From Elusimicrobiota bacterium (lineage in GTDB: Bacteria > Elusimicrobiota > Elusimicrobia > Elusimicrobiales > UBA9959): a DNA stretch of 64,000 nucleotides. Location of the stretch: positions 17,831 to 81,830 of the forward strand of contig JAAYVI010000029.1 in the NCBI GenBank assembly GCA_012517235.1. The letters run 5' to 3'. The position numbers and the translations under genes are program-made. The number at the start of each line of letters is the position of its first letter. The stretch's first letter is position 1. Below the pieces are notes generated by a model. That model ran no database searches. It saw only the letters and a program-made list of their open reading frames with translations, and was not told where the DNA came from. Below are positions 1 to 64,000 of the stretch, piece by piece.

Positions 1-544
1 ACATTCTCAAAGCTTCTCTGGCGGCTTGTCTGTCCGATTTGTCGTTTCTTCTTCTTATAAGTTCCAAAGCTTCTTCTTTTTTAAGATTGAATATTTTTTC
101 GTCGAAGGAGGGATTTATAAGCATATCGGAAAAAATAGAAAAAACTTCGTCAAAATCTTTGCTTAAACAATACATGGAAAGTCTTGCTTCTTCGTTGTTT
201 GCCGAAGCTTCTATGGACGCGCCTAAAAATTCCAGTTTTTTGTCTATTTCTTCCGCTTTATATTTAGACGTTCCGCCGTCTCTTATCATTGTCATAAATA
301 AATCGGTCAGTCCCGTTTTTCCGGCCGGATCGTTTACTCTTCCGGTTTTTATCATAGCCGTAAGTCTTATTATCGGCAGAGTTTTATCCGTTTCTGCGTA
401 TATTACCGTTCCGTCCTCGCTTAATGTTCTATGAACCGCAGGCGGATCGAATTTGACTTTTTCCATTGCGGCAAATTTCGGTTCTTTTGCGAAAATATTT
501 TGATTCATAATCAAAGCTCCGTAAAGTAAAATAAATTTTTTCAT
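1..544 (-). CDS. M16-family peptidase-like protein, partial (runs off window start), lacks visible HxxEH
   Basis: Reverse-strand translation reads MKKFILLYGALIMNQNIFAKEPKFAAMEKVKFDPPAVHRTLSEDGTVIYAETDKTLPIIRLTAMIKTGRVNDPAGKTGLTDLFMTMIRDGGT...; M16 fold signature with LTDLFMTMI where the HxxEH motif would be. Confidence 0.7.
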   Translation of the reverse strand, partial: MKKFILLYGALIMNQNIFAKEPKFAAMEKVKFDPPAVHRTLSEDGTVIYAETDKTLPIIRLTAMIKTGRVNDPAGKTGLTDLFMTMIRDGGTSKYKAEEIDKKLEFLGASIEASANNEEARLSMYCLSKDFDEVFSIFSDMLINPSFDEKIFNLKKEEALELIRRRNDKSDRQAAREALRM

Positions 545-553
545 AGTTTCTCC

Positions 554-2083
554 TTATTTTGTTTCTATCAAATATACGGCCGTTTTGTTTTCCGCTTTCA
601 GATATTTTGCCGCGGCGGCCGATATGTCTTCGGGCTTAAGTTTTTTTATGTCTTCCAATTGTTTCCATTGAAGTTTCCAGTCTCCCAGTATCCTGTCGTT
701 TGATGCTAAAGCGTTTGAAAATCCCGCATTTGACTCTAACTGAGTTATCAGCGAAACTTCGTAATTATTTATCACTTTTTGCAATTCCCATTGAGTGGGA
801 GGAATATTTTTTATCTTTTCTATTTCTTCGGTTAAGGATTTATCCAAATCTTCGTTGGTAAATCCTTCTTTTGGCGCGCCTTGAGTTATGAAAAGCGAAG
901 GATATCTGTCGCCGGGAAATCCCACATATGAATTGGCGTATAAGGCCATTTTTTTATTTTCGACGATTTCTTTGTAGAATCTGGATGTTTTACCGCTTGA
1001 GAGAATTTCGGAAAGAACTATTAAAGCGGGTATGTCTTTATGATCTCCGGCCGGAATTTTATAACCTATTTTAACCATCGGTTTTGCTTTATAAAAAAGC
1101 TTTATCGTTTTTTCGCTGTTTTGCGCCGGTTCTTTTGTGTAATCCGTATTAGGCAAAGGTTTAGACTGCCAAGAAGAAAAATATTTTTCCGCCAGTTTTA
1201 TGGTTTTTTCGGCGTCGACATCCCCGACTACGGCTACCGTGCAATTATTCGGAACATAAAATTTTTTATAAAAATTTTCCGCGTCGGTTCTCGTAAGATG
1301 ACTTACGTCGTCTTCCCAGCCGATAGTCGGATTTCTATACGGATGAGCGACAAAGGCATTGGAGAGAAGCGTTTGCCACATGACTCTGTTGGGATCCGCT
1401 TGATTCATTCTCAGTTCTTCCAAAACAACGCTTCTTTCTTTGTAAAAATCTCTCAAAACCGGATTTTGAAATCTGTCGGATTCTATTGTCATCCATGCTT
1501 CCAATCTATTGGAAGGCAGTTCTATGACATATCCGGTATAATCGGTAGAAGTAAAAGCGTTTAGCCCGTGTTCTCCCAATTTATTGTATATTTTCCAAAG
1601 TTCTTCTCTAACGGCATATTTTTCGGCTTCTTTTTCCAGAGAGGAAAGTTCATCTTTGAGTTTTTTTATCTTGGCTTCGTCTCTGGCGCTTTTTTTATCT
1701 TCTTCGTTTAGTAAAAGAGCCGTTTCTTCTATTTTATCCAGGATCTTCTTTTCGGCTTCGTAGTTTGAGGTGTTTATCGTTTTGGTTCCCTTAAAAGCCA
1801 TATGCTCGAATAAATGAGCCAGACCGCTTTTACCTTGAAGATTATCGACATTGCCTACTTTAAACATCATCGTGAACGAAACGGTAGGAACAAATTTTTT
1901 TTCTAAAATCAAAAACTTCATTCCGTTTTTAAGGGTATAAGAGATTACGGGAGGATATTTGGGATCTTTTTCGACTACTGCTCCCATTTTCTCCAAAAAG
2001 GATATTTTATCTTGTTTCATTTGAGCTCCGGCAAACGCGGACAATACGGCCGTTAAAACGGCCGAAAGAAAAATCTTTTTCAT
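554..2083 (-). CDS. M16-family zinc metallopeptidase
   Basis: Signal peptide, then GKSGLAHLFEHMAFKGT (HxxEH) and typical M16 N-terminal architecture. Confidence 0.9.
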   Translation of the reverse strand: MKKIFLSAVLTAVLSAFAGAQMKQDKISFLEKMGAVVEKDPKYPPVISYTLKNGMKFLILEKKFVPTVSFTMMFKVGNVDNLQGKSGLAHLFEHMAFKGTKTINTSNYEAEKKILDKIEETALLLNEEDKKSARDEAKIKKLKDELSSLEKEAEKYAVREELWKIYNKLGEHGLNAFTSTDYTGYVIELPSNRLEAWMTIESDRFQNPVLRDFYKERSVVLEELRMNQADPNRVMWQTLLSNAFVAHPYRNPTIGWEDDVSHLTRTDAENFYKKFYVPNNCTVAVVGDVDAEKTIKLAEKYFSSWQSKPLPNTDYTKEPAQNSEKTIKLFYKAKPMVKIGYKIPAGDHKDIPALIVLSEILSSGKTSRFYKEIVENKKMALYANSYVGFPGDRYPSLFITQGAPKEGFTNEDLDKSLTEEIEKIKNIPPTQWELQKVINNYEVSLITQLESNAGFSNALASNDRILGDWKLQWKQLEDIKKLKPEDISAAAAKYLKAENKTAVYLIETK

Positions 2084-2156
2084 TTATGGCCTCCGATTTG
2101 AACATTTTAAATATTATATAATTAAAATTAAGTCAATAAAATCGGGCGGTGAAAAT

Positions 2157-4259
2157 ATGAACAGAATAAAGAAACATCCCGTTTTGGAAATTAAGGAAAG
2201 GAAGGAAATAAAATTCTATTTTGACGGGCAAGAAATAAAGGCTTTTGAGGGAGAAATGCTTTCCTCGGCTCTATTTGCCGCCGGTATTAAAATTTTTAGC
2301 TATCATAAAAAAGATTCGGCCCCTCAGGGGATTTTTTGCGCAAACGGACAATGCGCCCAATGTTCGGTCATAGCCGACGGAAAAGTCGTAAAAGCCTGCG
2401 TTACGGCCGTAAAAGAAAATATGAAGGTTCAGACTTTAAGAGGAGCGGCTCCGGTATCTTGCGATAAGTCCGATAAAAAATTGTCTTTTTCAAAGATAGA
2501 AGAAATCGATACGGATGTTTTGATATTGGGAGCCGGCCCAAGCGGTTTGGCCTGCGCTTTTGAAATAGGAAAATTTAATTTGGATACGATAATCGTAGAC
2601 GATAAAGATAAACCGGGCGGAAAACTTGTTCTTCAAACTCATAAATTTTTCGGCTCGGTGGAAGATTGCTATGCGGGTAGCAGAGGCATAGACATAGCCG
2701 ATAAATTAGCCGACGACGTAAAAAAATATCCTTCGGTTAAGATGTGGAATAATTCCGTATGCGCGGGAGTTTTTTCCGATAAAAAAATAGGCGTCGTAAA
2801 AGACGGAGTTTATTATTTGATAAAACCGAAAGTGTTTGTTGTGGCCGCAGGAGCCAGAGAAAAAACATTAATGTTTCCGGGAAATACTTTGCCCGGAGTT
2901 TACGGCGCCGGCGCTTTTCAAACTTTGGTTAACAGAGATTTGATAAAAGCTTGCGAAAAAATATTTATTATAGGCGGCGGCAATGTGGGGCTTATAGCGG
3001 GTTATCACGCCGTACAGGCCGGTATAAAAGTAGTCGGACTTGTCGAAGCGGCCGCTTATTGCGGCGGTTATAAAGTGCACGAAGATAAACTTAGAAGATT
3101 GGGCGTTCCTATTTTTACTTCGCATACCGTCGTTGAAGCTCAAGGCAAGAACTGTTTGGAAAGCGTAACTATCGCCAAAGTAGACGAAAATTTTAAGCCG
3201 ATAAAAGGAACGGAAAAAAAGTTTAAAGCCGACACTCTTCTTGTGGCGGTGGGACTTAATCCGGTAAACGAATTTTATACGCATGCTTTGGAAAGCGGAA
3301 TAAACGCTTTTATATGCGGAGACGCTCAAGAAATAGCCGAGGCTTCAGCGGCGATGTTTAGCGGTAAAATAGCCGCGCACAAAGTTCTTAAAAGCTTAGG
3401 TTTTATAACTTCGGAAGTTCCTAATTTCTGGTATGAAAAATTGGAAATATTAAAATCGCGTCCGGGGAAAACTTATTCTTTAGAAGAACTAAAACAAGAA
3501 TATCAAGGCAAGGTATATCCGGTTTTTCACTGCAGACAGGAAATTCCTTGTAACCCGTGCGTTACGGTTTGTCCTAAAAAGTCGATAAAACTCTCCGGAG
3601 AAACCATAATGAGTCTTCCGAAATTTTCGGGAGAATGCATAGGATGTTTTAAGTGTCTGGTAATATGTCCCGGCCTTGCGGTTACCATAGTGGATAAAAG
3701 AAAAGACGAAAAAAATCCTATTGTTTATCTGCCTTATGAAAACGATCCGGCTTTGGCTGAGAAAGGTAAAACGGCCGAAATTGTAGACGATTACGGCGAG
3801 GATCTTTATAAAGCCGAGATAGTTTCGGTTTTAGATATGAAAGCGGAAAATATGAGAATAATAGGCGTTAAAATTCCCGCGGAATTAGCCGAAAAAGCGG
3901 CTTCTTTGAGAATACTTTCTCATGAAGAAGGCGAAAAGTGGCGGGGAGATATCTCAAAACTTGACGATTGCGTAATAGTTTGCCGCTGCGAAAGAGTTAC
4001 TTTGGGCGAAATAAGAAAAAAAATAAAAGAAGGAGTTCGCGATCTTAATCAGCTTAAAGCTTTGACAAGAGCCGGAATGGGAGCATGCGGATCAAAAACC
4101 TGTAATTCTTTGCTTCTTTCCGTTATGAAAAGCGAAGGGATAGATACAAAAGAAATTACCGACCTTACAAAAAGGCCGCTTTTTATGGAAACGGAATTTG
4201 CCGTATTTGCCGGAGTTTCTTCTAAGAAAGAAGACAAAACTTCTTTTAGCGGTTTTTAA
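2157..4259 (+). CDS. FAD/NAD(P)-dependent oxidoreductase with 2Fe-2S, 4Fe-4S and BFD-like domains (opine/hydroxyproline/sarcosine oxidase alpha-like)
   Basis: CANGQCAQCS 2Fe-2S motif, VLILGAGPSGLACA dinucleotide fold, CxxCxxxCP ferredoxin motifs, C-terminal CRCERVTLGEI...CGSKTC BFD-like domain. Confidence 0.85.
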   Translation: MNRIKKHPVLEIKERKEIKFYFDGQEIKAFEGEMLSSALFAAGIKIFSYHKKDSAPQGIFCANGQCAQCSVIADGKVVKACVTAVKENMKVQTLRGAAPVSCDKSDKKLSFSKIEEIDTDVLILGAGPSGLACAFEIGKFNLDTIIVDDKDKPGGKLVLQTHKFFGSVEDCYAGSRGIDIADKLADDVKKYPSVKMWNNSVCAGVFSDKKIGVVKDGVYYLIKPKVFVVAAGAREKTLMFPGNTLPGVYGAGAFQTLVNRDLIKACEKIFIIGGGNVGLIAGYHAVQAGIKVVGLVEAAAYCGGYKVHEDKLRRLGVPIFTSHTVVEAQGKNCLESVTIAKVDENFKPIKGTEKKFKADTLLVAVGLNPVNEFYTHALESGINAFICGDAQEIAEASAAMFSGKIAAHKVLKSLGFITSEVPNFWYEKLEILKSRPGKTYSLEELKQEYQGKVYPVFHCRQEIPCNPCVTVCPKKSIKLSGETIMSLPKFSGECIGCFKCLVICPGLAVTIVDKRKDEKNPIVYLPYENDPALAEKGKTAEIVDDYGEDLYKAEIVSVLDMKAENMRIIGVKIPAELAEKAASLRILSHEEGEKWRGDISKLDDCVIVCRCERVTLGEIRKKIKEGVRDLNQLKALTRAGMGACGSKTCNSLLLSVMKSEGIDTKEITDLTKRPLFMETEFAVFAGVSSKKEDKTSFSGF

Positions 4260-4274
4260 TATCGGAGAATATTT

Positions 4275-5423
4275 ATGAAAAATTACGATGTTATAATAGC
4301 CGGCGCCGGAAGCGCGGGAGTTCCTTTGGCCATGTTTTTGGCCGAAAATAAGATTAAAGTTTTGGTTCTTGAAAAAAAACCTTCTTGCGGACAGGGGCAA
4401 AATAAAGCGGCGATAGGCGGAATAAGAGCCACACATTCCGACGGTTCCAAAATAAAAACCTGTCTTAAATCTTTGGAAATATTTTCATCCTGGCATGAAA
4501 AAGAAGGCGAAGACATAGGATGGAGACGCGGCGGATATTTGTTCCCGGTTTATAGGGAGAAAGAAGAAAAAACTCTCAAAGAGTTGTTGAAAACTCAGGA
4601 AAAATTCGGTCTTAACATAAATTGGATTTCGGCGCAAGAAGTAAAAGAATTGGTTAAAGGAATAAACGAGGACGGTCTTATAGGCGGCACTTTTTCGCCG
4701 AACGACGGCAGCGCCTCGCCTCTTTTAAGCATTAACGCTTTTTATAGAAAAGCGGTTTCTAACGGAGCGGAATTTTCGTTTAATGAACAAATAAAAGAAG
4801 TAAAAAAGAAAGGAAACTTGTTTTCGGTTAAAACTTCCGATAAAGAATATGAAACTCCGATATTTATAAACGCCGCCGGAGCTCATGCCAAAGAAATTTC
4901 TCTTATGTTAGGCGTAGATATACCGGTAAAACCCGATTGTCACGAGGCGGGAATAACCGAACCCGCGGAAAGATTCGTGGAACCTATGGTGGTAGACATA
5001 AGAGAAGGTGAAAAATCCAAAAACTATTACTTTTATCAGAATTTCGAAGGACAAATTATTTTTTGCATGACCCCGGATCCTCAAATTTGGGGATATGACA
5101 GGAAAAGCACGAGCGAATTTTTGCCGGAAATTTCAAAAAGAATGCTAAATATTCTTCCGGGCCTTTCGAATATAAAAGTAAGAAGAGTCTGGCGCGGCCT
5201 TTATCCTATGACTCCGGACGGTTTTCCGATAGTTCAATTCGACGCCGCCGGCGTAGAAAATTATATCATAGCGGCCGGAATGTGCGGACAGGGATTTATG
5301 TTAGGTCCCGGTTTAGGATGGATTATTTCCAAAATAATTACGAAACAGGCTTCTAAAGAGGACGAAAGTATTTATAATTTCCGTCTTAACAGGGATTTCT
5401 CCGGACAAGAAAAATTAAAATAA
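4275..5423 (+). CDS. FAD-dependent amino-acid/opine oxidase, DAO superfamily (beta-like subunit)
   Basis: DVIIAGAGSAGVPLAMFLAENKIKVLVLEKK; C-terminal MTPDGFPIV...AAGMCGQGFMLGPGLG; directly downstream of the alpha-like subunit. Confidence 0.85.
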   Translation: MKNYDVIIAGAGSAGVPLAMFLAENKIKVLVLEKKPSCGQGQNKAAIGGIRATHSDGSKIKTCLKSLEIFSSWHEKEGEDIGWRRGGYLFPVYREKEEKTLKELLKTQEKFGLNINWISAQEVKELVKGINEDGLIGGTFSPNDGSASPLLSINAFYRKAVSNGAEFSFNEQIKEVKKKGNLFSVKTSDKEYETPIFINAAGAHAKEISLMLGVDIPVKPDCHEAGITEPAERFVEPMVVDIREGEKSKNYYFYQNFEGQIIFCMTPDPQIWGYDRKSTSEFLPEISKRMLNILPGLSNIKVRRVWRGLYPMTPDGFPIVQFDAAGVENYIIAAGMCGQGFMLGPGLGWIISKIITKQASKEDESIYNFRLNRDFSGQEKLK

Positions 5424-6334
5424 TGAATTTGCCTTCCGTTTCTATCATAATACCGACATATAAAAGGCCGGAATTTTTACTTAGAGCCTTAGACAGCGTT
5501 TTGGGTCAAGACTATCAAAATATAAAAGAAATAATAATAACCGACGACGGCGATTATGAAGAATCTTTCATAGAAAAATTAAAAGCCGAAGATTCAAGAA
5601 TAATATATGTCAAAAATACAAAGTATGCCAAAGGTCCTTCCGGCAACAAACAAAACGGTCTGGATATCGCTTCGGGAGACTTTATCGCCTTTATGGACGA
5701 CGACGACGAATTATTTAACGATGCCGTATCTTCGGTTATGAAAGTGTTAATTACCGGTAGTTATAAAATAGCTTTTGCCAATTGCGTAAGAAGCGATAAT
5801 GGAAAGTTTACCGGAAAACATTATGATAGAGACGAAGAAGCATCTTATTGGGATTTTATTTGCGGAAAATATGAAGGGGAATATTGGGGAATTAATTCTT
5901 ATGAAATAATGAAAAAAATAAGATTCAAGGATGAGTATGGCGGAGCCGAAGGTTTAGCATGGCTCGGATTGTATAAGGAAGAAAATATAAAACTTAAATA
6001 TATTCATAAGGCTGTCAGAAAATATTACGTTCATGAAAATCAATTTTCAAATACATACGAACAGAACGCTTTAAGGACATTTAATTCTTATGAAAAATAT
6101 TTGGAACTTTTCGGAGAAGATATTATAAAAACATGTCCTAAAAAATATTCTTATATTTGCAAAATAGCTTCATATTTTGCGTTTTTGTCCGGAAATAAAC
6201 AAAAAATTTCATATTATGCCGCCAAATCTTTTATGTCCGATAAAAGTTTTTTATCTTTTATTTTTTATCTTTTTTCTATTTGCCCATTATCGTTTTATGT
6301 TTTAAAATACTACTTTAGGTTTAGAAAGAAATGA
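5423..6334 (+). CDS. glycosyltransferase family 2
   Basis: SVSIIIPTYKRPEFLLRALDSVLGQDYQN...DDDDE. Confidence 0.9.
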   Translation: MNLPSVSIIIPTYKRPEFLLRALDSVLGQDYQNIKEIIITDDGDYEESFIEKLKAEDSRIIYVKNTKYAKGPSGNKQNGLDIASGDFIAFMDDDDELFNDAVSSVMKVLITGSYKIAFANCVRSDNGKFTGKHYDRDEEASYWDFICGKYEGEYWGINSYEIMKKIRFKDEYGGAEGLAWLGLYKEENIKLKYIHKAVRKYYVHENQFSNTYEQNALRTFNSYEKYLELFGEDIIKTCPKKYSYICKIASYFAFLSGNKQKISYYAAKSFMSDKSFLSFIFYLFSICPLSFYVLKYYFRFRKK

Positions 6335-7398
6335 AATTACTATTTATAACTTCTACATTATTACCAGGAGGCGCCGAAAGGGTTTTAAGTTCTTATGCAG
6401 ATTATTTTTCAAAAAATCACGATGTTTATATCTTAAAACTGGATAAAGGCAATCCTTATTATGAGTTAAGCAAAAAAGTAAAAGTAATGTCTTTAAACCT
6501 ATTTTCGGAATCGCTTTCTTTTATCGACACGATTAAAAAAACGATAAGAAGAATAATAGCGATTAGAAAAATTATTTTGTATTTGAAGCCGGATAAAATA
6601 ATTTCTTTTCAAACAAAAATAAATATTTTATCTATAATTGCGGCTCTCTTTCTATTTAAGCGAGTCATAATTTTTGAACAAATACATCATTTATACGAAG
6701 AATCGAAACTAGTAAAAATATTAAGAATATTTTTTTATTTTTTTGCAAAAAAAATAATAGTTCTAAGCGAATTTGACAGAAAGTATTACAAAATTATAAA
6801 TTCCGATGTTTATTATATTCCTAATCCGATATCTATTAAAACAAAGAAAGATGTCGAATATGAAAGAAAAGAAAATATAATTTTGAATGTAGGCAGATTG
6901 GAAAATCAAAAAAATCAAAAAGAATTGATTGAAATATTCTCGTCGATTAATGAAAAAAAAGATTATAGAGTTTTAATATACGGAGAAGGCAGCTTAAGAA
7001 ATGATTTGGCGAATTTGATAAAAAATAAAAAAATGGAAGAAAAAATATTTTTAAAAGGAAACGAAAAAGAGATAGAAAAAATATATGAGAAAAGTAAGAT
7101 TTTTTGTTTGACATCCAAAGCGGAAGGTTTCCCTAATGTGCTTATAGAAGCTATGGCTTACGGTTGTGTTCCGATCGCTTTCGATTGCTTGACCGGTCCT
7201 TCCGATATAATAAAAGACGGTTTTGACGGATTTTTAATAAAAAATTTTAATACAAAAGAGTTTGCCTCTAACATGCAACTTTTAATTAATAACGAAGAAA
7301 AGCTTAAAATAATGTCGAAAAATGCGTTTGATTCGGCTAAGAGATTTTATAGAGAAAAAGTATTATCCGATGCTTCCAAAATTTTGGGGGTACATTAG
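6331..7398 (+). CDS. glycosyltransferase family 4
   Basis: GGAERVL N-terminus; SKAEGFPNVLIEAMAYGCVPIAFDCLTGPSDII. Confidence 0.9.
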   Translation: MKLLFITSTLLPGGAERVLSSYADYFSKNHDVYILKLDKGNPYYELSKKVKVMSLNLFSESLSFIDTIKKTIRRIIAIRKIILYLKPDKIISFQTKINILSIIAALFLFKRVIIFEQIHHLYEESKLVKILRIFFYFFAKKIIVLSEFDRKYYKIINSDVYYIPNPISIKTKKDVEYERKENIILNVGRLENQKNQKELIEIFSSINEKKDYRVLIYGEGSLRNDLANLIKNKKMEEKIFLKGNEKEIEKIYEKSKIFCLTSKAEGFPNVLIEAMAYGCVPIAFDCLTGPSDIIKDGFDGFLIKNFNTKEFASNMQLLINNEEKLKIMSKNAFDSAKRFYREKVLSDASKILGVH

Positions 7399-7400
7399 TT

Positions 7401-8126
7401 TTATGTTATTTTTTTGAACTTAAAAAAATAGGTTTCATTTGATCCTTTTATATTGATAAAGAGAAATAGCTTTTTTATTAAGTAAATGAATTTTCCCTTG
7501 AAGTTTAGATATTTCATATCAAATAGATATACTCTTTTTATATTTTCTTCTTTGAAATATTTTGAGAGGATATTCCTTAAGTTTTCTAAAGAAAAACTTC
7601 TTTGATGTCCCCATCTATGAAACTTCTTTCCGCAGTGTAAGCAAATTACTTCATTATCCGATAGGTTTTCGTCGGCCGGAACGGTGCCAATGAAGTATCC
7701 GTTGTTTTTTAAAACTCTATTTATTTCCAACAAGCCTTCGCCTAATGATATCTCATCTAAATGTTCTAATAATTCGCAAGCGACAACATAGTCAAACATT
7801 TTACTATCAAAAGGAATATTTTCTATTTTTCCATTTTTAAAGAGATCTGACGATATGTTTAATTCTTTTTTTAACCTTTCTATGGATTTTTCACTTGGGT
7901 CTATCGAGAATATATTTATACCTTTTTCTAAACATTTTTTTTCAAAATATCCTTCGCCTATGCCTATATTCAATACCGAAGAACCGCCTTTTATTTGAGA
8001 TAATATGAAATCATATCTTTTTGAAGACTTAAATGTTTTTAATAAATCAAAGTCTGTTTGATAGTTTTCCCAAAGATTATCTTGTTTCATTTTTAAATTG
8101 TACAAAGTATTAAATTTGTCTTTCAA
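7401..8126 (-). CDS. class I SAM-dependent methyltransferase
   Basis: SVLNIGIGEGYFEKKCLEKGINIFSIDPSEKSIERLK; VACELLEHLDE. Confidence 0.85.
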   Translation of the reverse strand: MKDKFNTLYNLKMKQDNLWENYQTDFDLLKTFKSSKRYDFILSQIKGGSSVLNIGIGEGYFEKKCLEKGINIFSIDPSEKSIERLKKELNISSDLFKNGKIENIPFDSKMFDYVVACELLEHLDEISLGEGLLEINRVLKNNGYFIGTVPADENLSDNEVICLHCGKKFHRWGHQRSFSLENLRNILSKYFKEENIKRVYLFDMKYLNFKGKFIYLIKKLFLFINIKGSNETYFFKFKKIT

Positions 8127-9577
8127 TTTTCATATCTTACGGATAAAAATTTACTTTTTAAAGAGTTTAAATTATCTTTTAAAATGGATATTTCTTCTTT
8201 GCCGAAAACGCCGGAAATATAAATCAAAAACAAATAGAAAACCGCGGAGGATACGAAAGCCAAAGGCAGACTGTATGACTTTATATAAAATACCGAAGCG
8301 GCGCAGACGGCCGAAAATAAGATCGGAAGCAAAACGCAGTTAAGCCAATCTATTTTTAAAAAATTCTTTGCTTTTTCATATTGCCAAAAAGCGGAAATCA
8401 AAAAAGAAAGACAGAAAAATACCGATACGAAATTTATGCCGAGTTTTTTCGCCGATAGAAGATAAATTATAAAAAATGCCGAAGACACATATGTTTTTAC
8501 CGCAGAAGATTCTTTTTGTCTCGACGCTATTATCATAAGATTTGAAGCCATATTTTCCAGGAACATGAAAAGAGGCAAAAATATCAATATTTTAAGCGTC
8601 CAATAAGACTCTATAAATCCGTTTCCGTAAATAAATTCCGTTATCGAATAAGAAAGAACGGCTATTAAGGCCAGAATGGGAGATAAAACGGAAAAAGCTA
8701 TTTTAAGAGAATAATTGGCTATTTTATTTAACTTTTCTTCGTCCGATTTGTAATGTTTTGACATGGCCGGGAAAAGCACGTTTGAAAAATTAGATATGAC
8801 TTCCCAGATAAGCGAGCTTATCTTTTGACTTGCCGCAAAAAAACCGGCGGCTTGAGGGGAAGATAACAATCCTATTAGAAAAAGAGGAGAATTTTGATTT
8901 AAAATCAGAGTAAAATGAGACCAGGCTATGTGAAAACTTGAAAAAGCTTCTTTTTTTATATCGGAAAAATTAATTTTAAATTTTAGAGAAGGGAAATTTA
9001 TTTTAAGTCTGAAAAGCTGGAAAAAAACGGCCGACATTTGCGAGATAAAAAGGAAAAAAACTATTTCGTATATAGGAGTATTTCTGTCGGAAAGTAAAAG
9101 AACGGCCGCGGTGTATACGAAAGACTGCAGTATCAGAGAATAGCCGAGACTTTTCATGTTTTCCAGACCTTGAAAAGCCCAGGCCGAAAAAAAAGTTACC
9201 GATGAAAAAATGGTAAGAGAAGAAAAAAATAACAATAAAAAATCGCTTTTGGTTTTTGAAATAAAATAAGAAAAAACACAGCAGATCAGAAAAGCGGTTA
9301 TTCCGAAAAAAATTCTGAAATTAACCGTTTTCATAAAAATTTCCGTAAAGTCGCTTTTTTTTCTCGAAATGTCTCTTGCCGCCGACATGGAAGATCCGAA
9401 GTCGGCCAAAACGGCAAAATAAGATACCAAAACCAGAGCCCAATTCAATTTACCGAAATTTTCCGGACCTAAAATATTTGCCAGATATATTACGGTTATT
9501 AGTCCTAAAATTTTGGTTACCGCATTGGAGAAAAGCATGTAAAGAAAGTTTTTTAATACGGCATATCCCGTTTTCAT
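8123..9577 (-). CDS. polysaccharide/oligosaccharide flippase (Wzx/MOP superfamily)
   Basis: Multi-TM protein; YLANILGPENFGKLNWALVLVSYFAVLADFG N-terminal signature. Confidence 0.88.
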   Translation of the reverse strand: MKTGYAVLKNFLYMLFSNAVTKILGLITVIYLANILGPENFGKLNWALVLVSYFAVLADFGSSMSAARDISRKKSDFTEIFMKTVNFRIFFGITAFLICCVFSYFISKTKSDFLLLFFSSLTIFSSVTFFSAWAFQGLENMKSLGYSLILQSFVYTAAVLLLSDRNTPIYEIVFFLFISQMSAVFFQLFRLKINFPSLKFKINFSDIKKEAFSSFHIAWSHFTLILNQNSPLFLIGLLSSPQAAGFFAASQKISSLIWEVISNFSNVLFPAMSKHYKSDEEKLNKIANYSLKIAFSVLSPILALIAVLSYSITEFIYGNGFIESYWTLKILIFLPLFMFLENMASNLMIIASRQKESSAVKTYVSSAFFIIYLLSAKKLGINFVSVFFCLSFLISAFWQYEKAKNFLKIDWLNCVLLPILFSAVCAASVFYIKSYSLPLAFVSSAVFYLFLIYISGVFGKEEISILKDNLNSLKSKFLSVRYEN

Positions 9578-9598
9578 TAAGATTTATTTTATCTTATT

Positions 9599-10306
9599 TT
9601 GTTAGAATATTGGATATTTATGCAAAATAAGAATCTTATATGTATGGAGCCTGTTTATAAAGCTCAAGCCGATAAGCTTCAAGAAAAGATTTTAAAAACG
9701 GAAAAAGAAGCGGAAGATATTTTGGAGAAAATATGCTTTACCGAGATTCTTATAAGAAATTTTGAAAAAGAAAAGATAGAGCCTAAGCTTAAAAAGCTCG
9801 AAGACAGATTGAATAATCTTAAAATTCTTTTGGGTATGAAATCAAAAAGCGAAAAAAAATATAAAAAAGAGAATGAAAAAAATACCGACGAAGAAAATTT
9901 AAAAAGTATTTATAGAAAACTGGCAAAGGCTTATCATCCGGATAAAAACGCATCGGCTTCGGTAAAAAATTTTTATTGCGAGAGAATGAAAGAAATAAAT
10001 CTGCTTTTTTCAAAAAAAGACATAAACGGTTTGAAAAGGATTTTGAGAAAATCTTTTCTCGAACTGCAAAACGGAGATTCCAATCTTTTTCGCATGGAAA
10101 AACTCAAAAAAATTTTAGAAGAGGCCGAGGAGGAAAAAAGATTTTATTCGGATAAAATGGACGAAGTTCTTAAAAGTGCGCGTTATAAGGCCACAAAAAT
10201 GAAAGAAGAAGAATTGAAAATTTTTTTATCTGAAAAGGAAGAGGAAATAAAAAGGGAAATAAAAATTTATTCGGAAATATTTTATTCATCTTTAAAAAAA
10301 AGATAA
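9599..10306 (+). CDS. DnaJ-domain-containing coiled-coil protein
   Basis: IYRKLAKAYHPDKNASASV contains HPD; remainder is charged coiled coil. Confidence 0.75.
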   Translation: MLEYWIFMQNKNLICMEPVYKAQADKLQEKILKTEKEAEDILEKICFTEILIRNFEKEKIEPKLKKLEDRLNNLKILLGMKSKSEKKYKKENEKNTDEENLKSIYRKLAKAYHPDKNASASVKNFYCERMKEINLLFSKKDINGLKRILRKSFLELQNGDSNLFRMEKLKKILEEAEEEKRFYSDKMDEVLKSARYKATKMKEEELKIFLSEKEEEIKREIKIYSEIFYSSLKKR

Positions 10307-10320
10307 ATTTTTTTATATTA

Positions 10321-11127
10321 TCAAAAAATAAATCCGATAGATAAACCGATTTTAGAGTATTTAACATCAAAGTTGTAATCTAAAACTTTATAAGAACCAT
10401 TATTAACGGAATATAAAAATTCAAATAAAATATTTTGAGACTGAAATCCTATACCCGCTCCATAGTATAATCCACCGCTTAGATCACCAATCAACTTATA
10501 ATCATCGTCACCCATAAAAAAATTATAACCAAGATGTCCTAAAAAGTATCCCGATAAATCATTTTCATTTCCTAAAGGCATTTTTAGAAAAGCATATAAA
10601 GGAACAAAGTTAAAATCACCTTCGCTGTCTTTTATTGATCTGGGGAATTGATATGTCACTCCAATGCCTAATTTATTGCGCATATCAGATGGAAACATAA
10701 ATTCAAATGAAAATGAGAATGCCGTATTTATATCGGCGGAATTGCTTAATCCTTCTCCAGATATTTTTTGTTTTCCCCCCATATCTATAGTCATTTTAAG
10801 GAAACTTTGATCTTTAGCTTTTTTATACTCGTTTTCAATTTTTTTTGAATCATATTCGGGTGAGGAAAGTGAATGTGGAATAGTTTGTTTAAATATTTTT
10901 ATTTCTTGCGGAATTTCTTCAAATTTTACATAATGTGTATTTTCCCAGGGTATTTGATACACTTTACCGTCTGCAGTTTTAATTCTGTAATATTCATTCG
11001 TTTTTATTTCAATAAATTGTCCTTGCAAGACTTCCCCCGTATCCTTCTTTACAATTTCATCTGCAAATAAAATATTCCCACATAAAAACATTATTAAAGG
11101 AGTTAGTTTTAATAAATTTTTTTTCAT
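10321..11127 (-). CDS. exported beta-barrel-like hypothetical protein
   Basis: Signal peptide MKKNLLKLTPLIMFLCGNILFA; C-terminal alternating aromatic strands ending ...IGLSIGFIF. Confidence 0.55.
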   Translation of the reverse strand: MKKNLLKLTPLIMFLCGNILFADEIVKKDTGEVLQGQFIEIKTNEYYRIKTADGKVYQIPWENTHYVKFEEIPQEIKIFKQTIPHSLSSPEYDSKKIENEYKKAKDQSFLKMTIDMGGKQKISGEGLSNSADINTAFSFSFEFMFPSDMRNKLGIGVTYQFPRSIKDSEGDFNFVPLYAFLKMPLGNENDLSGYFLGHLGYNFFMGDDDYKLIGDLSGGLYYGAGIGFQSQNILFEFLYSVNNGSYKVLDYNFDVKYSKIGLSIGFIF

Positions 11128-11318
11128 TTTTTCTCCAAAACTTATTAAAATAATAGCCTTAGAATAGCTTAAATTATTTCACTTTGTATTTCAAGTGTTC
11201 TTGTTTTAATTTTTTTTCTTTTTATTAAGTAAATCAAAACAGATAAAACACTTATATTAACTAAATTATCAAAATCAAGCTTACTTGTAATCTGTGAGTT
11301 AAATAAGTATTAGTTTTT

Positions 11319-12120
11319 AAAAGCAGGCGAAGGAAATCGCATGCATAATTTTCCCATTTGCCGTTTAGCTTGCTTGCTATTCTCGCCGCTAAAAAACCAT
11401 GACAGCTCGTAGCTTTCGGCAATTTCTCGCCGTCCCGATTGGGAAACCAGTCCCGTCGGTTTCCCCCGATAAATCGGGCCCCCCTTCCGCTACGGCCCGT
11501 CTTCAAAACCGCCGAAAGCTTTTATACATAAAGACTTTCTTTCATATATCTCGTATTATGTTTTAGGCTTAAAAACGCAAGCTTGCTTTTTTGCCAATCG
11601 TCCATTCTTCTAATCGTCTAATCTTCTTTTTTTGCTATACGTCCACACATCTAATCTTCTACGCCTCTGTTTTGCTACGCATCTATACATCTATTTTGCC
11701 GAGCAGTCGGCTTTACTTTTCTATGATAAGTGATTGAGCAGGTCTAAAAGCGGGCGAAGGGAATCGCATGCACAACTCTCACGCTCGCCGCCGCTCGCGT
11801 TCGGTCGCGCAGTCCCGCCTCGCGGTCTTCGCGTGCTCGCTCGACAACGCTGCGGCTTTCGATTCCCAACATAAAGCCGAGCAGTCGGCTTTATTTCTTA
11901 GCTAAAAGATTGAGCAAGTCTAAAAGCGGGCGAAGGGAATCGCATGCACAACTCTCACGCTCGCCGCCGCTTGCGTTCGGTCGCGCAGTCCCGCCTCGCG
12001 GTCTTCGCGTGCTCGCTCGACAACGCTGCGGCTTTCGATTCCCAACATAAAGCCGAGCAGTCGGCTTTACTTTTCTATGATAAGTGATTGAACAAGTCTA
12101 AAAGCGGGCGAAGGGAATCG
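11319..12120. repeat. tandem array of about 177-bp units each carrying the 3' end of tRNA-Gly, plus one degenerate outlying copy
   Basis: aaaagcgggcgaagggaatcg at 11746-11766, 11922-11942 and 12100-12120 (the last is the real tRNA); degenerate aaaagcaggcgaaggaaatcg at 11319-11339. Confidence 0.85.
11411..11520 (-). repeat. 110-bp dispersed structured repeat, copy 1 (inverted relative to copy 2)
   Basis: Terminal inverted repeat AGCTTTCGGC...GCCGAAAGCT; by eye about 4 mismatches over 110 bp to the reverse complement of 59297-59406. Confidence 0.9.
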
Positions 12121-12173
12121 AACCCTCGTCTCAACCTTGGCAAGGTCGCGTTCTACCATTGAACCACGCCCGC
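12103..12173 (-). tRNA. tRNA-Gly (anticodon GCC)
   Basis: Reverse complement GCGGGCGTGGTTCAATGGTAGAACGCGACCTTGCCAAGGTTGAGACGAGGGTTCGATTCCCTTCGCCCGCT folds as a cloverleaf with TTGCCAA anticodon loop. Confidence 0.95.
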
Positions 12174-12201
12174 GGTAGGATATTTCTATTCTAACAAAAA
12201 A

Positions 12202-12226
12202 AAACCGCGATTTCAATCGCGGTTTT
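12202..12226. terminator. bidirectional Rho-independent-type terminator
   Basis: AACCGCGATT-tc-AATCGCGGTTTTT hairpin flanked by A- and T-tracts. Confidence 0.75.
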
Positions 12227-12245
12227 TAAATGTTATCGTCTTAAG

Positions 12246-12827
12246 TTATTTTCCGTATGTTTTCCCTATGTCAAGAAGTATAAAACTCGCATAATGCGTA
12301 GGCGTGTAATAAACGTATGTGCCTCCGCCTATTACTATTCTTTCGGGACCCCTCTCGCTTAAAGAAGGCAAGGCCGTATATTGAGTTTCTCCTATGTAAA
12401 ACTGCTGTTGAGAATCTTTCGGAAGTATTAACGTATACTCTCTGTAATATCCGTTTTCTTTGGGAGGAAGTTTTCCTTCTTTATTTTTGAAAATTTGTCC
12501 GTCTTCTTTGTAAGGAAGCTGTTCGCATTTTGCAATTTTGGAAATCAAATCCAATATGGCGTTGACTCTTCTCTGGTCGCTTATGATAGGAGTAAGAGAT
12601 TTTCCGGGATAAATATTTTCATTGGGATACTTGCAAGTTTCCCTTGTTACTTCATTATCCGTGCCAAGCTGAGGCAAAGGGATATCTATTTGAATTTTAA
12701 GGTTTTCGCTAATTTGAGATAATTGTTTTAAGGAAGAATTTTCAAATTTTTTGTCTTTTTCCTGAGAAAAAGAAGAAGATGAAAAATAAAAAAGCACAGA
12801 GAGAAGAAGGTAAGTTTTTCTTTTCAT
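12246..12827 (-). CDS. exported hypothetical protein
   Basis: Signal peptide MKRKTYLLLSVLFYFSSSSFSQ; no recognised domain. Confidence 0.6.
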   Translation of the reverse strand: MKRKTYLLLSVLFYFSSSSFSQEKDKKFENSSLKQLSQISENLKIQIDIPLPQLGTDNEVTRETCKYPNENIYPGKSLTPIISDQRRVNAILDLISKIAKCEQLPYKEDGQIFKNKEGKLPPKENGYYREYTLILPKDSQQQFYIGETQYTALPSLSERGPERIVIGGGTYVYYTPTHYASFILLDIGKTYGK

Positions 12828-12931
12828 AATACAAATTATGCTGGAAAAAATATTTAATAATAAGGGTCTAAAGTCCTATCCTTATATGGGTCTTTGGTTA
12901 TAATTATAAGTTGATATTAATCAAACTCATA

Positions 12932-12960
12932 TTGATTTTTCAAGTGGAATATATTATAAT
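12932..12960 (+). promoter_or_regulatory. candidate sigma70-type promoter for the Hxs/radical SAM cluster
   Basis: TTGATT (12932-12937), 17-bp spacer, TATAAT (12955-12960), 44 bp upstream of the ATG at 13005. Confidence 0.5.
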
Positions 12961-13004
12961 TATTATAGTCCTTTTTCTGTTTGACTAAGGCAGAGGGGGA
13001 ATTT

Positions 13005-13745
13005 ATGAAAGCTAAAAAAATCATATTTTGGTCTTATTTGATAGGCTCAATATTTCTTGTTTCCAATATAATAGACTCCGAAACTCTTACTATTACTACT
13101 TATTATCCCGCTCCGTATGGCGGTTATGTCAGAATGCTTACCACGGATACTACTCTGCTTGCTAGAGACGGAGGAAATGTCGGAGTGGGCACAGCGGCTC
13201 CTAGCGAAAAACTTCATTTGGCAACCGGCAACCTTTTGGTGTCGGCGGGAAATGCTACGTTAAATAGCGGCGTTCTGGCCGTCAATGCTCCAAACGGTTC
13301 CGTTGCTAACTTTAATGACGGAACCGGCCCTTGCTGTTCTAACTATTATACCGTTTCAATAAACGAAGGAAGAGGCCAAAGGCCTACCTTGCAGTTTCAC
13401 GATGCCGGTCAAGCCGAAGGCCAGATAATATTACAGCCGGACATAGGCGGCGGACAAAGAGGGTTTAGATTCCAAAGCGTTCAAACATCTATGGGCGGAC
13501 GATTTACCGGAAATGTTTATATAGAAGGTACTTTAATGGGTATGTGCAGTATTATTTATTACGGGACGGGAGGAGCCGTGGGATGTCCGGCAGGTACCAC
13601 GGTTATGGGTTACTTCGGCGACGGTACCACTAGGCTTACGGGTTATTTAAATAATGGCGGAGATATAAATCAAGCTTCCAGTTGGAGGCCGCTTAGAACA
13701 GGCGGAGAATGGGCGGGTTGGATGTATTGCTGCAGAATACAGTAA
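13005..13745 (+). CDS. exported protein with TYYPAPYG segment and tail-fibre-like VGVGTAAPSEKLHL motif
   Basis: ATG at 13005 preceded by agaggggga RBS; hydrophobic N-terminus; TITTYYPAPYGGYVRML...NVGVGTAAPSEKLHL. Confidence 0.65.
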   Translation: MKAKKIIFWSYLIGSIFLVSNIIDSETLTITTYYPAPYGGYVRMLTTDTTLLARDGGNVGVGTAAPSEKLHLATGNLLVSAGNATLNSGVLAVNAPNGSVANFNDGTGPCCSNYYTVSINEGRGQRPTLQFHDAGQAEGQIILQPDIGGGQRGFRFQSVQTSMGGRFTGNVYIEGTLMGMCSIIYYGTGGAVGCPAGTTVMGYFGDGTTRLTGYLNNGGDINQASSWRPLRTGGEWAGWMYCCRIQ

Positions 13746-13754
13746 GGAGGAAAT

Positions 13755-14189
13755 TTGGAAAAAATAAAAGTATCTCTAAACAAATATTCTTTGCCGCAAA
13801 TAAGGTATGCCGCTTATGTTTTTACTAAGGATTTTTATGCCGAAATAAAAAAGAATAAAGATTTATGCGAAATAATGTTTTCGCCTAAGAATTCGGGCAA
13901 AAAAGTTTCTGTTAAAAGAAAATTTTTAACGGAACTTGAGGATGAAAAATTCAGGAGCGAGCTTTTTGACGCCAATAGGGAATTAAGAGAATATCTGATA
14001 AAAAGCGCTTTGGTTTATAAACCGGCGGATACCGTTAAGGAACCGGACGGATTAACCGAAGAAGAAGAAAAAGAACTGGATAAAATAATAGCGGAAGTCG
14101 AAGCTGAATTAAAGAAAGAAAAAGAGGATCCTTTGGAAATAAAAAAGACATGGGAAGAAAAATATGGCGGTAAAAATAAAAGAAAATAA
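13755..14189 (+). CDS. HxsD-like His-Xaa-Ser system protein (divergent, with acidic/basic tail)
   Basis: LNKYSLPQIRYAAYVFTKDFYAEI and FRSELFDANRELREYLIKSAL match the layout of the HxsD-like protein at 15612; next to hxsB-like gene; TTG start. Confidence 0.5.
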   Translation: MEKIKVSLNKYSLPQIRYAAYVFTKDFYAEIKKNKDLCEIMFSPKNSGKKVSVKRKFLTELEDEKFRSELFDANRELREYLIKSALVYKPADTVKEPDGLTEEEEKELDKIIAEVEAELKKEKEDPLEIKKTWEEKYGGKNKRK

Positions 14190-15615
14190 AAAGCTCGATA
14201 AAACTTCTTTCAATTTTAGAAAGATAAACGGCGGGGTAGTATTAAGCAACGATTTCGGCTGTCATTGCGTATTAAGCGAAAAAGATTTTGAAAAAATACT
14301 GAAAGGTAAAAAAATACCTTCTTACTTGGAAGAAAGACTTTCGGAAGCTGGTTTTATTTCTAAAAAAATGGATTTTGATAAGCTTTTTTCCGGCTGGCAA
14401 AAAAAGAACTCTTTTTTATATACCGGCCCTGGTTTAAATATATTCGTTCTTACTTTAAGGTGTAATCATAAATGTCTTTATTGCCAAAGCGGCGCTTTGA
14501 GTCAAAACGGAAAAAAATCCGACATGTCATGGCAAACCGCCAAAAAATCCGTAGATATGGCTTTTTCTTCTCCCAATCCCAATATATCGATAGAATTTCA
14601 AGGAGGAGAGCCTTTGGCCAACTGGCCGGTATTGGAGAAAACGGTTAAGTATGCCAGAAAAAAACAGAAGGATTCAAAAAAGAACTTATTTATAGCCCTG
14701 GTTTCAAATTTAAGCTTGATGGATGAAAAAAAAGCCGAATTTTTGCTGAAAAATGAAATTTCCATATGTACTTCTCTTGACGGACCTTCTTTTATACATA
14801 ATAAAAACCGCCCTTTTTCTTTAGGAAACTCTCACTCGCTTACTGTCAAATGGATAAAGTATTTTATGAAAAGGCATGACGAGCAAAAAGATTTGTCTTA
14901 TAGGATTTTTAAGCCCAGCGCTTTATTGACTGTATCTAAAAATTCTTTGGGATTTCATAAAGAAATAATAGACGAATATGTTTCTTTGGGTCTTGAAAGT
15001 ATTTTTTTTAGGCCTCTCTCTCCGATAGGATATGCGGCAAAATATTGGGATAAGATAGGTTATAATTCGAAAGAGTTTTTATCTTTTTACAGAAAAGGTC
15101 TCGAATATATAATATCGCTCAATTTAAAGGGTAAAAAGATATCCGAAAAAACGGCTCAAATGCTTTTGACTAAAATTTTTGATTTTAAGGATCCGGGATT
15201 TCTGGATTTAAGATGTCCCTGCGGGGCTTCGGTCGGGCAGATAGCTTATAACTGGGACGGTTCGATTTATACCTGCGACGAAGGAAGAATGATAGGTTGG
15301 GAAGGAGACGATTTTTTTAAGGCGGGAGATATAAACAAGTCTTCGTATAAAGACATAATAAACAGCTCCGCTACAAAAGGATGTATGGTAACTTCCAATT
15401 TGGAAAATCAGCCGATGTGTTTTAGATGCGCCTATAAACCGTGGTGCGGAGTCTGTCCCGCCGTCAATTATGAGGCTCAAAAAACTCCTTGGGGAAATAT
15501 AATTTCTTCTCAGCGTTGCGAAATATTTATGGGAATATTCGATATTTTGTTCGAGCTTTTAGGCAAAAAGAGAGAGTCTGAAGTCCTTAAAAGCTGGATA
15601 TCGGAGGATAAATGA
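14164..15615 (+). CDS. hxsB: His-Xaa-Ser system radical SAM/SPASM maturase HxsB-like
   Basis: LRCNHKCLYCQ (CxxxCxxC), EFQGGEPL, SPASM Cys set CPCGASVGQ...IYTCDEGR...CFRCAYKPWCGVCP; HxsA-like repeat peptide encoded nearby. Confidence 0.8.
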   Translation: MAVKIKENKKLDKTSFNFRKINGGVVLSNDFGCHCVLSEKDFEKILKGKKIPSYLEERLSEAGFISKKMDFDKLFSGWQKKNSFLYTGPGLNIFVLTLRCNHKCLYCQSGALSQNGKKSDMSWQTAKKSVDMAFSSPNPNISIEFQGGEPLANWPVLEKTVKYARKKQKDSKKNLFIALVSNLSLMDEKKAEFLLKNEISICTSLDGPSFIHNKNRPFSLGNSHSLTVKWIKYFMKRHDEQKDLSYRIFKPSALLTVSKNSLGFHKEIIDEYVSLGLESIFFRPLSPIGYAAKYWDKIGYNSKEFLSFYRKGLEYIISLNLKGKKISEKTAQMLLTKIFDFKDPGFLDLRCPCGASVGQIAYNWDGSIYTCDEGRMIGWEGDDFFKAGDINKSSYKDIINSSATKGCMVTSNLENQPMCFRCAYKPWCGVCPAVNYEAQKTPWGNIISSQRCEIFMGIFDILFELLGKKRESEVLKSWISEDK

Positions 15616-15887
15616 AGTTTAAAAGCAAAGCCGATACCTCGGTTTATTCCTTGGAAGCTCTTAAATTGGCTTCTTACATACTTGACGAATGGCAGTTTAA
15701 AATATCGACTTTCGGAGAGATAGAGGTAGACGGAGAGAATCCGGAAAAAGGATTTAAGGAATTGTTAAACGAAGCTTTGAATCAGCAATGCCGTATAGAT
15801 TTGGCTTCTAAAAATTCCAAAATAGCAAATATAATAATAACCAAAGCGGTTCTATCTGCTTTAGGCGAAAAGGAGGCGAATAAATGA
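15612..15887 (+). CDS. hxsD: HxsD-like His-Xaa-Ser system protein
   Basis: 91 aa; DTSVYSLEALKLASYIL and FKELLNEALNQQCRIDLASKNSKIANIIITKAVL; 4-bp overlap with hxsB-like gene. Confidence 0.6.
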   Translation: MKFKSKADTSVYSLEALKLASYILDEWQFKISTFGEIEVDGENPEKGFKELLNEALNQQCRIDLASKNSKIANIIITKAVLSALGEKEANK

Positions 15888-16936
15888 AGAAAAATCTCAT
15901 TATAGCCGCCGTGGTGTTAATGGGCATAGCTTTAATATATAAATATTCTTCCAAACCGAAAACTATTTCTGCGCCGGGAATTCCTTTGCCGGTTCAGAAC
16001 GAAGATGTGGGAGCATCTTTGCCGGCGGATGCCAAAAAGGTTATTTCCGAATCCGAAACCGATATAGTCGGTTCTTGTTCTAAAAATATAGCTTCAATAT
16101 TGGAGGATTTCGGTAAAATTTGGGACGTGGCTCCGGCCAAAGATAAAAAAGTGCCTTTGATAAATCAGGAAGATAGTTTGAAAATATCGGAAATGCTTGC
16201 TTCTTACGAATCATGCTCGGCATTGTCTTTAGGCGATAGAGATAAATGCGAATCTTTGCCTTCAAAATACGGTGTGGGGGGAAGACTCCTTTTTCCGAGG
16301 GAACTTTGCAAATACAAATACGATAATATAGCTTTAGCCGCATATTCAGCCGGTAAATATGAAAAAAAAGAAGTTTGTTCGGATTTTTTGTATTCTCATA
16401 ATATAGAAGGAGTTAGTGTAGAAGATTTTTGTCAAGCGCTTAAAAAAGGATTCCCTTCTGTTTGCGAAGAAATGAAAGGTAAAGTGGATAAAGATATACT
16501 AAAAGGATGTTATTTTATTTTCCCCAAAAATATAAGTTCTTGCGGAAAAGAAGCAGACTGCGCCGATTCTTATTCGGCTTATGAAGCTTTCTCTTCCGGA
16601 AAATCGGAAAAATGCTTATCTAAAGAAAGCTGTTCCGCTTTGACGAACAAATCGGAATCGTTTTGTTCTCCTCTAAAAGAAAAACTTTTAAATTTTTATT
16701 GCGAAGCTTATTCCAAAGGTCTTAAAAAAGCCGAAGAAGACGCAAAGAAAATGGAAGAAATGGAAAAAGCGAAAATAGCCGACATAGAAAAACAAAAAGC
16801 TTATGAAGAGAGAAAAAGGAAAGACGCGGAAAAAGCGGAACAAGAAAAAATAAAGGAAAAACTTAAAAGGGCCCAGGAAGATGCCGATAAGGAAATAAAA
16901 AAGTTACTTGAAAAAAGACCCGGGTCGGGAGAATAA
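15884..16936 (+). CDS. exported/membrane-anchored Cys-rich protein with C-terminal coiled coil
   Basis: N-terminal TM LIIAAVVLMGIALIYKYSS; about 14 Cys in the middle region; Lys/Glu-rich C-terminus; between hxsD-like and hxsA-like genes. Confidence 0.6.
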   Translation: MKKNLIIAAVVLMGIALIYKYSSKPKTISAPGIPLPVQNEDVGASLPADAKKVISESETDIVGSCSKNIASILEDFGKIWDVAPAKDKKVPLINQEDSLKISEMLASYESCSALSLGDRDKCESLPSKYGVGGRLLFPRELCKYKYDNIALAAYSAGKYEKKEVCSDFLYSHNIEGVSVEDFCQALKKGFPSVCEEMKGKVDKDILKGCYFIFPKNISSCGKEADCADSYSAYEAFSSGKSEKCLSKESCSALTNKSESFCSPLKEKLLNFYCEAYSKGLKKAEEDAKKMEEMEKAKIADIEKQKAYEERKRKDAEKAEQEKIKEKLKRAQEDADKEIKKLLEKRPGSGE

Positions 16937-16938
16937 TT

Positions 16939-17316
16939 ATGAAGAAGATGAAAAAAGACATAAAAAAATTTCTTACCAGCGAAGAAGGAAAAATGTTAGA
17001 CAGCGATGTGGTAAAAGCCGGTCTTACATTAGGCATACTCGGTGCGGGACTCGTAGAGGAACTCAATGCGCAGACACATTTGGTTCATACCAATTACTTT
17101 GCAAATCCGGCCACTCACGGCTGGTCGGGACATTTAAGCCATCAAAGCCACGGTTCGCATGCTTCCCACGGCTCTCACGGCTCTCATGCTTCTCACGGTT
17201 CCCACGGCTCTCACGGCTCCCACGGTTCGCATTCTTCCCACGGCTCTCACGGCTCTCACGGTTCTCACGGTTCTCACGGTTCTCACGGCTCGCATTCGAG
17301 AGGCGGATGGTGTTAA
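16939..17316 (+). CDS. hxsA: His-Xaa-Ser repeat peptide, HxsA-like (candidate RiPP precursor)
   Basis: 125 aa; leader MKKMKKDIKKFLTSEEGKMLDSD..., then 18 consecutive H-x-S units (17131-17292), ends HSRGGWC. Confidence 0.88.
   Translation: MKKMKKDIKKFLTSEEGKMLDSDVVKAGLTLGILGAGLVEELNAQTHLVHTNYFANPATHGWSGHLSHQSHGSHASHGSHGSHASHGSHGSHGSHGSHSSHGSHGSHGSHGSHGSHGSHSRGGWC
17131..17292 (+). repeat. 9-bp codon-repeat tract encoding (H-x-S)18
   Basis: Direct reading: HLS HQS HGS HAS HGS HGS HAS HGSx4 HSS HGSx6. Confidence 0.97.
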
Positions 17317-17323
17317 AATCTTT

Positions 17324-17345
17324 GGGGCGCATATATATGCGCCCC
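17324..17345 (+). promoter_or_regulatory. perfect palindromic hairpin between hxsA-like gene and next radical SAM gene
   Basis: GGGGCGCATATATATGCGCCCC, 7 nt after the hxsA stop and 7 nt before the next ATG; no U-tract follows. Confidence 0.7.
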
Positions 17346-17352
17346 GACTTTA

Positions 17353-18420
17353 ATGTGCGAAATAAAGAAAATCAAGCTTGCTCTTACTTCTTCGTGTACA
17401 TTGGCATGCAACCATTGTAAAATAGAAAAAAATAAAGATATTACTCTGGATTTTGATAAAGCAAAATCGGGAATAGATATTTTATTTAATTCTCCAGGAA
17501 AATATAAACGCTTGGAAATTTACGGCGGAGAGCCGTTTTTAAAATTTGATCTGATGAAAAAAATAGTTTCTTATGCTAAGAAAAGAATCGCTGTTAAAAA
17601 AAAGAAACTTTCGATTTCGGTCGCCACAAACGCAACTTTATTGGACAATGATAAAATTTCATGGATTAAAGACAATCATATTAACGTTTCCGTAAGTTTT
17701 TCAGGAAGCGAAGAAAGCCATAATTACAATAGAATGTATTCAAACGGACGAGGAAGTTTCTCTTCGGTATCTAAAAAAATAGATTTTCTTATAAAAAATA
17801 TAAATAGCGATTATCTGGTATGTCTTTACTGCGTAGACGGATCATTTGCGGATTCTATGAGAGAAGATTTCAAAAAAATAATATCCAAAGGATTTAAAAT
17901 AATAAACGTAGAATGTGTTTCGGGAAGAGGATGGGGCAAAAAAAATTACGAAGAATTTAAGGATGGAATGAATTTTATTTTGAATATCATAGATAAAGAA
18001 ATGAAAAATGGAAATTTTATTTTTTTGGAACCTTTCATGGAAATGCTTTACGATAGGAAATCTTGGGATTATAATTGTCCTAAGTATAGAGATCTGGAAA
18101 TGTATCCCGACGGAAATTTGGGTTTTTATCCTTTTGCTTTTATCAAATACTCGAAAGTTTTTAGAAAAATATCCATAGGTAATTGGAAAAACGGATTAAT
18201 AAAAAAATATAAAAACTGTTTTTTAGGATGTGAAAAGTGTAATGACTGCGTGAGAGATTATTATATTTTGCCTGGCCTTTCCGACGGATCTTTTGCTTAT
18301 GAAATAAGAAGCGCTTTAATAAAAAAATTTTTTTATAAAATTCTAAAAAATAAAAAAGAAAAAAACATTTCCGCATATCTTGAAAAGCTCAAAGTTATTT
18401 TTAATAAAACTTATGAATGA
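17353..18420 (+). CDS. radical SAM protein
   Basis: SSCTLACNHCKI (CxxxCxxC), EIYGGEPFLKFD; C-terminal CFLGCEKCNDC. Confidence 0.85.
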   Translation: MCEIKKIKLALTSSCTLACNHCKIEKNKDITLDFDKAKSGIDILFNSPGKYKRLEIYGGEPFLKFDLMKKIVSYAKKRIAVKKKKLSISVATNATLLDNDKISWIKDNHINVSVSFSGSEESHNYNRMYSNGRGSFSSVSKKIDFLIKNINSDYLVCLYCVDGSFADSMREDFKKIISKGFKIINVECVSGRGWGKKNYEEFKDGMNFILNIIDKEMKNGNFIFLEPFMEMLYDRKSWDYNCPKYRDLEMYPDGNLGFYPFAFIKYSKVFRKISIGNWKNGLIKKYKNCFLGCEKCNDCVRDYYILPGLSDGSFAYEIRSALIKKFFYKILKNKKEKNISAYLEKLKVIFNKTYE

Positions 18421-19408
18421 TCCTATAAGTATTTTTGAAGCGGTAAAAAAATATGGCTGGCCTAAGCCGGGAAGCGAGGTGAAAAGTTCGGAAATAATTT
18501 TGGGGGATTTTTGCAATGCGAAATGTTTTTTTTGCTGTGCCCAAGGATCTTCCGAATGGATGCCTTTAAATGAGGTAAAAACACACATAAAAAAAGCTTT
18601 TAAAAAAGGATGTTGGCTCATATCTTTTACCGGCGGAGAAGCCGCCTTATATCCTCATATAGTTTCCGCATTGTCGTATGCCAAAAAATTAAAAATTCCC
18701 ATGATACAAATAGTATCTAACGGAATAGCATTTTCAAATTTTTCTTTTGCCAAAAAAGTCGCTTTTTACGGAGCCAATGAAATAAAACTTTCTCTTCATT
18801 CCGTTAATTCGGAAAGACACGATAGATTTGTAGGAGTAAAAGGCGCTTTTAAAAATATTATGTCTTCCATAGAAAATTTTAATAGGTTAAGAGTAAAGGT
18901 TTCTTGTAATTTTGCGGTTATGAAAGAAAATTATAATGAGCTTCCTTTATTTGTAAAATTTATGGAGAAAAATAGATTGACCGGTTTTTGTTTTATGTTC
19001 GGATTCTTTTCGGGAAAAAATTCTTATCGAGGAGCGGGGATTTCTTATTCTCGGTTAAAACCGTATTTATTGACCGCTTTAAATTATATTAAGATAAAAA
19101 AAATACCGATAGAAACGGCAATGATAAGCAACTTTGTTCCTTGTATTTTGCCGGGATATGAAAATATTATGTCCGATTGGGGAGATATTAAATCCGTATC
19201 CTCGGTTATTTCCGATGAAAATAAAAAGAAATCAAACAGAGAAATATATGCGGCAAGGAAAACATTAATAGACTCCTGTGCAAAATGCGTATATGTTAAA
19301 ATATGCTATGGCATAGAAAAGGCATATTTGGAGAAATTCGGCGATATGGAGTTTAAACCTTTGCTTAAAATACCTTCTAAAAAAATTTATGATCCTTTGT
19401 ATTTATGA
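18413..19408 (+). CDS. radical SAM protein, HxsC-like group
   Basis: CNAKCFFC, SFTGGEAALYP, tail PCILPGYENIMSDW...CAKCVYVKICYGIEKAYLEKFGDMEFKP; start placed at the overlapping internal ATG. Confidence 0.82.
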   Translation: MNDPISIFEAVKKYGWPKPGSEVKSSEIILGDFCNAKCFFCCAQGSSEWMPLNEVKTHIKKAFKKGCWLISFTGGEAALYPHIVSALSYAKKLKIPMIQIVSNGIAFSNFSFAKKVAFYGANEIKLSLHSVNSERHDRFVGVKGAFKNIMSSIENFNRLRVKVSCNFAVMKENYNELPLFVKFMEKNRLTGFCFMFGFFSGKNSYRGAGISYSRLKPYLLTALNYIKIKKIPIETAMISNFVPCILPGYENIMSDWGDIKSVSSVISDENKKKSNREIYAARKTLIDSCAKCVYVKICYGIEKAYLEKFGDMEFKPLLKIPSKKIYDPLYL

Positions 19409-20700
19409 AAAAAAAAGAATATAGAAAAGCCGTTTCCTTGATACATAATGTAAAATACGGAGGATTGCCTACTCACTATCCTTCTTTACTTTCGTGGAGT
19501 AAGACCAAAAATCTAAGTAAAATTTCCAAACTTTGGGAAGAATATTTTTTCAAAGATTCCAACGAACCTTTTTCGGTTTATATTCATATACCTTTTTGCG
19601 CCACTAAATGCCGTTTTTGTTTTTTGCAGATAAATTCAAAAAAAAATGTTCCCGACGAATATTTGAATGCTTTAATCGATGAGCTTGTTTATTTTAAAAA
19701 AATGGGCTCTATCAGAAAAAAAACAGATAGCGTTTACATCGGCGGAGGAACACCAAATCTTATGACGGCCGCCCAAATCAAAAAATTGGGAAAAGCTCTT
19801 AAAGAAAATTTAGATTTGTCTTCTTGCCGGCAAATCATAATGGAATCCAATCCGGGATTTTGGGACGATGAAAAAATAGAAGAGGCTTTAAAAATGGGGG
19901 TAAATGCGATAATATCCGGAGTTCAAAGTTTTGACGAAGATATCTCAAGTTTAAACAATAGAACTCAGAATATGGATAATTTTTTTAACGTAATAAATAA
20001 ATTCAAAAATAACGGCGTGCTGGTTAATATTGACATGCTTTTGGGATTATCGGGTTCTCGTGAAAATTTTCTCAAGGATTTAAAGCTTCTTGCAAAGACG
20101 TATCCTCATCAAGTTCACTTAAATAGAATTAAACCTTTAAAAGAAAATCAAATATTGATTGAAAAAAACCGGCTTAAAGATATGCAAAATAAGGCTTTTT
20201 CCTTTTTGGAAAAAATAGGATATAAAAGGATAGACGAAGATTCTGCTTCTTTGTTTGGCGGCAGAAACATAAATATTCAGGGAAATCCTTCCTATCAAAT
20301 TTATTCCACTATTTTAGGCTTGGGATCGTCGGCAATGGGGCATATATTCGGAAAGTTGAGATATAGAAACGAGAAAGATTATAAAAAATATTGTCTAAAA
20401 GCGTCTTGCGGAATTTTGTGTTGCGAAATAAACGAAAAAATATCCGAAAAACAAGAAGTTATACATTACTGCCTTAATAAATTATCCGACGGGAAAGTAA
20501 TTATATCCGAGCTTAAAAATATATTTTCCGAAAAAGCCGCTAATTATGCTTTAAAAAAACTAAATAAAGCCGTGGCTTTAAAATTGGCTTTGAAAAGGAA
20601 CGGCGATTATTATACTGCCGGCGAAACCGATTTCTTTGCTTTAACGGTTTTGTTTTACGAAAAAAAGTATTTGAAAAAAATCGCCAAAATTAAAATATGA
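19405..20700 (+). CDS. HemN/HemW-like radical SAM protein (possible class C methyltransferase)
   Basis: YIHIPFCATKCRFCFLQ; VYIGGGTPNLM; GVQSFDEDI...NRTQN. Confidence 0.82.
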   Translation: MKKKEYRKAVSLIHNVKYGGLPTHYPSLLSWSKTKNLSKISKLWEEYFFKDSNEPFSVYIHIPFCATKCRFCFLQINSKKNVPDEYLNALIDELVYFKKMGSIRKKTDSVYIGGGTPNLMTAAQIKKLGKALKENLDLSSCRQIIMESNPGFWDDEKIEEALKMGVNAIISGVQSFDEDISSLNNRTQNMDNFFNVINKFKNNGVLVNIDMLLGLSGSRENFLKDLKLLAKTYPHQVHLNRIKPLKENQILIEKNRLKDMQNKAFSFLEKIGYKRIDEDSASLFGGRNINIQGNPSYQIYSTILGLGSSAMGHIFGKLRYRNEKDYKKYCLKASCGILCCEINEKISEKQEVIHYCLNKLSDGKVIISELKNIFSEKAANYALKKLNKAVALKLALKRNGDYYTAGETDFFALTVLFYEKKYLKKIAKIKI

Positions 20701-21722
20701 GAATATCGATGAAAACTCTTGATGCCGTCGAAAAATACAATTGGCCTTATTATAGGACAAAGGTATGCGAACTTACTCTTAATTACGATTGCAATGCCAG
20801 ATGTGTTTTCTGCTATAGTTCTCCCGAAATGGAAGAATGGAAAAATAAAAACAGATTGGATATAAAAACCGCTGCTTCTTATATGAATAATTCTTATAAA
20901 ACTGGCTCGCGGGTGCTTCAGATAATAGGAGGAGAGCCTACGGTATATCCTTGGCTTTCTGAAATAATAAAAATAGGTAAAAAGATAGGATATCCGGTAA
21001 TACAAATAGTTACAAACGGACAAAAAGCCTCGGATTTTAATTATCTAAAAAATCTTAAACAATCCGGACTTAATTCGATAACATTTTCAATACATGCTCC
21101 GGACAAAAAACTTCACGATTCTATCGTGGGAGTAAGAGGAGCTTTTTCCAAAATAATAAAAGCTTTGGAAAACTCGATTAAATTGGAGATATATCCTTCG
21201 GTAGGAACGGCCGTGAACGCGCTAAATTATAAAAAAATACCGGCCTTGGTAAAATTTTTACATGATCGCTACAATATAGAGTCATATCATATAATAGCTA
21301 TGCATTTCATAGGCGCCGCTGGTAAAAATGAAAAAGAACTTTCGGTTTCTTACTCGCAAACCTTGCCTTATATAAAAGACACTTTAAAATTTTTATCTTC
21401 CAAAAGGATTATGCCGATATCGGCTTTGCTTAGTAATTATCAGCCTTGTCTTTTGCCGGGATGCGAACATATAATAAGCGATTGGAAGATTCCTTTTTGC
21501 GACGACGATTTGTATTTGCCGGAAAAAGTTTACAAAGATTCTATGTATTCTATGATAACCGATACTTTAAGGATGAAGGGGGTAAACTGCGAAAAATGCA
21601 TATATTCGGGCATTTGCGCCGGTTTTGAAAGAAGGTATTACGATATTTACGGAGATAAAGAGTTTAAACCTTTAAAATCGGCGGCCAAACCGATTTCCAT
21701 GGGCGTTTTCTATTCAAGATAG
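20697..21722 (+). CDS. radical SAM protein, HxsC-like group
   Basis: CNARCVFC, IIGGEPTVYP, tail PCLLPGCEHIISDW...CEKCIYSGICAGFERRYYDIYGDKEFKP. Confidence 0.82.
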   Translation: MRISMKTLDAVEKYNWPYYRTKVCELTLNYDCNARCVFCYSSPEMEEWKNKNRLDIKTAASYMNNSYKTGSRVLQIIGGEPTVYPWLSEIIKIGKKIGYPVIQIVTNGQKASDFNYLKNLKQSGLNSITFSIHAPDKKLHDSIVGVRGAFSKIIKALENSIKLEIYPSVGTAVNALNYKKIPALVKFLHDRYNIESYHIIAMHFIGAAGKNEKELSVSYSQTLPYIKDTLKFLSSKRIMPISALLSNYQPCLLPGCEHIISDWKIPFCDDDLYLPEKVYKDSMYSMITDTLRMKGVNCEKCIYSGICAGFERRYYDIYGDKEFKPLKSAAKPISMGVFYSR

Positions 21723-21734
21723 CGGGAGGGAAAA

Positions 21735-22451
21735 ATGAAAAGTAAAAAAGCTCTGATTTTATATAGCGGCGGAAAAGATTCTCATTTAGCTCTTCTATAT
21801 TCGGTTAAAAAAGGTTATCAACCTATCATATTTAATATTTGCGGAGGGAAAAAACATCATATATTTTTTTCCCAATATGAAGACTTAAATATTATAAAAA
21901 CTCATGAAAAACTGATGAATTTAAAGATAAATTATTTTAAAATAAGAGAATTTAAACCCATAGATATATTCAAAGAGATCGTGAAAAAATTTACCGAATT
22001 ATCTGGCGAAGCCGAAGATAAAGCATACTTTTCAAGCAATGATCATCAAGAGTTTAAAAAGGATAAAAAAATAAATATGGAATTTAAAAAAATATGTCAA
22101 AAATACGATATAAAATTCGTCTCTTTTTTTGATATTATAAAAAAAGACGATTTTTATTCGCCCATAAAAGAATCCTTAAAAAATAAAATAAATTCGGTAA
22201 TCATAGGGCTAGAAAGAAATTTTGAAAAAGAAATGCTTTTAAAAAAAATAGATAATGTCTTCATTTCTTTTGTAAATAAAAAAATAAGAGAAGGGGAAAA
22301 GATAGATTCAAATTCATATCAAAGCTTGGTGTTGGATTCTCCTTTGTTTAAAAAAGGTAAAATCAAAATAATTAAATACGATTATTTTTACGATCCTAAA
22401 GATATTAGATATTTTGCCAAAATAAAAGATTTTAAAATCATAAAAAAATGA
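21735..22451 (+). CDS. PP-loop ATP pyrophosphatase, Dph6 (diphthine--ammonia ligase)-like
   Basis: ALILYSGGKDSHLALLYSVKKGY PP-loop; Dph6-like layout. Confidence 0.65.
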   Translation: MKSKKALILYSGGKDSHLALLYSVKKGYQPIIFNICGGKKHHIFFSQYEDLNIIKTHEKLMNLKINYFKIREFKPIDIFKEIVKKFTELSGEAEDKAYFSSNDHQEFKKDKKINMEFKKICQKYDIKFVSFFDIIKKDDFYSPIKESLKNKINSVIIGLERNFEKEMLLKKIDNVFISFVNKKIREGEKIDSNSYQSLVLDSPLFKKGKIKIIKYDYFYDPKDIRYFAKIKDFKIIKK

Positions 22452-23791
22452 AGTTCATTTTTAATAATCCCTTATTTTTAGGCAAAAGAAAAGCGTTTGT
22501 AAGCGAGTACGGAGATTTTTTCTTTCAAAATAAAAAAGCTCTTGATATTAAAAAAGCCGAAAAAAATAATTTTATAACGGACAAATTGGATTTGGATAAG
22601 ATAATAAAATCTATTTTTTTAAGATACAATTTGGGGTGGAAAGGTCCTCATACTCATATAATATCTTTGACGAGAAAATGTTTCGGCAAATGCTCTTACT
22701 GCGCCGTTTCCTGTAAGCCTTCGGGAAAAGATATGTCCTGGAATACGGCGAGAAAAACAATAGATTTTATTTTTTCTATTCCGCGAGAAGAATTTTTTAT
22801 TGAGTTTACCGGAGGAGAGCCGGTATTAAATTTTAAAGTTTTAAAAAAATCTATTCTTTATGCAAAAGAGAAAGCCAAGCGTTTAAATAAGAAAGTTTAT
22901 ATTTCCGTCGTTACTTCTTTGGCTTATGAAAATAAAGATTTGATAAATTTTTTTATAAAAGAAAATATAACGGTTTGTTCTTCTTTGGACGGTCCCAAAG
23001 GAATTCACGATAAGAATAGATTTTCTCAAAACAATAAAAGCGCTTTCGACCTGACGGTAAAAAATATTATAGAAATATCGGCCGCCGCAAAAAAAGGATT
23101 ATGCGAATACCCGAATTTAATATCTACTATAACAAAAGATTCTTTGGGTAAAGAAAGAGAAATAGCGGATTCTTATCTAAAATTGGGCGTAAAAAGAATA
23201 CAATTGGGCATGCTCGAACCTTTGGGCCGAGCTTATTCTTCAAAACTTTATATAAGCGCGAAAGAATATTTCGATTTTTACAAAAAAGCCGTCAAGCATA
23301 TATTGAAACTAAATGAAAAATATTCGGTTTATGAAAAGGGGCTTTTTTTAATCGTTTACGATATTTTAAAAGGCTCGGCCAATCCCAAAAGAAGTTTGGA
23401 TATTTTCCATCGTTTGGCTTACGATTTTGAGGGAAATATTTATCCTTCCGACGAAGCCAGAATACTCGGAGAAAACGGGGATACTTCTTTGGCCGTAGGT
23501 AATATTTATAAAGATTCTTTAAATTCGGTTTTAAAAAAGCCCGAAACGAGGTTTTTTTTATCTTATAATTTGAACAATTACTTATCTCCTTTTTGCGCAA
23601 GATGTCCGTATTCTCTTTGGTGCAGAGTCCCGATTTATTATAATTATTTTGTTCAAAACTCTATTTGGGGCAATATGGTTAATAGCGAAAGATGTGAAAT
23701 TATGAAGAGTATATTTAATTTTGCTTTTTATTTGCTTTCGAATAAGAAAACCGAAAAAATTTTAAAAAAGTGGGTCGAAGAATACGTTTAA
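22448..23791 (+). CDS. radical SAM protein, HxsB paralogue with degenerate SPASM domain
   Basis: CFGKCSYCAVSC, EFTGGEPVLNF, VCSSLDGPKGIHDKNR; otherwise parallels 14164 but lacks several SPASM Cys. Confidence 0.8.
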   Translation: MKFIFNNPLFLGKRKAFVSEYGDFFFQNKKALDIKKAEKNNFITDKLDLDKIIKSIFLRYNLGWKGPHTHIISLTRKCFGKCSYCAVSCKPSGKDMSWNTARKTIDFIFSIPREEFFIEFTGGEPVLNFKVLKKSILYAKEKAKRLNKKVYISVVTSLAYENKDLINFFIKENITVCSSLDGPKGIHDKNRFSQNNKSAFDLTVKNIIEISAAAKKGLCEYPNLISTITKDSLGKEREIADSYLKLGVKRIQLGMLEPLGRAYSSKLYISAKEYFDFYKKAVKHILKLNEKYSVYEKGLFLIVYDILKGSANPKRSLDIFHRLAYDFEGNIYPSDEARILGENGDTSLAVGNIYKDSLNSVLKKPETRFFLSYNLNNYLSPFCARCPYSLWCRVPIYYNYFVQNSIWGNMVNSERCEIMKSIFNFAFYLLSNKKTEKILKKWVEEYV

Positions 23792-25059
23792 ATTTTTTTT
23801 AGATATTTTTTGAATATTGAAAGGTCTTTAAAAAAATTTTTATAGGATTTTTCCGCTATTTTTTTATTTTTTATCCCGATTTTTTTATCGCATAGATGTT
23901 CTATGCAGGCAGCCGACATTATAATTCTGTGATCCGGGCAAAAATCGCCTCTAAATCCTCCTTTTATAAAATTGCTTCCGTAAATATTTAATATGTTTTT
24001 TTTAATATAAGCTTTTGCTCCCAAATATTTTGCCAATTTTAGCGACGAAGCTATTCTGTCCGATTCTTTATTTTTAAGAGATTTTACAAGCGGTATTTGA
24101 GTTTTTCCATCGGCAAAAACAGCAGCCGCTGCTATTAGCGGCATTTCGTCGATTGAATTTATTAATTCTTTTTTTGAAATTTTTACTCCTTTTAATTTTG
24201 AATATTTTGCGTAAATATTGCCTTTGAGTTCGAAATCCCTTCTTAGAATTTTTATTTTTATATCCGCCCCCATTTTTTTAAGTATTTGAATAAACCCCAA
24301 ACGCAGAGGATTTAAGCATACATTTCCGATTTCTATGGCTGAATTTTTTGTTAAAACGCAGGCAAGAAGAAAATAAGCCGCGCAGGAAAAATCTCCCGGC
24401 ACTTCTATTTTTGCGGCTTTAAGTTTTTTGTATTTTACTTTCCAGTATCCCTTTTTATATACGAGAGGAGCTTTAAATTTTCTTAAAAGTTTTTCCGTAT
24501 GGTCTCTTGTGCGAGAAATTTCCTTAAAAAGAGTTTCTCCTTTTGCCGACAATGAAGCCAATAAAACCGCCGATTTTATTTGAGCGCTCGGTTCTTTTTG
24601 TTTTATTTCGGCCGCTTGTAAATCTGCGGGATAAATTTTAAGAGGAGGAAAAAAACCTTTTTGACTTTTTATATCCGCTCCCATTTTTTTAAGATAAAAA
24701 ACGAGTTCTTTCATATTTCTGCGTTTTAAAGTTTTTTGAGCTTTTAAAACTATTTTCTTATATTTTAATCCGCACAATGCTCCCGCCAAAAGCCTCATGG
24801 ACGTAGCGCTTTCTCGGCAGTTTAGTTTTATCGATTTATTTTTTTCCTTTGATAAAGGAGGTTTTATTATGATTTTATTTTTTACCCGTTTAATTTTAGT
24901 TTTTAGCGTTTTAAGACATGAAATAAGATTTTTCGTATCGTCGCAATCGGATATGTTTTTAATTTCGCTTTTTCCTTCGGCCAAATAAGCCATTATTAAA
25001 GCTCTTTGAGATATGGACTTATCCGGAGGAGGGATATAAATAAATTTATTTTTTACCAT
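23788..25059 (-). CDS. aroA: 3-phosphoshikimate 1-carboxyvinyltransferase (EPSP synthase)
   Basis: PPDKSISQRALIMAYLAEG; ESATSMRLLAGALCGL; VPGDFSCAAYFLLA; KESDRI. Confidence 0.92.
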   Translation of the reverse strand: MVKNKFIYIPPPDKSISQRALIMAYLAEGKSEIKNISDCDDTKNLISCLKTLKTKIKRVKNKIIIKPPLSKEKNKSIKLNCRESATSMRLLAGALCGLKYKKIVLKAQKTLKRRNMKELVFYLKKMGADIKSQKGFFPPLKIYPADLQAAEIKQKEPSAQIKSAVLLASLSAKGETLFKEISRTRDHTEKLLRKFKAPLVYKKGYWKVKYKKLKAAKIEVPGDFSCAAYFLLACVLTKNSAIEIGNVCLNPLRLGFIQILKKMGADIKIKILRRDFELKGNIYAKYSKLKGVKISKKELINSIDEMPLIAAAAVFADGKTQIPLVKSLKNKESDRIASSLKLAKYLGAKAYIKKNILNIYGSNFIKGGFRGDFCPDHRIIMSAACIEHLCDKKIGIKNKKIAEKSYKNFFKDLSIFKKYLKKI

Positions 25060-25474
25060 TAGAGATACAAAATTCCAAAGCTTTAATATAAGACTTTTCT
25101 TTTAATCCTTTTATTTGCTTTTTACAAACGTCTTTTATTACGGATTTTTTTCTAAAAGCCTCTCTTTTTGAAATATCGCTTAAATGCACTTCTACGGTTT
25201 TTATTTTACAAACTTCTATGGCGTCTCTTATGGCATAAGAATAATGAGTATAGGCGCCCGGATTTATTATCATCCAATCGGCCCATTTTATATGTTTGTG
25301 TATTATATTTATTATTTCTCCTTCGCCGTTTCTTTGAAAAAATTTAATTTTATTGCCTTTGGCGGCCGATCTCATCTCTTTTTCTATTTCCTTCAAAGTC
25401 TTCGTCCCGTAAATATCCGAGCTTCTTTCTCCTAACAGATTAAGATTGGGGCCGTTTATAACCAATATGTTCAT
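25046..25474 (-). CDS. aroQ: type II 3-dehydroquinate dehydratase
   Basis: ILVINGPNLNLLGERSSDIYGTKTL; INPGAYTHYSYAIRDAI; VEVHLSDISKREAFR. Confidence 0.95.
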   Translation of the reverse strand: MNILVINGPNLNLLGERSSDIYGTKTLKEIEKEMRSAAKGNKIKFFQRNGEGEIINIIHKHIKWADWMIINPGAYTHYSYAIRDAIEVCKIKTVEVHLSDISKREAFRKKSVIKDVCKKQIKGLKEKSYIKALEFCISNGKK

Positions 25475-26519
25475 CGCATATCCTCCGGAAAATTTTATCC
25501 AATATTCTTTCGTTTATTCCGCTCATTTTTAAAATTTCTCCTTTTGGGGAAAATAGGAAAAAAGTATTTTTCTTGCCTTTATTTTTTTTGTCTTTTCTTA
25601 CGGCTTTTATGAAATCGCGAAAGTTAAGCCTTGAGTTTATTTTTATGGGAGACAATAAAGTCAAAAAATTTTCTATAACGGCGCCTTGCGGAGGATTTTT
25701 CTTAAAAATTTCTTTGCTTAAAAGGTATTCGTATTTAAGTCCCAATAATACCGCTTCTCCGTGAGATATGTTTTTTAAAGAAGCGCTTTCAAAAGCATGC
25801 GCCGCGGTATGCCCGAGATTTAAATATTCTCTTATTCCTTGTAAGTCTAAAGGATCCGCTTTTACAAATTGCGCCTTTATTTTAAGACATTCTTTAACGC
25901 ATTTTATTCTTGCTTTTAAATCTTTTTTTAAAGATAAGGCAAATGAAACTTTATTTTTGGGAAAATTCGAAGGTTTTAATATAAAATACTTTAAAAGTTC
26001 GCCGTAACCGTTTTTTATTTCTTGTTCGCCGTAAAAAGAAACGCCGCAAAATAAATAGTCCGGCTGCCTAAAAACTCCTATCATGTTTTTATATTTTCCC
26101 AGGTCGGCTCCGTTTTTGCCGCCGAAAGCCGCGTCTATTTGAGACAAAAATGTGGTGGGTATCATAAAAAGGTTTATTCCTCTCATATAAAGAGAAGCCG
26201 CCAATGCGGCAATATCGCATACGGATCCTCCTCCGAAAGGGATTACGAAGTCCGTTCGCGAAAAATTATTTTTCAAAAGAAACAGAAGAATTTTTTTCAA
26301 AGATTTTAAATTCTTTTCCTTTTCGGACAAAGTCAAAATAAAATATTTCTTTGAAAATTCGGTCCCCGCTTTTTCTATAATGTCTTTAAATTTTTTAAAA
26401 CACGTACGGTCCGTGACAAAAAGAATTTTATCGGATTTTATAGGCATAGAGTATAGATCGGATAGTTTATCCGATATTTTTATAAGAGTTTTTTCTTTTT
26501 TTATTATTTCAAATTTCAT
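25440..26519 (-). CDS. aroB: 3-dehydroquinate synthase
   Basis: VIPFGGGSVCDIAALAASLYMRGI; IPTTFLSQIDAAFGGKNGAD; NLGHTAAHAFE. Confidence 0.93.
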   Translation of the reverse strand: MKFEIIKKEKTLIKISDKLSDLYSMPIKSDKILFVTDRTCFKKFKDIIEKAGTEFSKKYFILTLSEKEKNLKSLKKILLFLLKNNFSRTDFVIPFGGGSVCDIAALAASLYMRGINLFMIPTTFLSQIDAAFGGKNGADLGKYKNMIGVFRQPDYLFCGVSFYGEQEIKNGYGELLKYFILKPSNFPKNKVSFALSLKKDLKARIKCVKECLKIKAQFVKADPLDLQGIREYLNLGHTAAHAFESASLKNISHGEAVLLGLKYEYLLSKEIFKKNPPQGAVIENFLTLLSPIKINSRLNFRDFIKAVRKDKKNKGKKNTFFLFSPKGEILKMSGINERILDKIFRRICDEHIGYKRPQS

Positions 26520-27054
26520 TTAAAGCCTTCTTTATTTTAACGGCCAGTCCGTAAGGTTTTAGGTTTTTAAAATTTATTTTCAGATCGGCCTTGAGATAAT
26601 ATTTTATCCTTTTTAAATAAAGTTTTTTTGCTTTATTTTTTCTTTCTTTAAAAGTTTTTCCGGATAAAAGCGGTCTGGAATTATCCGATAACAGGAGTTC
26701 TTTTTCTATCTCTTTAAAGCTTCTGTTTAAAAATACGCATATTCCGCCGTATTTTTGGGCTGGTAAGTCTTTGGGGCTAATTCCTCCGCCCAAAGATACT
26801 ATAAGCCCTTTTTTATCTGATAGTTCTTTCAATATTTTTTTTTCCGTTTTTCTTAATAGCTTTTCTTTGTTTTCTTTTATAAGATTTGCGGGGGAAAAAC
26901 CTGTTTTTTTACGTACCAGAGTATCGGTATCTATAAATCTTTTCCCGGTTAATCGAGCGAGAATTTTGCCGGCGGAACTTTTTCCCGAAAAAGAAAAACC
27001 GCAAAGCCAGATATTTAAGCGGCTCTTAATATTTTTTTTGATTTTTTTCTCCAT
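26509..27054 (-). CDS. aroK: shikimate kinase
   Basis: IWLCGFSFSGKSSAGKILARLTGKRFIDTDTLVRKKTG; VSLGGGI; RPLL. Confidence 0.9.
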   Translation of the reverse strand: MEKKIKKNIKSRLNIWLCGFSFSGKSSAGKILARLTGKRFIDTDTLVRKKTGFSPANLIKENKEKLLRKTEKKILKELSDKKGLIVSLGGGISPKDLPAQKYGGICVFLNRSFKEIEKELLLSDNSRPLLSGKTFKERKNKAKKLYLKRIKYYLKADLKINFKNLKPYGLAVKIKKALNEI

Positions 27055-28046
27055 AAATATACTCTTTGCGAAATTTCTTTAAAACTGTCTCCGCCGAATT
27101 TTTCCATTATCGCTTGAGCCAAAACATAAGATAAAATAAACTCGCTTATTACCGCGGCCGGATATACGCAAGATATGTCGCTGGTATTAGACAGGCTTTC
27201 GGCTTTTTTTCTCGTTTTAAAATCAAACGACGATAAAGACTCTCTTTGACCGCTTAAAGGCCTTACCGCGCATTTTAAAACTATGGGTTCTCCGTTGGCG
27301 ATTCCGGCGTTTATTCCGCCAGAGTTATTGGAAAGATATTTCCAAAATCCTTTATCGTTTTCAAATTCGTCTATGCTGGAATTTTTTTGGGCGAATGAAA
27401 ATCCGGATCCTATTTCTACGCCTTTTACGGCGTTTAAAGATCCGAGCGCAGAAAAAATTTTTCCCGACAATCTTCTTTCCGCCGATATATGAGACCCCAA
27501 TCCTATGGGAATATTTTCCGCTTTTACTTCGAAAATACCGCCGAAAGAATTTTTAGATTTTTTAAGTTTTTCAATTAACGAAACCGAAGGCTTTTCTGCG
27601 TCAATCGATATTACCTTGCTTGAAATTTTTATTCCCAGATCTTCCAATAACCTCATTGTAAAACAGAATAATGCTGTTCTTACGGCCGTTTCTCTGGCGC
27701 TTGCCCTTTCCCTTGCTTGCCAAGGTTCTATGGAGTATTTGAGGGCTGCGGGCAAATCCGCATGTCCGGGCCTTATTATTTGCTCTCTCTTAAATGTTTT
27801 TACCGTATTGGTCAAAATTATTCCTATGGGAGAACCGTCCGTAAAATTTTTATAGTCTAATCCGGATATTATTTCAAAAGAATCGGTTTCTAATTTTTGC
27901 CTTGTTCCTCTGAGGGGAGACTCGGCTCTTCTTTTAAGATGTTTTTCTATATATTTTTTTTCTACTTTTACCCCGGAAGGAAAACCGCTTAATATTCCGG
28001 CATTTTTTGAAGAATGGGAATATCCGCAAGTTAAATATTCTAACAT
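27015..28046 (-). CDS. aroC: chorismate synthase
   Basis: YLTCGYSHSS; DGSPIGIILTNTVK; RPGHADLPAALKY; RASARETAVRTA; NSGGINAGIANGEPI. Confidence 0.93.
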   Translation of the reverse strand: MLEYLTCGYSHSSKNAGILSGFPSGVKVEKKYIEKHLKRRAESPLRGTRQKLETDSFEIISGLDYKNFTDGSPIGIILTNTVKTFKREQIIRPGHADLPAALKYSIEPWQARERASARETAVRTALFCFTMRLLEDLGIKISSKVISIDAEKPSVSLIEKLKKSKNSFGGIFEVKAENIPIGLGSHISAERRLSGKIFSALGSLNAVKGVEIGSGFSFAQKNSSIDEFENDKGFWKYLSNNSGGINAGIANGEPIVLKCAVRPLSGQRESLSSFDFKTRKKAESLSNTSDISCVYPAAVISEFILSYVLAQAIMEKFGGDSFKEISQRVYLWRKKSKKILRAA

Positions 28047-28840
28047 TAAAACCTCCTTAAAAATTCTTTTTTTAATTCTTTTTCTTTTAATTTTATGCCC
28101 GTAAAAATTTCGAAACTTTTCACGGCTTGCATAAAAAGCATTTCTTCTCCGGTTTTAATTTGCGCTTTTAAATCTTTCGCTTTTTTTATGAAAGAGTTTG
28201 ACTTTCCGTAATTTATGTCGTAGAAAATAGCTTTTTTTGAATTTGAAGGAAAATCGGGAAAAGAAGCTTTCGGGACCCTGGCATTTATGTAAATGTCGGC
28301 GGAAGGCAAAGTGTTTTTTTGTTTCATAAAAGAAAATTTGGAAAATTTTAATTTTCTTTTTAAAATACGGTAATTTGCGGTTTTTTTGCCATTCGAGGAA
28401 ACGCAGTATATTATCGGAACTTTTAATTCTCCCAAGGCGTATAATATTGAAGCCGCCGCGCCGCCGGATCCGAAAACGCAGGCGGATTTAAAATTTCCTT
28501 TTAAAGTTTTTTTAAAAGCGCATAAATCGCTGTTATAAGCTTTCCATCCTTTTTTTGTCTTTAATAGTATGTTTGCGGCTTTGATTTTTTTTGCGGTTTT
28601 ATCTTTTATGTCGGATAAAATATATGCTTTTTCTTTTAAAGGAGTCGTTATATTCAAGCCGTCAAAAGGCAGAGAGTTTAAGTATTTTTTTGAGAATTTG
28701 TTTTTTTCTATTTTTATCTTTTTATAAATACCTTTGATTTCGGTTTTTTTGAAAAAAAAATTAAAAATATCCGGGGATAAAGTTTTTTTTAAAGGCCAGC
28801 CGGCCACGGCCAGACTTATATATTTTTTATTTTTTCTCAT
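28046..28840 (-). CDS. aroE: shikimate dehydrogenase
   Basis: PFDGLNITTPLKEKAY; AANILLKTKKGWKAYNSDL; VFGSGGAAASILYAL. Confidence 0.85.
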   Translation of the reverse strand: MRKNKKYISLAVAGWPLKKTLSPDIFNFFFKKTEIKGIYKKIKIEKNKFSKKYLNSLPFDGLNITTPLKEKAYILSDIKDKTAKKIKAANILLKTKKGWKAYNSDLCAFKKTLKGNFKSACVFGSGGAAASILYALGELKVPIIYCVSSNGKKTANYRILKRKLKFSKFSFMKQKNTLPSADIYINARVPKASFPDFPSNSKKAIFYDINYGKSNSFIKKAKDLKAQIKTGEEMLFMQAVKSFEIFTGIKLKEKELKKEFLRRF

Positions 28841-29790
28841 CCTAAAGATTTGATCTTTTTAATTAATTTTTCGAAATCTTTAAAGTTTAAAGCGTGTTTT
28901 CCGTCAACCTTGGATTTTTGAGGGTTTTCGTGTATTTCAACCATTATTCCGTCCAATCCGAAATAACGGGCTGCCAAAGCTCCGGGGAAAACAAATTCGG
29001 CTCCCAGAGAAGAGTGACTTATATCTGCTATTACGCATAAAGAAAAGTCTTTTTTGATTTTTCCCGCCAGGTTAAAATTTACTCCGCTTTCCGGAAACAA
29101 AGGATAATCGCCCCTTTCGCAAAATATTATATTTTTATTTTTTCCGGCCAAATATTCGGCGCTTGAAAGCCAATCTTTTATAGTAGCGCATTGTGCCCTT
29201 TTAAGCAAAACAGGCTTATCCGATTCGGATAAAGTTTTTAGTAAGGGGTAATTTCTCATATTTGCGGCGCCTACTTGAAAAATATCGCAATAAGACCGAA
29301 CTTTATTTGTTTGTTCGGCGGATAAAACTTCCGTGACTATTTTCAAGGAATATTTTTCTTTCGCTTCTTTCAATATTTCAATTCCTTTTTCTTCGAGTCC
29401 TTGAAAAGAATACGGGGACTGTCTCGGTTTAAATATCGGTCCTCTTATGTATTTTAGTCCCAAAGATTTTAAAAAAGAAGCGGTTTTTAGATAGCTTTTT
29501 ATGTCTTCAACCGCGCAAGGACCTGCTATTATTTCAAATTTTTTATCGAACGAAAATTTGCTTTTGACCGCATCGGGATAAAGTTCTTCGGCGGAGCAGA
29601 TTATTTCCGATTTGGGTAATACGGCTTTTATTTGAGAAAATAAAGCCGGGGCTTCGCCTTTTTTTAAATTTTCCACAGATATTGTCTTATCTCCGGTAAA
29701 AAATACTTTTGCCGATTTAAAGTCTTTTCTAAAAATATTAATTATCCTTTTGGCGCGTTTTTTTTCGCTTTTATCTAAGTTTATAAGCAT
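28837..29790 (-). CDS. aroF: 3-deoxy-7-phosphoheptulonate synthase (DAHP synthase, KDO8PS-like type)
   Basis: FEIIAGPCAVED; YIRGPIFKPRQSPYSFQGLEEKGIEIL; DIFQVGAANMRNYPLLK; VLLKRAQCATIKDWLSSAEYL. Confidence 0.92.
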   Translation of the reverse strand: MLINLDKSEKKRAKRIINIFRKDFKSAKVFFTGDKTISVENLKKGEAPALFSQIKAVLPKSEIICSAEELYPDAVKSKFSFDKKFEIIAGPCAVEDIKSYLKTASFLKSLGLKYIRGPIFKPRQSPYSFQGLEEKGIEILKEAKEKYSLKIVTEVLSAEQTNKVRSYCDIFQVGAANMRNYPLLKTLSESDKPVLLKRAQCATIKDWLSSAEYLAGKNKNIIFCERGDYPLFPESGVNFNLAGKIKKDFSLCVIADISHSSLGAEFVFPGALAARYFGLDGIMVEIHENPQKSKVDGKHALNFKDFEKLIKKIKSLG

Positions 29791-30061
29791 ATTTTTTTTG
29801 ATATTTTACCGACAGTTCTATTATCTTTTTGTAAACTTTTGTCACATAAGGTTTTAGCGATTTGTCTTTAATGTTTTTTCTAAGGCTAAAGAAAATTTCT
29901 CTTTCTCTTTTTTTATCTTTTATATTTTTTTTAAAATGGGCGGTTTTAAGAGATAAAATAAATCTTTCGCTTAGAAGCTCGAAAATTTTTTTATCCAAAC
30001 AGTCTATTTTCTCTCTTAATGAAACCAATTTTTTATCCGCTTTTTTTTCCATGGTTCCCAT
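29771..30061 (-). CDS. chorismate mutase (AroQ-type, monofunctional)
   Basis: LVSLREKIDCLDKKIFELLSERFILSLKTAHFKK...KKREREI; first gene of the aro operon. Confidence 0.85.
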   Translation of the reverse strand: MGTMEKKADKKLVSLREKIDCLDKKIFELLSERFILSLKTAHFKKNIKDKKREREIFFSLRKNIKDKSLKPYVTKVYKKIIELSVKYQKKYAYKLR

Positions 30062-30095
30062 TATTAATATTATATAATTTTAATATAAGGCTAAC

Positions 30096-30935
30096 ATGAA
30101 AATTCAAGTAGGAATAGGCTGCGAGGAAGAATTTTTATATTTTTTAAAATCCGGCGCCGACGAATTCTATGCGGGAATATCGGATTTGCCGGGGCATTTA
30201 TACGGCGGAAAAAATTTTCCGGATGAGAAAAGTTTCTTAAAATGCGCTGAGAAAGCCCGCTCTCTGGGAAAAAAATTTTATGCCGTGGCCAATGAAGTAA
30301 GAGGGGATTTATTCGAGAATACTTTAAATAAATCAGTTTATTTGGTTAAAAACGGCGCCGACGGCTTAATAGTAAGAGACATATCGCTTCTTAGAGAAAT
30401 AAAAAGATTGAATTTGAAATGCGAAATAATTTTGAGTAGTTTGGCTTTGTGCTTTAATAAGAGAACGCTTGATTTTTACGCCGATATGGGCGTTACAAGA
30501 TTGGCTTTGCCGGAACAGCTCGAGCCGAAAGAAGCCGAGCCTTTGATAAAAAATAACCGCAAAGTGGATGTGGAGGTCTTCCTTACGGCCAGAGAGTACT
30601 GCGTAGTACTTAACGGATTTTGTTATTTGAAAAAATTTAACGGCGAATGCATATGCCGGGCCGGATTTAAAGGCGATAAAGGAATATTTGCAATGCCGAG
30701 ATTTTCTTTGGCCGATCACTATTTAAATCTTTACGAATTTTATAAGGCGGGCGCGCGCATTATTAAGATAGGAAGACATCCTTCAAAAGATTATGCGAAA
30801 ATAATATTTAAACAGGCCCTATCCGTAAGAGATATTTTATATTCTTCTTTGTCGAAGGAAGATTTTTTGAAAAAAGCTTTAAGAGCGCACGAAAAATTCG
30901 GAGAATTTCTTTTAAAATGGAAAAAAAGAAGATAG
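30096..30935 (+). CDS. U32 family protein, UbiU-like
   Basis: GIGCEEEFLYFLKSGADEFYAGI; GADGLIVRDISLLREI; REYCVVLNGFCYLKKFNGECICRAG (C-x6-C...C-x-C). Confidence 0.82.
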   Translation: MKIQVGIGCEEEFLYFLKSGADEFYAGISDLPGHLYGGKNFPDEKSFLKCAEKARSLGKKFYAVANEVRGDLFENTLNKSVYLVKNGADGLIVRDISLLREIKRLNLKCEIILSSLALCFNKRTLDFYADMGVTRLALPEQLEPKEAEPLIKNNRKVDVEVFLTAREYCVVLNGFCYLKKFNGECICRAGFKGDKGIFAMPRFSLADHYLNLYEFYKAGARIIKIGRHPSKDYAKIIFKQALSVRDILYSSLSKEDFLKKALRAHEKFGEFLLKWKKRR

Positions 30936-31615
30936 AAAGGGCTTTTTTTATCCACGGCCGCTGGCCTGAAAATAAAGTGAAACTTAAAAAAAACTTTATT
31001 TGTTTGGGAAGCGAATTTTGTCCGAAGCTTATTCCCGCCGAAAATGAATTTAAAAAAGCTCTGTCTTACGATCCCGCGGGAATATGTTTGTATACTTCTT
31101 TTTTGAGCCAAAAAGAGTTTGAAGAAAATACTTCTTTTTTAAATGCTATTTTAAAAAGATTTCCGGATACCGAAGTAATGATAAACGATCCGGGTTTGCT
31201 TTTATGGTTAAATGAAAATTTTCCGAAAGTAAAAAAAGGCATAGCAAGACCTCTTTCCGTGGAGTTTATGAGAATGCCCTATGAAAAGCTTAAAATTTTC
31301 ATGTCGGAAAATAAGCTTTCTTCTTTGGAAACGGACGAAGCAGATCTTTTGAAAAATTTTCCCAAAAAAAGAAGTTTTTCCGTTTATTTAAGAAAAGAAT
31401 ATGTTTTTTCGGCGATGAGCAGATTTTGTCCTTTTACGCGCAAGATTTCCGGAAATTGTTTATTCGAATGTAAAAAAGGAAAAAAGATTTTTTCCGTTCC
31501 CAATAGTTCCGTAAAGATGATATCTTACGAAAAAGCTTATTTTACATACGCTGAGAATATTGTCGGCATTTTTTCGGCTGACAGAATAGTCGAAGATATT
31601 TTTGAGAAAATATGA
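30917..31615 (+). CDS. U32 family-related protein, UbiV-like partner
   Basis: FICLGSEFCPKLIPAENEF; KIFMSENKLSSLETDEADLL; MSRFCPFTRKISGNCLFECKKG (C-x9-C-x3-C); overlaps the UbiU-like gene. Confidence 0.65.
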   Translation: MEKKKIERAFFIHGRWPENKVKLKKNFICLGSEFCPKLIPAENEFKKALSYDPAGICLYTSFLSQKEFEENTSFLNAILKRFPDTEVMINDPGLLLWLNENFPKVKKGIARPLSVEFMRMPYEKLKIFMSENKLSSLETDEADLLKNFPKKRSFSVYLRKEYVFSAMSRFCPFTRKISGNCLFECKKGKKIFSVPNSSVKMISYEKAYFTYAENIVGIFSADRIVEDIFEKI

Positions 31616-33243
31616 CGGTTGAAAGTTTAAAAGCCAAGAACCTTTTAAAAATAAAAAATTTTTTTTCGGTCCCCGATTTTTTTGTTTTAGAATACAAAAG
31701 ACTCTCTCCTTTCTTGGATAAAGGGCTATTGAATAAAAAAAAGAAAACTCTTTTTTTGGATGCTGTCAAAAAATCCGCGCCCAAAAATTTTTTTTCCGAA
31801 AAAGAAAAGTTTATAGCCAGATCGGTTTATCCGTATAAATCGGAGATTAAAAAAAAATACTGCGGAATTTTTGCAAGCGAAGCGTTCGAATTTCCCGCGG
31901 GCCTTTTCGAAGCCTGCGAAAAAGTAATAAATTCTTATTATTCTTCGGATAAATTTTTATATGAAAATAAGCGCGAGTCAAATATTAAACCGGAAATAAT
32001 GTTTCAAAAATACGCGGAAGGAATAAAAATTACCGCTTTATTTGAAAAAAACGGAAATTTTTACGGAGAATGGATTTCCCAAAAAAGAAAAGAAAGGTTC
32101 TATTGCAGAATAGGAGGCAATTCTTATTTTTCGGATTTTGAAGCTTCGGACGAAGCCGGAGACGCTTTGTCGATTTTTGCCAATAGAGGTTTTGAACTTT
32201 GCGAAATATTGGAAGCTAAAAATGTTTTGATAGAATTTATTCTCAAAGACGGAGTTTTATTTATAGTTCAAGCTTCGCCGTGGAAAAAAGAAATACCTTG
32301 CGATATTTTCGTTAGATTCGAAAATGAGGCAAATTACGATTTTCATCCAAGAGATTTCGACGCTTCTTTTTCCAAAGAGTTCATTAAAAAAATCGGAATA
32401 AAATCCGCCCTTAATTTCAATATTAACGATAATGGCGTTTTTTTAAATTTGAAAGAGATTTTAGATTTCGAAAAAGAATTGTCTATAAAAGCGAAAAATA
32501 AAAGTTTTTTTTCCGATATGCGTTTTTTATACCTGGATTTTTTAAAAAAAGAATTAATCTCGTCTTCCGAAGCTAAAAACGCCGAAGATGCTCTGTTAAG
32601 CCTTAAAAAAACTAATTCAAGGGCGGCTTTTTTAAATTTTATTTTGACAAGAGCTTTTTTATTTCTCGGCCAAAACCGCAATATTAAAAATAAATACCAT
32701 TATTTTCTCCAATTTCGTCATTCCTTTAAAAAGTATTATTCCGCGGCGGTAAATCGCTATTATCTAAAAATAAAAGAAGAAAATATTTCTTTGGATTATG
32801 ATAAGCTATCCGAAATTTGTAAAATTTCAGATAAGAAAGCGGAGGAATCACTTTTTTTAAAAGAAATTTCTTTATCCAAATCAAAGAAAAAAAGAGCCGA
32901 ATTATTAAAACCGGATTTTCCGCTAAAAGGGATTGTTCTTTCGAGCGGATTTGCGAAAGGTAAGATAAAAATAATAAACGGTCCGAAAGACGCTTATGAT
33001 TGCGGGCAAGACAATATTGCGGTAAGCCGTTACTTTGACAGAGATACGGTTTCGGCTTTAATTCGAGCCAAAGGTCTTATAACCTCTGCGGGCGGATATT
33101 ATTCTCATGCGGCCGTTTTGGCGAGAGAATTAAAAAAACCATGTATAGGCGCGATTTCCGGCTGCGATAGGATTTTTATAGACGGAGAGGAAGCGATAAT
33201 AAAGGACGGAAGGATTTTCAGAGATGAAAAGAATAGACGTTAA
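31612..33243 (+). CDS. ATP-grasp/PEP-utilizing-enzyme mobile (His-swivel) domain phosphotransferase, dikinase-like
   Basis: C-terminal GKIKIINGPKDAY...GLITSAGGYYSHAAVLARELKKPCIGA with swivelling His; N-terminal divergent PPDK_N-like region; lacks the PEP/pyruvate-binding barrel of full-length PEP synthase. Confidence 0.72.
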   Translation: MTVESLKAKNLLKIKNFFSVPDFFVLEYKRLSPFLDKGLLNKKKKTLFLDAVKKSAPKNFFSEKEKFIARSVYPYKSEIKKKYCGIFASEAFEFPAGLFEACEKVINSYYSSDKFLYENKRESNIKPEIMFQKYAEGIKITALFEKNGNFYGEWISQKRKERFYCRIGGNSYFSDFEASDEAGDALSIFANRGFELCEILEAKNVLIEFILKDGVLFIVQASPWKKEIPCDIFVRFENEANYDFHPRDFDASFSKEFIKKIGIKSALNFNINDNGVFLNLKEILDFEKELSIKAKNKSFFSDMRFLYLDFLKKELISSSEAKNAEDALLSLKKTNSRAAFLNFILTRAFLFLGQNRNIKNKYHYFLQFRHSFKKYYSAAVNRYYLKIKEENISLDYDKLSEICKISDKKAEESLFLKEISLSKSKKKRAELLKPDFPLKGIVLSSGFAKGKIKIINGPKDAYDCGQDNIAVSRYFDRDTVSALIRAKGLITSAGGYYSHAAVLARELKKPCIGAISGCDRIFIDGEEAIIKDGRIFRDEKNRR

Positions 33244-34126
33244 GATAACATTTAATTGCAATAATCTTTGCGATTTCTGCGCTCAGGGATCGAAACGAAG
33301 CAGCATTAAAATGAAAAGTCTTGCCGAAATCAAAAAAATACTTTCGGACGCAAGAAGAAATAAAGTGGACTCGGTTGTTTTTACAGGCGGAGAGCCCACA
33401 TTGCATCCTAAAATTTTAGAAATAGTTTCTTATGCCAAAAAAATAGGATTTTCCAAAATACAGCTTCAAACAAACGGAAGAAGTTTCGCTTATTACGACT
33501 TTTGTTTGAAACTTAAAAATGCGGGCGTAAACGAAATGGGGCCTTCTCTTCACGGATCCAAACCGGAGATACACGAAAAACTGACAAAAGCTCCGGGAAG
33601 TTTCGCTCAAACGGTAAAAGGAATAATCAATTGTAAAAAACTCGGCATGTATGTTCTAACAAATTCCGTTATAACTTCTTTAAATTATAAAGATTTGCTT
33701 TCTTTGGCCAAGCTTTTGACAAGATTGGGCGTAAGTCAATATCAATTTGCTTTTGTTCATATAATAGGAACGGCTTGGGAAAACAAGGATTGGATAGTGC
33801 CGCAAAAAAAAGACATTATGCCTTATGTGAAAAAAGGTCTTGATATCGGAATAAAGAAAGGCATACCTTGTTTTACCGAAGCCATTCCTTATTGTCTTAT
33901 GAAAGGATATGAAAACTGCGTGGCCGAAGCCGTTATTCCGGAAGGTCCCGTCGCCGATGCGGACGTATATGTGGAAAACTACGGCGAGTATAGAAGAAAC
34001 GAGGGTAAAATTAAGAGAAAAGAATGTTCCAAATGTTATTATTTTAAGGCTTGCGAAGGCCCTTGGCGCGAATATCCCGAGATATACGGCTGGGAAGAGT
34101 TTAAGCCGGTTTTAAAAAAGAAATGA
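33224..34126 (+). CDS. radical SAM protein, HxsC-like group
   Basis: CNNLCDFC, FTGGEPTLHP, tail PYCLMKGYEN...CSKCYYFKACEGPWREYPEIYGWEEFKP. Confidence 0.85.
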   Translation: MKRIDVKITFNCNNLCDFCAQGSKRSSIKMKSLAEIKKILSDARRNKVDSVVFTGGEPTLHPKILEIVSYAKKIGFSKIQLQTNGRSFAYYDFCLKLKNAGVNEMGPSLHGSKPEIHEKLTKAPGSFAQTVKGIINCKKLGMYVLTNSVITSLNYKDLLSLAKLLTRLGVSQYQFAFVHIIGTAWENKDWIVPQKKDIMPYVKKGLDIGIKKGIPCFTEAIPYCLMKGYENCVAEAVIPEGPVADADVYVENYGEYRRNEGKIKRKECSKCYYFKACEGPWREYPEIYGWEEFKPVLKKK

Positions 34127-35496
34127 AAATAAACTTTGAAAAAATAGGTAAAAAATATTTTTTATCTTCGGAAGACGGAGATTATATTCTATTGTCTAAA
34201 AAAGAATTTTCCGATTTTAAGAAAAAAGAGTCGATTATAATCAAAAAAGGAAAGCGTTTAATAGAGGAAAAACAAGCTTTGGCTTTTTGCGAAAACTATA
34301 ATTCTTTAAAAAAATATTCTTTCTCTCCCGCGAGCCTTCATATAGTCGTTTTGACTCATAAATGTAATCATGCCTGCGTTTACTGCAGAGCTTCGAAATT
34401 CGGCGAATCGAATAAGCCCGCCATGGACGAAAAGACGGCCGAAAAAACTGCCGATTTTATACTTTCTACTCCTTCGAAAAATATTACGGTAGAGTTTCAA
34501 GGAGGAGAAGCTTTTTTAAATTGGGATATTCTGGTAAAGTCGGTAAATTTCCTTAAAAAGAAAAATATTAAGGCAAAAAAAGACTTGGAAATATCGGTCG
34601 TTACCAACTTATCTCTGGCGGATGAAAAAAAACTTCTTTTTCTCGAAAAGGAAGGCGTTTCCGTATGTACTTCTTTGGACGGTCCAGCCGAAATTCACGA
34701 TAAAAACAGACTTTATTTTTCCGGTTCTTCTTACGCTTTAACCGAAAAATGGCTTAAATTCTTAAACGAAAGAGCTTCAAAAAAATCTTACGCCAAAGAC
34801 TCTTTGCCTTCGGCTTTGATGACTACCACGCGGTTTTCTTTAAATAATCATAAAGAAATAATAGACTGCTACGAAAAACTTAAATTGGGCGGTATTTTTT
34901 TGCGTCCTCTTTCGCCCATAGGATATGCGAAAAATGTTTGGGATAAAATAGGATACGAACCTCGCGATTTTTTGAAATTTTACGAAAAAGCCTTGGATTA
35001 TATCCTCGAAAAAAATTTGAAAGGAATAAAATTTATAGAAAGAAATGCGGCGATAAAACTAAATAAAATACTTTTTTCTCAAGATCCGAATTTTTTGGAT
35101 TTAAGAAGCCCTTGCGGAGCAGCCCTGGGTCAGTTGGCTTATGACTGCGACGGTTCGATATATACTTGCGACGAAGGCAGGATGACGGCTTCGGCCGGCG
35201 ACGATTTTTTTAAGGTCGGCAATGTTTTTAATTCTTCTTATAAAGAAGTTTTGAATTCTCCGGCCGCAAAGATATGTTCAATTTGTTCGTGTCTTGAAAA
35301 CCAGCCTTCTTGCTTTAGATGCCCTTTTAAGCAATGGTGCGGAGTTTGCCCGGTTCATAATTATGAAACTTCCAAAAGTCCCTGGGGCAATAAAGGATTT
35401 TCCGGCTGGTGCGAAATCGAAAAAGGTATTTTTAAAATTTTAATAGAAAGAATAGAAAATAAAAAATATTTGCGCGTCTTTCGGGGATGGTTTTAA
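34123..35496 (+). CDS. radical SAM/SPASM protein, HxsB paralogue with intact SPASM Cys
   Basis: CNHACVYC, EFQGGEAFLNWD, VCTSLDGPAEIHDKNR, PCGAALGQLAYDCDGSIYTCDEGR, CFRCPFKQWCGVCP. Confidence 0.85.
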   Translation: MKINFEKIGKKYFLSSEDGDYILLSKKEFSDFKKKESIIIKKGKRLIEEKQALAFCENYNSLKKYSFSPASLHIVVLTHKCNHACVYCRASKFGESNKPAMDEKTAEKTADFILSTPSKNITVEFQGGEAFLNWDILVKSVNFLKKKNIKAKKDLEISVVTNLSLADEKKLLFLEKEGVSVCTSLDGPAEIHDKNRLYFSGSSYALTEKWLKFLNERASKKSYAKDSLPSALMTTTRFSLNNHKEIIDCYEKLKLGGIFLRPLSPIGYAKNVWDKIGYEPRDFLKFYEKALDYILEKNLKGIKFIERNAAIKLNKILFSQDPNFLDLRSPCGAALGQLAYDCDGSIYTCDEGRMTASAGDDFFKVGNVFNSSYKEVLNSPAAKICSICSCLENQPSCFRCPFKQWCGVCPVHNYETSKSPWGNKGFSGWCEIEKGIFKILIERIENKKYLRVFRGWF

Positions 35497-36383
35497 TGCC
35501 GGATATATGCTTTTGGAATAAATGCGACAATAAATGCGTAATGTGTACAAACCCTCCCGAGTTTTCAAGATCTTCTCCTTTGGGAAATTACGATATAAAA
35601 ACTCAAATAGAAAAACTTGAGGCTTATCTTTCGGGAGTCAAAGACACTTATTATTCCAACAGGCAAAGACACGATTATATAAATATAACGGGGGGAGAAC
35701 CCACCATACATCCCGATTTTTTCCCTTTGCTTTACGCTTTGAGAAAACGCTTGCCGGAAACTCCGATAACTCTGCTTACAAACGGCCGCAGACTGGGGGA
35801 TAAAAAGTTTTTCGATAAATTTTTAAAAATAGCCAAACAGCCTTTTTCGCTGGGAGTTCCTCTTCATGCCGGAGAAAAAAAACTTTTTGAAAAAATAACT
35901 CAAGTAAAAGGAAGTTTTGAACAAACAATAAAATGCTTGAATAATCTTTATAATTTCTTTCCGGGCAAAGTTCAAATAAGAGTGGTTTTGCATAAGCTTA
36001 ATTTCAGAAAAGCCGGAGAAATAGCGGATTTTGTTTTTAAAAAATGGGGAAAACGTTTTTCTTTGGCTTTTATTCATTATGAGATAGAAGGCATGTCGGA
36101 TATAAATTCAAAAAAAGTAGGATTGAAACTAAAAGAATCGGCTAAGATTCTAAAAGAAAGCCATAAGCATTTAAAAAATTTGAATTTTGAGCTTTATCAT
36201 TATCCTTTATGCGTTTTGGACGCCAATCTTAGAAAATATGCGAAAATAACCTTGCCTGCAGAAGAAAGAGTTTATCCGAAAAAGTGTTTAAAATGTTATT
36301 TGAGAAAAAAATGCTTGGGACTTATGAAGGAGTATTATAAAGTTTACGGAGATAAAGAATTAAGACCGGAGAAAAAGAAATGA
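35496..36383 (+). CDS. radical SAM protein, HxsC-like
   Basis: NKCDNKCVMCTNPPEFS (CxMCxxPP resembles HxsC), NITGGEPTIHP, tail PLCVLDANL...CLKCYLRKKCLGLMKEYYKVYGDKELRP. Confidence 0.82.
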   Translation: MPDICFWNKCDNKCVMCTNPPEFSRSSPLGNYDIKTQIEKLEAYLSGVKDTYYSNRQRHDYINITGGEPTIHPDFFPLLYALRKRLPETPITLLTNGRRLGDKKFFDKFLKIAKQPFSLGVPLHAGEKKLFEKITQVKGSFEQTIKCLNNLYNFFPGKVQIRVVLHKLNFRKAGEIADFVFKKWGKRFSLAFIHYEIEGMSDINSKKVGLKLKESAKILKESHKHLKNLNFELYHYPLCVLDANLRKYAKITLPAEERVYPKKCLKCYLRKKCLGLMKEYYKVYGDKELRPEKKK

Positions 36384-37558
36384 GCGTTTTGTCGGCTTTG
36401 GAGATTTCGGCTTTGATTTTCTTTATGGTATGGGGTTTTTTTATTTCTTCTCAAGATCTTAAAACATGCAAAGTTTCCAATAAAAAAATAGTTTTGGGAT
36501 TATATGTTTTTTTAATTTTAATTTCGGCTCAAATATTAAATACCGTTTTAGGCAATATGGGCCGTACGGAAATTTATTTGGATAAAATATATTTTTATTA
36601 TTTGGCTTTAAATTCCGCTTTGGCGGTTATGGGCGGTATGGTTTTGTGGTACGGAGAAATTTGGCCGGCCGGCGACGCGAAATTTTATATGATATCCGTT
36701 TCCATTATGCCTTTGGCTTTGCCCGAAGCGGCCGGTTTTCCTAAATATCTTTGGATTTCTGTTATGATAAACACCTTTGTGGCGGCAGGAATTTACGCGG
36801 TGGCGAGATTTTTTTATGAAAGCTATAAGATGAAGATAAGCGGAGACAATGACGCTTTTAAGGAAATTAGAGATTTTAGGGAAAAAATAAAAAGCTTTTT
36901 TTCCGAGAATTCCGGAAAAACTGCGGCCAAAAAAATCATTCATATTTTCTTTAGCTTAGGCGTAATATTTCTGGCCAAGCAGGTCGCCAATATGTACTTG
37001 ATGGCGGCCATAGGCAGGAGCTTTTCAAAAGCCTATATAATATATTTCCTGCTTTTTTTCGGCTGGGAAAAAGCGGGTAAAATATTCGAAAAAAAATCGT
37101 GGAAGATGATAATGATAATTTTATATGTTTCTTATTTTGTTTTAGGTTCTTTGTTTTTTAGACAGGAAATGCTTGCTCATTTATATAAGGCATTGTCAAA
37201 TGTGCTCAAATTTAGCGTCATATTGACATTGGGACGTTTTGTTTTGGAATATTTGGTGGAAAAGAAAAATTCTTATTGGGTTTCTTCCTCGGAAGTTAAA
37301 GAAGGAATGGTGCTTTCTTCTTCTTCGATTAAAAGTTTGAGAAGCGATAAAGAAATATCCGTTTTTTTTGACGATTATTATAAAGACGGCATAGACAAAG
37401 AACAGGCGGAAAAACTTTCTTACTGGCTTTTAAAGATAGACGGAGGAAAAGGTAAAATAGAAATGGTTAAAGGATATCCTTTTGCTTTATGGATTTATGT
37501 CGGATGTCTTTTTATTCTTATTTTTAACAAAAGTATTCTTTCTTTTTTAAAACTATGA
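36380..37558 (+). CDS. multi-TM A24-type prepilin peptidase-like protein with C-terminal extension
   Basis: SSQDLKTCKVSNKKI and WPAGDAKFYMI match the two Asp regions of A24 peptidases; further TM segments downstream. Confidence 0.65.
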   Translation: MSVLSALEISALIFFMVWGFFISSQDLKTCKVSNKKIVLGLYVFLILISAQILNTVLGNMGRTEIYLDKIYFYYLALNSALAVMGGMVLWYGEIWPAGDAKFYMISVSIMPLALPEAAGFPKYLWISVMINTFVAAGIYAVARFFYESYKMKISGDNDAFKEIRDFREKIKSFFSENSGKTAAKKIIHIFFSLGVIFLAKQVANMYLMAAIGRSFSKAYIIYFLLFFGWEKAGKIFEKKSWKMIMIILYVSYFVLGSLFFRQEMLAHLYKALSNVLKFSVILTLGRFVLEYLVEKKNSYWVSSSEVKEGMVLSSSSIKSLRSDKEISVFFDDYYKDGIDKEQAEKLSYWLLKIDGGKGKIEMVKGYPFALWIYVGCLFILIFNKSILSFLKL

Positions 37559-38496
37559 AAAAGAATAAACAAGAAAAAAGACGCAAACTGGTTATTTTTA
37601 CCGGATATGCCTGTAATAATAATTGTGTTTTTTGCATTAATGCCGACAAAAGAAAAATAAGGCCTAAAACGACTCAGGAAATATTGAGAGAAATTTACGC
37701 CTGTTCTAAAAAAGGAGTGGAAATATTGGAGCTGATAGGCGGAGAGACTACCATAAGAGACGACTTTTTTTCTCTTTTGGCGGCCGCCAAAAAAATCGGC
37801 ATAAAAGAAACGATAATAGCGACAAACGGGAGGATGTTTTCCGATTTGTCTTTTACAAAAAAAGCTTTGGAATCGGGATTGGGCGCTGTCATTTTTTCCG
37901 TACACGGAAGCGATAAAAAAATTCACGATATGCTTACCTGCGTTCCCGGTTCTTTTTTTCAGCTTAAAAAAGGAATAGAAAATTTTAAAAAATTAGGATT
38001 TTCTAAAGTGAACGGAAATACTACCGTTGTAAAACAGAATATGCGCGACTTGCCCAAAATAGCCGATTTTTATGTTTCAAAGGGGATAAGAAACGTAGAA
38101 TATATATTCGTAGATCCCAATTACGGCGGGGCAAAAAATAATTTTGACAAATATGTGCCTAAGATTTCCGCGGCGTCGGTTTTTATGAAAAAAGCCATAG
38201 ACATAGGATTGAAAGCGGGATATGATCAATGGAAAGCGAGATATGTGCCTTTATGTCATTTTAGAGGATACTTCGACCATATAAGCGAAATAAACGAAAG
38301 AAAGCTTTTTTTTGTAGAACATTCCGCGCCGGACTTCGTAAATAAAGACGTTTTGACTTCGAGACGCAAAGCTGGAAGAAAAAAAACGAGAAGATGCTTC
38401 GGATGTTCGGTTTACGCCATATGCGAGGGCCTGTGGAAAGAATATTTGGCGGTATACGGGGACGCGGAGCTTAAACCTATTAAAAATGAAAAATAG
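37555..38496 (+). CDS. radical SAM protein, HxsC-like group
   Basis: CNNNCVFC, LIGGETTIRDD, tail PLCHFRGYFDH...CFGCSVYAICEGLWKEYLAVYGDAELKP. Confidence 0.82.
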   Translation: MKKNKQEKRRKLVIFTGYACNNNCVFCINADKRKIRPKTTQEILREIYACSKKGVEILELIGGETTIRDDFFSLLAAAKKIGIKETIIATNGRMFSDLSFTKKALESGLGAVIFSVHGSDKKIHDMLTCVPGSFFQLKKGIENFKKLGFSKVNGNTTVVKQNMRDLPKIADFYVSKGIRNVEYIFVDPNYGGAKNNFDKYVPKISAASVFMKKAIDIGLKAGYDQWKARYVPLCHFRGYFDHISEINERKLFFVEHSAPDFVNKDVLTSRRKAGRKKTRRCFGCSVYAICEGLWKEYLAVYGDAELKPIKNEK

Positions 38497-39544
38497 AAAG
38501 AAAGAATTTCAGCTTGCGGTTTATCCGTGGGGAAACTGCGATATGAGTTGTTCCTACTGTTATTTTAAAGGGAATAACGGAATTTTGGACCCCAAAGATT
38601 TTATATCCGTTTTACTGTTTCTTAAAAAAAAATTATCCGGTTTTTCAAAAATAACCTTCTTGGGCGGAGAACCTACTCTCAAAGAAGATTTATTGATAAA
38701 ATATTTGCAAGCCGCCAAAAAAATAATTCCTTATTGCGATTTTTTTCTTTTTACGAACGGACTTAATTCTTCGCAAAAAATTTTCAAAATCTTAAATATG
38801 TATTCTGTAAACGTAATTTTAAGTTTGGACGGTTTTCAAAGAATAAATATCGTTCAAAGAAAACCTTCCGCAAAAATAAAATATTCTCCTAAAAAAATCG
38901 CGGAAAAGTTTTTAAATTCCGGGCTTAAGTCTTTGGCTTTTTCTCTTACGGTAACTCCCGAAAACGTTCGGTTTCTCTTTTCGAATATCTCAAAATTGTT
39001 TTATATGGGAGCGGGCGCTTTGGGCTGGAATATAGACTATTCTTCCGCTTGGTCCGAAAGATCTTTGTCGGAATTAAAAAAACAGGCGGAGAAAGAAAGG
39101 AAGTTTTATACCGGCCTTTTGAAAAAAAAGACCGCTTATAGAATAATAAACTGCTACGAGCTGATAGAAGAAATAGAAAAAGGCATAAAACCTTCTTGTT
39201 CGACCGTCTCCGTTTTTCCCGACGGCAATTTGTATGCCTGCGATAAGTTTTTTAACGGAGAAAATAACGCCAAAAGAGTATCTCTTCTGTCTCGAAATTC
39301 TTTTTGGAGCGACAGAAAAGCTTTTTTTACCGCGGCGGCAAAGAAAGGATTTCCCGATAGCGGTCTTATTTGCAGGGCAGGAATTTATTTTTATCATAAA
39401 TTTGTAAAATGTCATATCGGAGAGGATTTAAAAAATAAAACGGCCGCTTCCTTAAAAGCGGCGGAGACGGCCGAAAAAGAAAAAATGAAAAGTCTGAAAC
39501 TATTTTTGAAATGCGACTATTTTAGAGAGATTCATTCTTTATGA
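38486..39544 (+). CDS. radical SAM protein with SPASM-like C-terminus
   Basis: CDMSCSYC, FLGGEPTLKED, ILSLDGFQRIN, CSTVSVFPDGNLYACDKF. Confidence 0.82.
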   Translation: MKNRKKEFQLAVYPWGNCDMSCSYCYFKGNNGILDPKDFISVLLFLKKKLSGFSKITFLGGEPTLKEDLLIKYLQAAKKIIPYCDFFLFTNGLNSSQKIFKILNMYSVNVILSLDGFQRINIVQRKPSAKIKYSPKKIAEKFLNSGLKSLAFSLTVTPENVRFLFSNISKLFYMGAGALGWNIDYSSAWSERSLSELKKQAEKERKFYTGLLKKKTAYRIINCYELIEEIEKGIKPSCSTVSVFPDGNLYACDKFFNGENNAKRVSLLSRNSFWSDRKAFFTAAAKKGFPDSGLICRAGIYFYHKFVKCHIGEDLKNKTAASLKAAETAEKEKMKSLKLFLKCDYFREIHSL

Positions 39545-40716
39545 AAGATCAAGGTTCCTGCTACGAAATTCTTTTGAACTATCATTGTAATGCGGCGTGT
39601 TCTTTTTGTTCTCAAGGCAATTTTGACAAATCTCTCAACGCTCCTTTCGAGCTTATAGCGAAGGAAATATATTTGGCTAAAAAGAACGGATTTACGAGAC
39701 TTGGTTTTAGCGGGGGAGAACCCACCGCCGATAAAAATATTTTAAAAGCCGTTAAACTCGCAAAAAGCGTGGGATTTAAATTCATAAGGATACAGACAAA
39801 CGGAATAAGACTTAAAGACTATTCTTTTTGCCGGTCTCTGGCAAAAGCCGGACTTACTTTCTGCAAATTTTCTTTTACCAACGACGATGCCGTGCTTCAC
39901 GATTCTCTTACGGGAGTTTTGGGATCCTGGGCATCCGCTTTTAAAGGTTTGGAAAACATGAAAAGACTTAAAGTAAGACTCGGAAATAATATAGTCATAA
40001 ACCGTTATAATTATAATCGTCTCAAAGACATAATAGAGTATTTTTTGAAAAAAGGTATTTCAAATTTTGTCGTTATCTATCCCATATATACGGGTTCTAT
40101 GTCGAAGAATGCGGCCAAATTGGGCGTTTCTTTGCCCGATTGCGCGCCGTATTTTATGCAAGCGCTTCGCTTTATGTCCTCAATAGATATGGCGGGAGAA
40201 ATTCTATTTTTAAACGTTCCGCCTTGTTTTTTGCCGGGATACGAGAGCAATGCCATAGGAGGCGATAAGTTTAATACTTTGGTAGCCGATCCAGGAGGCG
40301 CGGTTACCGATTTGGATAAAAGCGCCGATTTAAATAAGAAAAAAGGAAAACCTTGCAAAAAATGTTTTCTTAAATCCAAATGTCCCGGAGTCGATGCCGG
40401 TTATCTTAAAGTTTTCGGCTGGAAAGGTTTTAAACCGGCTTTAAAAAGAGAAAAAAATAAAATTAAAGGCGAGAGCGTTTATTATACGGACAATGAAAGA
40501 TGTATGATAGAGATACTTAAAAAGAAAGGACCTTCGACCACTTCGGAAATATTAAAAGAATCTCAAAAAATGGCCATTTGCAAAGATTGTTCGGACGGAA
40601 ATTCGGTCATAGCGGCCGGAGAAAAACTAATAAGGAAAAAAATAGCCGCAAAGGAATTCAAGAAAGGGGTTTATATTTGGCGTCTTACCGGAAAATACGA
40701 TGCTTTTGAGAGTTAA
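39541..40716 (+). CDS. radical SAM protein, HxsC-like group, with C-terminal winged-helix-like extension
   Basis: CNAACSFC, FSGGEPTAD, tail PPCFLPGYES...CKKCFLKSKCPGVDAGYLKVFGWKGFKP, then about 80 aa with GPSTTSEILKES...KEFKKGVYIWRLTG. Confidence 0.8.
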   Translation: MKDQGSCYEILLNYHCNAACSFCSQGNFDKSLNAPFELIAKEIYLAKKNGFTRLGFSGGEPTADKNILKAVKLAKSVGFKFIRIQTNGIRLKDYSFCRSLAKAGLTFCKFSFTNDDAVLHDSLTGVLGSWASAFKGLENMKRLKVRLGNNIVINRYNYNRLKDIIEYFLKKGISNFVVIYPIYTGSMSKNAAKLGVSLPDCAPYFMQALRFMSSIDMAGEILFLNVPPCFLPGYESNAIGGDKFNTLVADPGGAVTDLDKSADLNKKKGKPCKKCFLKSKCPGVDAGYLKVFGWKGFKPALKREKNKIKGESVYYTDNERCMIEILKKKGPSTTSEILKESQKMAICKDCSDGNSVIAAGEKLIRKKIAAKEFKKGVYIWRLTGKYDAFES

Positions 40717-41551
40717 AAAAAACTGCAATCAAAAATGCGTTTTTTGTTCTTTTGATTCTAAAAAAGAAAACGCTCGATATTCTTTTTCGGCTTTGGCGCA
40801 ATCTTTGCCGGAAGGGAAAGAGCTTATTCAAATATCCGGAGGAGAGCCTCTTCTTTGCGACCCCGTAGAGCTCTTAAAACTATGCGTTTTTCTTTGCAAA
40901 AAAGGAAAAACGATAGAATTTCAAACAAACGCCGTTCTTTTGCCGCAATTATCGGAAAATTATGTTAAGAAACTGGCGGATATAATAAATCTGTCAAAGG
41001 GATATTTTAACATAAACTTCTCCTCCGCCGACGCCGATACCGATTATAAAATAACAAGGACAAAAAACGCTTTTGATTTTAGATTAAAAGCCGTTAAAAA
41101 AATTAAAAAACTTAAAGTTCCGCTAAGACTTACTTTTGTCGTAAATTCTTTAAATTTTACTTCTTTGGAAAAATTTGCGCGTCTTGCCCTGTCTCTTAAA
41201 CCGGATCTCGTTCAGTTTAGTTTTGTTAAAGGACAGGGTTCGGCTTTCGGTAAAAAAAGATTGATACCGCCTTATGAAAAAGTTTCCCCTTATATTATAA
41301 AAGCCATGGAGATTTTAAGCGGTAAAGGAATAAATTTCGAAGCGGATCATATACCGTCGTGTCATCTGGGAAAGTTTTGGAGAAAAAATGTGGATACGCA
41401 AAAAGCTTTGTCAAAAATCAAAGGACCTCATATGTCGGAAAAAAAACATGTCGGGGAATGTCTAAATTGCGAAATTAGGAATTTATGTTTCGGTCCGCGC
41501 AAAGATTATCTGAAAATAAGAAAGTTTAAAAAAGGTAAAATTTTAAAATGA
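40700..41551 (+). CDS. radical SAM protein, divergent HxsC-like group
   Basis: CNQKCVFC, QISGGEPLLCD, PSCHLGKFW...CLNCEIRNLCFGPRKDY. Confidence 0.8.
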   Translation: MLLRVKKNCNQKCVFCSFDSKKENARYSFSALAQSLPEGKELIQISGGEPLLCDPVELLKLCVFLCKKGKTIEFQTNAVLLPQLSENYVKKLADIINLSKGYFNINFSSADADTDYKITRTKNAFDFRLKAVKKIKKLKVPLRLTFVVNSLNFTSLEKFARLALSLKPDLVQFSFVKGQGSAFGKKRLIPPYEKVSPYIIKAMEILSGKGINFEADHIPSCHLGKFWRKNVDTQKALSKIKGPHMSEKKHVGECLNCEIRNLCFGPRKDYLKIRKFKKGKILK

Positions 41552-42771
41552 ATAAAGATTTTTTGAAAATTTTCCCGGCGCTGAAAACTAAAATAAAAGG
41601 TAAAAAACTGATTTATTTGGACAGCGCTTGTACCGCCGTTAAAAACGAGCCTTCCGCCGCCGCTCAAAAGAAAAGCCTTTTGGAGTCTGGATATTGCGCG
41701 GGGGCGAGATCTTTTAACGAGGCTTCCTTGTACGCTCAGGAAAAATTTGCGACCGACAGAACTAAAATAGCGCAAAGCTTGAAAGCGAAACCTTCCGAAG
41801 TAGTTTTTGTTTCCGGTACTACCGAAGCGGCGAATATCTTGGCATCTTCCTTTCCTTTTGAAAAAGGAGACGAAATTTTTATTTCGGCCTTGGAGCATAA
41901 TTCCGTATATTTGCCTTTCTGGAGGACGGCTTTGCAAAAGGGATTGAAGCTAAAAATAATACCTATTAAAAATTATAAAGCGGATTTTTCTTTTTTTGCT
42001 TCCAAAATAACCGAAAAAACTAAATTGTTGTGCCTTACGATGGCTTCCAATATTACCGGCGGAATAGAAGATTTTCAAAAATTTTCTTCTTTTGCCAAAG
42101 AAAGAAAAATTAAAGTTTTTTTGGACGCCGCGCAATATGTTTTTTCTCACGGTTTGAATTTTAGCGGGTTACAGGCCGATTTTGCGGCTTTCTCGGGACA
42201 TAAAATATCCGCGCCTTTCGGCACGGGTGTTTTTTTGATAAAGGAAAAAAATTTCGATTTTCTCAAATCTTCAAAATTAGGCGGAGGTACGGTTAAAAAA
42301 ATAGAAAAGACAGGAAACGGTTACCGCCCGGTTCTTCTCGATAATAACTCGTCTTTCGAAGCCGGAATACAAAATTATTCGGGAGCCGCGGCTTTGGCCG
42401 AAACTTTAAAAATTTTGGAAAAAGCGGATTGGACAAACATAAGAAATAAAACCTCTTCTCTTTCCGCTTTTGCCAAACGCAGAATATCTTCCGTTAAGGG
42501 CGTAAAAATATTGGGAGAAGGATTGGAAGAAGGATCTTTGCTTTCTTTTGTTTTCGAAGATAAAAAAATTTCGCCGGCCGACTTTCAGCTTTATCTTTCC
42601 AATTCGTCCGGGTATTCTTTCGCTTTCAGAACGGGCAAAATGTGCGCGGATCTGGCTTGTCTTAATTTGGGCATAGAATCCGCGGTTAGAATATCTTTCG
42701 GTTTTTATAACGAAGAAAAAGAGATAGAATTATTCGCTCAAACTTTGGAAAAATTTATAAAAATGCTATGA
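41548..42771 (+). CDS. class V aminotransferase, SufS/CsdA-like cysteine desulfurase
   Basis: YLDSACTAVK; FVSGTTEAANILA; FLDAAQYVFSHG; SGHKISAPFGTGVFLI; RTGKMCADLAC near the usual active-site Cys. Confidence 0.85.
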   Translation: MNKDFLKIFPALKTKIKGKKLIYLDSACTAVKNEPSAAAQKKSLLESGYCAGARSFNEASLYAQEKFATDRTKIAQSLKAKPSEVVFVSGTTEAANILASSFPFEKGDEIFISALEHNSVYLPFWRTALQKGLKLKIIPIKNYKADFSFFASKITEKTKLLCLTMASNITGGIEDFQKFSSFAKERKIKVFLDAAQYVFSHGLNFSGLQADFAAFSGHKISAPFGTGVFLIKEKNFDFLKSSKLGGGTVKKIEKTGNGYRPVLLDNNSSFEAGIQNYSGAAALAETLKILEKADWTNIRNKTSSLSAFAKRRISSVKGVKILGEGLEEGSLLSFVFEDKKISPADFQLYLSNSSGYSFAFRTGKMCADLACLNLGIESAVRISFGFYNEEKEIELFAQTLEKFIKML

Positions 42772-43478
42772 AAAAAAAACTGCATATATGTTCTTTCGGT
42801 ATGAAGCCTTCGGATATCTCTTTGGAAACCTTAAATATTCTACAAAACGCCGGCGCGGTTATTTCGGACTCTCTTAAAGACGACGGTAAAATTTCAAAGA
42901 TATGCAAAAATTTTATTTTTGCTTCGCACGATAAAACTAATTTAGAAGGTGTAAGCAAAGCGGAGAATGAAATCGCAAAGGCTTTGTCTAAAAATAAAGA
43001 TATCGTTTATTTCACATGCGGAAATCCTATGTTTTTAAACCGCATTCATGAAAAGATAGCCGAAAAATTTTCTCAAGCCGATATTACATTATACCCCGCT
43101 TTATCCTCTTTTGACTATGTCGTTCAATTTTTGCGAGAAGAATACGGCGTGGACGATTTCGATTGTGTTTTTCTTATGAGACCGAGATATTTTCCAAAAG
43201 AATATTCTTTTTCTCCTCTGGTTGTTTTTAATCCATTCTCTCTTCTTAAGGATAAAAAAGTTTTTGATAATTTTTTTTCATTGATTTCTTCCTATTATCC
43301 CAAAAACCATTTATGTTCTCTTATAAAAATATCGGCTTATCCCGATTACTCTTTTTCTCATAAAACTTTTTCCGTAAAGAATTTCGTCAAATTTTTAAAA
43401 TCCGTAACCCCGGAAGATACTTTATACATACCCGCTTGCTCTAAAAAAAAGACGGATTATATCCCCGGCAATTGGTAG
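42768..43478 (+). CDS. tetrapyrrole-methylase-fold SAM methyltransferase (possible peptide N-methyltransferase)
   Basis: HICSFGMKPSDISLETLNILQNAGAVISDSL; IVYFTCGNPMFLNRIHEKI; ITLYPALSSFDYVVQFL. Confidence 0.7.
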   Translation: MKKKLHICSFGMKPSDISLETLNILQNAGAVISDSLKDDGKISKICKNFIFASHDKTNLEGVSKAENEIAKALSKNKDIVYFTCGNPMFLNRIHEKIAEKFSQADITLYPALSSFDYVVQFLREEYGVDDFDCVFLMRPRYFPKEYSFSPLVVFNPFSLLKDKKVFDNFFSLISSYYPKNHLCSLIKISAYPDYSFSHKTFSVKNFVKFLKSVTPEDTLYIPACSKKKTDYIPGNW

Positions 43479-43550
43479 TTTTAAGTTAAAAAAATTTCCT
43501 TTAAATAATGTAAAATAAAATCATGGCTTTATTTCGCCAAAGGAGATCCG

Positions 43551-44756
43551 ATGGAAATAAAATACGATATTTTAAATAAAAAAATAAAATCATACGAAAA
43601 GGATATGATCGCTTTTGCAAGGGATATGGTAAGAATTCCTTCCTTTTCCTGTAAGGAAGGAAAACTTGTGGAAAGAATAAAAAAAGAGATGATAAAAGCC
43701 GGTTTTGACAAAGTTAAAATAGACGCGATGGGAAATATAATAGGATTTATAGGCAATGGTAAAACAAAAATTATGATAGACGCCCATATAGATACCGTCG
43801 GCATAGGCGATCCTAAAGCGTGGAAAATAGATCCTTTTGCGGGAATATATAAAAACGGTTCTATTTACGGCAGGGGCGCCACCGATCAAAAGCTTTCCAT
43901 GGTTTCCATGGTATACGCCGGAAAAGCGATAAAAGAATTAGGACTCGCAAAAGATTATACTTATATGGCGGTAGGGTCTGTTCAGGAAGAAGACTGCGAC
44001 GGGTTACCTTTGCTGCATATAATAAATAAAGAAAAAATAAGACCGGATTTTGTCGTTCTTACCGAGCCAACTAATCTTGCGGTTTACAGAGGACACAGAG
44101 GCAGAATGGAAATAAAGGTTACGGTTAAGGGCCGCTCCTGCCATGCTTCCGCTCCGGAAAGAGGAGATAATGCCATAACCAAAATGTCTTATATAGTTCA
44201 GGAAATAGACAAACTTAACAAAAGACTCAAAAAAGATAAATTTTTAGGCAAAGGAACGGTAGCGGTAACTTTTACCGAAGCAAAGACTCCTTCTCTAAAT
44301 GCGGTTCCAGACGAATGTACTATTTATTTAGATAGGCGATTGACGGTAGGAGAGACTTTAAAAAGTTCCGTTAAAGAAATAGAATCTTTGCCTTCGGTAA
44401 AGAAATTCAAAGCCAAAGTGGAAGTTCTCCAATATGACGCGGTTTCTTGGACAGGGCTTAAAGTGAGCCAGGAAAAGTATTTCCCGACATGGGTTTTGTC
44501 CGAAAACCATAAACTGGTTCAAGCTGGAGTAAAAGCCGGAGAAGTCGCTTTGGGTAAAAAACCGATAGTGGATAAATGGGTTTTCTCCACTAATGGAGTG
44601 GCAAGCGCCGGAAGACTTGGAATACCTACGATAGGTTTCGGGCCTTCCAATGAAGTCTATGCTCATACGGTAAATGAATTTATGCCGGCCGATCATCTTA
44701 TTAAAGCCGCTTCTTTTTATGCTTGCGTAGGCGGTTTTATAACAGGAAAAAAGTAA
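43551..44756 (+). CDS. ygeY: YgeY-family M20 hydrolase
   Basis: MVRIPSFSCKEGKLVERIKKEM; MIDAHIDTVGIGDPKAW; GRGATDQKLSMVSMVYAGKAI; PERGDNAITKMSYIV. Confidence 0.85.
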   Translation: MEIKYDILNKKIKSYEKDMIAFARDMVRIPSFSCKEGKLVERIKKEMIKAGFDKVKIDAMGNIIGFIGNGKTKIMIDAHIDTVGIGDPKAWKIDPFAGIYKNGSIYGRGATDQKLSMVSMVYAGKAIKELGLAKDYTYMAVGSVQEEDCDGLPLLHIINKEKIRPDFVVLTEPTNLAVYRGHRGRMEIKVTVKGRSCHASAPERGDNAITKMSYIVQEIDKLNKRLKKDKFLGKGTVAVTFTEAKTPSLNAVPDECTIYLDRRLTVGETLKSSVKEIESLPSVKKFKAKVEVLQYDAVSWTGLKVSQEKYFPTWVLSENHKLVQAGVKAGEVALGKKPIVDKWVFSTNGVASAGRLGIPTIGFGPSNEVYAHTVNEFMPADHLIKAASFYACVGGFITGKK

Positions 44757-44765
44757 GGAGGAATA

Positions 44766-45977
44766 ATGAATACGGTGACTAAAAAAAATATTTTGAATAC
44801 GGAAAAAGAAATTAAAGAATTGGAATCTCTAAAAGCGGATCTTTATCATAAAGACTTTTTGCTTACTTGGGAAAAAACCGATAAAGAACTTCATTCGGTT
44901 CTCAAAATAGCGGAAATATTAAAACAGATGCATAACGATAATATAGACGTTTCTATGTTTAAAACCGGACTTGCAGTATCTAACTTCAGAGACAATTCCA
45001 CTCGAACGAGATTCTCTTTTGCCAGCGCATGCAATCTTTTGGGGCTTGCAGTTCAAGATTTGGACGAAGGAAAATCTCAAATAGCTCATGGCGAGACGGT
45101 AAGAGAAACCGCTAACATGATATCTTTTTTAACTGAAGTCGTAGGAATAAGAGACGATATGTTCATAGGCAAAGGACATACATATATGAAAGAAGTGGCA
45201 GAAGCTTTGGACGACGGATATGAAAATGGAGTTTTAAATCAAAGACCCGCCGTAGTAAACTTACAATGCGATTTGGATCATCCGACGCAAACCATGTCTG
45301 ATCTTCTTTTCCTCAAAAATTATTTTGGCGGTTTTGAAAAATTAAAAGGCAAAAAAATAGCGATGACTTGGGCATATTCTCCCAGTTACGGCAAACCTTT
45401 GTCGGTTCCTCAAGGAGTAATAGCTCTTATGACAAGATTTGGTATGGAAGTCGAGCTCGCTTATCCCGAGGGATACGATTTATTGCCGGAAACTCTAGAA
45501 ATAGCCAAAAAGCATGCCAAAGCTTCCGGAGGTTCTTTTAAGGTTTCAAATTCGATGGAAGACGCTTTTAAAAACGCCGACATAGTTTATCCGAAAAGCT
45601 GGGCGCCTTATGCCGTAATGGAAAAAAGGACAAAGCTTTTGGAGCAAAGAGATCAAAACGGTTTAAAAGAATTGGAAAAAGACTGTCTGGCTCAAAACGC
45701 CAAATATGATTCATGGGAATGCGACAAAAAGAAGATGAAACTTACTAAAAACGGAGAAGCCGTATATTTGCATTGTCTTCCGGCAGATATAACCGGAGTA
45801 TCCTGCAAAAAAGGAGAAGTTTCGGCGGATGTTTTTGAAAAGTATAGAATAGGAACTTATAAAGAGGCAGGGTATAAGCCTTTTGTAATAGCGGCTATGA
45901 TAATCGCCTGTACAAAGAAAAATCCTTCGGAAATATTGAAGGCTATTTATAAAAAAGCCGAAAAAAGAGTTCTGTAA
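44766..45977 (+). CDS. ygeW: YgeW-like knotted carbamoyltransferase
   Basis: FRDNSTRTRFSFASACNLLGL; HGETVRETANMISFLTEVVGIRDD; DLDHPTQTMSDLLFLKN; HCLPADITGVSC. Confidence 0.9.
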   Translation: MNTVTKKNILNTEKEIKELESLKADLYHKDFLLTWEKTDKELHSVLKIAEILKQMHNDNIDVSMFKTGLAVSNFRDNSTRTRFSFASACNLLGLAVQDLDEGKSQIAHGETVRETANMISFLTEVVGIRDDMFIGKGHTYMKEVAEALDDGYENGVLNQRPAVVNLQCDLDHPTQTMSDLLFLKNYFGGFEKLKGKKIAMTWAYSPSYGKPLSVPQGVIALMTRFGMEVELAYPEGYDLLPETLEIAKKHAKASGGSFKVSNSMEDAFKNADIVYPKSWAPYAVMEKRTKLLEQRDQNGLKELEKDCLAQNAKYDSWECDKKKMKLTKNGEAVYLHCLPADITGVSCKKGEVSADVFEKYRIGTYKEAGYKPFVIAAMIIACTKKNPSEILKAIYKKAEKRVL

Positions 45978-45997
45978 AAAAAACAGTTAAAACAAAT

Positions 45998-46018
45998 GGG
46001 CGGGCCTTAGGCCCGCCC
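45998..46018 (+). terminator. Rho-independent terminator
   Basis: GGGCGGGCC-TTA-GGCCCGCCC followed by gattttttat. Confidence 0.92.
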
Positions 46019-46030
46019 GATTTTTTATAT

Positions 46031-47989
46031 ATGAGATTTTTTCTTCTTTTGTTTTTTATTGGCGGTCTTTCGGCATCATCCGATTTTAACCGATATTATT
46101 GCGAAGATATAAAAAAACCTTTTTTTAAGATAGAAGAAGTAAACGGCGAAAAAAGAGTAAGACCTAATAGGGAAGGTTCTCATTATTTCGATTTTCCTTT
46201 TAATAAAGATAAAAAGCGCAGGAGAATTTTTATAGTCGGAGAATCCGCAGCGGCGATATTATATTCAAATAATAATAAGCCTAAAGATCAGCCATTTTTT
46301 GAAACAAAAGATTTCGAAATAATAAATTTCGGCATGCCGGCTTATGAGAGTAAAAGAATAAAAGATGTTGTTATTCAAAGTCTGGATTTTAATCCAGATG
46401 CCATAGTTTTAATGAGCGGAAATAACGAAGGATTTAACGAGCCTTGTCCCGGATTGGCTTTTGAAATTAAAAGAAGATATCTCAATGTTTCTTATAATTT
46501 AGCCAAAATATTTTCAAATGAAAGAGAAAAGCTTTTTAATTTGAGTCTTAAAATTCAAAAAGACAATATTTCGGAAACGATAGACAGAGCTTATGAAAAA
46601 AATATAAAAATTTTTATAGTAACTTTGCCTTATAATGTCTTTCTACCTCCCGACGGAGAAAGGCCTGCCGATAAAGAATACATCTCGGGTTATATGGCTT
46701 ATGACGACGGGAAATATGATTTATCTCAGAAAATATTTGAAAAAATAGTTCTAAAAGATAAAAAGAAAGAGCCTTTTGCGAGATATTATTTGGGCATGTC
46801 TTTGTATAAAAGAGGAGAACAAGAAAAGGCATACGATTATCTTTCTCAATCTTTGATTTTTGACAATAGGTTGGATAGGGCGGGCACGCAAAGAAACGAT
46901 ATGCTTAGAAAATTAGCCGCCGAAAAGAAGGCCGATTTGATAGATTTGGAAAAAAAGTTTTTAAGCGTTTCAAAAAACAATTTATTTATGGACGAGAATC
47001 TTTTTGCGGACGGAGTACATTGGTATAGGGACAACAATCCGCCAATACAGAATTATTTTATCGACGAGTTTAATAAAAATTTCTTTAAAATAAATTCCGC
47101 CGGAGGCGAATGGTTAAAAAAAGATCTTTATAACGAAAATTCGGCATCCTTGGCATTGTCTTATGGCGCTTCTTCTTTATCGATTAAAACTCAAGACGGT
47201 ATTTGCCGGATTAACGAAAGATTTTTTTATTTTTGGGAAAGATATTTAAATTACGGAGGAAAAACCGATATTTCTTCGATTAAGAAAAGTCTTAAGGAAA
47301 ATCCGTTTTCAAAAGATTATGACGAATTTTTTTTAAAGTCGTATCCCGTATATGCTTTTGAATATTTTTCAAGAAAGGGAAACTATAAAGAGGCCGAATC
47401 TTTATTGAGCAAGTCTAAATTTTCTAAAAACAACGGTTGTTTTATCAAAATTTTGGCATCGGATGCGGCGAGAAAAAAAGATTGTAATAAAATGGAGAAT
47501 TTGAAAGAGAGTTTTGAAAAAAATAATATGGCGGATTGGTTCTACGCATATTCTTCGGCGGCCGGATGCGGAGAATTTGAAAAAAAAATGCTTAAAGAAG
47601 CCAAACAAGAACGAAAATCGGATCCTAAAAAAGATTCTCAAGCAAAAAGTTTTTCCGATAAAGCCGTGTCTTTGATAAAAGAAAATAAATACCAAGAAGC
47701 GGAAAAAGAATTGGAAAAAGCTCTGGCTTTGAACCCGTATCATTTTGAAAGCGTCATGAATATGAGCTATTTACTCTCGGTTCAAGGAAGATACGAAGAG
47801 GCAAAAGTTTTTTTAGACGCCGTTTTGGAAGATGAGAAAGAATTAAAATCGGAAAATCTCTGCTCGGCATATATGACAAGATCTTGGGTTTTGAGCAAAA
47901 TGAATCTTTTGAAAGAGTCGCAATCCGATAAAATTAAAGCGGAACAAGTATGCCGTAAAAAAGACAAAGAAGATAGTGAAAGGCAATGA
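46031..47989 (+). CDS. SGNH-hydrolase-like exported protein fused to TPR repeats
   Basis: IFIVGESAAAILY, NFGMPAYES, LMSGNNEGF, LFADGVHWY blocks; TPR-like ARYYLGMSLYKRGEQEKAYDYL and C-terminal TPRs. Confidence 0.7.
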   Translation: MRFFLLLFFIGGLSASSDFNRYYCEDIKKPFFKIEEVNGEKRVRPNREGSHYFDFPFNKDKKRRRIFIVGESAAAILYSNNNKPKDQPFFETKDFEIINFGMPAYESKRIKDVVIQSLDFNPDAIVLMSGNNEGFNEPCPGLAFEIKRRYLNVSYNLAKIFSNEREKLFNLSLKIQKDNISETIDRAYEKNIKIFIVTLPYNVFLPPDGERPADKEYISGYMAYDDGKYDLSQKIFEKIVLKDKKKEPFARYYLGMSLYKRGEQEKAYDYLSQSLIFDNRLDRAGTQRNDMLRKLAAEKKADLIDLEKKFLSVSKNNLFMDENLFADGVHWYRDNNPPIQNYFIDEFNKNFFKINSAGGEWLKKDLYNENSASLALSYGASSLSIKTQDGICRINERFFYFWERYLNYGGKTDISSIKKSLKENPFSKDYDEFFLKSYPVYAFEYFSRKGNYKEAESLLSKSKFSKNNGCFIKILASDAARKKDCNKMENLKESFEKNNMADWFYAYSSAAGCGEFEKKMLKEAKQERKSDPKKDSQAKSFSDKAVSLIKENKYQEAEKELEKALALNPYHFESVMNMSYLLSVQGRYEEAKVFLDAVLEDEKELKSENLCSAYMTRSWVLSKMNLLKESQSDKIKAEQVCRKKDKEDSERQ

Positions 47990-48624
47990 AAAAAATATTT
48001 TTTGTTTTTTTTTGTTTTTTTTCTTCATGCGCAAATATCGAGAGAAAAGAAGGTTTTGACGGATACTTTACCGATTTTTCTTTAAATAATATCGAAGGCA
48101 GAGATTATGAGATAGATATAAAAGACAGAGGGGCGGTTTGCTCTTCTTTTGCCGTACACGGAGGCAATTTGGAAAAAGGAACGGATATTTTGGCCGAATC
48201 TTTCGCGTCGAATAAATTAAACTATTATGCGTTTAAAGTAATTTCGAAAAAAAACGCATGGGAAAAACATATAACTTCCGCAAAATTTAACGAGCCGCGC
48301 GCGATTTCTTTGGCTAAAAAAAGCAAAATAGCCGTTTCTTTTCACGCTATGGCCGATAAAAGCGAAAAAATATGCATAGGCGGTCTTAATAAAGATCTTG
48401 CTCAATCCTTTGATGTATTTTTTAACCGGTACGGATTTAAAACGGAATATCCGTGTAGAAGGCTTCCGGGAAGAAGTCCGAAAAACATAGCAAATATGGC
48501 GGCCGAAGGCGGCGTTCAGCTGGAAATAAGCGTTAAACTGCTTAAAAAACTTGATAAAAAGCCCGCTAAACTTCTAAAATTTATTGAAGCGGCCGATAAA
48601 GCCGCAAAAGGATTTTGTTACTAA
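47986..48624 (+). CDS. poly-gamma-glutamate hydrolase-like lipoprotein (YjqB/PghP family)
   Basis: FFCFFSSCANIE lipobox-like; SSFAVHGGNLEKGTDILAESFA; HITSAKFNEPRAISLAKKS; AVSFHAMAD; CIGGLN. Confidence 0.75.
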   Translation: MKKIFFVFFCFFSSCANIERKEGFDGYFTDFSLNNIEGRDYEIDIKDRGAVCSSFAVHGGNLEKGTDILAESFASNKLNYYAFKVISKKNAWEKHITSAKFNEPRAISLAKKSKIAVSFHAMADKSEKICIGGLNKDLAQSFDVFFNRYGFKTEYPCRRLPGRSPKNIANMAAEGGVQLEISVKLLKKLDKKPAKLLKFIEAADKAAKGFCY

Positions 48625-48655
48625 GTTTAAAAAATGCTTTATTAAAGAGGAAAAT

Positions 48656-49771
48656 ATGGCAAAGAAAAAAATGGTCAGAATATTCGCGTTTGGCGGAAAC
48701 GAAGTTTCTCCTGTAGGTCTTAAAGATCCCGTCACTGGAAAAGCTATTAATCCGGATATACCTATGCAGTGGCAAAGAACCGCTCAGACTCTTAAAAATG
48801 TGGCCGATATTTTTGAAAATCATCCAGAAGATTATTATGTTTTGACTCACGGAAACGGGCCGCAGGTCGGCAATGTTCTTTTGAGAGCCGAGCTTTGCAG
48901 AAATAGTTTGCCCTCTCTTCCTTTGGACGTATGCGGAGCCGATACTCAGGGCGCGATGGCTTATATGATAGCTCAGCTTAATAATGAGTTGAACATAAGA
49001 GGAATCGACAATATAGTTACCGGAATAGTAACTCAGGTCGTTGTGGATAAAGACGATCCGGATTTCAAGAACCCCAGCAAATATATAGGTCCGTCATACA
49101 CGAAGCAAGAAGCCGAAGAAAGAATAAAAAAAGAGGGCTGGGCCATGAAAATGTATAAAAAAGACGATAAGGGAAACGAAATATGGAGAAGGGTCGTGCC
49201 TTCTCCGGCTCCCAAAGACATAGTTGAAATAGACGCCATAGAAGCCGTTTTGGAAAAAAAACTTGTTCCGATAACGGTAGGAGGAGGCGGAATCCCGGTA
49301 AGAGAAGTTATGCCGGAAATAAAAGACGGAGAAGAAATATATAATTTCAACTACGGAGTTTCTCTTAAAAGGCCTTATAAAGCGGGAGAAAAACCTTTAA
49401 AAATGTATACGGGAGTCGAAGCCGTAATAGATAAAGATTTGGCCAGCGCTTTCTTGGGAAATATGCTTAGAAAAAGAGCTTTGGAGCGCGGCGAAGAAAT
49501 GGACGTCACTCTTACCATATTTACCGGGGAAGACGGAGTTAAAATAAACTATCAAAAGCCGGATCAAAAAGATATAAGAGTCATAAGAGTGTCGGAACTG
49601 GAAAAAATGTACGATTCGAATCCTTGCCCTTTCCCTCCGGGAAGCATGGGTCCTAAAGTAAAAGCCTGCATAGATTTTATAAAGAACGGCGGTACGGCCG
49701 CTTATATAACCAAAACCGAACTTTTTGACAAAACATTAAAAGGCGAGGCCGGAACTACCGTTTTGCCTTAG
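48656..49771 (+). CDS. arcC: carbamate kinase
   Basis: RIFAFGGNEVSP; YYVLTHGNGPQVGNVLLRAE; VPITVGGGGIPV; EAVIDKDLASAFLG; start moved to ATG at 48656. Confidence 0.92.
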   Translation: MAKKKMVRIFAFGGNEVSPVGLKDPVTGKAINPDIPMQWQRTAQTLKNVADIFENHPEDYYVLTHGNGPQVGNVLLRAELCRNSLPSLPLDVCGADTQGAMAYMIAQLNNELNIRGIDNIVTGIVTQVVVDKDDPDFKNPSKYIGPSYTKQEAEERIKKEGWAMKMYKKDDKGNEIWRRVVPSPAPKDIVEIDAIEAVLEKKLVPITVGGGGIPVREVMPEIKDGEEIYNFNYGVSLKRPYKAGEKPLKMYTGVEAVIDKDLASAFLGNMLRKRALERGEEMDVTLTIFTGEDGVKINYQKPDQKDIRVIRVSELEKMYDSNPCPFPPGSMGPKVKACIDFIKNGGTAAYITKTELFDKTLKGEAGTTVLP

Positions 49772-49802
49772 AAGCTTTGCTCGCTTAATCGGAAAATAAA
49801 AT

Positions 49803-51044
49803 ATGAAAAAAATAAAAACATTACAATGCGTATCTTGCGGAAAAGAACACGATCAGGACGAAGTAAAATATCTTTGCTCTTCTTGCGGCGGCAATTTGCA
49901 TGTGATATACGATTATAATTTGATAAAGAAACGGTTTAATTATGACGAGCTTAAGGAAAACAGGCATATGGATATGTGGAGATATGCCGATCTTTTGCCT
50001 TTATCGGATTTAAAGGGAATTTCCAATCTGCAAATAGGCTATACGCCTTTGTATAAATATAAATCTTTGGCCGAAGAATTCTCAGTGGCCGAATTTTATG
50101 TTAAGGACGACGGTAGAAATCCGAGCGCTTCTTTTAAAGACAGGGCTTCCGCCGTAGTTTTGGCCAAAGCTATGGAGAACGACCAAAAAGTGATTTGCGC
50201 GGCTTCTACCGGCAATGCCGCTTCTTCTCTGGCATGTCTGTCTGCGAATATGGATATAAAAACCGTTATTTTCGTCCCGGAGAAAGCGCCTGCCGCCAAA
50301 ATTGCTCAGCTTTTGGTGTTCGGAGCCATAGTCGTTACCGTTAAGGGAACTTATGACGACGCTTTTGATTTGTCGGTAAAAGCAGGAGAAGAATTCGGCT
50401 GGTATAATAGAAATACCGGATATAATCCTTACAGCAGAGAAGGCAAAAAAACATGCGCTTTTGAGATTTGCGAGCAGCTGGAATGGGAAACTCCCGATTA
50501 TATTTTCGTCCCCGTGGGAGACGGAAATATAATAAGCGGAATTTGGAAGGGTTTCTTGGAATTTAAAAAAATAGGATTTATAGAAAAATTACCCAAGCTT
50601 GTCGCCGTTCAGGCGGAAAGTTCAAACGCCGTAAAACTTGCTTTCGAAGGCGACGGTGTTATTAAACCGGTAAGCGGACAGACGGTGGCGGACAGTATTT
50701 CGGTAAGTTTGCCCAGAGACGGGCAATCCGCGGTTCAAGCATTAAAGGAATCCAAAGGTTTTGCCGTTTCGGTTCACGATAAAGAAATAATAAAAGCCAT
50801 TCCGGAATTTGCCAGAAAAACCGGAGTATTCTGCGAACCGGCCGCGGCGGCCGCTTATGCCGGTTTTCTAAAAGCCCTTAAGGAAGGTAAAATAGACAAA
50901 GGCGATTCGGTTTTGATTCTGGCTACGGGAAACGGTCTTAAAGACATACAAAGCGCTATGAAATCGGTAGGTAAACCGTATTTAATAGAGCCTCAATTAT
51001 CAGAATTAAAAAACATAGTTGCCGATTTCGGTCTGGACAAATAG
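49803..51044 (+). CDS. thrC: threonine synthase-like PLP enzyme
   Basis: LQCVSCGKEHDQDEVKYLCSSCGG zinc ribbon; YVKDDGRNPSASFKDRAS; AASTGNAASSLA; LATGNGLKD. Confidence 0.88.
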   Translation: MKKIKTLQCVSCGKEHDQDEVKYLCSSCGGNLHVIYDYNLIKKRFNYDELKENRHMDMWRYADLLPLSDLKGISNLQIGYTPLYKYKSLAEEFSVAEFYVKDDGRNPSASFKDRASAVVLAKAMENDQKVICAASTGNAASSLACLSANMDIKTVIFVPEKAPAAKIAQLLVFGAIVVTVKGTYDDAFDLSVKAGEEFGWYNRNTGYNPYSREGKKTCAFEICEQLEWETPDYIFVPVGDGNIISGIWKGFLEFKKIGFIEKLPKLVAVQAESSNAVKLAFEGDGVIKPVSGQTVADSISVSLPRDGQSAVQALKESKGFAVSVHDKEIIKAIPEFARKTGVFCEPAAAAAYAGFLKALKEGKIDKGDSVLILATGNGLKDIQSAMKSVGKPYLIEPQLSELKNIVADFGLDK

Positions 51045-51099
51045 AAATCTTTTTGACTTGCCGCATAAATACCGTCTCAAAACTTAATATAATATTACT

Positions 51100-52578
51100 A
51101 TGGAAAAAAATATACGAGTCAGATTTGCGCCCTCTCCTACCGGGCATTTGCACATAGGCGGAGCCAGAACGGCTCTTTTTAATTATCTTTTTGCCAAAAA
51201 ATATTCTGGTACTTTTGTTCTCAGGATAGAAGATACGGACGAGCTCAGATCTTCTCAGGAATCGGTCAAATGGATATTCGACAGTATGGCCTGGCTCGGT
51301 CTTAATTGGGACGAAGGCGCTATGCCCGACGGTACTCAAAAGGGGAATTTCGGACCTTATGTGCAAAGCGTAAGAGAATCTCAAGGTATTTATAAACAAT
51401 ATGCCGACAAACTCGTAAAAGAAGGAAAAGCTTATTACTGTTATTGTACCGCTCAAGAGTTGGACGAAATGAGAAAAAAAGCGGCTTTGGAAAAAAGACC
51501 GCCCAAATACGAAGGCAGATGCAGAAATTTGACGGCCGAAGAGAAAGAAAAATTTGAAAAAGAGGGCCGAAAGCCGGTCATAAGATTTAGAATGCCCGAC
51601 GACGGAACTACTTCATGGAACGATTTGATACATAAAGAGCTTTCTTTTGAAAATAAGCTGCTTTACGATTTTATAATGGTTAAGGCAAGCGGGTATCCTA
51701 CTTATAATTTTGCCTGCGTAATAGACGATTATCTTATGAAAATTTCCCATGTGATAAGAGGCGACGACCATATTTCAAATACGCCTTTGCAAATCAATCT
51801 TTATAAAGCTTTGGGATGGGAAATTCCTCAATTTGCGCATTTATCCATGATACTCGGTCCCGACGGATCGAGGCTTTCCAAAAGACACGGCGCTACGAGC
51901 GTTCAGGAATATAAAAAGGAAGGTTTTTTGCCGGAAACCATAAAAAATTATTTGGCTTTATTGGGCTGGTCTACTCAAGACAGCCAGCAAATTTTCGAGA
52001 AAGGAGAACTTGAGGAGAAATTTTCTTTGGAAGGCTGTCAAAAAAATCCGGCTACTTTCGATCCGGTTAAGTTAAAATGGATGAACGGAGAATATTTAAG
52101 AAAGCTCGACAAAAAAACATTGTCCGATTTGGTTTTGCCTTATCTTAAAGAAGCCGGATTTGATTTGTCTTATCCAAAAGTTCCTCTCGAAGAACTGATT
52201 TATTTGGAATATGAAAAATATAAAGTTCTAAGCGAAGCGCCTTCTCTTTTGTCTTTTTTCTTCAAAGAAAATCCCGATATGGACGCCGAAGCGGTTCAGT
52301 CGGTTTTCTCAAAACCTTCCGCATACAAAGTCCTTAGCGGAATAGCGGAAGTTTATTCTTCTTTGCCTAATTTCGAAGAAAAAAGCATAGAGGAAGCCAC
52401 CAGAAAATTTGCCAAAGACAATTCTTTAAAAAACGGGGAAGTATTCCACCCCGTTAGAGTGGCCGTTTCGGGCAAAGCCCAGGGGCCTACTCTTTTTAAG
52501 ATGATAGAGTATTTGGGAAAGGATTGCGCCGTAAACAGAATAAAAGCGGCCGTTTCTCTATGCTCTGTTAATAAATAA
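51100..52578 (+). CDS. gltX: glutamyl-tRNA synthetase
   Basis: RFAPSPTGHLHIGGARTALFNYLFAK; DGSRLSKRHGATSV. Confidence 0.97.
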   Translation: MEKNIRVRFAPSPTGHLHIGGARTALFNYLFAKKYSGTFVLRIEDTDELRSSQESVKWIFDSMAWLGLNWDEGAMPDGTQKGNFGPYVQSVRESQGIYKQYADKLVKEGKAYYCYCTAQELDEMRKKAALEKRPPKYEGRCRNLTAEEKEKFEKEGRKPVIRFRMPDDGTTSWNDLIHKELSFENKLLYDFIMVKASGYPTYNFACVIDDYLMKISHVIRGDDHISNTPLQINLYKALGWEIPQFAHLSMILGPDGSRLSKRHGATSVQEYKKEGFLPETIKNYLALLGWSTQDSQQIFEKGELEEKFSLEGCQKNPATFDPVKLKWMNGEYLRKLDKKTLSDLVLPYLKEAGFDLSYPKVPLEELIYLEYEKYKVLSEAPSLLSFFFKENPDMDAEAVQSVFSKPSAYKVLSGIAEVYSSLPNFEEKSIEEATRKFAKDNSLKNGEVFHPVRVAVSGKAQGPTLFKMIEYLGKDCAVNRIKAAVSLCSVNK

Positions 52579-52681
52579 AATATTTCGGGGTAGGATTTAA
52601 GTTAACATTTTTGTCATATCTTTGTATTAAATTGAAAATATCCTTTGTTTACAATATATTTCGGAGGAATTTAGCGTATTT

Positions 52682-54943
52682 ATGAAATACTGGCTTTACT
52701 CGGACGGAAAAATAGAAGGCCCTTTTGAGCCCGAAGAGCTTGTAATAAAACCTTCTTTTAATTCCGATTCTATGGTCTGCGAAGCCTCTCTTTCCGGTTC
52801 CAGCCCAGACGATTGGAAAAGAGCTTCTTTTATACCCGAGCTTTCGTCTTTTTCCGTTCTTACCGAAAAAATGCCTTTAAAAAGCGTTCCTTCCGAAGAT
52901 TTTTCTTCGCAAAATTATTTGTCGCATCCGAATATTCTCGATACTATAGAGAATGCCGTATCCGGAATAGATTTTTTATCGGGATATGCCGAAGAAAACG
53001 AAAAAACCGATACTTTCGATCTTAAAATTTCTCAAATAAAAGAACAGCTGGAAACGGCGGTTTGGGAAAAGAATCTTTTGATAGAAAAATTGAATATAAA
53101 GGAGAGAAGAGAAAGCGAATACAAAGAAAAGATAAAAGAATTGGAAGAAAGAGTGGACGAATTGATAAAAACTTCTTTAAACAGAGCTTATGAAATATCG
53201 GGAGTAAGCAAAGAAAAAGAAGAAAATAAAACCGCGGAAAAAACAGAAACTAATATTTCTCAAAAGACGGATTATAGAATTAAAGATACCGAAACCGGCA
53301 TATCTCAAGAAAAAGAAAAAATTAAAGAAGTTAATTTATCGGAAAAAGAAACAAAAAAAACCGATTCGGAAAAAATAAAAGAACAAGAAAAGAAATCCGA
53401 AAAAACCGCCCATAAAGTTTTCAAGAAAATTTCCGCGGATTTGGATAATTATAAATTGGGAAACGAAAGATTGATAGATTCCGGTTTTCAGGAAAAAGAA
53501 GACATGGAAATTTTCGATCTCAAGAGTTTCGGCGGTCAAAAGATAGAAGCCAATCCTTATTCTCAAAATCAGACTCCCGAAGATAGCGAGCCGAGCGTAA
53601 TAGAAATTTCAAAGCCCGCGCCGCAGACTTATGTTAAACAGGATTTTCCGGATTTTTCTCAATTGGCGGCAAAGAAAAACGAAGACGATAATAAACAGCA
53701 TAAGCCTTCCGAAGAAAATTCTTCTTCTAATAAACCCGGCGAAGATTTGAATCTTTTAGAACCGGTAATTTCTCAAGAAAATATTTCTTCCGTTCCGGTT
53801 TTCTCTCCAAAACCGCAAGAGCAGATACCGGAATTTAAACCTCAAAAAGAAATTAAAGAAACGCCTCAAAAACCGGCGACTCCCGCATCGCAGCCGGCCG
53901 CGGAAACAAAATCTCAAGTAAAGCCGGATGTTAAGATATCCTCCGATTCGTTCAGCAATATGAGCGAAATAAAAATAGAAATGCCGGCCGCGTCTAAAAG
54001 TCAGGTTTTAGACATTCCTTCAATGACTTCTCGTAAAAAGAAAGAAGGACCCGAAGCCGAGATGAAACCGGCCGAACCCAAAATGCCCGCGGATCCTCAG
54101 GTTACCCAAAGAATAGAGGTTAAAAATCTAAAACAGACCGTTACGGCTCAGGGAAAACAAACCGCATATTCTCCGAAAAAAAACAGATTTAAGCTTTATA
54201 TGTCTTTGGCCATCTCTCTTATGATAATAATCGGCGGAGTGTTCTTTCTTATGGATTTTAAAAAGACATCCAAAAAATCCAATCTTATGACGGCTTCTTC
54301 TCAAAACTCCAATCAAGAAAAAAATCAGCGGGAACAAGCCGTTCAAGAAACTCAAAAACCTCAAGAAACAAAAGAGGAAGTTTCTCCGGAAATAGCGGCC
54401 GCCGTTCCTCAAAGCGCCGCCGACTCCGTTTCCGTTTCGGGACAGGGCGTTAAAAATGCCATAGAAGCCGTAAAAAATTTTAGTCTTTCCGACGGAAGAG
54501 GAACGGTTTCCAACTGGTTTTCCAATTCATTCGCTTCTTCGGGGCAGTCGAGAGAAGAATGGACGGCCACTTTGCTTCAGGGAAAGATTTTTGTGGTACA
54601 GTACAGACTGATAAGACAGAAACAGGAACCTTTGGTTTATCAATTCGAAGTAGATTCTGAATCGGGAAAAATTTTGAGAGGGATAAATAATAATGCCATA
54701 GATCTTTTGGAATCCGGAGAGGAAAAGCTTAAGAAAAAAGCGGCCGTTTCGCCCTCTCAAAAACCCAAATCGAAACCTTCCGCGATTAAAAAGAAAGCCG
54801 CCGAAAAAAAAGATTCTCTTTTGCCTTTGCCCGAAAGAGACGAGAGCGACTACTCGGAACCTACCGGGTTTGAAAATTCCGATATGATATCCAAAGCTCC
54901 GGTTAAGATTACGGCTCCGGAAAGCGACGAAGAGCTGTTTTAA
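52682..54943 (+). CDS. GYF_2-domain protein with long disordered linker and one TM segment
   Basis: YWLYSDGKIEGPFEPEELV; low-complexity K/E/P linker; LYMSLAISLMIIIGGVFFLM. Confidence 0.7.
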   Translation: MKYWLYSDGKIEGPFEPEELVIKPSFNSDSMVCEASLSGSSPDDWKRASFIPELSSFSVLTEKMPLKSVPSEDFSSQNYLSHPNILDTIENAVSGIDFLSGYAEENEKTDTFDLKISQIKEQLETAVWEKNLLIEKLNIKERRESEYKEKIKELEERVDELIKTSLNRAYEISGVSKEKEENKTAEKTETNISQKTDYRIKDTETGISQEKEKIKEVNLSEKETKKTDSEKIKEQEKKSEKTAHKVFKKISADLDNYKLGNERLIDSGFQEKEDMEIFDLKSFGGQKIEANPYSQNQTPEDSEPSVIEISKPAPQTYVKQDFPDFSQLAAKKNEDDNKQHKPSEENSSSNKPGEDLNLLEPVISQENISSVPVFSPKPQEQIPEFKPQKEIKETPQKPATPASQPAAETKSQVKPDVKISSDSFSNMSEIKIEMPAASKSQVLDIPSMTSRKKKEGPEAEMKPAEPKMPADPQVTQRIEVKNLKQTVTAQGKQTAYSPKKNRFKLYMSLAISLMIIIGGVFFLMDFKKTSKKSNLMTASSQNSNQEKNQREQAVQETQKPQETKEEVSPEIAAAVPQSAADSVSVSGQGVKNAIEAVKNFSLSDGRGTVSNWFSNSFASSGQSREEWTATLLQGKIFVVQYRLIRQKQEPLVYQFEVDSESGKILRGINNNAIDLLESGEEKLKKKAAVSPSQKPKSKPSAIKKKAAEKKDSLLPLPERDESDYSEPTGFENSDMISKAPVKITAPESDEELF

Positions 54944-54998
54944 AGCGGTCTTTTTTTGCGAAATCCGGTTATTTTTAATTTGCTATCATATATTCTAA

Positions 54999-56771
54999 AT
55001 GAGCGAAAAGGGTTTTCAAATAAATATTTCCAAGCGTTTGGGCGAAACGATAGTCGCCAGCGGTATTATAAATTCCGCTCAGCTTTCGGAAGCTCTTGAG
55101 ATACAAAAACAGACCGGCGTGAAACTCGGCCAAATTTTAATAGAAAAAAAATACATGACGGAAAAACAACTGCTTGAATTTTTAAGCAAGCAGTTTTCAT
55201 TGGAATTTGTAGAAATTTCGAAAATGGAATTGCCGGCGGATGCGATAAAAGCCATACCGGAAAGCGTAGCCAGAAGATATAGGCTTATAGGCATACATAA
55301 AGATGCCGGATATATAAAAGTGGCCATGGAAGACCCTCTCAATATAGTCGTTTTGGACGATCTTAAAATGATGACCGGATTGGACATTAAGCCTGTATTC
55401 GCCGCGGAAAAAGATATTTTTGAAGCCATAGACAGATATTACGGGGCAAAAAACTCCCAGGAAGCTCTTAACGAAATATTGAAAAAGACGAATATGGAAG
55501 AAAATGCGGCGGATTTGGCCGTGGTCGACGAAAAGTCTTCGGACAAAGAAGACGACATAATTTCTCTTGAAGGGAAAGGCGAGGCGGCCCCCATAGTTAA
55601 AATGGTTAACTTAATAATCTCTTCCGCAATAAAATCTCATGCTTCGGACATACACATAGAACCCAGTTATAAGGAGACAAGAGTAAGGTTTAGAATAGAC
55701 GGCGTGCTTCACGCCCAGCCCGCTCCGCCGAAGAAATTTCATAATGCGATAATAAGCAGAATAAAGATAATGGCCAATCTGGACATATCCGAGAGAAGGA
55801 TTCCTCAGGACGGCAGAACCAAGCTTAAAATAGACGATAAAGAAATAGATTTGAGAATATCCATATTGCCTTGCGGCCCGGGCGAAAAGGTATGTATGAG
55901 AATACTGGACTCTTCGGGGCTTAAACTCAAACTTGACGATTTGGGTTTCGAACCGGAAAATCTGGCCATATTTTCAAAATGTATAAAAGCTCCTCACGGT
56001 ATAAACCTTATAACGGGTCCTACGGGTTCGGGAAAATCGACTACGCTTTATTCGGCTCTTTCCACGCTTAACGGTCCCGACGTAAATATTTCCACCATAG
56101 AAGATCCGATAGAATATAATTTGGAGGGCATAAATCAGGTCGGAGTAAACAGCGAGGTAGGGCTTACTTTTGCCGCGGGATTAAGGTCTTTCTTAAGACA
56201 AGATCCCGACATAATAATGGTGGGGGAAATAAGAGATTTTGAAACAATGTCAATAGCCATTAACGCCGCTATGACGGGACATTTGGTTTTTTCCACGCTT
56301 CACACCAACGACGCGCCGGGCGCGATAACGAGAATAGGGATGATGGGAATAGAGCCTTTTTTGACATCGTCGACTTTGCTTATGGTGGTGGCTCAAAGAC
56401 TTGTGAGAAGCGTTTGTAAAAACTGCAAAGAGTCTTACGAAATAAAACCGGAACTCCTTACGGGAATGGGTGTAAGCAGGCAGCTTTTGGAAAAGAATAT
56501 GAAGGACGGAAAATTGTTTCTTTACAGAGGAAGAGGCTGCGAAAAATGCGCAAAAACCGGATATAAAGGCAGAGTAGGAATACATGAAATACTCGAGGTT
56601 AACGATTCCATACGCCGTTTGATAATAGAAAAAGCGGACGCTTCTAAAATTAAAGAAGACGCGAAAAAAAACGGTATGATAACTCTTAGAGAGTCGGCGG
56701 TTAGAAAAATGCTCGGAGGACTTACGACAATAGAAGAGGTCATAAGAGTTACGGGATCCGACGTGGATTGA
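54999..56771 (+). CDS. pilB: type IV pilus assembly ATPase PilB/GspE
   Basis: LGETIVASGIINSAQLSEAL; GPTGSGKSTTLYSAL; TIEDPIEYNLEGINQVGVNSEVGLTFAAGLRSFLRQDPDIIMVGEIRD. Confidence 0.96.
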   Translation: MSEKGFQINISKRLGETIVASGIINSAQLSEALEIQKQTGVKLGQILIEKKYMTEKQLLEFLSKQFSLEFVEISKMELPADAIKAIPESVARRYRLIGIHKDAGYIKVAMEDPLNIVVLDDLKMMTGLDIKPVFAAEKDIFEAIDRYYGAKNSQEALNEILKKTNMEENAADLAVVDEKSSDKEDDIISLEGKGEAAPIVKMVNLIISSAIKSHASDIHIEPSYKETRVRFRIDGVLHAQPAPPKKFHNAIISRIKIMANLDISERRIPQDGRTKLKIDDKEIDLRISILPCGPGEKVCMRILDSSGLKLKLDDLGFEPENLAIFSKCIKAPHGINLITGPTGSGKSTTLYSALSTLNGPDVNISTIEDPIEYNLEGINQVGVNSEVGLTFAAGLRSFLRQDPDIIMVGEIRDFETMSIAINAAMTGHLVFSTLHTNDAPGAITRIGMMGIEPFLTSSTLLMVVAQRLVRSVCKNCKESYEIKPELLTGMGVSRQLLEKNMKDGKLFLYRGRGCEKCAKTGYKGRVGIHEILEVNDSIRRLIIEKADASKIKEDAKKNGMITLRESAVRKMLGGLTTIEEVIRVTGSDVD

Positions 56772-56833
56772 TTAATTTTCTTTAAAATTATATTATTATA
56801 TAATCGAAAGAGTTGTTTTTAGAGAGGTGCCAT

Positions 56834-57910
56834 ATGGTTACGATGAGCGAATTGTTTATAATGATGCATGAGAAAAACGCATCGGATATTCATTTGACGG
56901 CCGGCGCTCCTCCCATGATGAGAATAGACGGAGAATTGGCGCCCACTCCTTTCGAAAAACTTACTCCGGAAATGTGCCAGACGCTCGTTTTTTCCTTAAT
57001 GACCGACGCGCAGAGACAGAGATTCGAAGCCACAAACGAACTCGATTTTGCCTTCGGCATAAAAGGCATAGGCAGATTGAGAATGAACGTTTACAGACAA
57101 AGAGGCGTGATAGGCGCGGCTATAAGATCCATTCCCAGCAAATATAAGACTTTCGACGAATTAAACCTTCCGGCGGTTACTTATGAATTAATGAAACTTA
57201 CCAAAGGCTTAATTCTCGTTACCGGTCCCACGGGCTCCGGTAAATCTACGACTTTGGCTTCGATGATAGACTATTTGAACGAAAACAGAAATTATCACAT
57301 AGTAACCGTGGAAGATCCCATAGAATACGTGCATAGCCATAAGAAAAGCATAGTAAATCAAAGAGAGGTTGGCGCAGATACCGAAAGCTTTGGACAAGCT
57401 TTAAGACATGTTTTAAGACAAGACCCCAATGTAATACTCATAGGCGAAATGAGAGATTTGGAAACTATAAGCGCGGCCTTGAACATAGCCGAAACCGGAC
57501 ACTTGGTTTTTGCCACATTGCATACTTCCGACGCGGCTCAGACCATAAACAGAATAATAGACGTGTTTCCTCCTCATCAGCAGGAGCAGATAAGGGTACA
57601 GCTTTCCTTCGTTCTTCAATCGGTATTTTCTCAGCAGCTGGTTACGGCGGCTTCCGGCACGGGACGCGTTCTTGCCTGCGAAATATTAATAGTTAATTCC
57701 GCGGTTAGAAATTTGATAAGAGAGCAGAAAATAGAACAAATAAACACCGTAATACAAACCGGCGGAAAATACGGCATGATAACCATGAATCAAGCTCTTG
57801 TCGATTTGTACAGAAAACAGAAAATAACGTATCAAGAAGCGGTTAACCGCTCGACCGACCCGGAAGATTTGAAAAAACTATTACAAAAATCGCTTTCGGT
57901 AAGCAATTGA
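56834..57910 (+). CDS. pilT: type IV pilus retraction ATPase PilT
   Basis: ASDIHLTAGAPPMMRIDGEL; GPTGSGKSTTLASMIDY; VEDPIEYVHSHKKSIVNQREVGADT; start moved to ATG at 56834. Confidence 0.96.
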   Translation: MVTMSELFIMMHEKNASDIHLTAGAPPMMRIDGELAPTPFEKLTPEMCQTLVFSLMTDAQRQRFEATNELDFAFGIKGIGRLRMNVYRQRGVIGAAIRSIPSKYKTFDELNLPAVTYELMKLTKGLILVTGPTGSGKSTTLASMIDYLNENRNYHIVTVEDPIEYVHSHKKSIVNQREVGADTESFGQALRHVLRQDPNVILIGEMRDLETISAALNIAETGHLVFATLHTSDAAQTINRIIDVFPPHQQEQIRVQLSFVLQSVFSQQLVTAASGTGRVLACEILIVNSAVRNLIREQKIEQINTVIQTGGKYGMITMNQALVDLYRKQKITYQEAVNRSTDPEDLKKLLQKSLSVSN

Positions 57911-57911
57911 T

Positions 57912-59111
57912 ATGCTCTTTGCCTATAAGGTAAAAGATCCGGCTGGTAAGCTTTTGGAGGGAGAGGTTGAAGCTCAAGACGAAAAAGCCGCTTCCGCCAA
58001 GCTTAGGGCTCAGCGTTTTACCGTTCTCAGCATAGAAAAAACCAAGGCAAAGAAAAAGAAGAAAGGCAAAGTAAGCTCAAAAGAAATAGTTATTTTTTCC
58101 AGACAACTTTCCACATTGGTTTCCAGCGGAGTCCCTATCGTTCAGGGGCTGAGTATTTTGGAATCTCAAGCCGAAACTCCGGCTTTCGCTTCGGTAATAG
58201 CGAATATAAGAACAGACATAGAAGGCGGACTTTCGATTTCCGAAGCGATGAAAAAACATCCGAAGGTATTTTCCGAACTTTATGTTTCGATGATAAAAGC
58301 TGGGGAAACAGGAGGCATACTCGATACTATTTTGGAAAGGCTTTCGTCTTATTTGGAATCTTCCGAAGCTCTAAAAGCAAAAGTAAAAAGCGCGATGATG
58401 TATCCCGCCGTAGTAGGAGGAGTGGCGGCGGCCATAACCGTTTTTTTAATAATTTTCGTTATACCTATTTTTAAAGGAATTTTCGCAAGTTTCGGCGCGG
58501 AACTTCCTTTCTTAACAAGAATAGTAATAGGCGCTTCGGATTTTGTCAGAGGAAATATAATCTACATACTTATTGTCTTGGGCGGAACTTTTTACGGTGC
58601 AAAAAAATATCTTCAAAGCGAAAAAGGAAGACGAAAATTCGACGAAGTTTCTCTTAATCTCCCGGTTTTCGGAATACTTCTTAAAAAGGTAGCCATAGCC
58701 AAGTTTTCAAGAACTTTGGGTACCCTGATAAAATCTGGAGTGCCGATACTTCAAGGACTAGAAACCGTAGCTAAAACGGCCGGAAATAAAATTATAGAAG
58801 AAGCCATAATGAAAAGCCGCGATTCCATAAAAGAGGGCGGCCGATTGGCAGAACCCTTAAAAAAATCCAATCTTTTCCCGCAGATGGTAGTTCAAATGAT
58901 AGGAGTTGGAGAAGAAACTGGAAGTTTGGATACCATGCTTATAAAAATAGCCGATTTCTACGATCAAGAAGTCGATACGGCCGTAAAAGGGCTGACTTCT
59001 ATGATAGAACCTCTCATAATGGTCTTCATGGGCTTGGTCATAGGTTTTATAGTGATAGCCATGTTTATGCCTATGTTCGAACTCGGAGACCTGGCATCAA
59101 AAGCAAATTAA
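57912..59111 (+). CDS. pilC: type IV pilus inner-membrane protein PilC/GspF
   Basis: FSRQLSTLVSSGVPIVQGLSILE; FSRTLGTLIKSGVPILQGLETVA; GEETGSLDTMLIKIADFYDQEVDTAV. Confidence 0.95.
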   Translation: MLFAYKVKDPAGKLLEGEVEAQDEKAASAKLRAQRFTVLSIEKTKAKKKKKGKVSSKEIVIFSRQLSTLVSSGVPIVQGLSILESQAETPAFASVIANIRTDIEGGLSISEAMKKHPKVFSELYVSMIKAGETGGILDTILERLSSYLESSEALKAKVKSAMMYPAVVGGVAAAITVFLIIFVIPIFKGIFASFGAELPFLTRIVIGASDFVRGNIIYILIVLGGTFYGAKKYLQSEKGRRKFDEVSLNLPVFGILLKKVAIAKFSRTLGTLIKSGVPILQGLETVAKTAGNKIIEEAIMKSRDSIKEGGRLAEPLKKSNLFPQMVVQMIGVGEETGSLDTMLIKIADFYDQEVDTAVKGLTSMIEPLIMVFMGLVIGFIVIAMFMPMFELGDLASKAN

Positions 59112-59296
59112 AAAAACATATCGAGACTTACGATTAAATAATTGGACGATTATAAAGTCGGAAGATTAGGGTATGGGTATATCAAAATAGATGTATGGAT
59201 GTATAGATGTGTGGATGTGTAGCAAGAAATGCCAGCCTGCGTGTTCTAACCAAAAAACTTAATACGAGAAATACAGAGACCATACTCGTATATAAA

Positions 59297-59406
59297 AGCT
59301 TTCGGCGGTTTTGAAGACGGCCCGTAGCGGAAGGGGGGCCCGATTTATCGGGGGAAACCGACGGGACTGGTTTCCTAATCGGGACGACGAAAAATTGCCG
59401 AAAGCT
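59297..59406 (+). repeat. 110-bp dispersed structured repeat, copy 2
   Basis: AGCTTTCGGC...GCCGAAAGCT termini; internal CCCGATTTATCGGG and GGAAACC...GGTTTCC hairpins; about 96% identical by eye to copy 1. Confidence 0.9.
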
Positions 59407-59539
59407 ACGATCTGCCATGACTTTTTAGCGGCGAGAATAGCAAGAAGGTATAGAGGTGTAGCAAAAAAAGATTATAAAATTGAATTATTAGAATAGATAA
59501 TTTTTAAAAAGCAAGTTTATGTTAAAATTAAGGCGATTT

Positions 59540-59848
59540 TTATCTTTTTTGGGATTTTATTTTTTCTTTTTTTAAAAGTCTTATTTTGGCTTTTATGCCT
59601 CCGGGCCCCGAGTATCCTCCCAGAGAACCGTCGCTTCGTATTACCCTGTGGCAGGGCACAAAAGGAGCAAAAGGATTTTTTTTAAGCGCCAAAGCCACCG
59701 CTCTTGCGGAATTCGGCCGTCCTATTTTTTCGGCCAGCCATTTATAGCTTCTTGTTTCTCCGTAAGGTATTTTTAAAGCCGCCATCCATACCTTCGCGTA
59801 AAAAGCGGGATATTTTTTGATTTCTTTTTTTAGTTTTTTTAACGTCAT
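59540..59848 (-). CDS. O6-alkylguanine-DNA alkyltransferase domain protein (Ogt/MGMT family)
   Basis: VWMAALKIPYGETRSYKWLAEKIGRPNSARAVALALKKNPFAPFVPCHRVIRSDGSLGGYSGPGGIKAK (PCHRV active site). Confidence 0.93.
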   Translation of the reverse strand: MTLKKLKKEIKKYPAFYAKVWMAALKIPYGETRSYKWLAEKIGRPNSARAVALALKKNPFAPFVPCHRVIRSDGSLGGYSGPGGIKAKIRLLKKEKIKSQKR

Positions 59849-61137
59849 AAAAAATTTTTATTTCTCAGCTTTCTATGGTATGAAACCGCAAAACGATGCG
59901 CTTCGTCTCTCATCTTTCTTAATAGAAGTATTTCGCCGGAATCTTGATTTAGTCTTATAGGATCTTCTTTCCCTATAATATATACTTCTTCCATCCTTTT
60001 TGCCAGCGAAATAATATCCGTTTCTATTTGCGATTCTCTCAAAGCCTGGGCCGCTTTTTTAAGCTGTATTTTTCCGCCGTCTATAAGCAGTAAATCGGGA
60101 GCGGGTTCTCCTTGTCTTTTTATTTGATTAAGCCTTCTCGATACCGCTTCCTTTATCATCTCAAAATCGTCGCCTCCGAAATTTTTAGGCGAAAATCTTA
60201 TTTTAAACTTACGGTAATGGGAGCGGTTTTTCTCTCCTTTTATAAAACATACGCAAGAAGCCGCCGCTTGCCTTGAAAAAAGCTGAGATATGTCGAAAAC
60301 TTCTATGTGAAGAGGAACTTTTTTTAAAAATAATTTTTCCTTCATAGAAATGAAAACATCGGAATTTTCAAGAGATTTTACGTTTATTTCTTCTATCCTT
60401 ACGTTTTCGGACATATGTCTTATGGCGTTTATGCAGTCTCTGGCTTCGGCGGCTTTTTCATATTCTTTTTTTTGAGAATATAAATTCATTTCTTTTCGCA
60501 GTTCTTTAAGAATTTGAGAGTAATTCCCTTTTAAAGCTTTTTTCGTTCTTAAAACCAATACCCGGTATTTTTTTATGTCTATTTTGTTTTTATCGCACGG
60601 TGCCGGGCATTGACCGGTATGATAATATAAACAAGACAGCATTTTATTTTTAGGCAAAGGCTCGGAAAGAGAAAAATTCCAGGAACATTTTCTTAATTTT
60701 ATAATGCCTTCTTTTTCGAGCCTGTAAACCATTTTTTTTACTATTTCCGATTTCGGAAAAGGTCCGAAATAGTAGGCTTTGTCCTTTTCTTTCCTTCTGG
60801 TAAATTCCAATCGCGGGAAATCTTCCCGGGTTATTTTTATCATTTGATATTCTTTGCCGTCTTTCCAAAGTTTGTTAAAAAAAGGATTGAATTTCCTTAT
60901 AAAACGCCTTTCTAAAATCAAAGCTTCTCTTTCGCTTAAACACGGGATATACTCTATTTTTTTTGCGCTTATTTTTATCGAAGAAGTTTTCCATGTTTTT
61001 TCCGCGGCGGCTGAGAAATAAGAAGAAATTCTATTTTTTAAATTTACGGCTTTGCCCACATATATTACCGAGCCTTCGGAATCTTTGAAAATATAAACTC
61101 CGGGATTTTGCGGAAGTCTTTCGAGTTTTTCTTTCAT
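59845..61137 (-). CDS. uvrC: UvrC-like excinuclease lacking C-terminal (HhH)2
   Basis: LPQNPGVYIFKDSEGSVIYVGKAVNLKNRISSYF (GIY-YIG); UVR motif; IEVFDISQ...LLLIDGGK...MRDEAHRFAVSYHRKLRNKNFL then stop. Confidence 0.9.
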   Translation of the reverse strand: MKEKLERLPQNPGVYIFKDSEGSVIYVGKAVNLKNRISSYFSAAAEKTWKTSSIKISAKKIEYIPCLSEREALILERRFIRKFNPFFNKLWKDGKEYQMIKITREDFPRLEFTRRKEKDKAYYFGPFPKSEIVKKMVYRLEKEGIIKLRKCSWNFSLSEPLPKNKMLSCLYYHTGQCPAPCDKNKIDIKKYRVLVLRTKKALKGNYSQILKELRKEMNLYSQKKEYEKAAEARDCINAIRHMSENVRIEEINVKSLENSDVFISMKEKLFLKKVPLHIEVFDISQLFSRQAAASCVCFIKGEKNRSHYRKFKIRFSPKNFGGDDFEMIKEAVSRRLNQIKRQGEPAPDLLLIDGGKIQLKKAAQALRESQIETDIISLAKRMEEVYIIGKEDPIRLNQDSGEILLLRKMRDEAHRFAVSYHRKLRNKNFL

Positions 61138-62588
61138 TTTTTCTCTTTTAAAAATATTTTAGAAAAAAAAGCGTATAATATCGCCGCCAAAAGAACGGAT
61201 ATCAAAATATGAGCGCCAAATTTTAAAGAATATTCGGCTAAAAAACATGCCGCGGCCGACAATAAGCAAGACTTTAAACAAAAAATAAACAACTCCGAAG
61301 ATTCTTCGAATATAAATTCTTTTTTATCTAAGAATACCGCGAAAAATCCCGCGGTTGAAACCGCCAGAGAAGCGTATGCCGAAATCGCCCGGGTATTTGA
61401 AAATAAAAAAGCCGCGGCCGAAATTAAAAGAAGAGAAGAGGCAAGGAAAGCAAAAGCTTTTCTGCTTTTACCGCAAGCGTAAAAATATGAAATTAAGATT
61501 TTGTCGGCGGATATGAAAGGCAAAGCGGAAGCGAATATTTTTAGATATAGAACAGTGATCGCAATATCTTTTTGTTCGTAAGCTCCTCTTTTAAAAAGAA
61601 AAGAAGATATGGGTTCGGCCATAATCATAAGTCCCATAGCCGCCGGTATTGTCCATAAAAAAGAAATTTTTAAAGCTTTTAGAGCCGATTTATTTCTTTC
61701 TTTGATATTGCCTTTGGAGGAATGTTCGGCTATCTCGCAAGCCGCGGCGGCCGCGGCGGGGGAAGAAGACAAAGAAAGGGGAAATTGGGCGAGCCTCGAT
61801 GCGTTATATACGGCGGTTAAAGCTCCGGCTTGTTCGAAAGAGGAAAAAAACATGGTTATAGTAAAAATAAAGTAATCGTAATTTGAAGGAATTAAGGAAA
61901 AGAAAGATACGGCCGTTTTTTTTATATATTCCAAAGAAAGATTAAATGAAATTCGCGGCGTTTCTCCGTTTTTTTTGAGAATATAAGAGAAAAGAAAAAA
62001 TTGAATAAAAGAAGAAATTGTTCCCGCCGACGCAGCAAGATAGCATGCCGTTGTAATTTCTTTATTTTTAAACATAAGTATGGAAAATATTACCGAAGAT
62101 GAAAAAAACAAATGTATGAGAGCGGGATAGGCGAATATTCCCTTGGAATTTAAAAAAACTTGCCATACCGAAAAAAGCAGTATGAATATTATTTGAGGCG
62201 ACATAATGGCCAAAATAAATAAAAAAGAGTCTGAAAAGTCTTTTCGGACCGGCGGAAATAATAGAAAATAAAGCAGATATGCGGCCACAATAAACGCGCA
62301 GAATATAAATCCTATGAAAGCGGCCGCGGAAGCGTATAGGGCCTTTGAATTTTCTTTGTTTGCTTCGGAAAAAACGGAAAAAGCCAGAGCCGCATTTAAA
62401 TTCCCCTCCGCGGCCGTCTTTCTAAAAAAGGTTATTATTCTCAAGGCCGAATAATATGCGTCCGTTGCTGCGGATGCTCCGAAAAACCATGCGAAAAGAG
62501 CGTCGCGCGCATATCCCAAAGATTTTGAAATCAAAGATATTACGGCCAGAACGGCGGAATTTTTAAAAATAGTTGATTTTTCGCTCAT
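61134..62588 (-). CDS. murJ: lipid II flippase MurJ/MviN
   Basis: SLISKSLGYARDALFAWFFGASAATDAYYSALRI; multi-TM MOP-family protein. Confidence 0.92.
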   Translation of the reverse strand: MSEKSTIFKNSAVLAVISLISKSLGYARDALFAWFFGASAATDAYYSALRIITFFRKTAAEGNLNAALAFSVFSEANKENSKALYASAAAFIGFIFCAFIVAAYLLYFLLFPPVRKDFSDSFLFILAIMSPQIIFILLFSVWQVFLNSKGIFAYPALIHLFFSSSVIFSILMFKNKEITTACYLAASAGTISSFIQFFLFSYILKKNGETPRISFNLSLEYIKKTAVSFFSLIPSNYDYFIFTITMFFSSFEQAGALTAVYNASRLAQFPLSLSSSPAAAAAACEIAEHSSKGNIKERNKSALKALKISFLWTIPAAMGLMIMAEPISSFLFKRGAYEQKDIAITVLYLKIFASALPFISADKILISYFYACGKSRKAFAFLASSLLLISAAAFLFSNTRAISAYASLAVSTAGFFAVFLDKKEFIFEESSELFIFCLKSCLLSAAACFLAEYSLKFGAHILISVLLAAILYAFFSKIFLKEKK

Positions 62589-62610
62589 AAAATAATAAAC
62601 TATACTTACT

Positions 62611-62898
62611 ATGGCAAAACTTAAAACAGGCAGACATACCAGCGCGATAAAGGCCGTAAGGCAGGCGGAGAGAAGAGCCGCCGTAAATCGCGGAATAAAA
62701 GTCAGGATTCACGATAAAATAAAAAATTTCAAGAAACTGCTTTCCGCAAAAGACCTTGAGAATGCGTCCAAAATGCTTCCTCAGCTTTCTTCCATGCTGG
62801 ACAAAGCCGCCAAAAAAGGCACTTTGCATTATAAAAACGCTTCAAGGAACAAAGCCAGGCTCGCTTATATGTACAAAAAAGCCGCCTCGGGCAAATAA
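62611..62898 (+). CDS. rpsT: 30S ribosomal protein S20
   Basis: MAKLKTGRHTSAIKAVRQAERRAAVNRGIKVRIHDKIKNF...LHYKNASRNKARL. Confidence 0.95.
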   Translation: MAKLKTGRHTSAIKAVRQAERRAAVNRGIKVRIHDKIKNFKKLLSAKDLENASKMLPQLSSMLDKAAKKGTLHYKNASRNKARLAYMYKKAASGK

Positions 62899-62918
62899 CG
62901 GCTTATATTCGCATAAAG

Positions 62919-62939
62919 GCCTCCCTTTTTAAGGGAGGC
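62919..62939. terminator. Rho-independent terminator
   Basis: GCCTCCCTT-TTT-AAGGGAGGC followed by TTTTTTTT. Confidence 0.92.
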
Positions 62940-62951
62940 TTTTTTTTGTGT

Positions 62952-63962
62952 TCAAAGAGCTTTTTTTAATTCGTAAGCTATATTTTTTATGAGTATTTTC
63001 GGATCTCTTCCCGAAGATGTTTTAAGAAGATTTTCCGCTTCCGCGCATCGTTTTAACAGTTTTTCGGCTTTTTGCGAAGAGATACGTCCGTAAGAGTTAA
63101 ACGCTTTTAATTCTCTGTAAAATATTCCCATAGAATAGGCCGTTTTAAAATCTCCCGATAGCCCCTGTTCTTTAAGTACCGACATTTTGAATAGTTTTTC
63201 CGCGGCGGCCGAAAATACGGATATGACGGCCATAGGTTCGGTATTAGAGTCTAAAAGATTTTTAGTTATCTCCTCGAGTTTTTGAATATCTTTTGATATT
63301 ACCGCGTCTATTATTTCGTAAGGGTTTTCCTCTTTTTGAACCGCGCAGCATTCTTTAATATCTTCTTTTTTGGCTTCTTCTTTGCCTTTTAGATAAAAAG
63401 ATATTTTTTCTATTTCGTTTTCAAGTACGGCGCTTTCTCCTCCGGTCAAAGAATATAGAAATTGCGCGTTTTCGGAATTTATATAAATTTTCTTTTCTTT
63501 AAATTTTTCTTTTATAAATTCTGCGGCTTCTCTTTCTTCCATCTCTTCGAAAGCGCAATGAGTCAAAGAAGATTTTTCGAGAAGTCCGAAAGCGGTATCT
63601 TCTTTTTTAAGACTTTCGTCGTATAAAATTATAAGACAAAGAAAATCCGGAGAATTTTCGCAGTATGAAAAAAGCTCTTTTAGCTTTTCCGATTTAAGCT
63701 TTTCGGCCCTTTTTAAAACCGCTATTTTTTTAGACGCTTTCATCGGGGGGCTGTCGCAATCCAAAAGAAAGTCTCCGAGAGTTTTAGAATCCGCTTCTTT
63801 TTTGAAAAAATCAAAAGGATTGTCTTTATAATCTTTTAAATTTTCAAAAACGGAAATAAGTTTTATTTTTCTGAGATAATCGGGCCCGGAAAAAAAATAT
63901 ACTTTATCCGTATTTAAAGAAGAGAAAGAAACGGATAAATTTTTTATCGTTTCGTTTTTCAT
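62952..63962 (-). CDS. holA: DNA polymerase III delta subunit
   Basis: VYFFSGPDYLRKIKLISVFENL; IILYDESLKKED; LTGGESAVLENEIEKISFYLKG; position next to rpsT. Confidence 0.85.
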   Translation of the reverse strand: MKNETIKNLSVSFSSLNTDKVYFFSGPDYLRKIKLISVFENLKDYKDNPFDFFKKEADSKTLGDFLLDCDSPPMKASKKIAVLKRAEKLKSEKLKELFSYCENSPDFLCLIILYDESLKKEDTAFGLLEKSSLTHCAFEEMEEREAAEFIKEKFKEKKIYINSENAQFLYSLTGGESAVLENEIEKISFYLKGKEEAKKEDIKECCAVQKEENPYEIIDAVISKDIQKLEEITKNLLDSNTEPMAVISVFSAAAEKLFKMSVLKEQGLSGDFKTAYSMGIFYRELKAFNSYGRISSQKAEKLLKRCAEAENLLKTSSGRDPKILIKNIAYELKKAL

Positions 63963-64000
63963 GGATTTGCTGCCGCGGGTTCCGGAACTTTTTTTTCGGA

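Follow-up and report, generated by a model that had tools for sequence, protein, structure and literature searches.

A variant His-Xaa-Ser repeat-peptide locus with an unusually large radical-SAM battery in an Elusimicrobiota bacterium

Gene content of the locus

The window, by which we mean the whole 64,000-nucleotide stretch of contig JAAYVI010000029.1 that was analyzed, carries a gene for a histidine- and serine-rich repeat peptide at 16939-17316 of the forward strand (hxsA). The 125-residue product, HxsA4, consists of a leader (residues 1-64), an (H-x-S)18 core (17131-17292, residues 65-118) and the tail SRGGWC. Its ATG start codon lies 2 nt past the stop of the preceding gene, with GGGAG 7 nt 5' of it. 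The identity of the gene rests on NCBIfam NF038313, on 42 aligned homologues and on selection at the codon level. The original prediction read the tract from 17131 as HLS HQS HGS HAS HGS HGS HAS, four HGS, HSS and six HGS followed by HSRGGWC, and this reading is exact, with 18 perfect triplets.

The genes next to hxsA lie on the same strand. Directly upstream is ORF350 (15884-16936), a putative membrane-anchored, Cys-rich coiled-coil protein that matched no Pfam or NCBIfam family. Homologues occur in 27 of the 40 stretches fetched from relatives, and ORF350 is a candidate for a new partner in the system described below. Further upstream are HxsD-like protein 1 (HxsD1, 13755-14189), which holds the same position in relatives; HxsB1 (14164-15615), a radical SAM/SPASM maturase with an RRE-like N-terminal domain (residues 16-82); and the HxsD-like paralogue HxsD2 (15612-15887), which aligns with HxsD1 and is found in many relatives. 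Downstream of hxsA follow radical-SAM proteins of PapB-like (17353-18420; NF047865 138.7 bits, below the cut-off of 340; CTLACNHC), HxsC (18416-19408; TIGR03977 74.4 bits; C-terminal CxxCx5CxG), HutW/HemW-like (19405-20700; TIGR04107 149 bits, below the cut-off of 400) and again HxsC type (20697-21722; TIGR03977 114 bits; CxxCx5CxG), then an N-type ATP-pyrophosphatase (Diphthami_syn_2, 21735-22451; PF01902 E=4.8e-11). Next comes the gene for HxsB2 (22448-23791; TIGR03978 284 bits, below the cut-off of 370), an HxsB paralogue by its alignment and list of cysteines. In HxsB2 and in the homologues from L032, L034 and L035, equivalents of HxsB1 C351, C353 and C371 are missing and D372 is kept; this loss of cysteines suggests a changed auxiliary cluster.

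Several further features lie in or near this cluster. A tandem repeat of 176 bp (11698-12120; 2.4 copies, 93% matching) precedes a reverse-strand gene for a secreted barnase-like ribonuclease (12246-12827; PF00545 E=9e-12), also present close to the Hxs locus of L037, L046 and L047. On the forward strand, 12981-13745 encodes a protein that is membrane-anchored, carries the motifs ITTYYPAPYGGY and GVGT-x-APSEKL and is found upstream of HxsD1 in many relatives and, with a 91-aa query, in single copy in this genome. Directly 3' of hxsA is a perfect hairpin (17323-17344, GGGGCGCAT...ATGCGCCCC). We rejected it as a general control of precursor and enzyme expression: a comparable stem follows hxsA in 5 of 38 homologues versus 7.7% of random stretches, a strong one being present in L037 and absent in L036, and most relatives have none.

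A second cluster, also on the forward strand, begins with a radical-SAM gene of HxsC4/HxsC type (33224-34126; NF038332 150.8 bits, below the cut-off of 500) and continues with HxsB3 (34123-35496; TIGR03978 428.3 bits, cut-off 370), an HxsC-like enzyme (35487-36383; TIGR03977 171.3 bits, profile positions 33-289 of 292) and a putative prepilin-peptidase-like (A24) membrane protein (36380-37558; Peptidase_A24 E=0.012 over its full length), whose D26 and GDxK are kept in L035. These are followed by radical-SAM enzymes of HxsC4 type (37555-38496; NF038332 137.5 bits), PapB-like type (38486-39544; NF047865 81.2 bits) and, twice, HxsC type (39541-40716, NF038332 89.8 and TIGR03977 83.3 bits; 40700-41551, TIGR03977 74.3 bits). 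A SufS-like cysteine desulfurase comes next (41548-42771; TIGR01979 253.8 bits, below the cut-off of 475) and is a possible source of Fe-S clusters or sulfur. The region just before the cluster, 30096-33243 (forward strand), encodes a 543-aa protein with a C-terminal PEP-utiliser mobile domain (PF00391 E=2.5e-13) as well as two further ORFs, one of which looks U32-peptidase-like by eye; several relatives carry comparable genes in the vicinity of hxsA.

In all, the interval from 14.2 to 41.6 kb contains 13 radical-SAM genes, of which three are HxsB-type, seven HxsC-type, two PapB-like and one HutW/HemW-like. CxxxCxxC is kept in all 13 proteins, and the C-terminal CxxCx5CxG is common to the seven HxsC-type enzymes. 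Since the whole 1.94-Mb genome holds only 37 PF04055 matches, a random spread would hardly place 13 of them within 27 kb (Poisson 1.6e-14). Inspection of ORF translations reveals that a shikimate-pathway block on the opposite strand splits the two clusters. In L040, L042 and L047, members of both cluster types sit immediately 3' of hxsA and share one strand, so that, judged by gene order, the two clusters probably form one system. The order HxsD-HxsB-(HxsD2)-ORF350-HxsA followed by a radical-SAM battery recurs among relatives, with 0-11 radical-SAM genes per stretch (median 6) in the 40 stretches fetched.

Thirteen enzymes are far more than a single repeated reaction requires, and they face one HxsA, the sole one of the genome. 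Together with a second cluster that has no obvious precursor of its own, this imbalance would fit a battery that modifies several substrates, such as other surface proteins, with HxsA one among them. Against it stands the arrangement in L040, L042 and L047. We regard several substrates as possible while leaning against them, and the idea is compatible with the modification of HxsA4 by its neighbors that we favor below.

The HxsA4 precursor and its family

HxsA4 scores 82.5 bits against "His-Xaa-Ser repeat protein HxsA4" (NF038313, cut-off 55), and HxsB1 scores 468.5 bits against its own profile (TIGR03978, cut-off 370). The HxsD-like proteins, at 40.9 and 20.5 bits, lie below the TIGR03976 cut-off of 50, and the best HxsC-like score, although it covers nearly the whole profile, lies below the TIGR03977 cut-off of 267.9. 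From the HxsA4, HxsB and HxsD-like scores, the repeat peptide belongs to the predicted His-Xaa-Ser (Hxs) system, which owes its name to Haft and Basu, as cited in PMC9062424. The family is thus, on its profile matches, already named and not new, and by gene content the locus is a variant Hxs system whose radical-SAM battery is unusually large. A survey of 341 genomes of the phylum found HxsA4 in 93, HxsB (E<=1e-60) in 92 and both in 87 (Fisher P=5e-67, kinship ignored); the six genomes with HxsA4 only contain weak matches only. A search by name of the open-access literature, which mostly excludes subscription journals, returned no chemistry for any Hxs enzyme. The candidate RiPP precursor of the original prediction therefore holds up as a member of a curated RiPP-like precursor family with adjacent modifying enzymes and selection on His and Ser, while its membership in the Hxs system had been missed.

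The core is under selection at the level of codons. Eleven different DNA sequences encode its 18 units. Relative to the consensus codon, His and Ser codons show 14 synonymous and 0 non-synonymous deviations, versus 6 and 5, respectively, for Xaa codons. Comparison with the homologue in L032, a MAG of the same genus whose HxsB is 81% identical to the one here, reveals 25 synonymous codon differences and no non-synonymous one across the core. The corresponding counts for L034 are 43 and 4, and comparing both sequences places those four changes at Xaa positions. Core differences that are synonymous only argue strongly that the tract is translated and selected as protein and is not a drifting DNA repeat. 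That is to say, on codon usage the HxsA4 repeat is a maintained gene and not a simple DNA-repeat artefact. A 4-unit HxS pattern found no second site in the 1.94-Mb genome (reversed control, 0), nor does the genome encode a further HxsA-like peptide in which this leader precedes a different core.

Across the 42 homologous precursors, which carry 9-33 tandem repeats, His and Ser are each fixed in register at 97%, and Xaa is Gly in 77% and otherwise S, A, T, V or Q. Tails vary more widely: RGGWC or an extension of it ends 15 of the 42, an aromatic residue (Y, W or F) 25, and GT the remaining 2. The terminal Cys, proposed earlier as an attachment point, is unlikely to be essential for attachment because it is not general among homologues.

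Alignment of the leader with those of 41 homologues, the comparison that the original prediction had called for, reveals a common K-x-I-K-x-FL-x-SEEGK followed by a short hydrophobic stretch (LGIxG). In the HxsA4 leader these correspond to the helix KKDIKKFLTSEEGKMLDSDVVKAG and the stretch LTLGILGAGLV, which is followed by an LNA/Q site. Leaders of homologues usually end in an A-x-A-like sequence (DQASAQ, APAA, LLAQ, SSEAAC), often followed by H-x-N-Y; these ends were judged by reading the alignment, as an automatic search often took GAG or GAA within the hydrophobic stretch. A conserved hydrophobic stretch with a signal-peptidase-I-like A-x-A region renders doubtful the earlier statement that there is no clear Sec signal, and these signal-peptide-like ends suggest export of the HxsA4 product. 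No dedicated exporter was identified within the window. Prepilin-type cleavage of the leader by the A24-like protein is possible, given a Gly ahead of the hydrophobic stretch, but the residue at +5 is something other than Glu.

Predicted modification of the repeat

An AF2 model of HxsB1 (pTM 0.86) places a beta-beta-beta-alpha-alpha-alpha order in its N-terminal domain, as in PqqD-like RRE domains. Among PDB folds the best match is CteB (5wgg, E=2e-21), end to end, followed by anSME with a target-normalised TM of up to 0.84. The HxsD1 model contains a confident strand-helix-strand-strand-helix-helix core without a significant match in a fold search of the PDB (best E=0.036); on this order, together with the lack of a match, we rejected HxsD as the RRE. 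By its profile scores HxsB lies nearer to thioether-forming enzymes (PapB, SCIFF) and sulfatase maturases than to the cyclophane-forming GrrM or YhhB. HxsB1 reaches 44.7 bits against YhhB (cut-off 445) and 45.5 bits against GrrM/OscB (cut-off 310), which places it outside the known 3-CyFE families, and no other cyclophane profile is among its best 25 profile matches.

In outline, the precursor is very probably modified by the neighboring radical-SAM enzymes, with its leader held by HxsB and hydrogen abstracted from Ser C-beta. The RRE-like domain of HxsB would hold the leader helix (K-x-I-K-x-FL-x-SEEGK...DIVKT), probably in partnership with the small HxsD proteins. HxsB and HxsC-type enzymes would then remove a C-beta hydrogen at each Ser while moving along the repeats, a step that we infer from SPASM homology and the His/Ser register. 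On gene order, the remaining radical-SAM enzymes of the joined clusters may act on HxsA4 or prepare it. The hydrophobic stretch and A-x-A-like site could allow cleavage and export, which would place a rigidified, His-rich repeat outside the cytoplasm.

Of the steps in this mechanism, the identity of the product is the least secure. We favor, with somewhat less than even confidence, a crosslink from the imidazole of His(i) to the C-beta of Ser(i+2) in each triplet, which would produce a chain of small rings. Such a bond would explain the fixation of both His and Ser. Crosslinks from i to i+2 have precedents in MscB (Phe-Ser), HaaB and ScaB (His-Ala) and YhhB (His-Arg) (PMC11002830). Crosslink chemistry is not implied by homology, because of the greater closeness of HxsB to the PapB/SCIFF and sulfatase-maturase profiles.

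That same likeness to sulfatase maturases makes formylglycine a legitimate, and the main, rival to the crosslink. The same Hxs system would instead convert each Ser to formylglycine, placing an aldehyde at every third residue beside His, or would alter one residue in some other way, for example by epimerisation or hydroxylation. The enzyme anSME, whose fold ranks second, acts on the C-beta of Ser or Cys, and pairwise alignment sets HxsB1 C371-D372 on its PCD motif, the Asp of which is catalytic. What formylglycine leaves unexplained is the fixation of His at i-2, equal to that of Ser, though recognition or metal binding might explain it. We consider this outcome unlikely, less so than any reading that follows. 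The mass test of the original prediction would not, by itself, separate it from the crosslink since each changes the mass by -2.016 Da per repeat.

A metal-binding tail (Ni, Zn, Cu), unmodified or merely processed and with radical-SAM neighbors present for other reasons, would suit strictly spaced His in up to 33 repeats; His-rich repeats commonly bind metal. It would leave the equally strong conservation of Ser and the nearly one-to-one co-occurrence of HxsA4 and HxsB in the phylum without a cause, none of the listed genes was recognised as one for metal transport or a metal enzyme, and we judge it improbable. A collagen-like or phage tail-fibre-like Gly-Ser-His triple helix, hinted at by weak matches in the GSH GSH register (Pfam Collagen 24.5 bits, cut-off 27.2; PHROG tail fibre E=8.6e-6), is scarcely credible and contradicted by the register statistics, as the fixed residues are His and Ser and not a Gly at every third position, the core has no proline and no other tail genes were recognised at the locus.

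Significance and relation to known systems

If some dozen radical-SAM enzymes from three or four subfamilies (HxsB-, HxsC-, PapB- and HutW-like) worked sequentially on HxsA4, the His-Ser crosslink would extend into a continuous ring chain. We hold this full version to be unlikely; if true, the product would be a modified polymer of Elusimicrobiota, structural or on the surface, whose chemistry has yet to be described. Such a large battery around a single peptide is striking, and its joint action would be new for a ribosomal peptide. The locus is of moderate interest, rising to high if the enzymes act together on HxsA4. The naming of the Hxs system rested on sequence alone; the very regular substrate, intact enzymes and genomes of close relatives found here make the fate of His-x-Ser directly testable.

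Three known systems bear comparison. The solved folds closest to HxsB are those of anSME and the SCIFF maturase CteB, the latter over its full length, but the HxsA4 repeat offers no Cys for thioethers and the sulfatase motif is absent. Triceptides, made by three-residue cyclophane enzymes (MscB, HaaB, ScaB, YhhB), share aromatic-x-residue triplets and SPASM radical-SAM enzymes with this locus, and a bond from His(i) to C-beta(i+2) is known there; in contrast, HxsB falls far below the YhhB and GrrM/OscB cut-offs and the triplet product here is a prediction. The closest likeness in gene content is to the Hxs system itself (TIGR03976-03978, NF038313 HxsA4, NF038332 HxsC4), with HxsA4 and HxsB above curated cut-offs and HxsD-like and HxsC-like genes adjoining a tandem HxS precursor. 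The locus differs in HxsC-like and HxsD-like proteins that score below those cut-offs, in its two HxsD-like, three HxsB-type and seven HxsC-type proteins, and in its additional PapB-like, HutW-like and ATP-pyrophosphatase genes and conserved extra partner ORF350.
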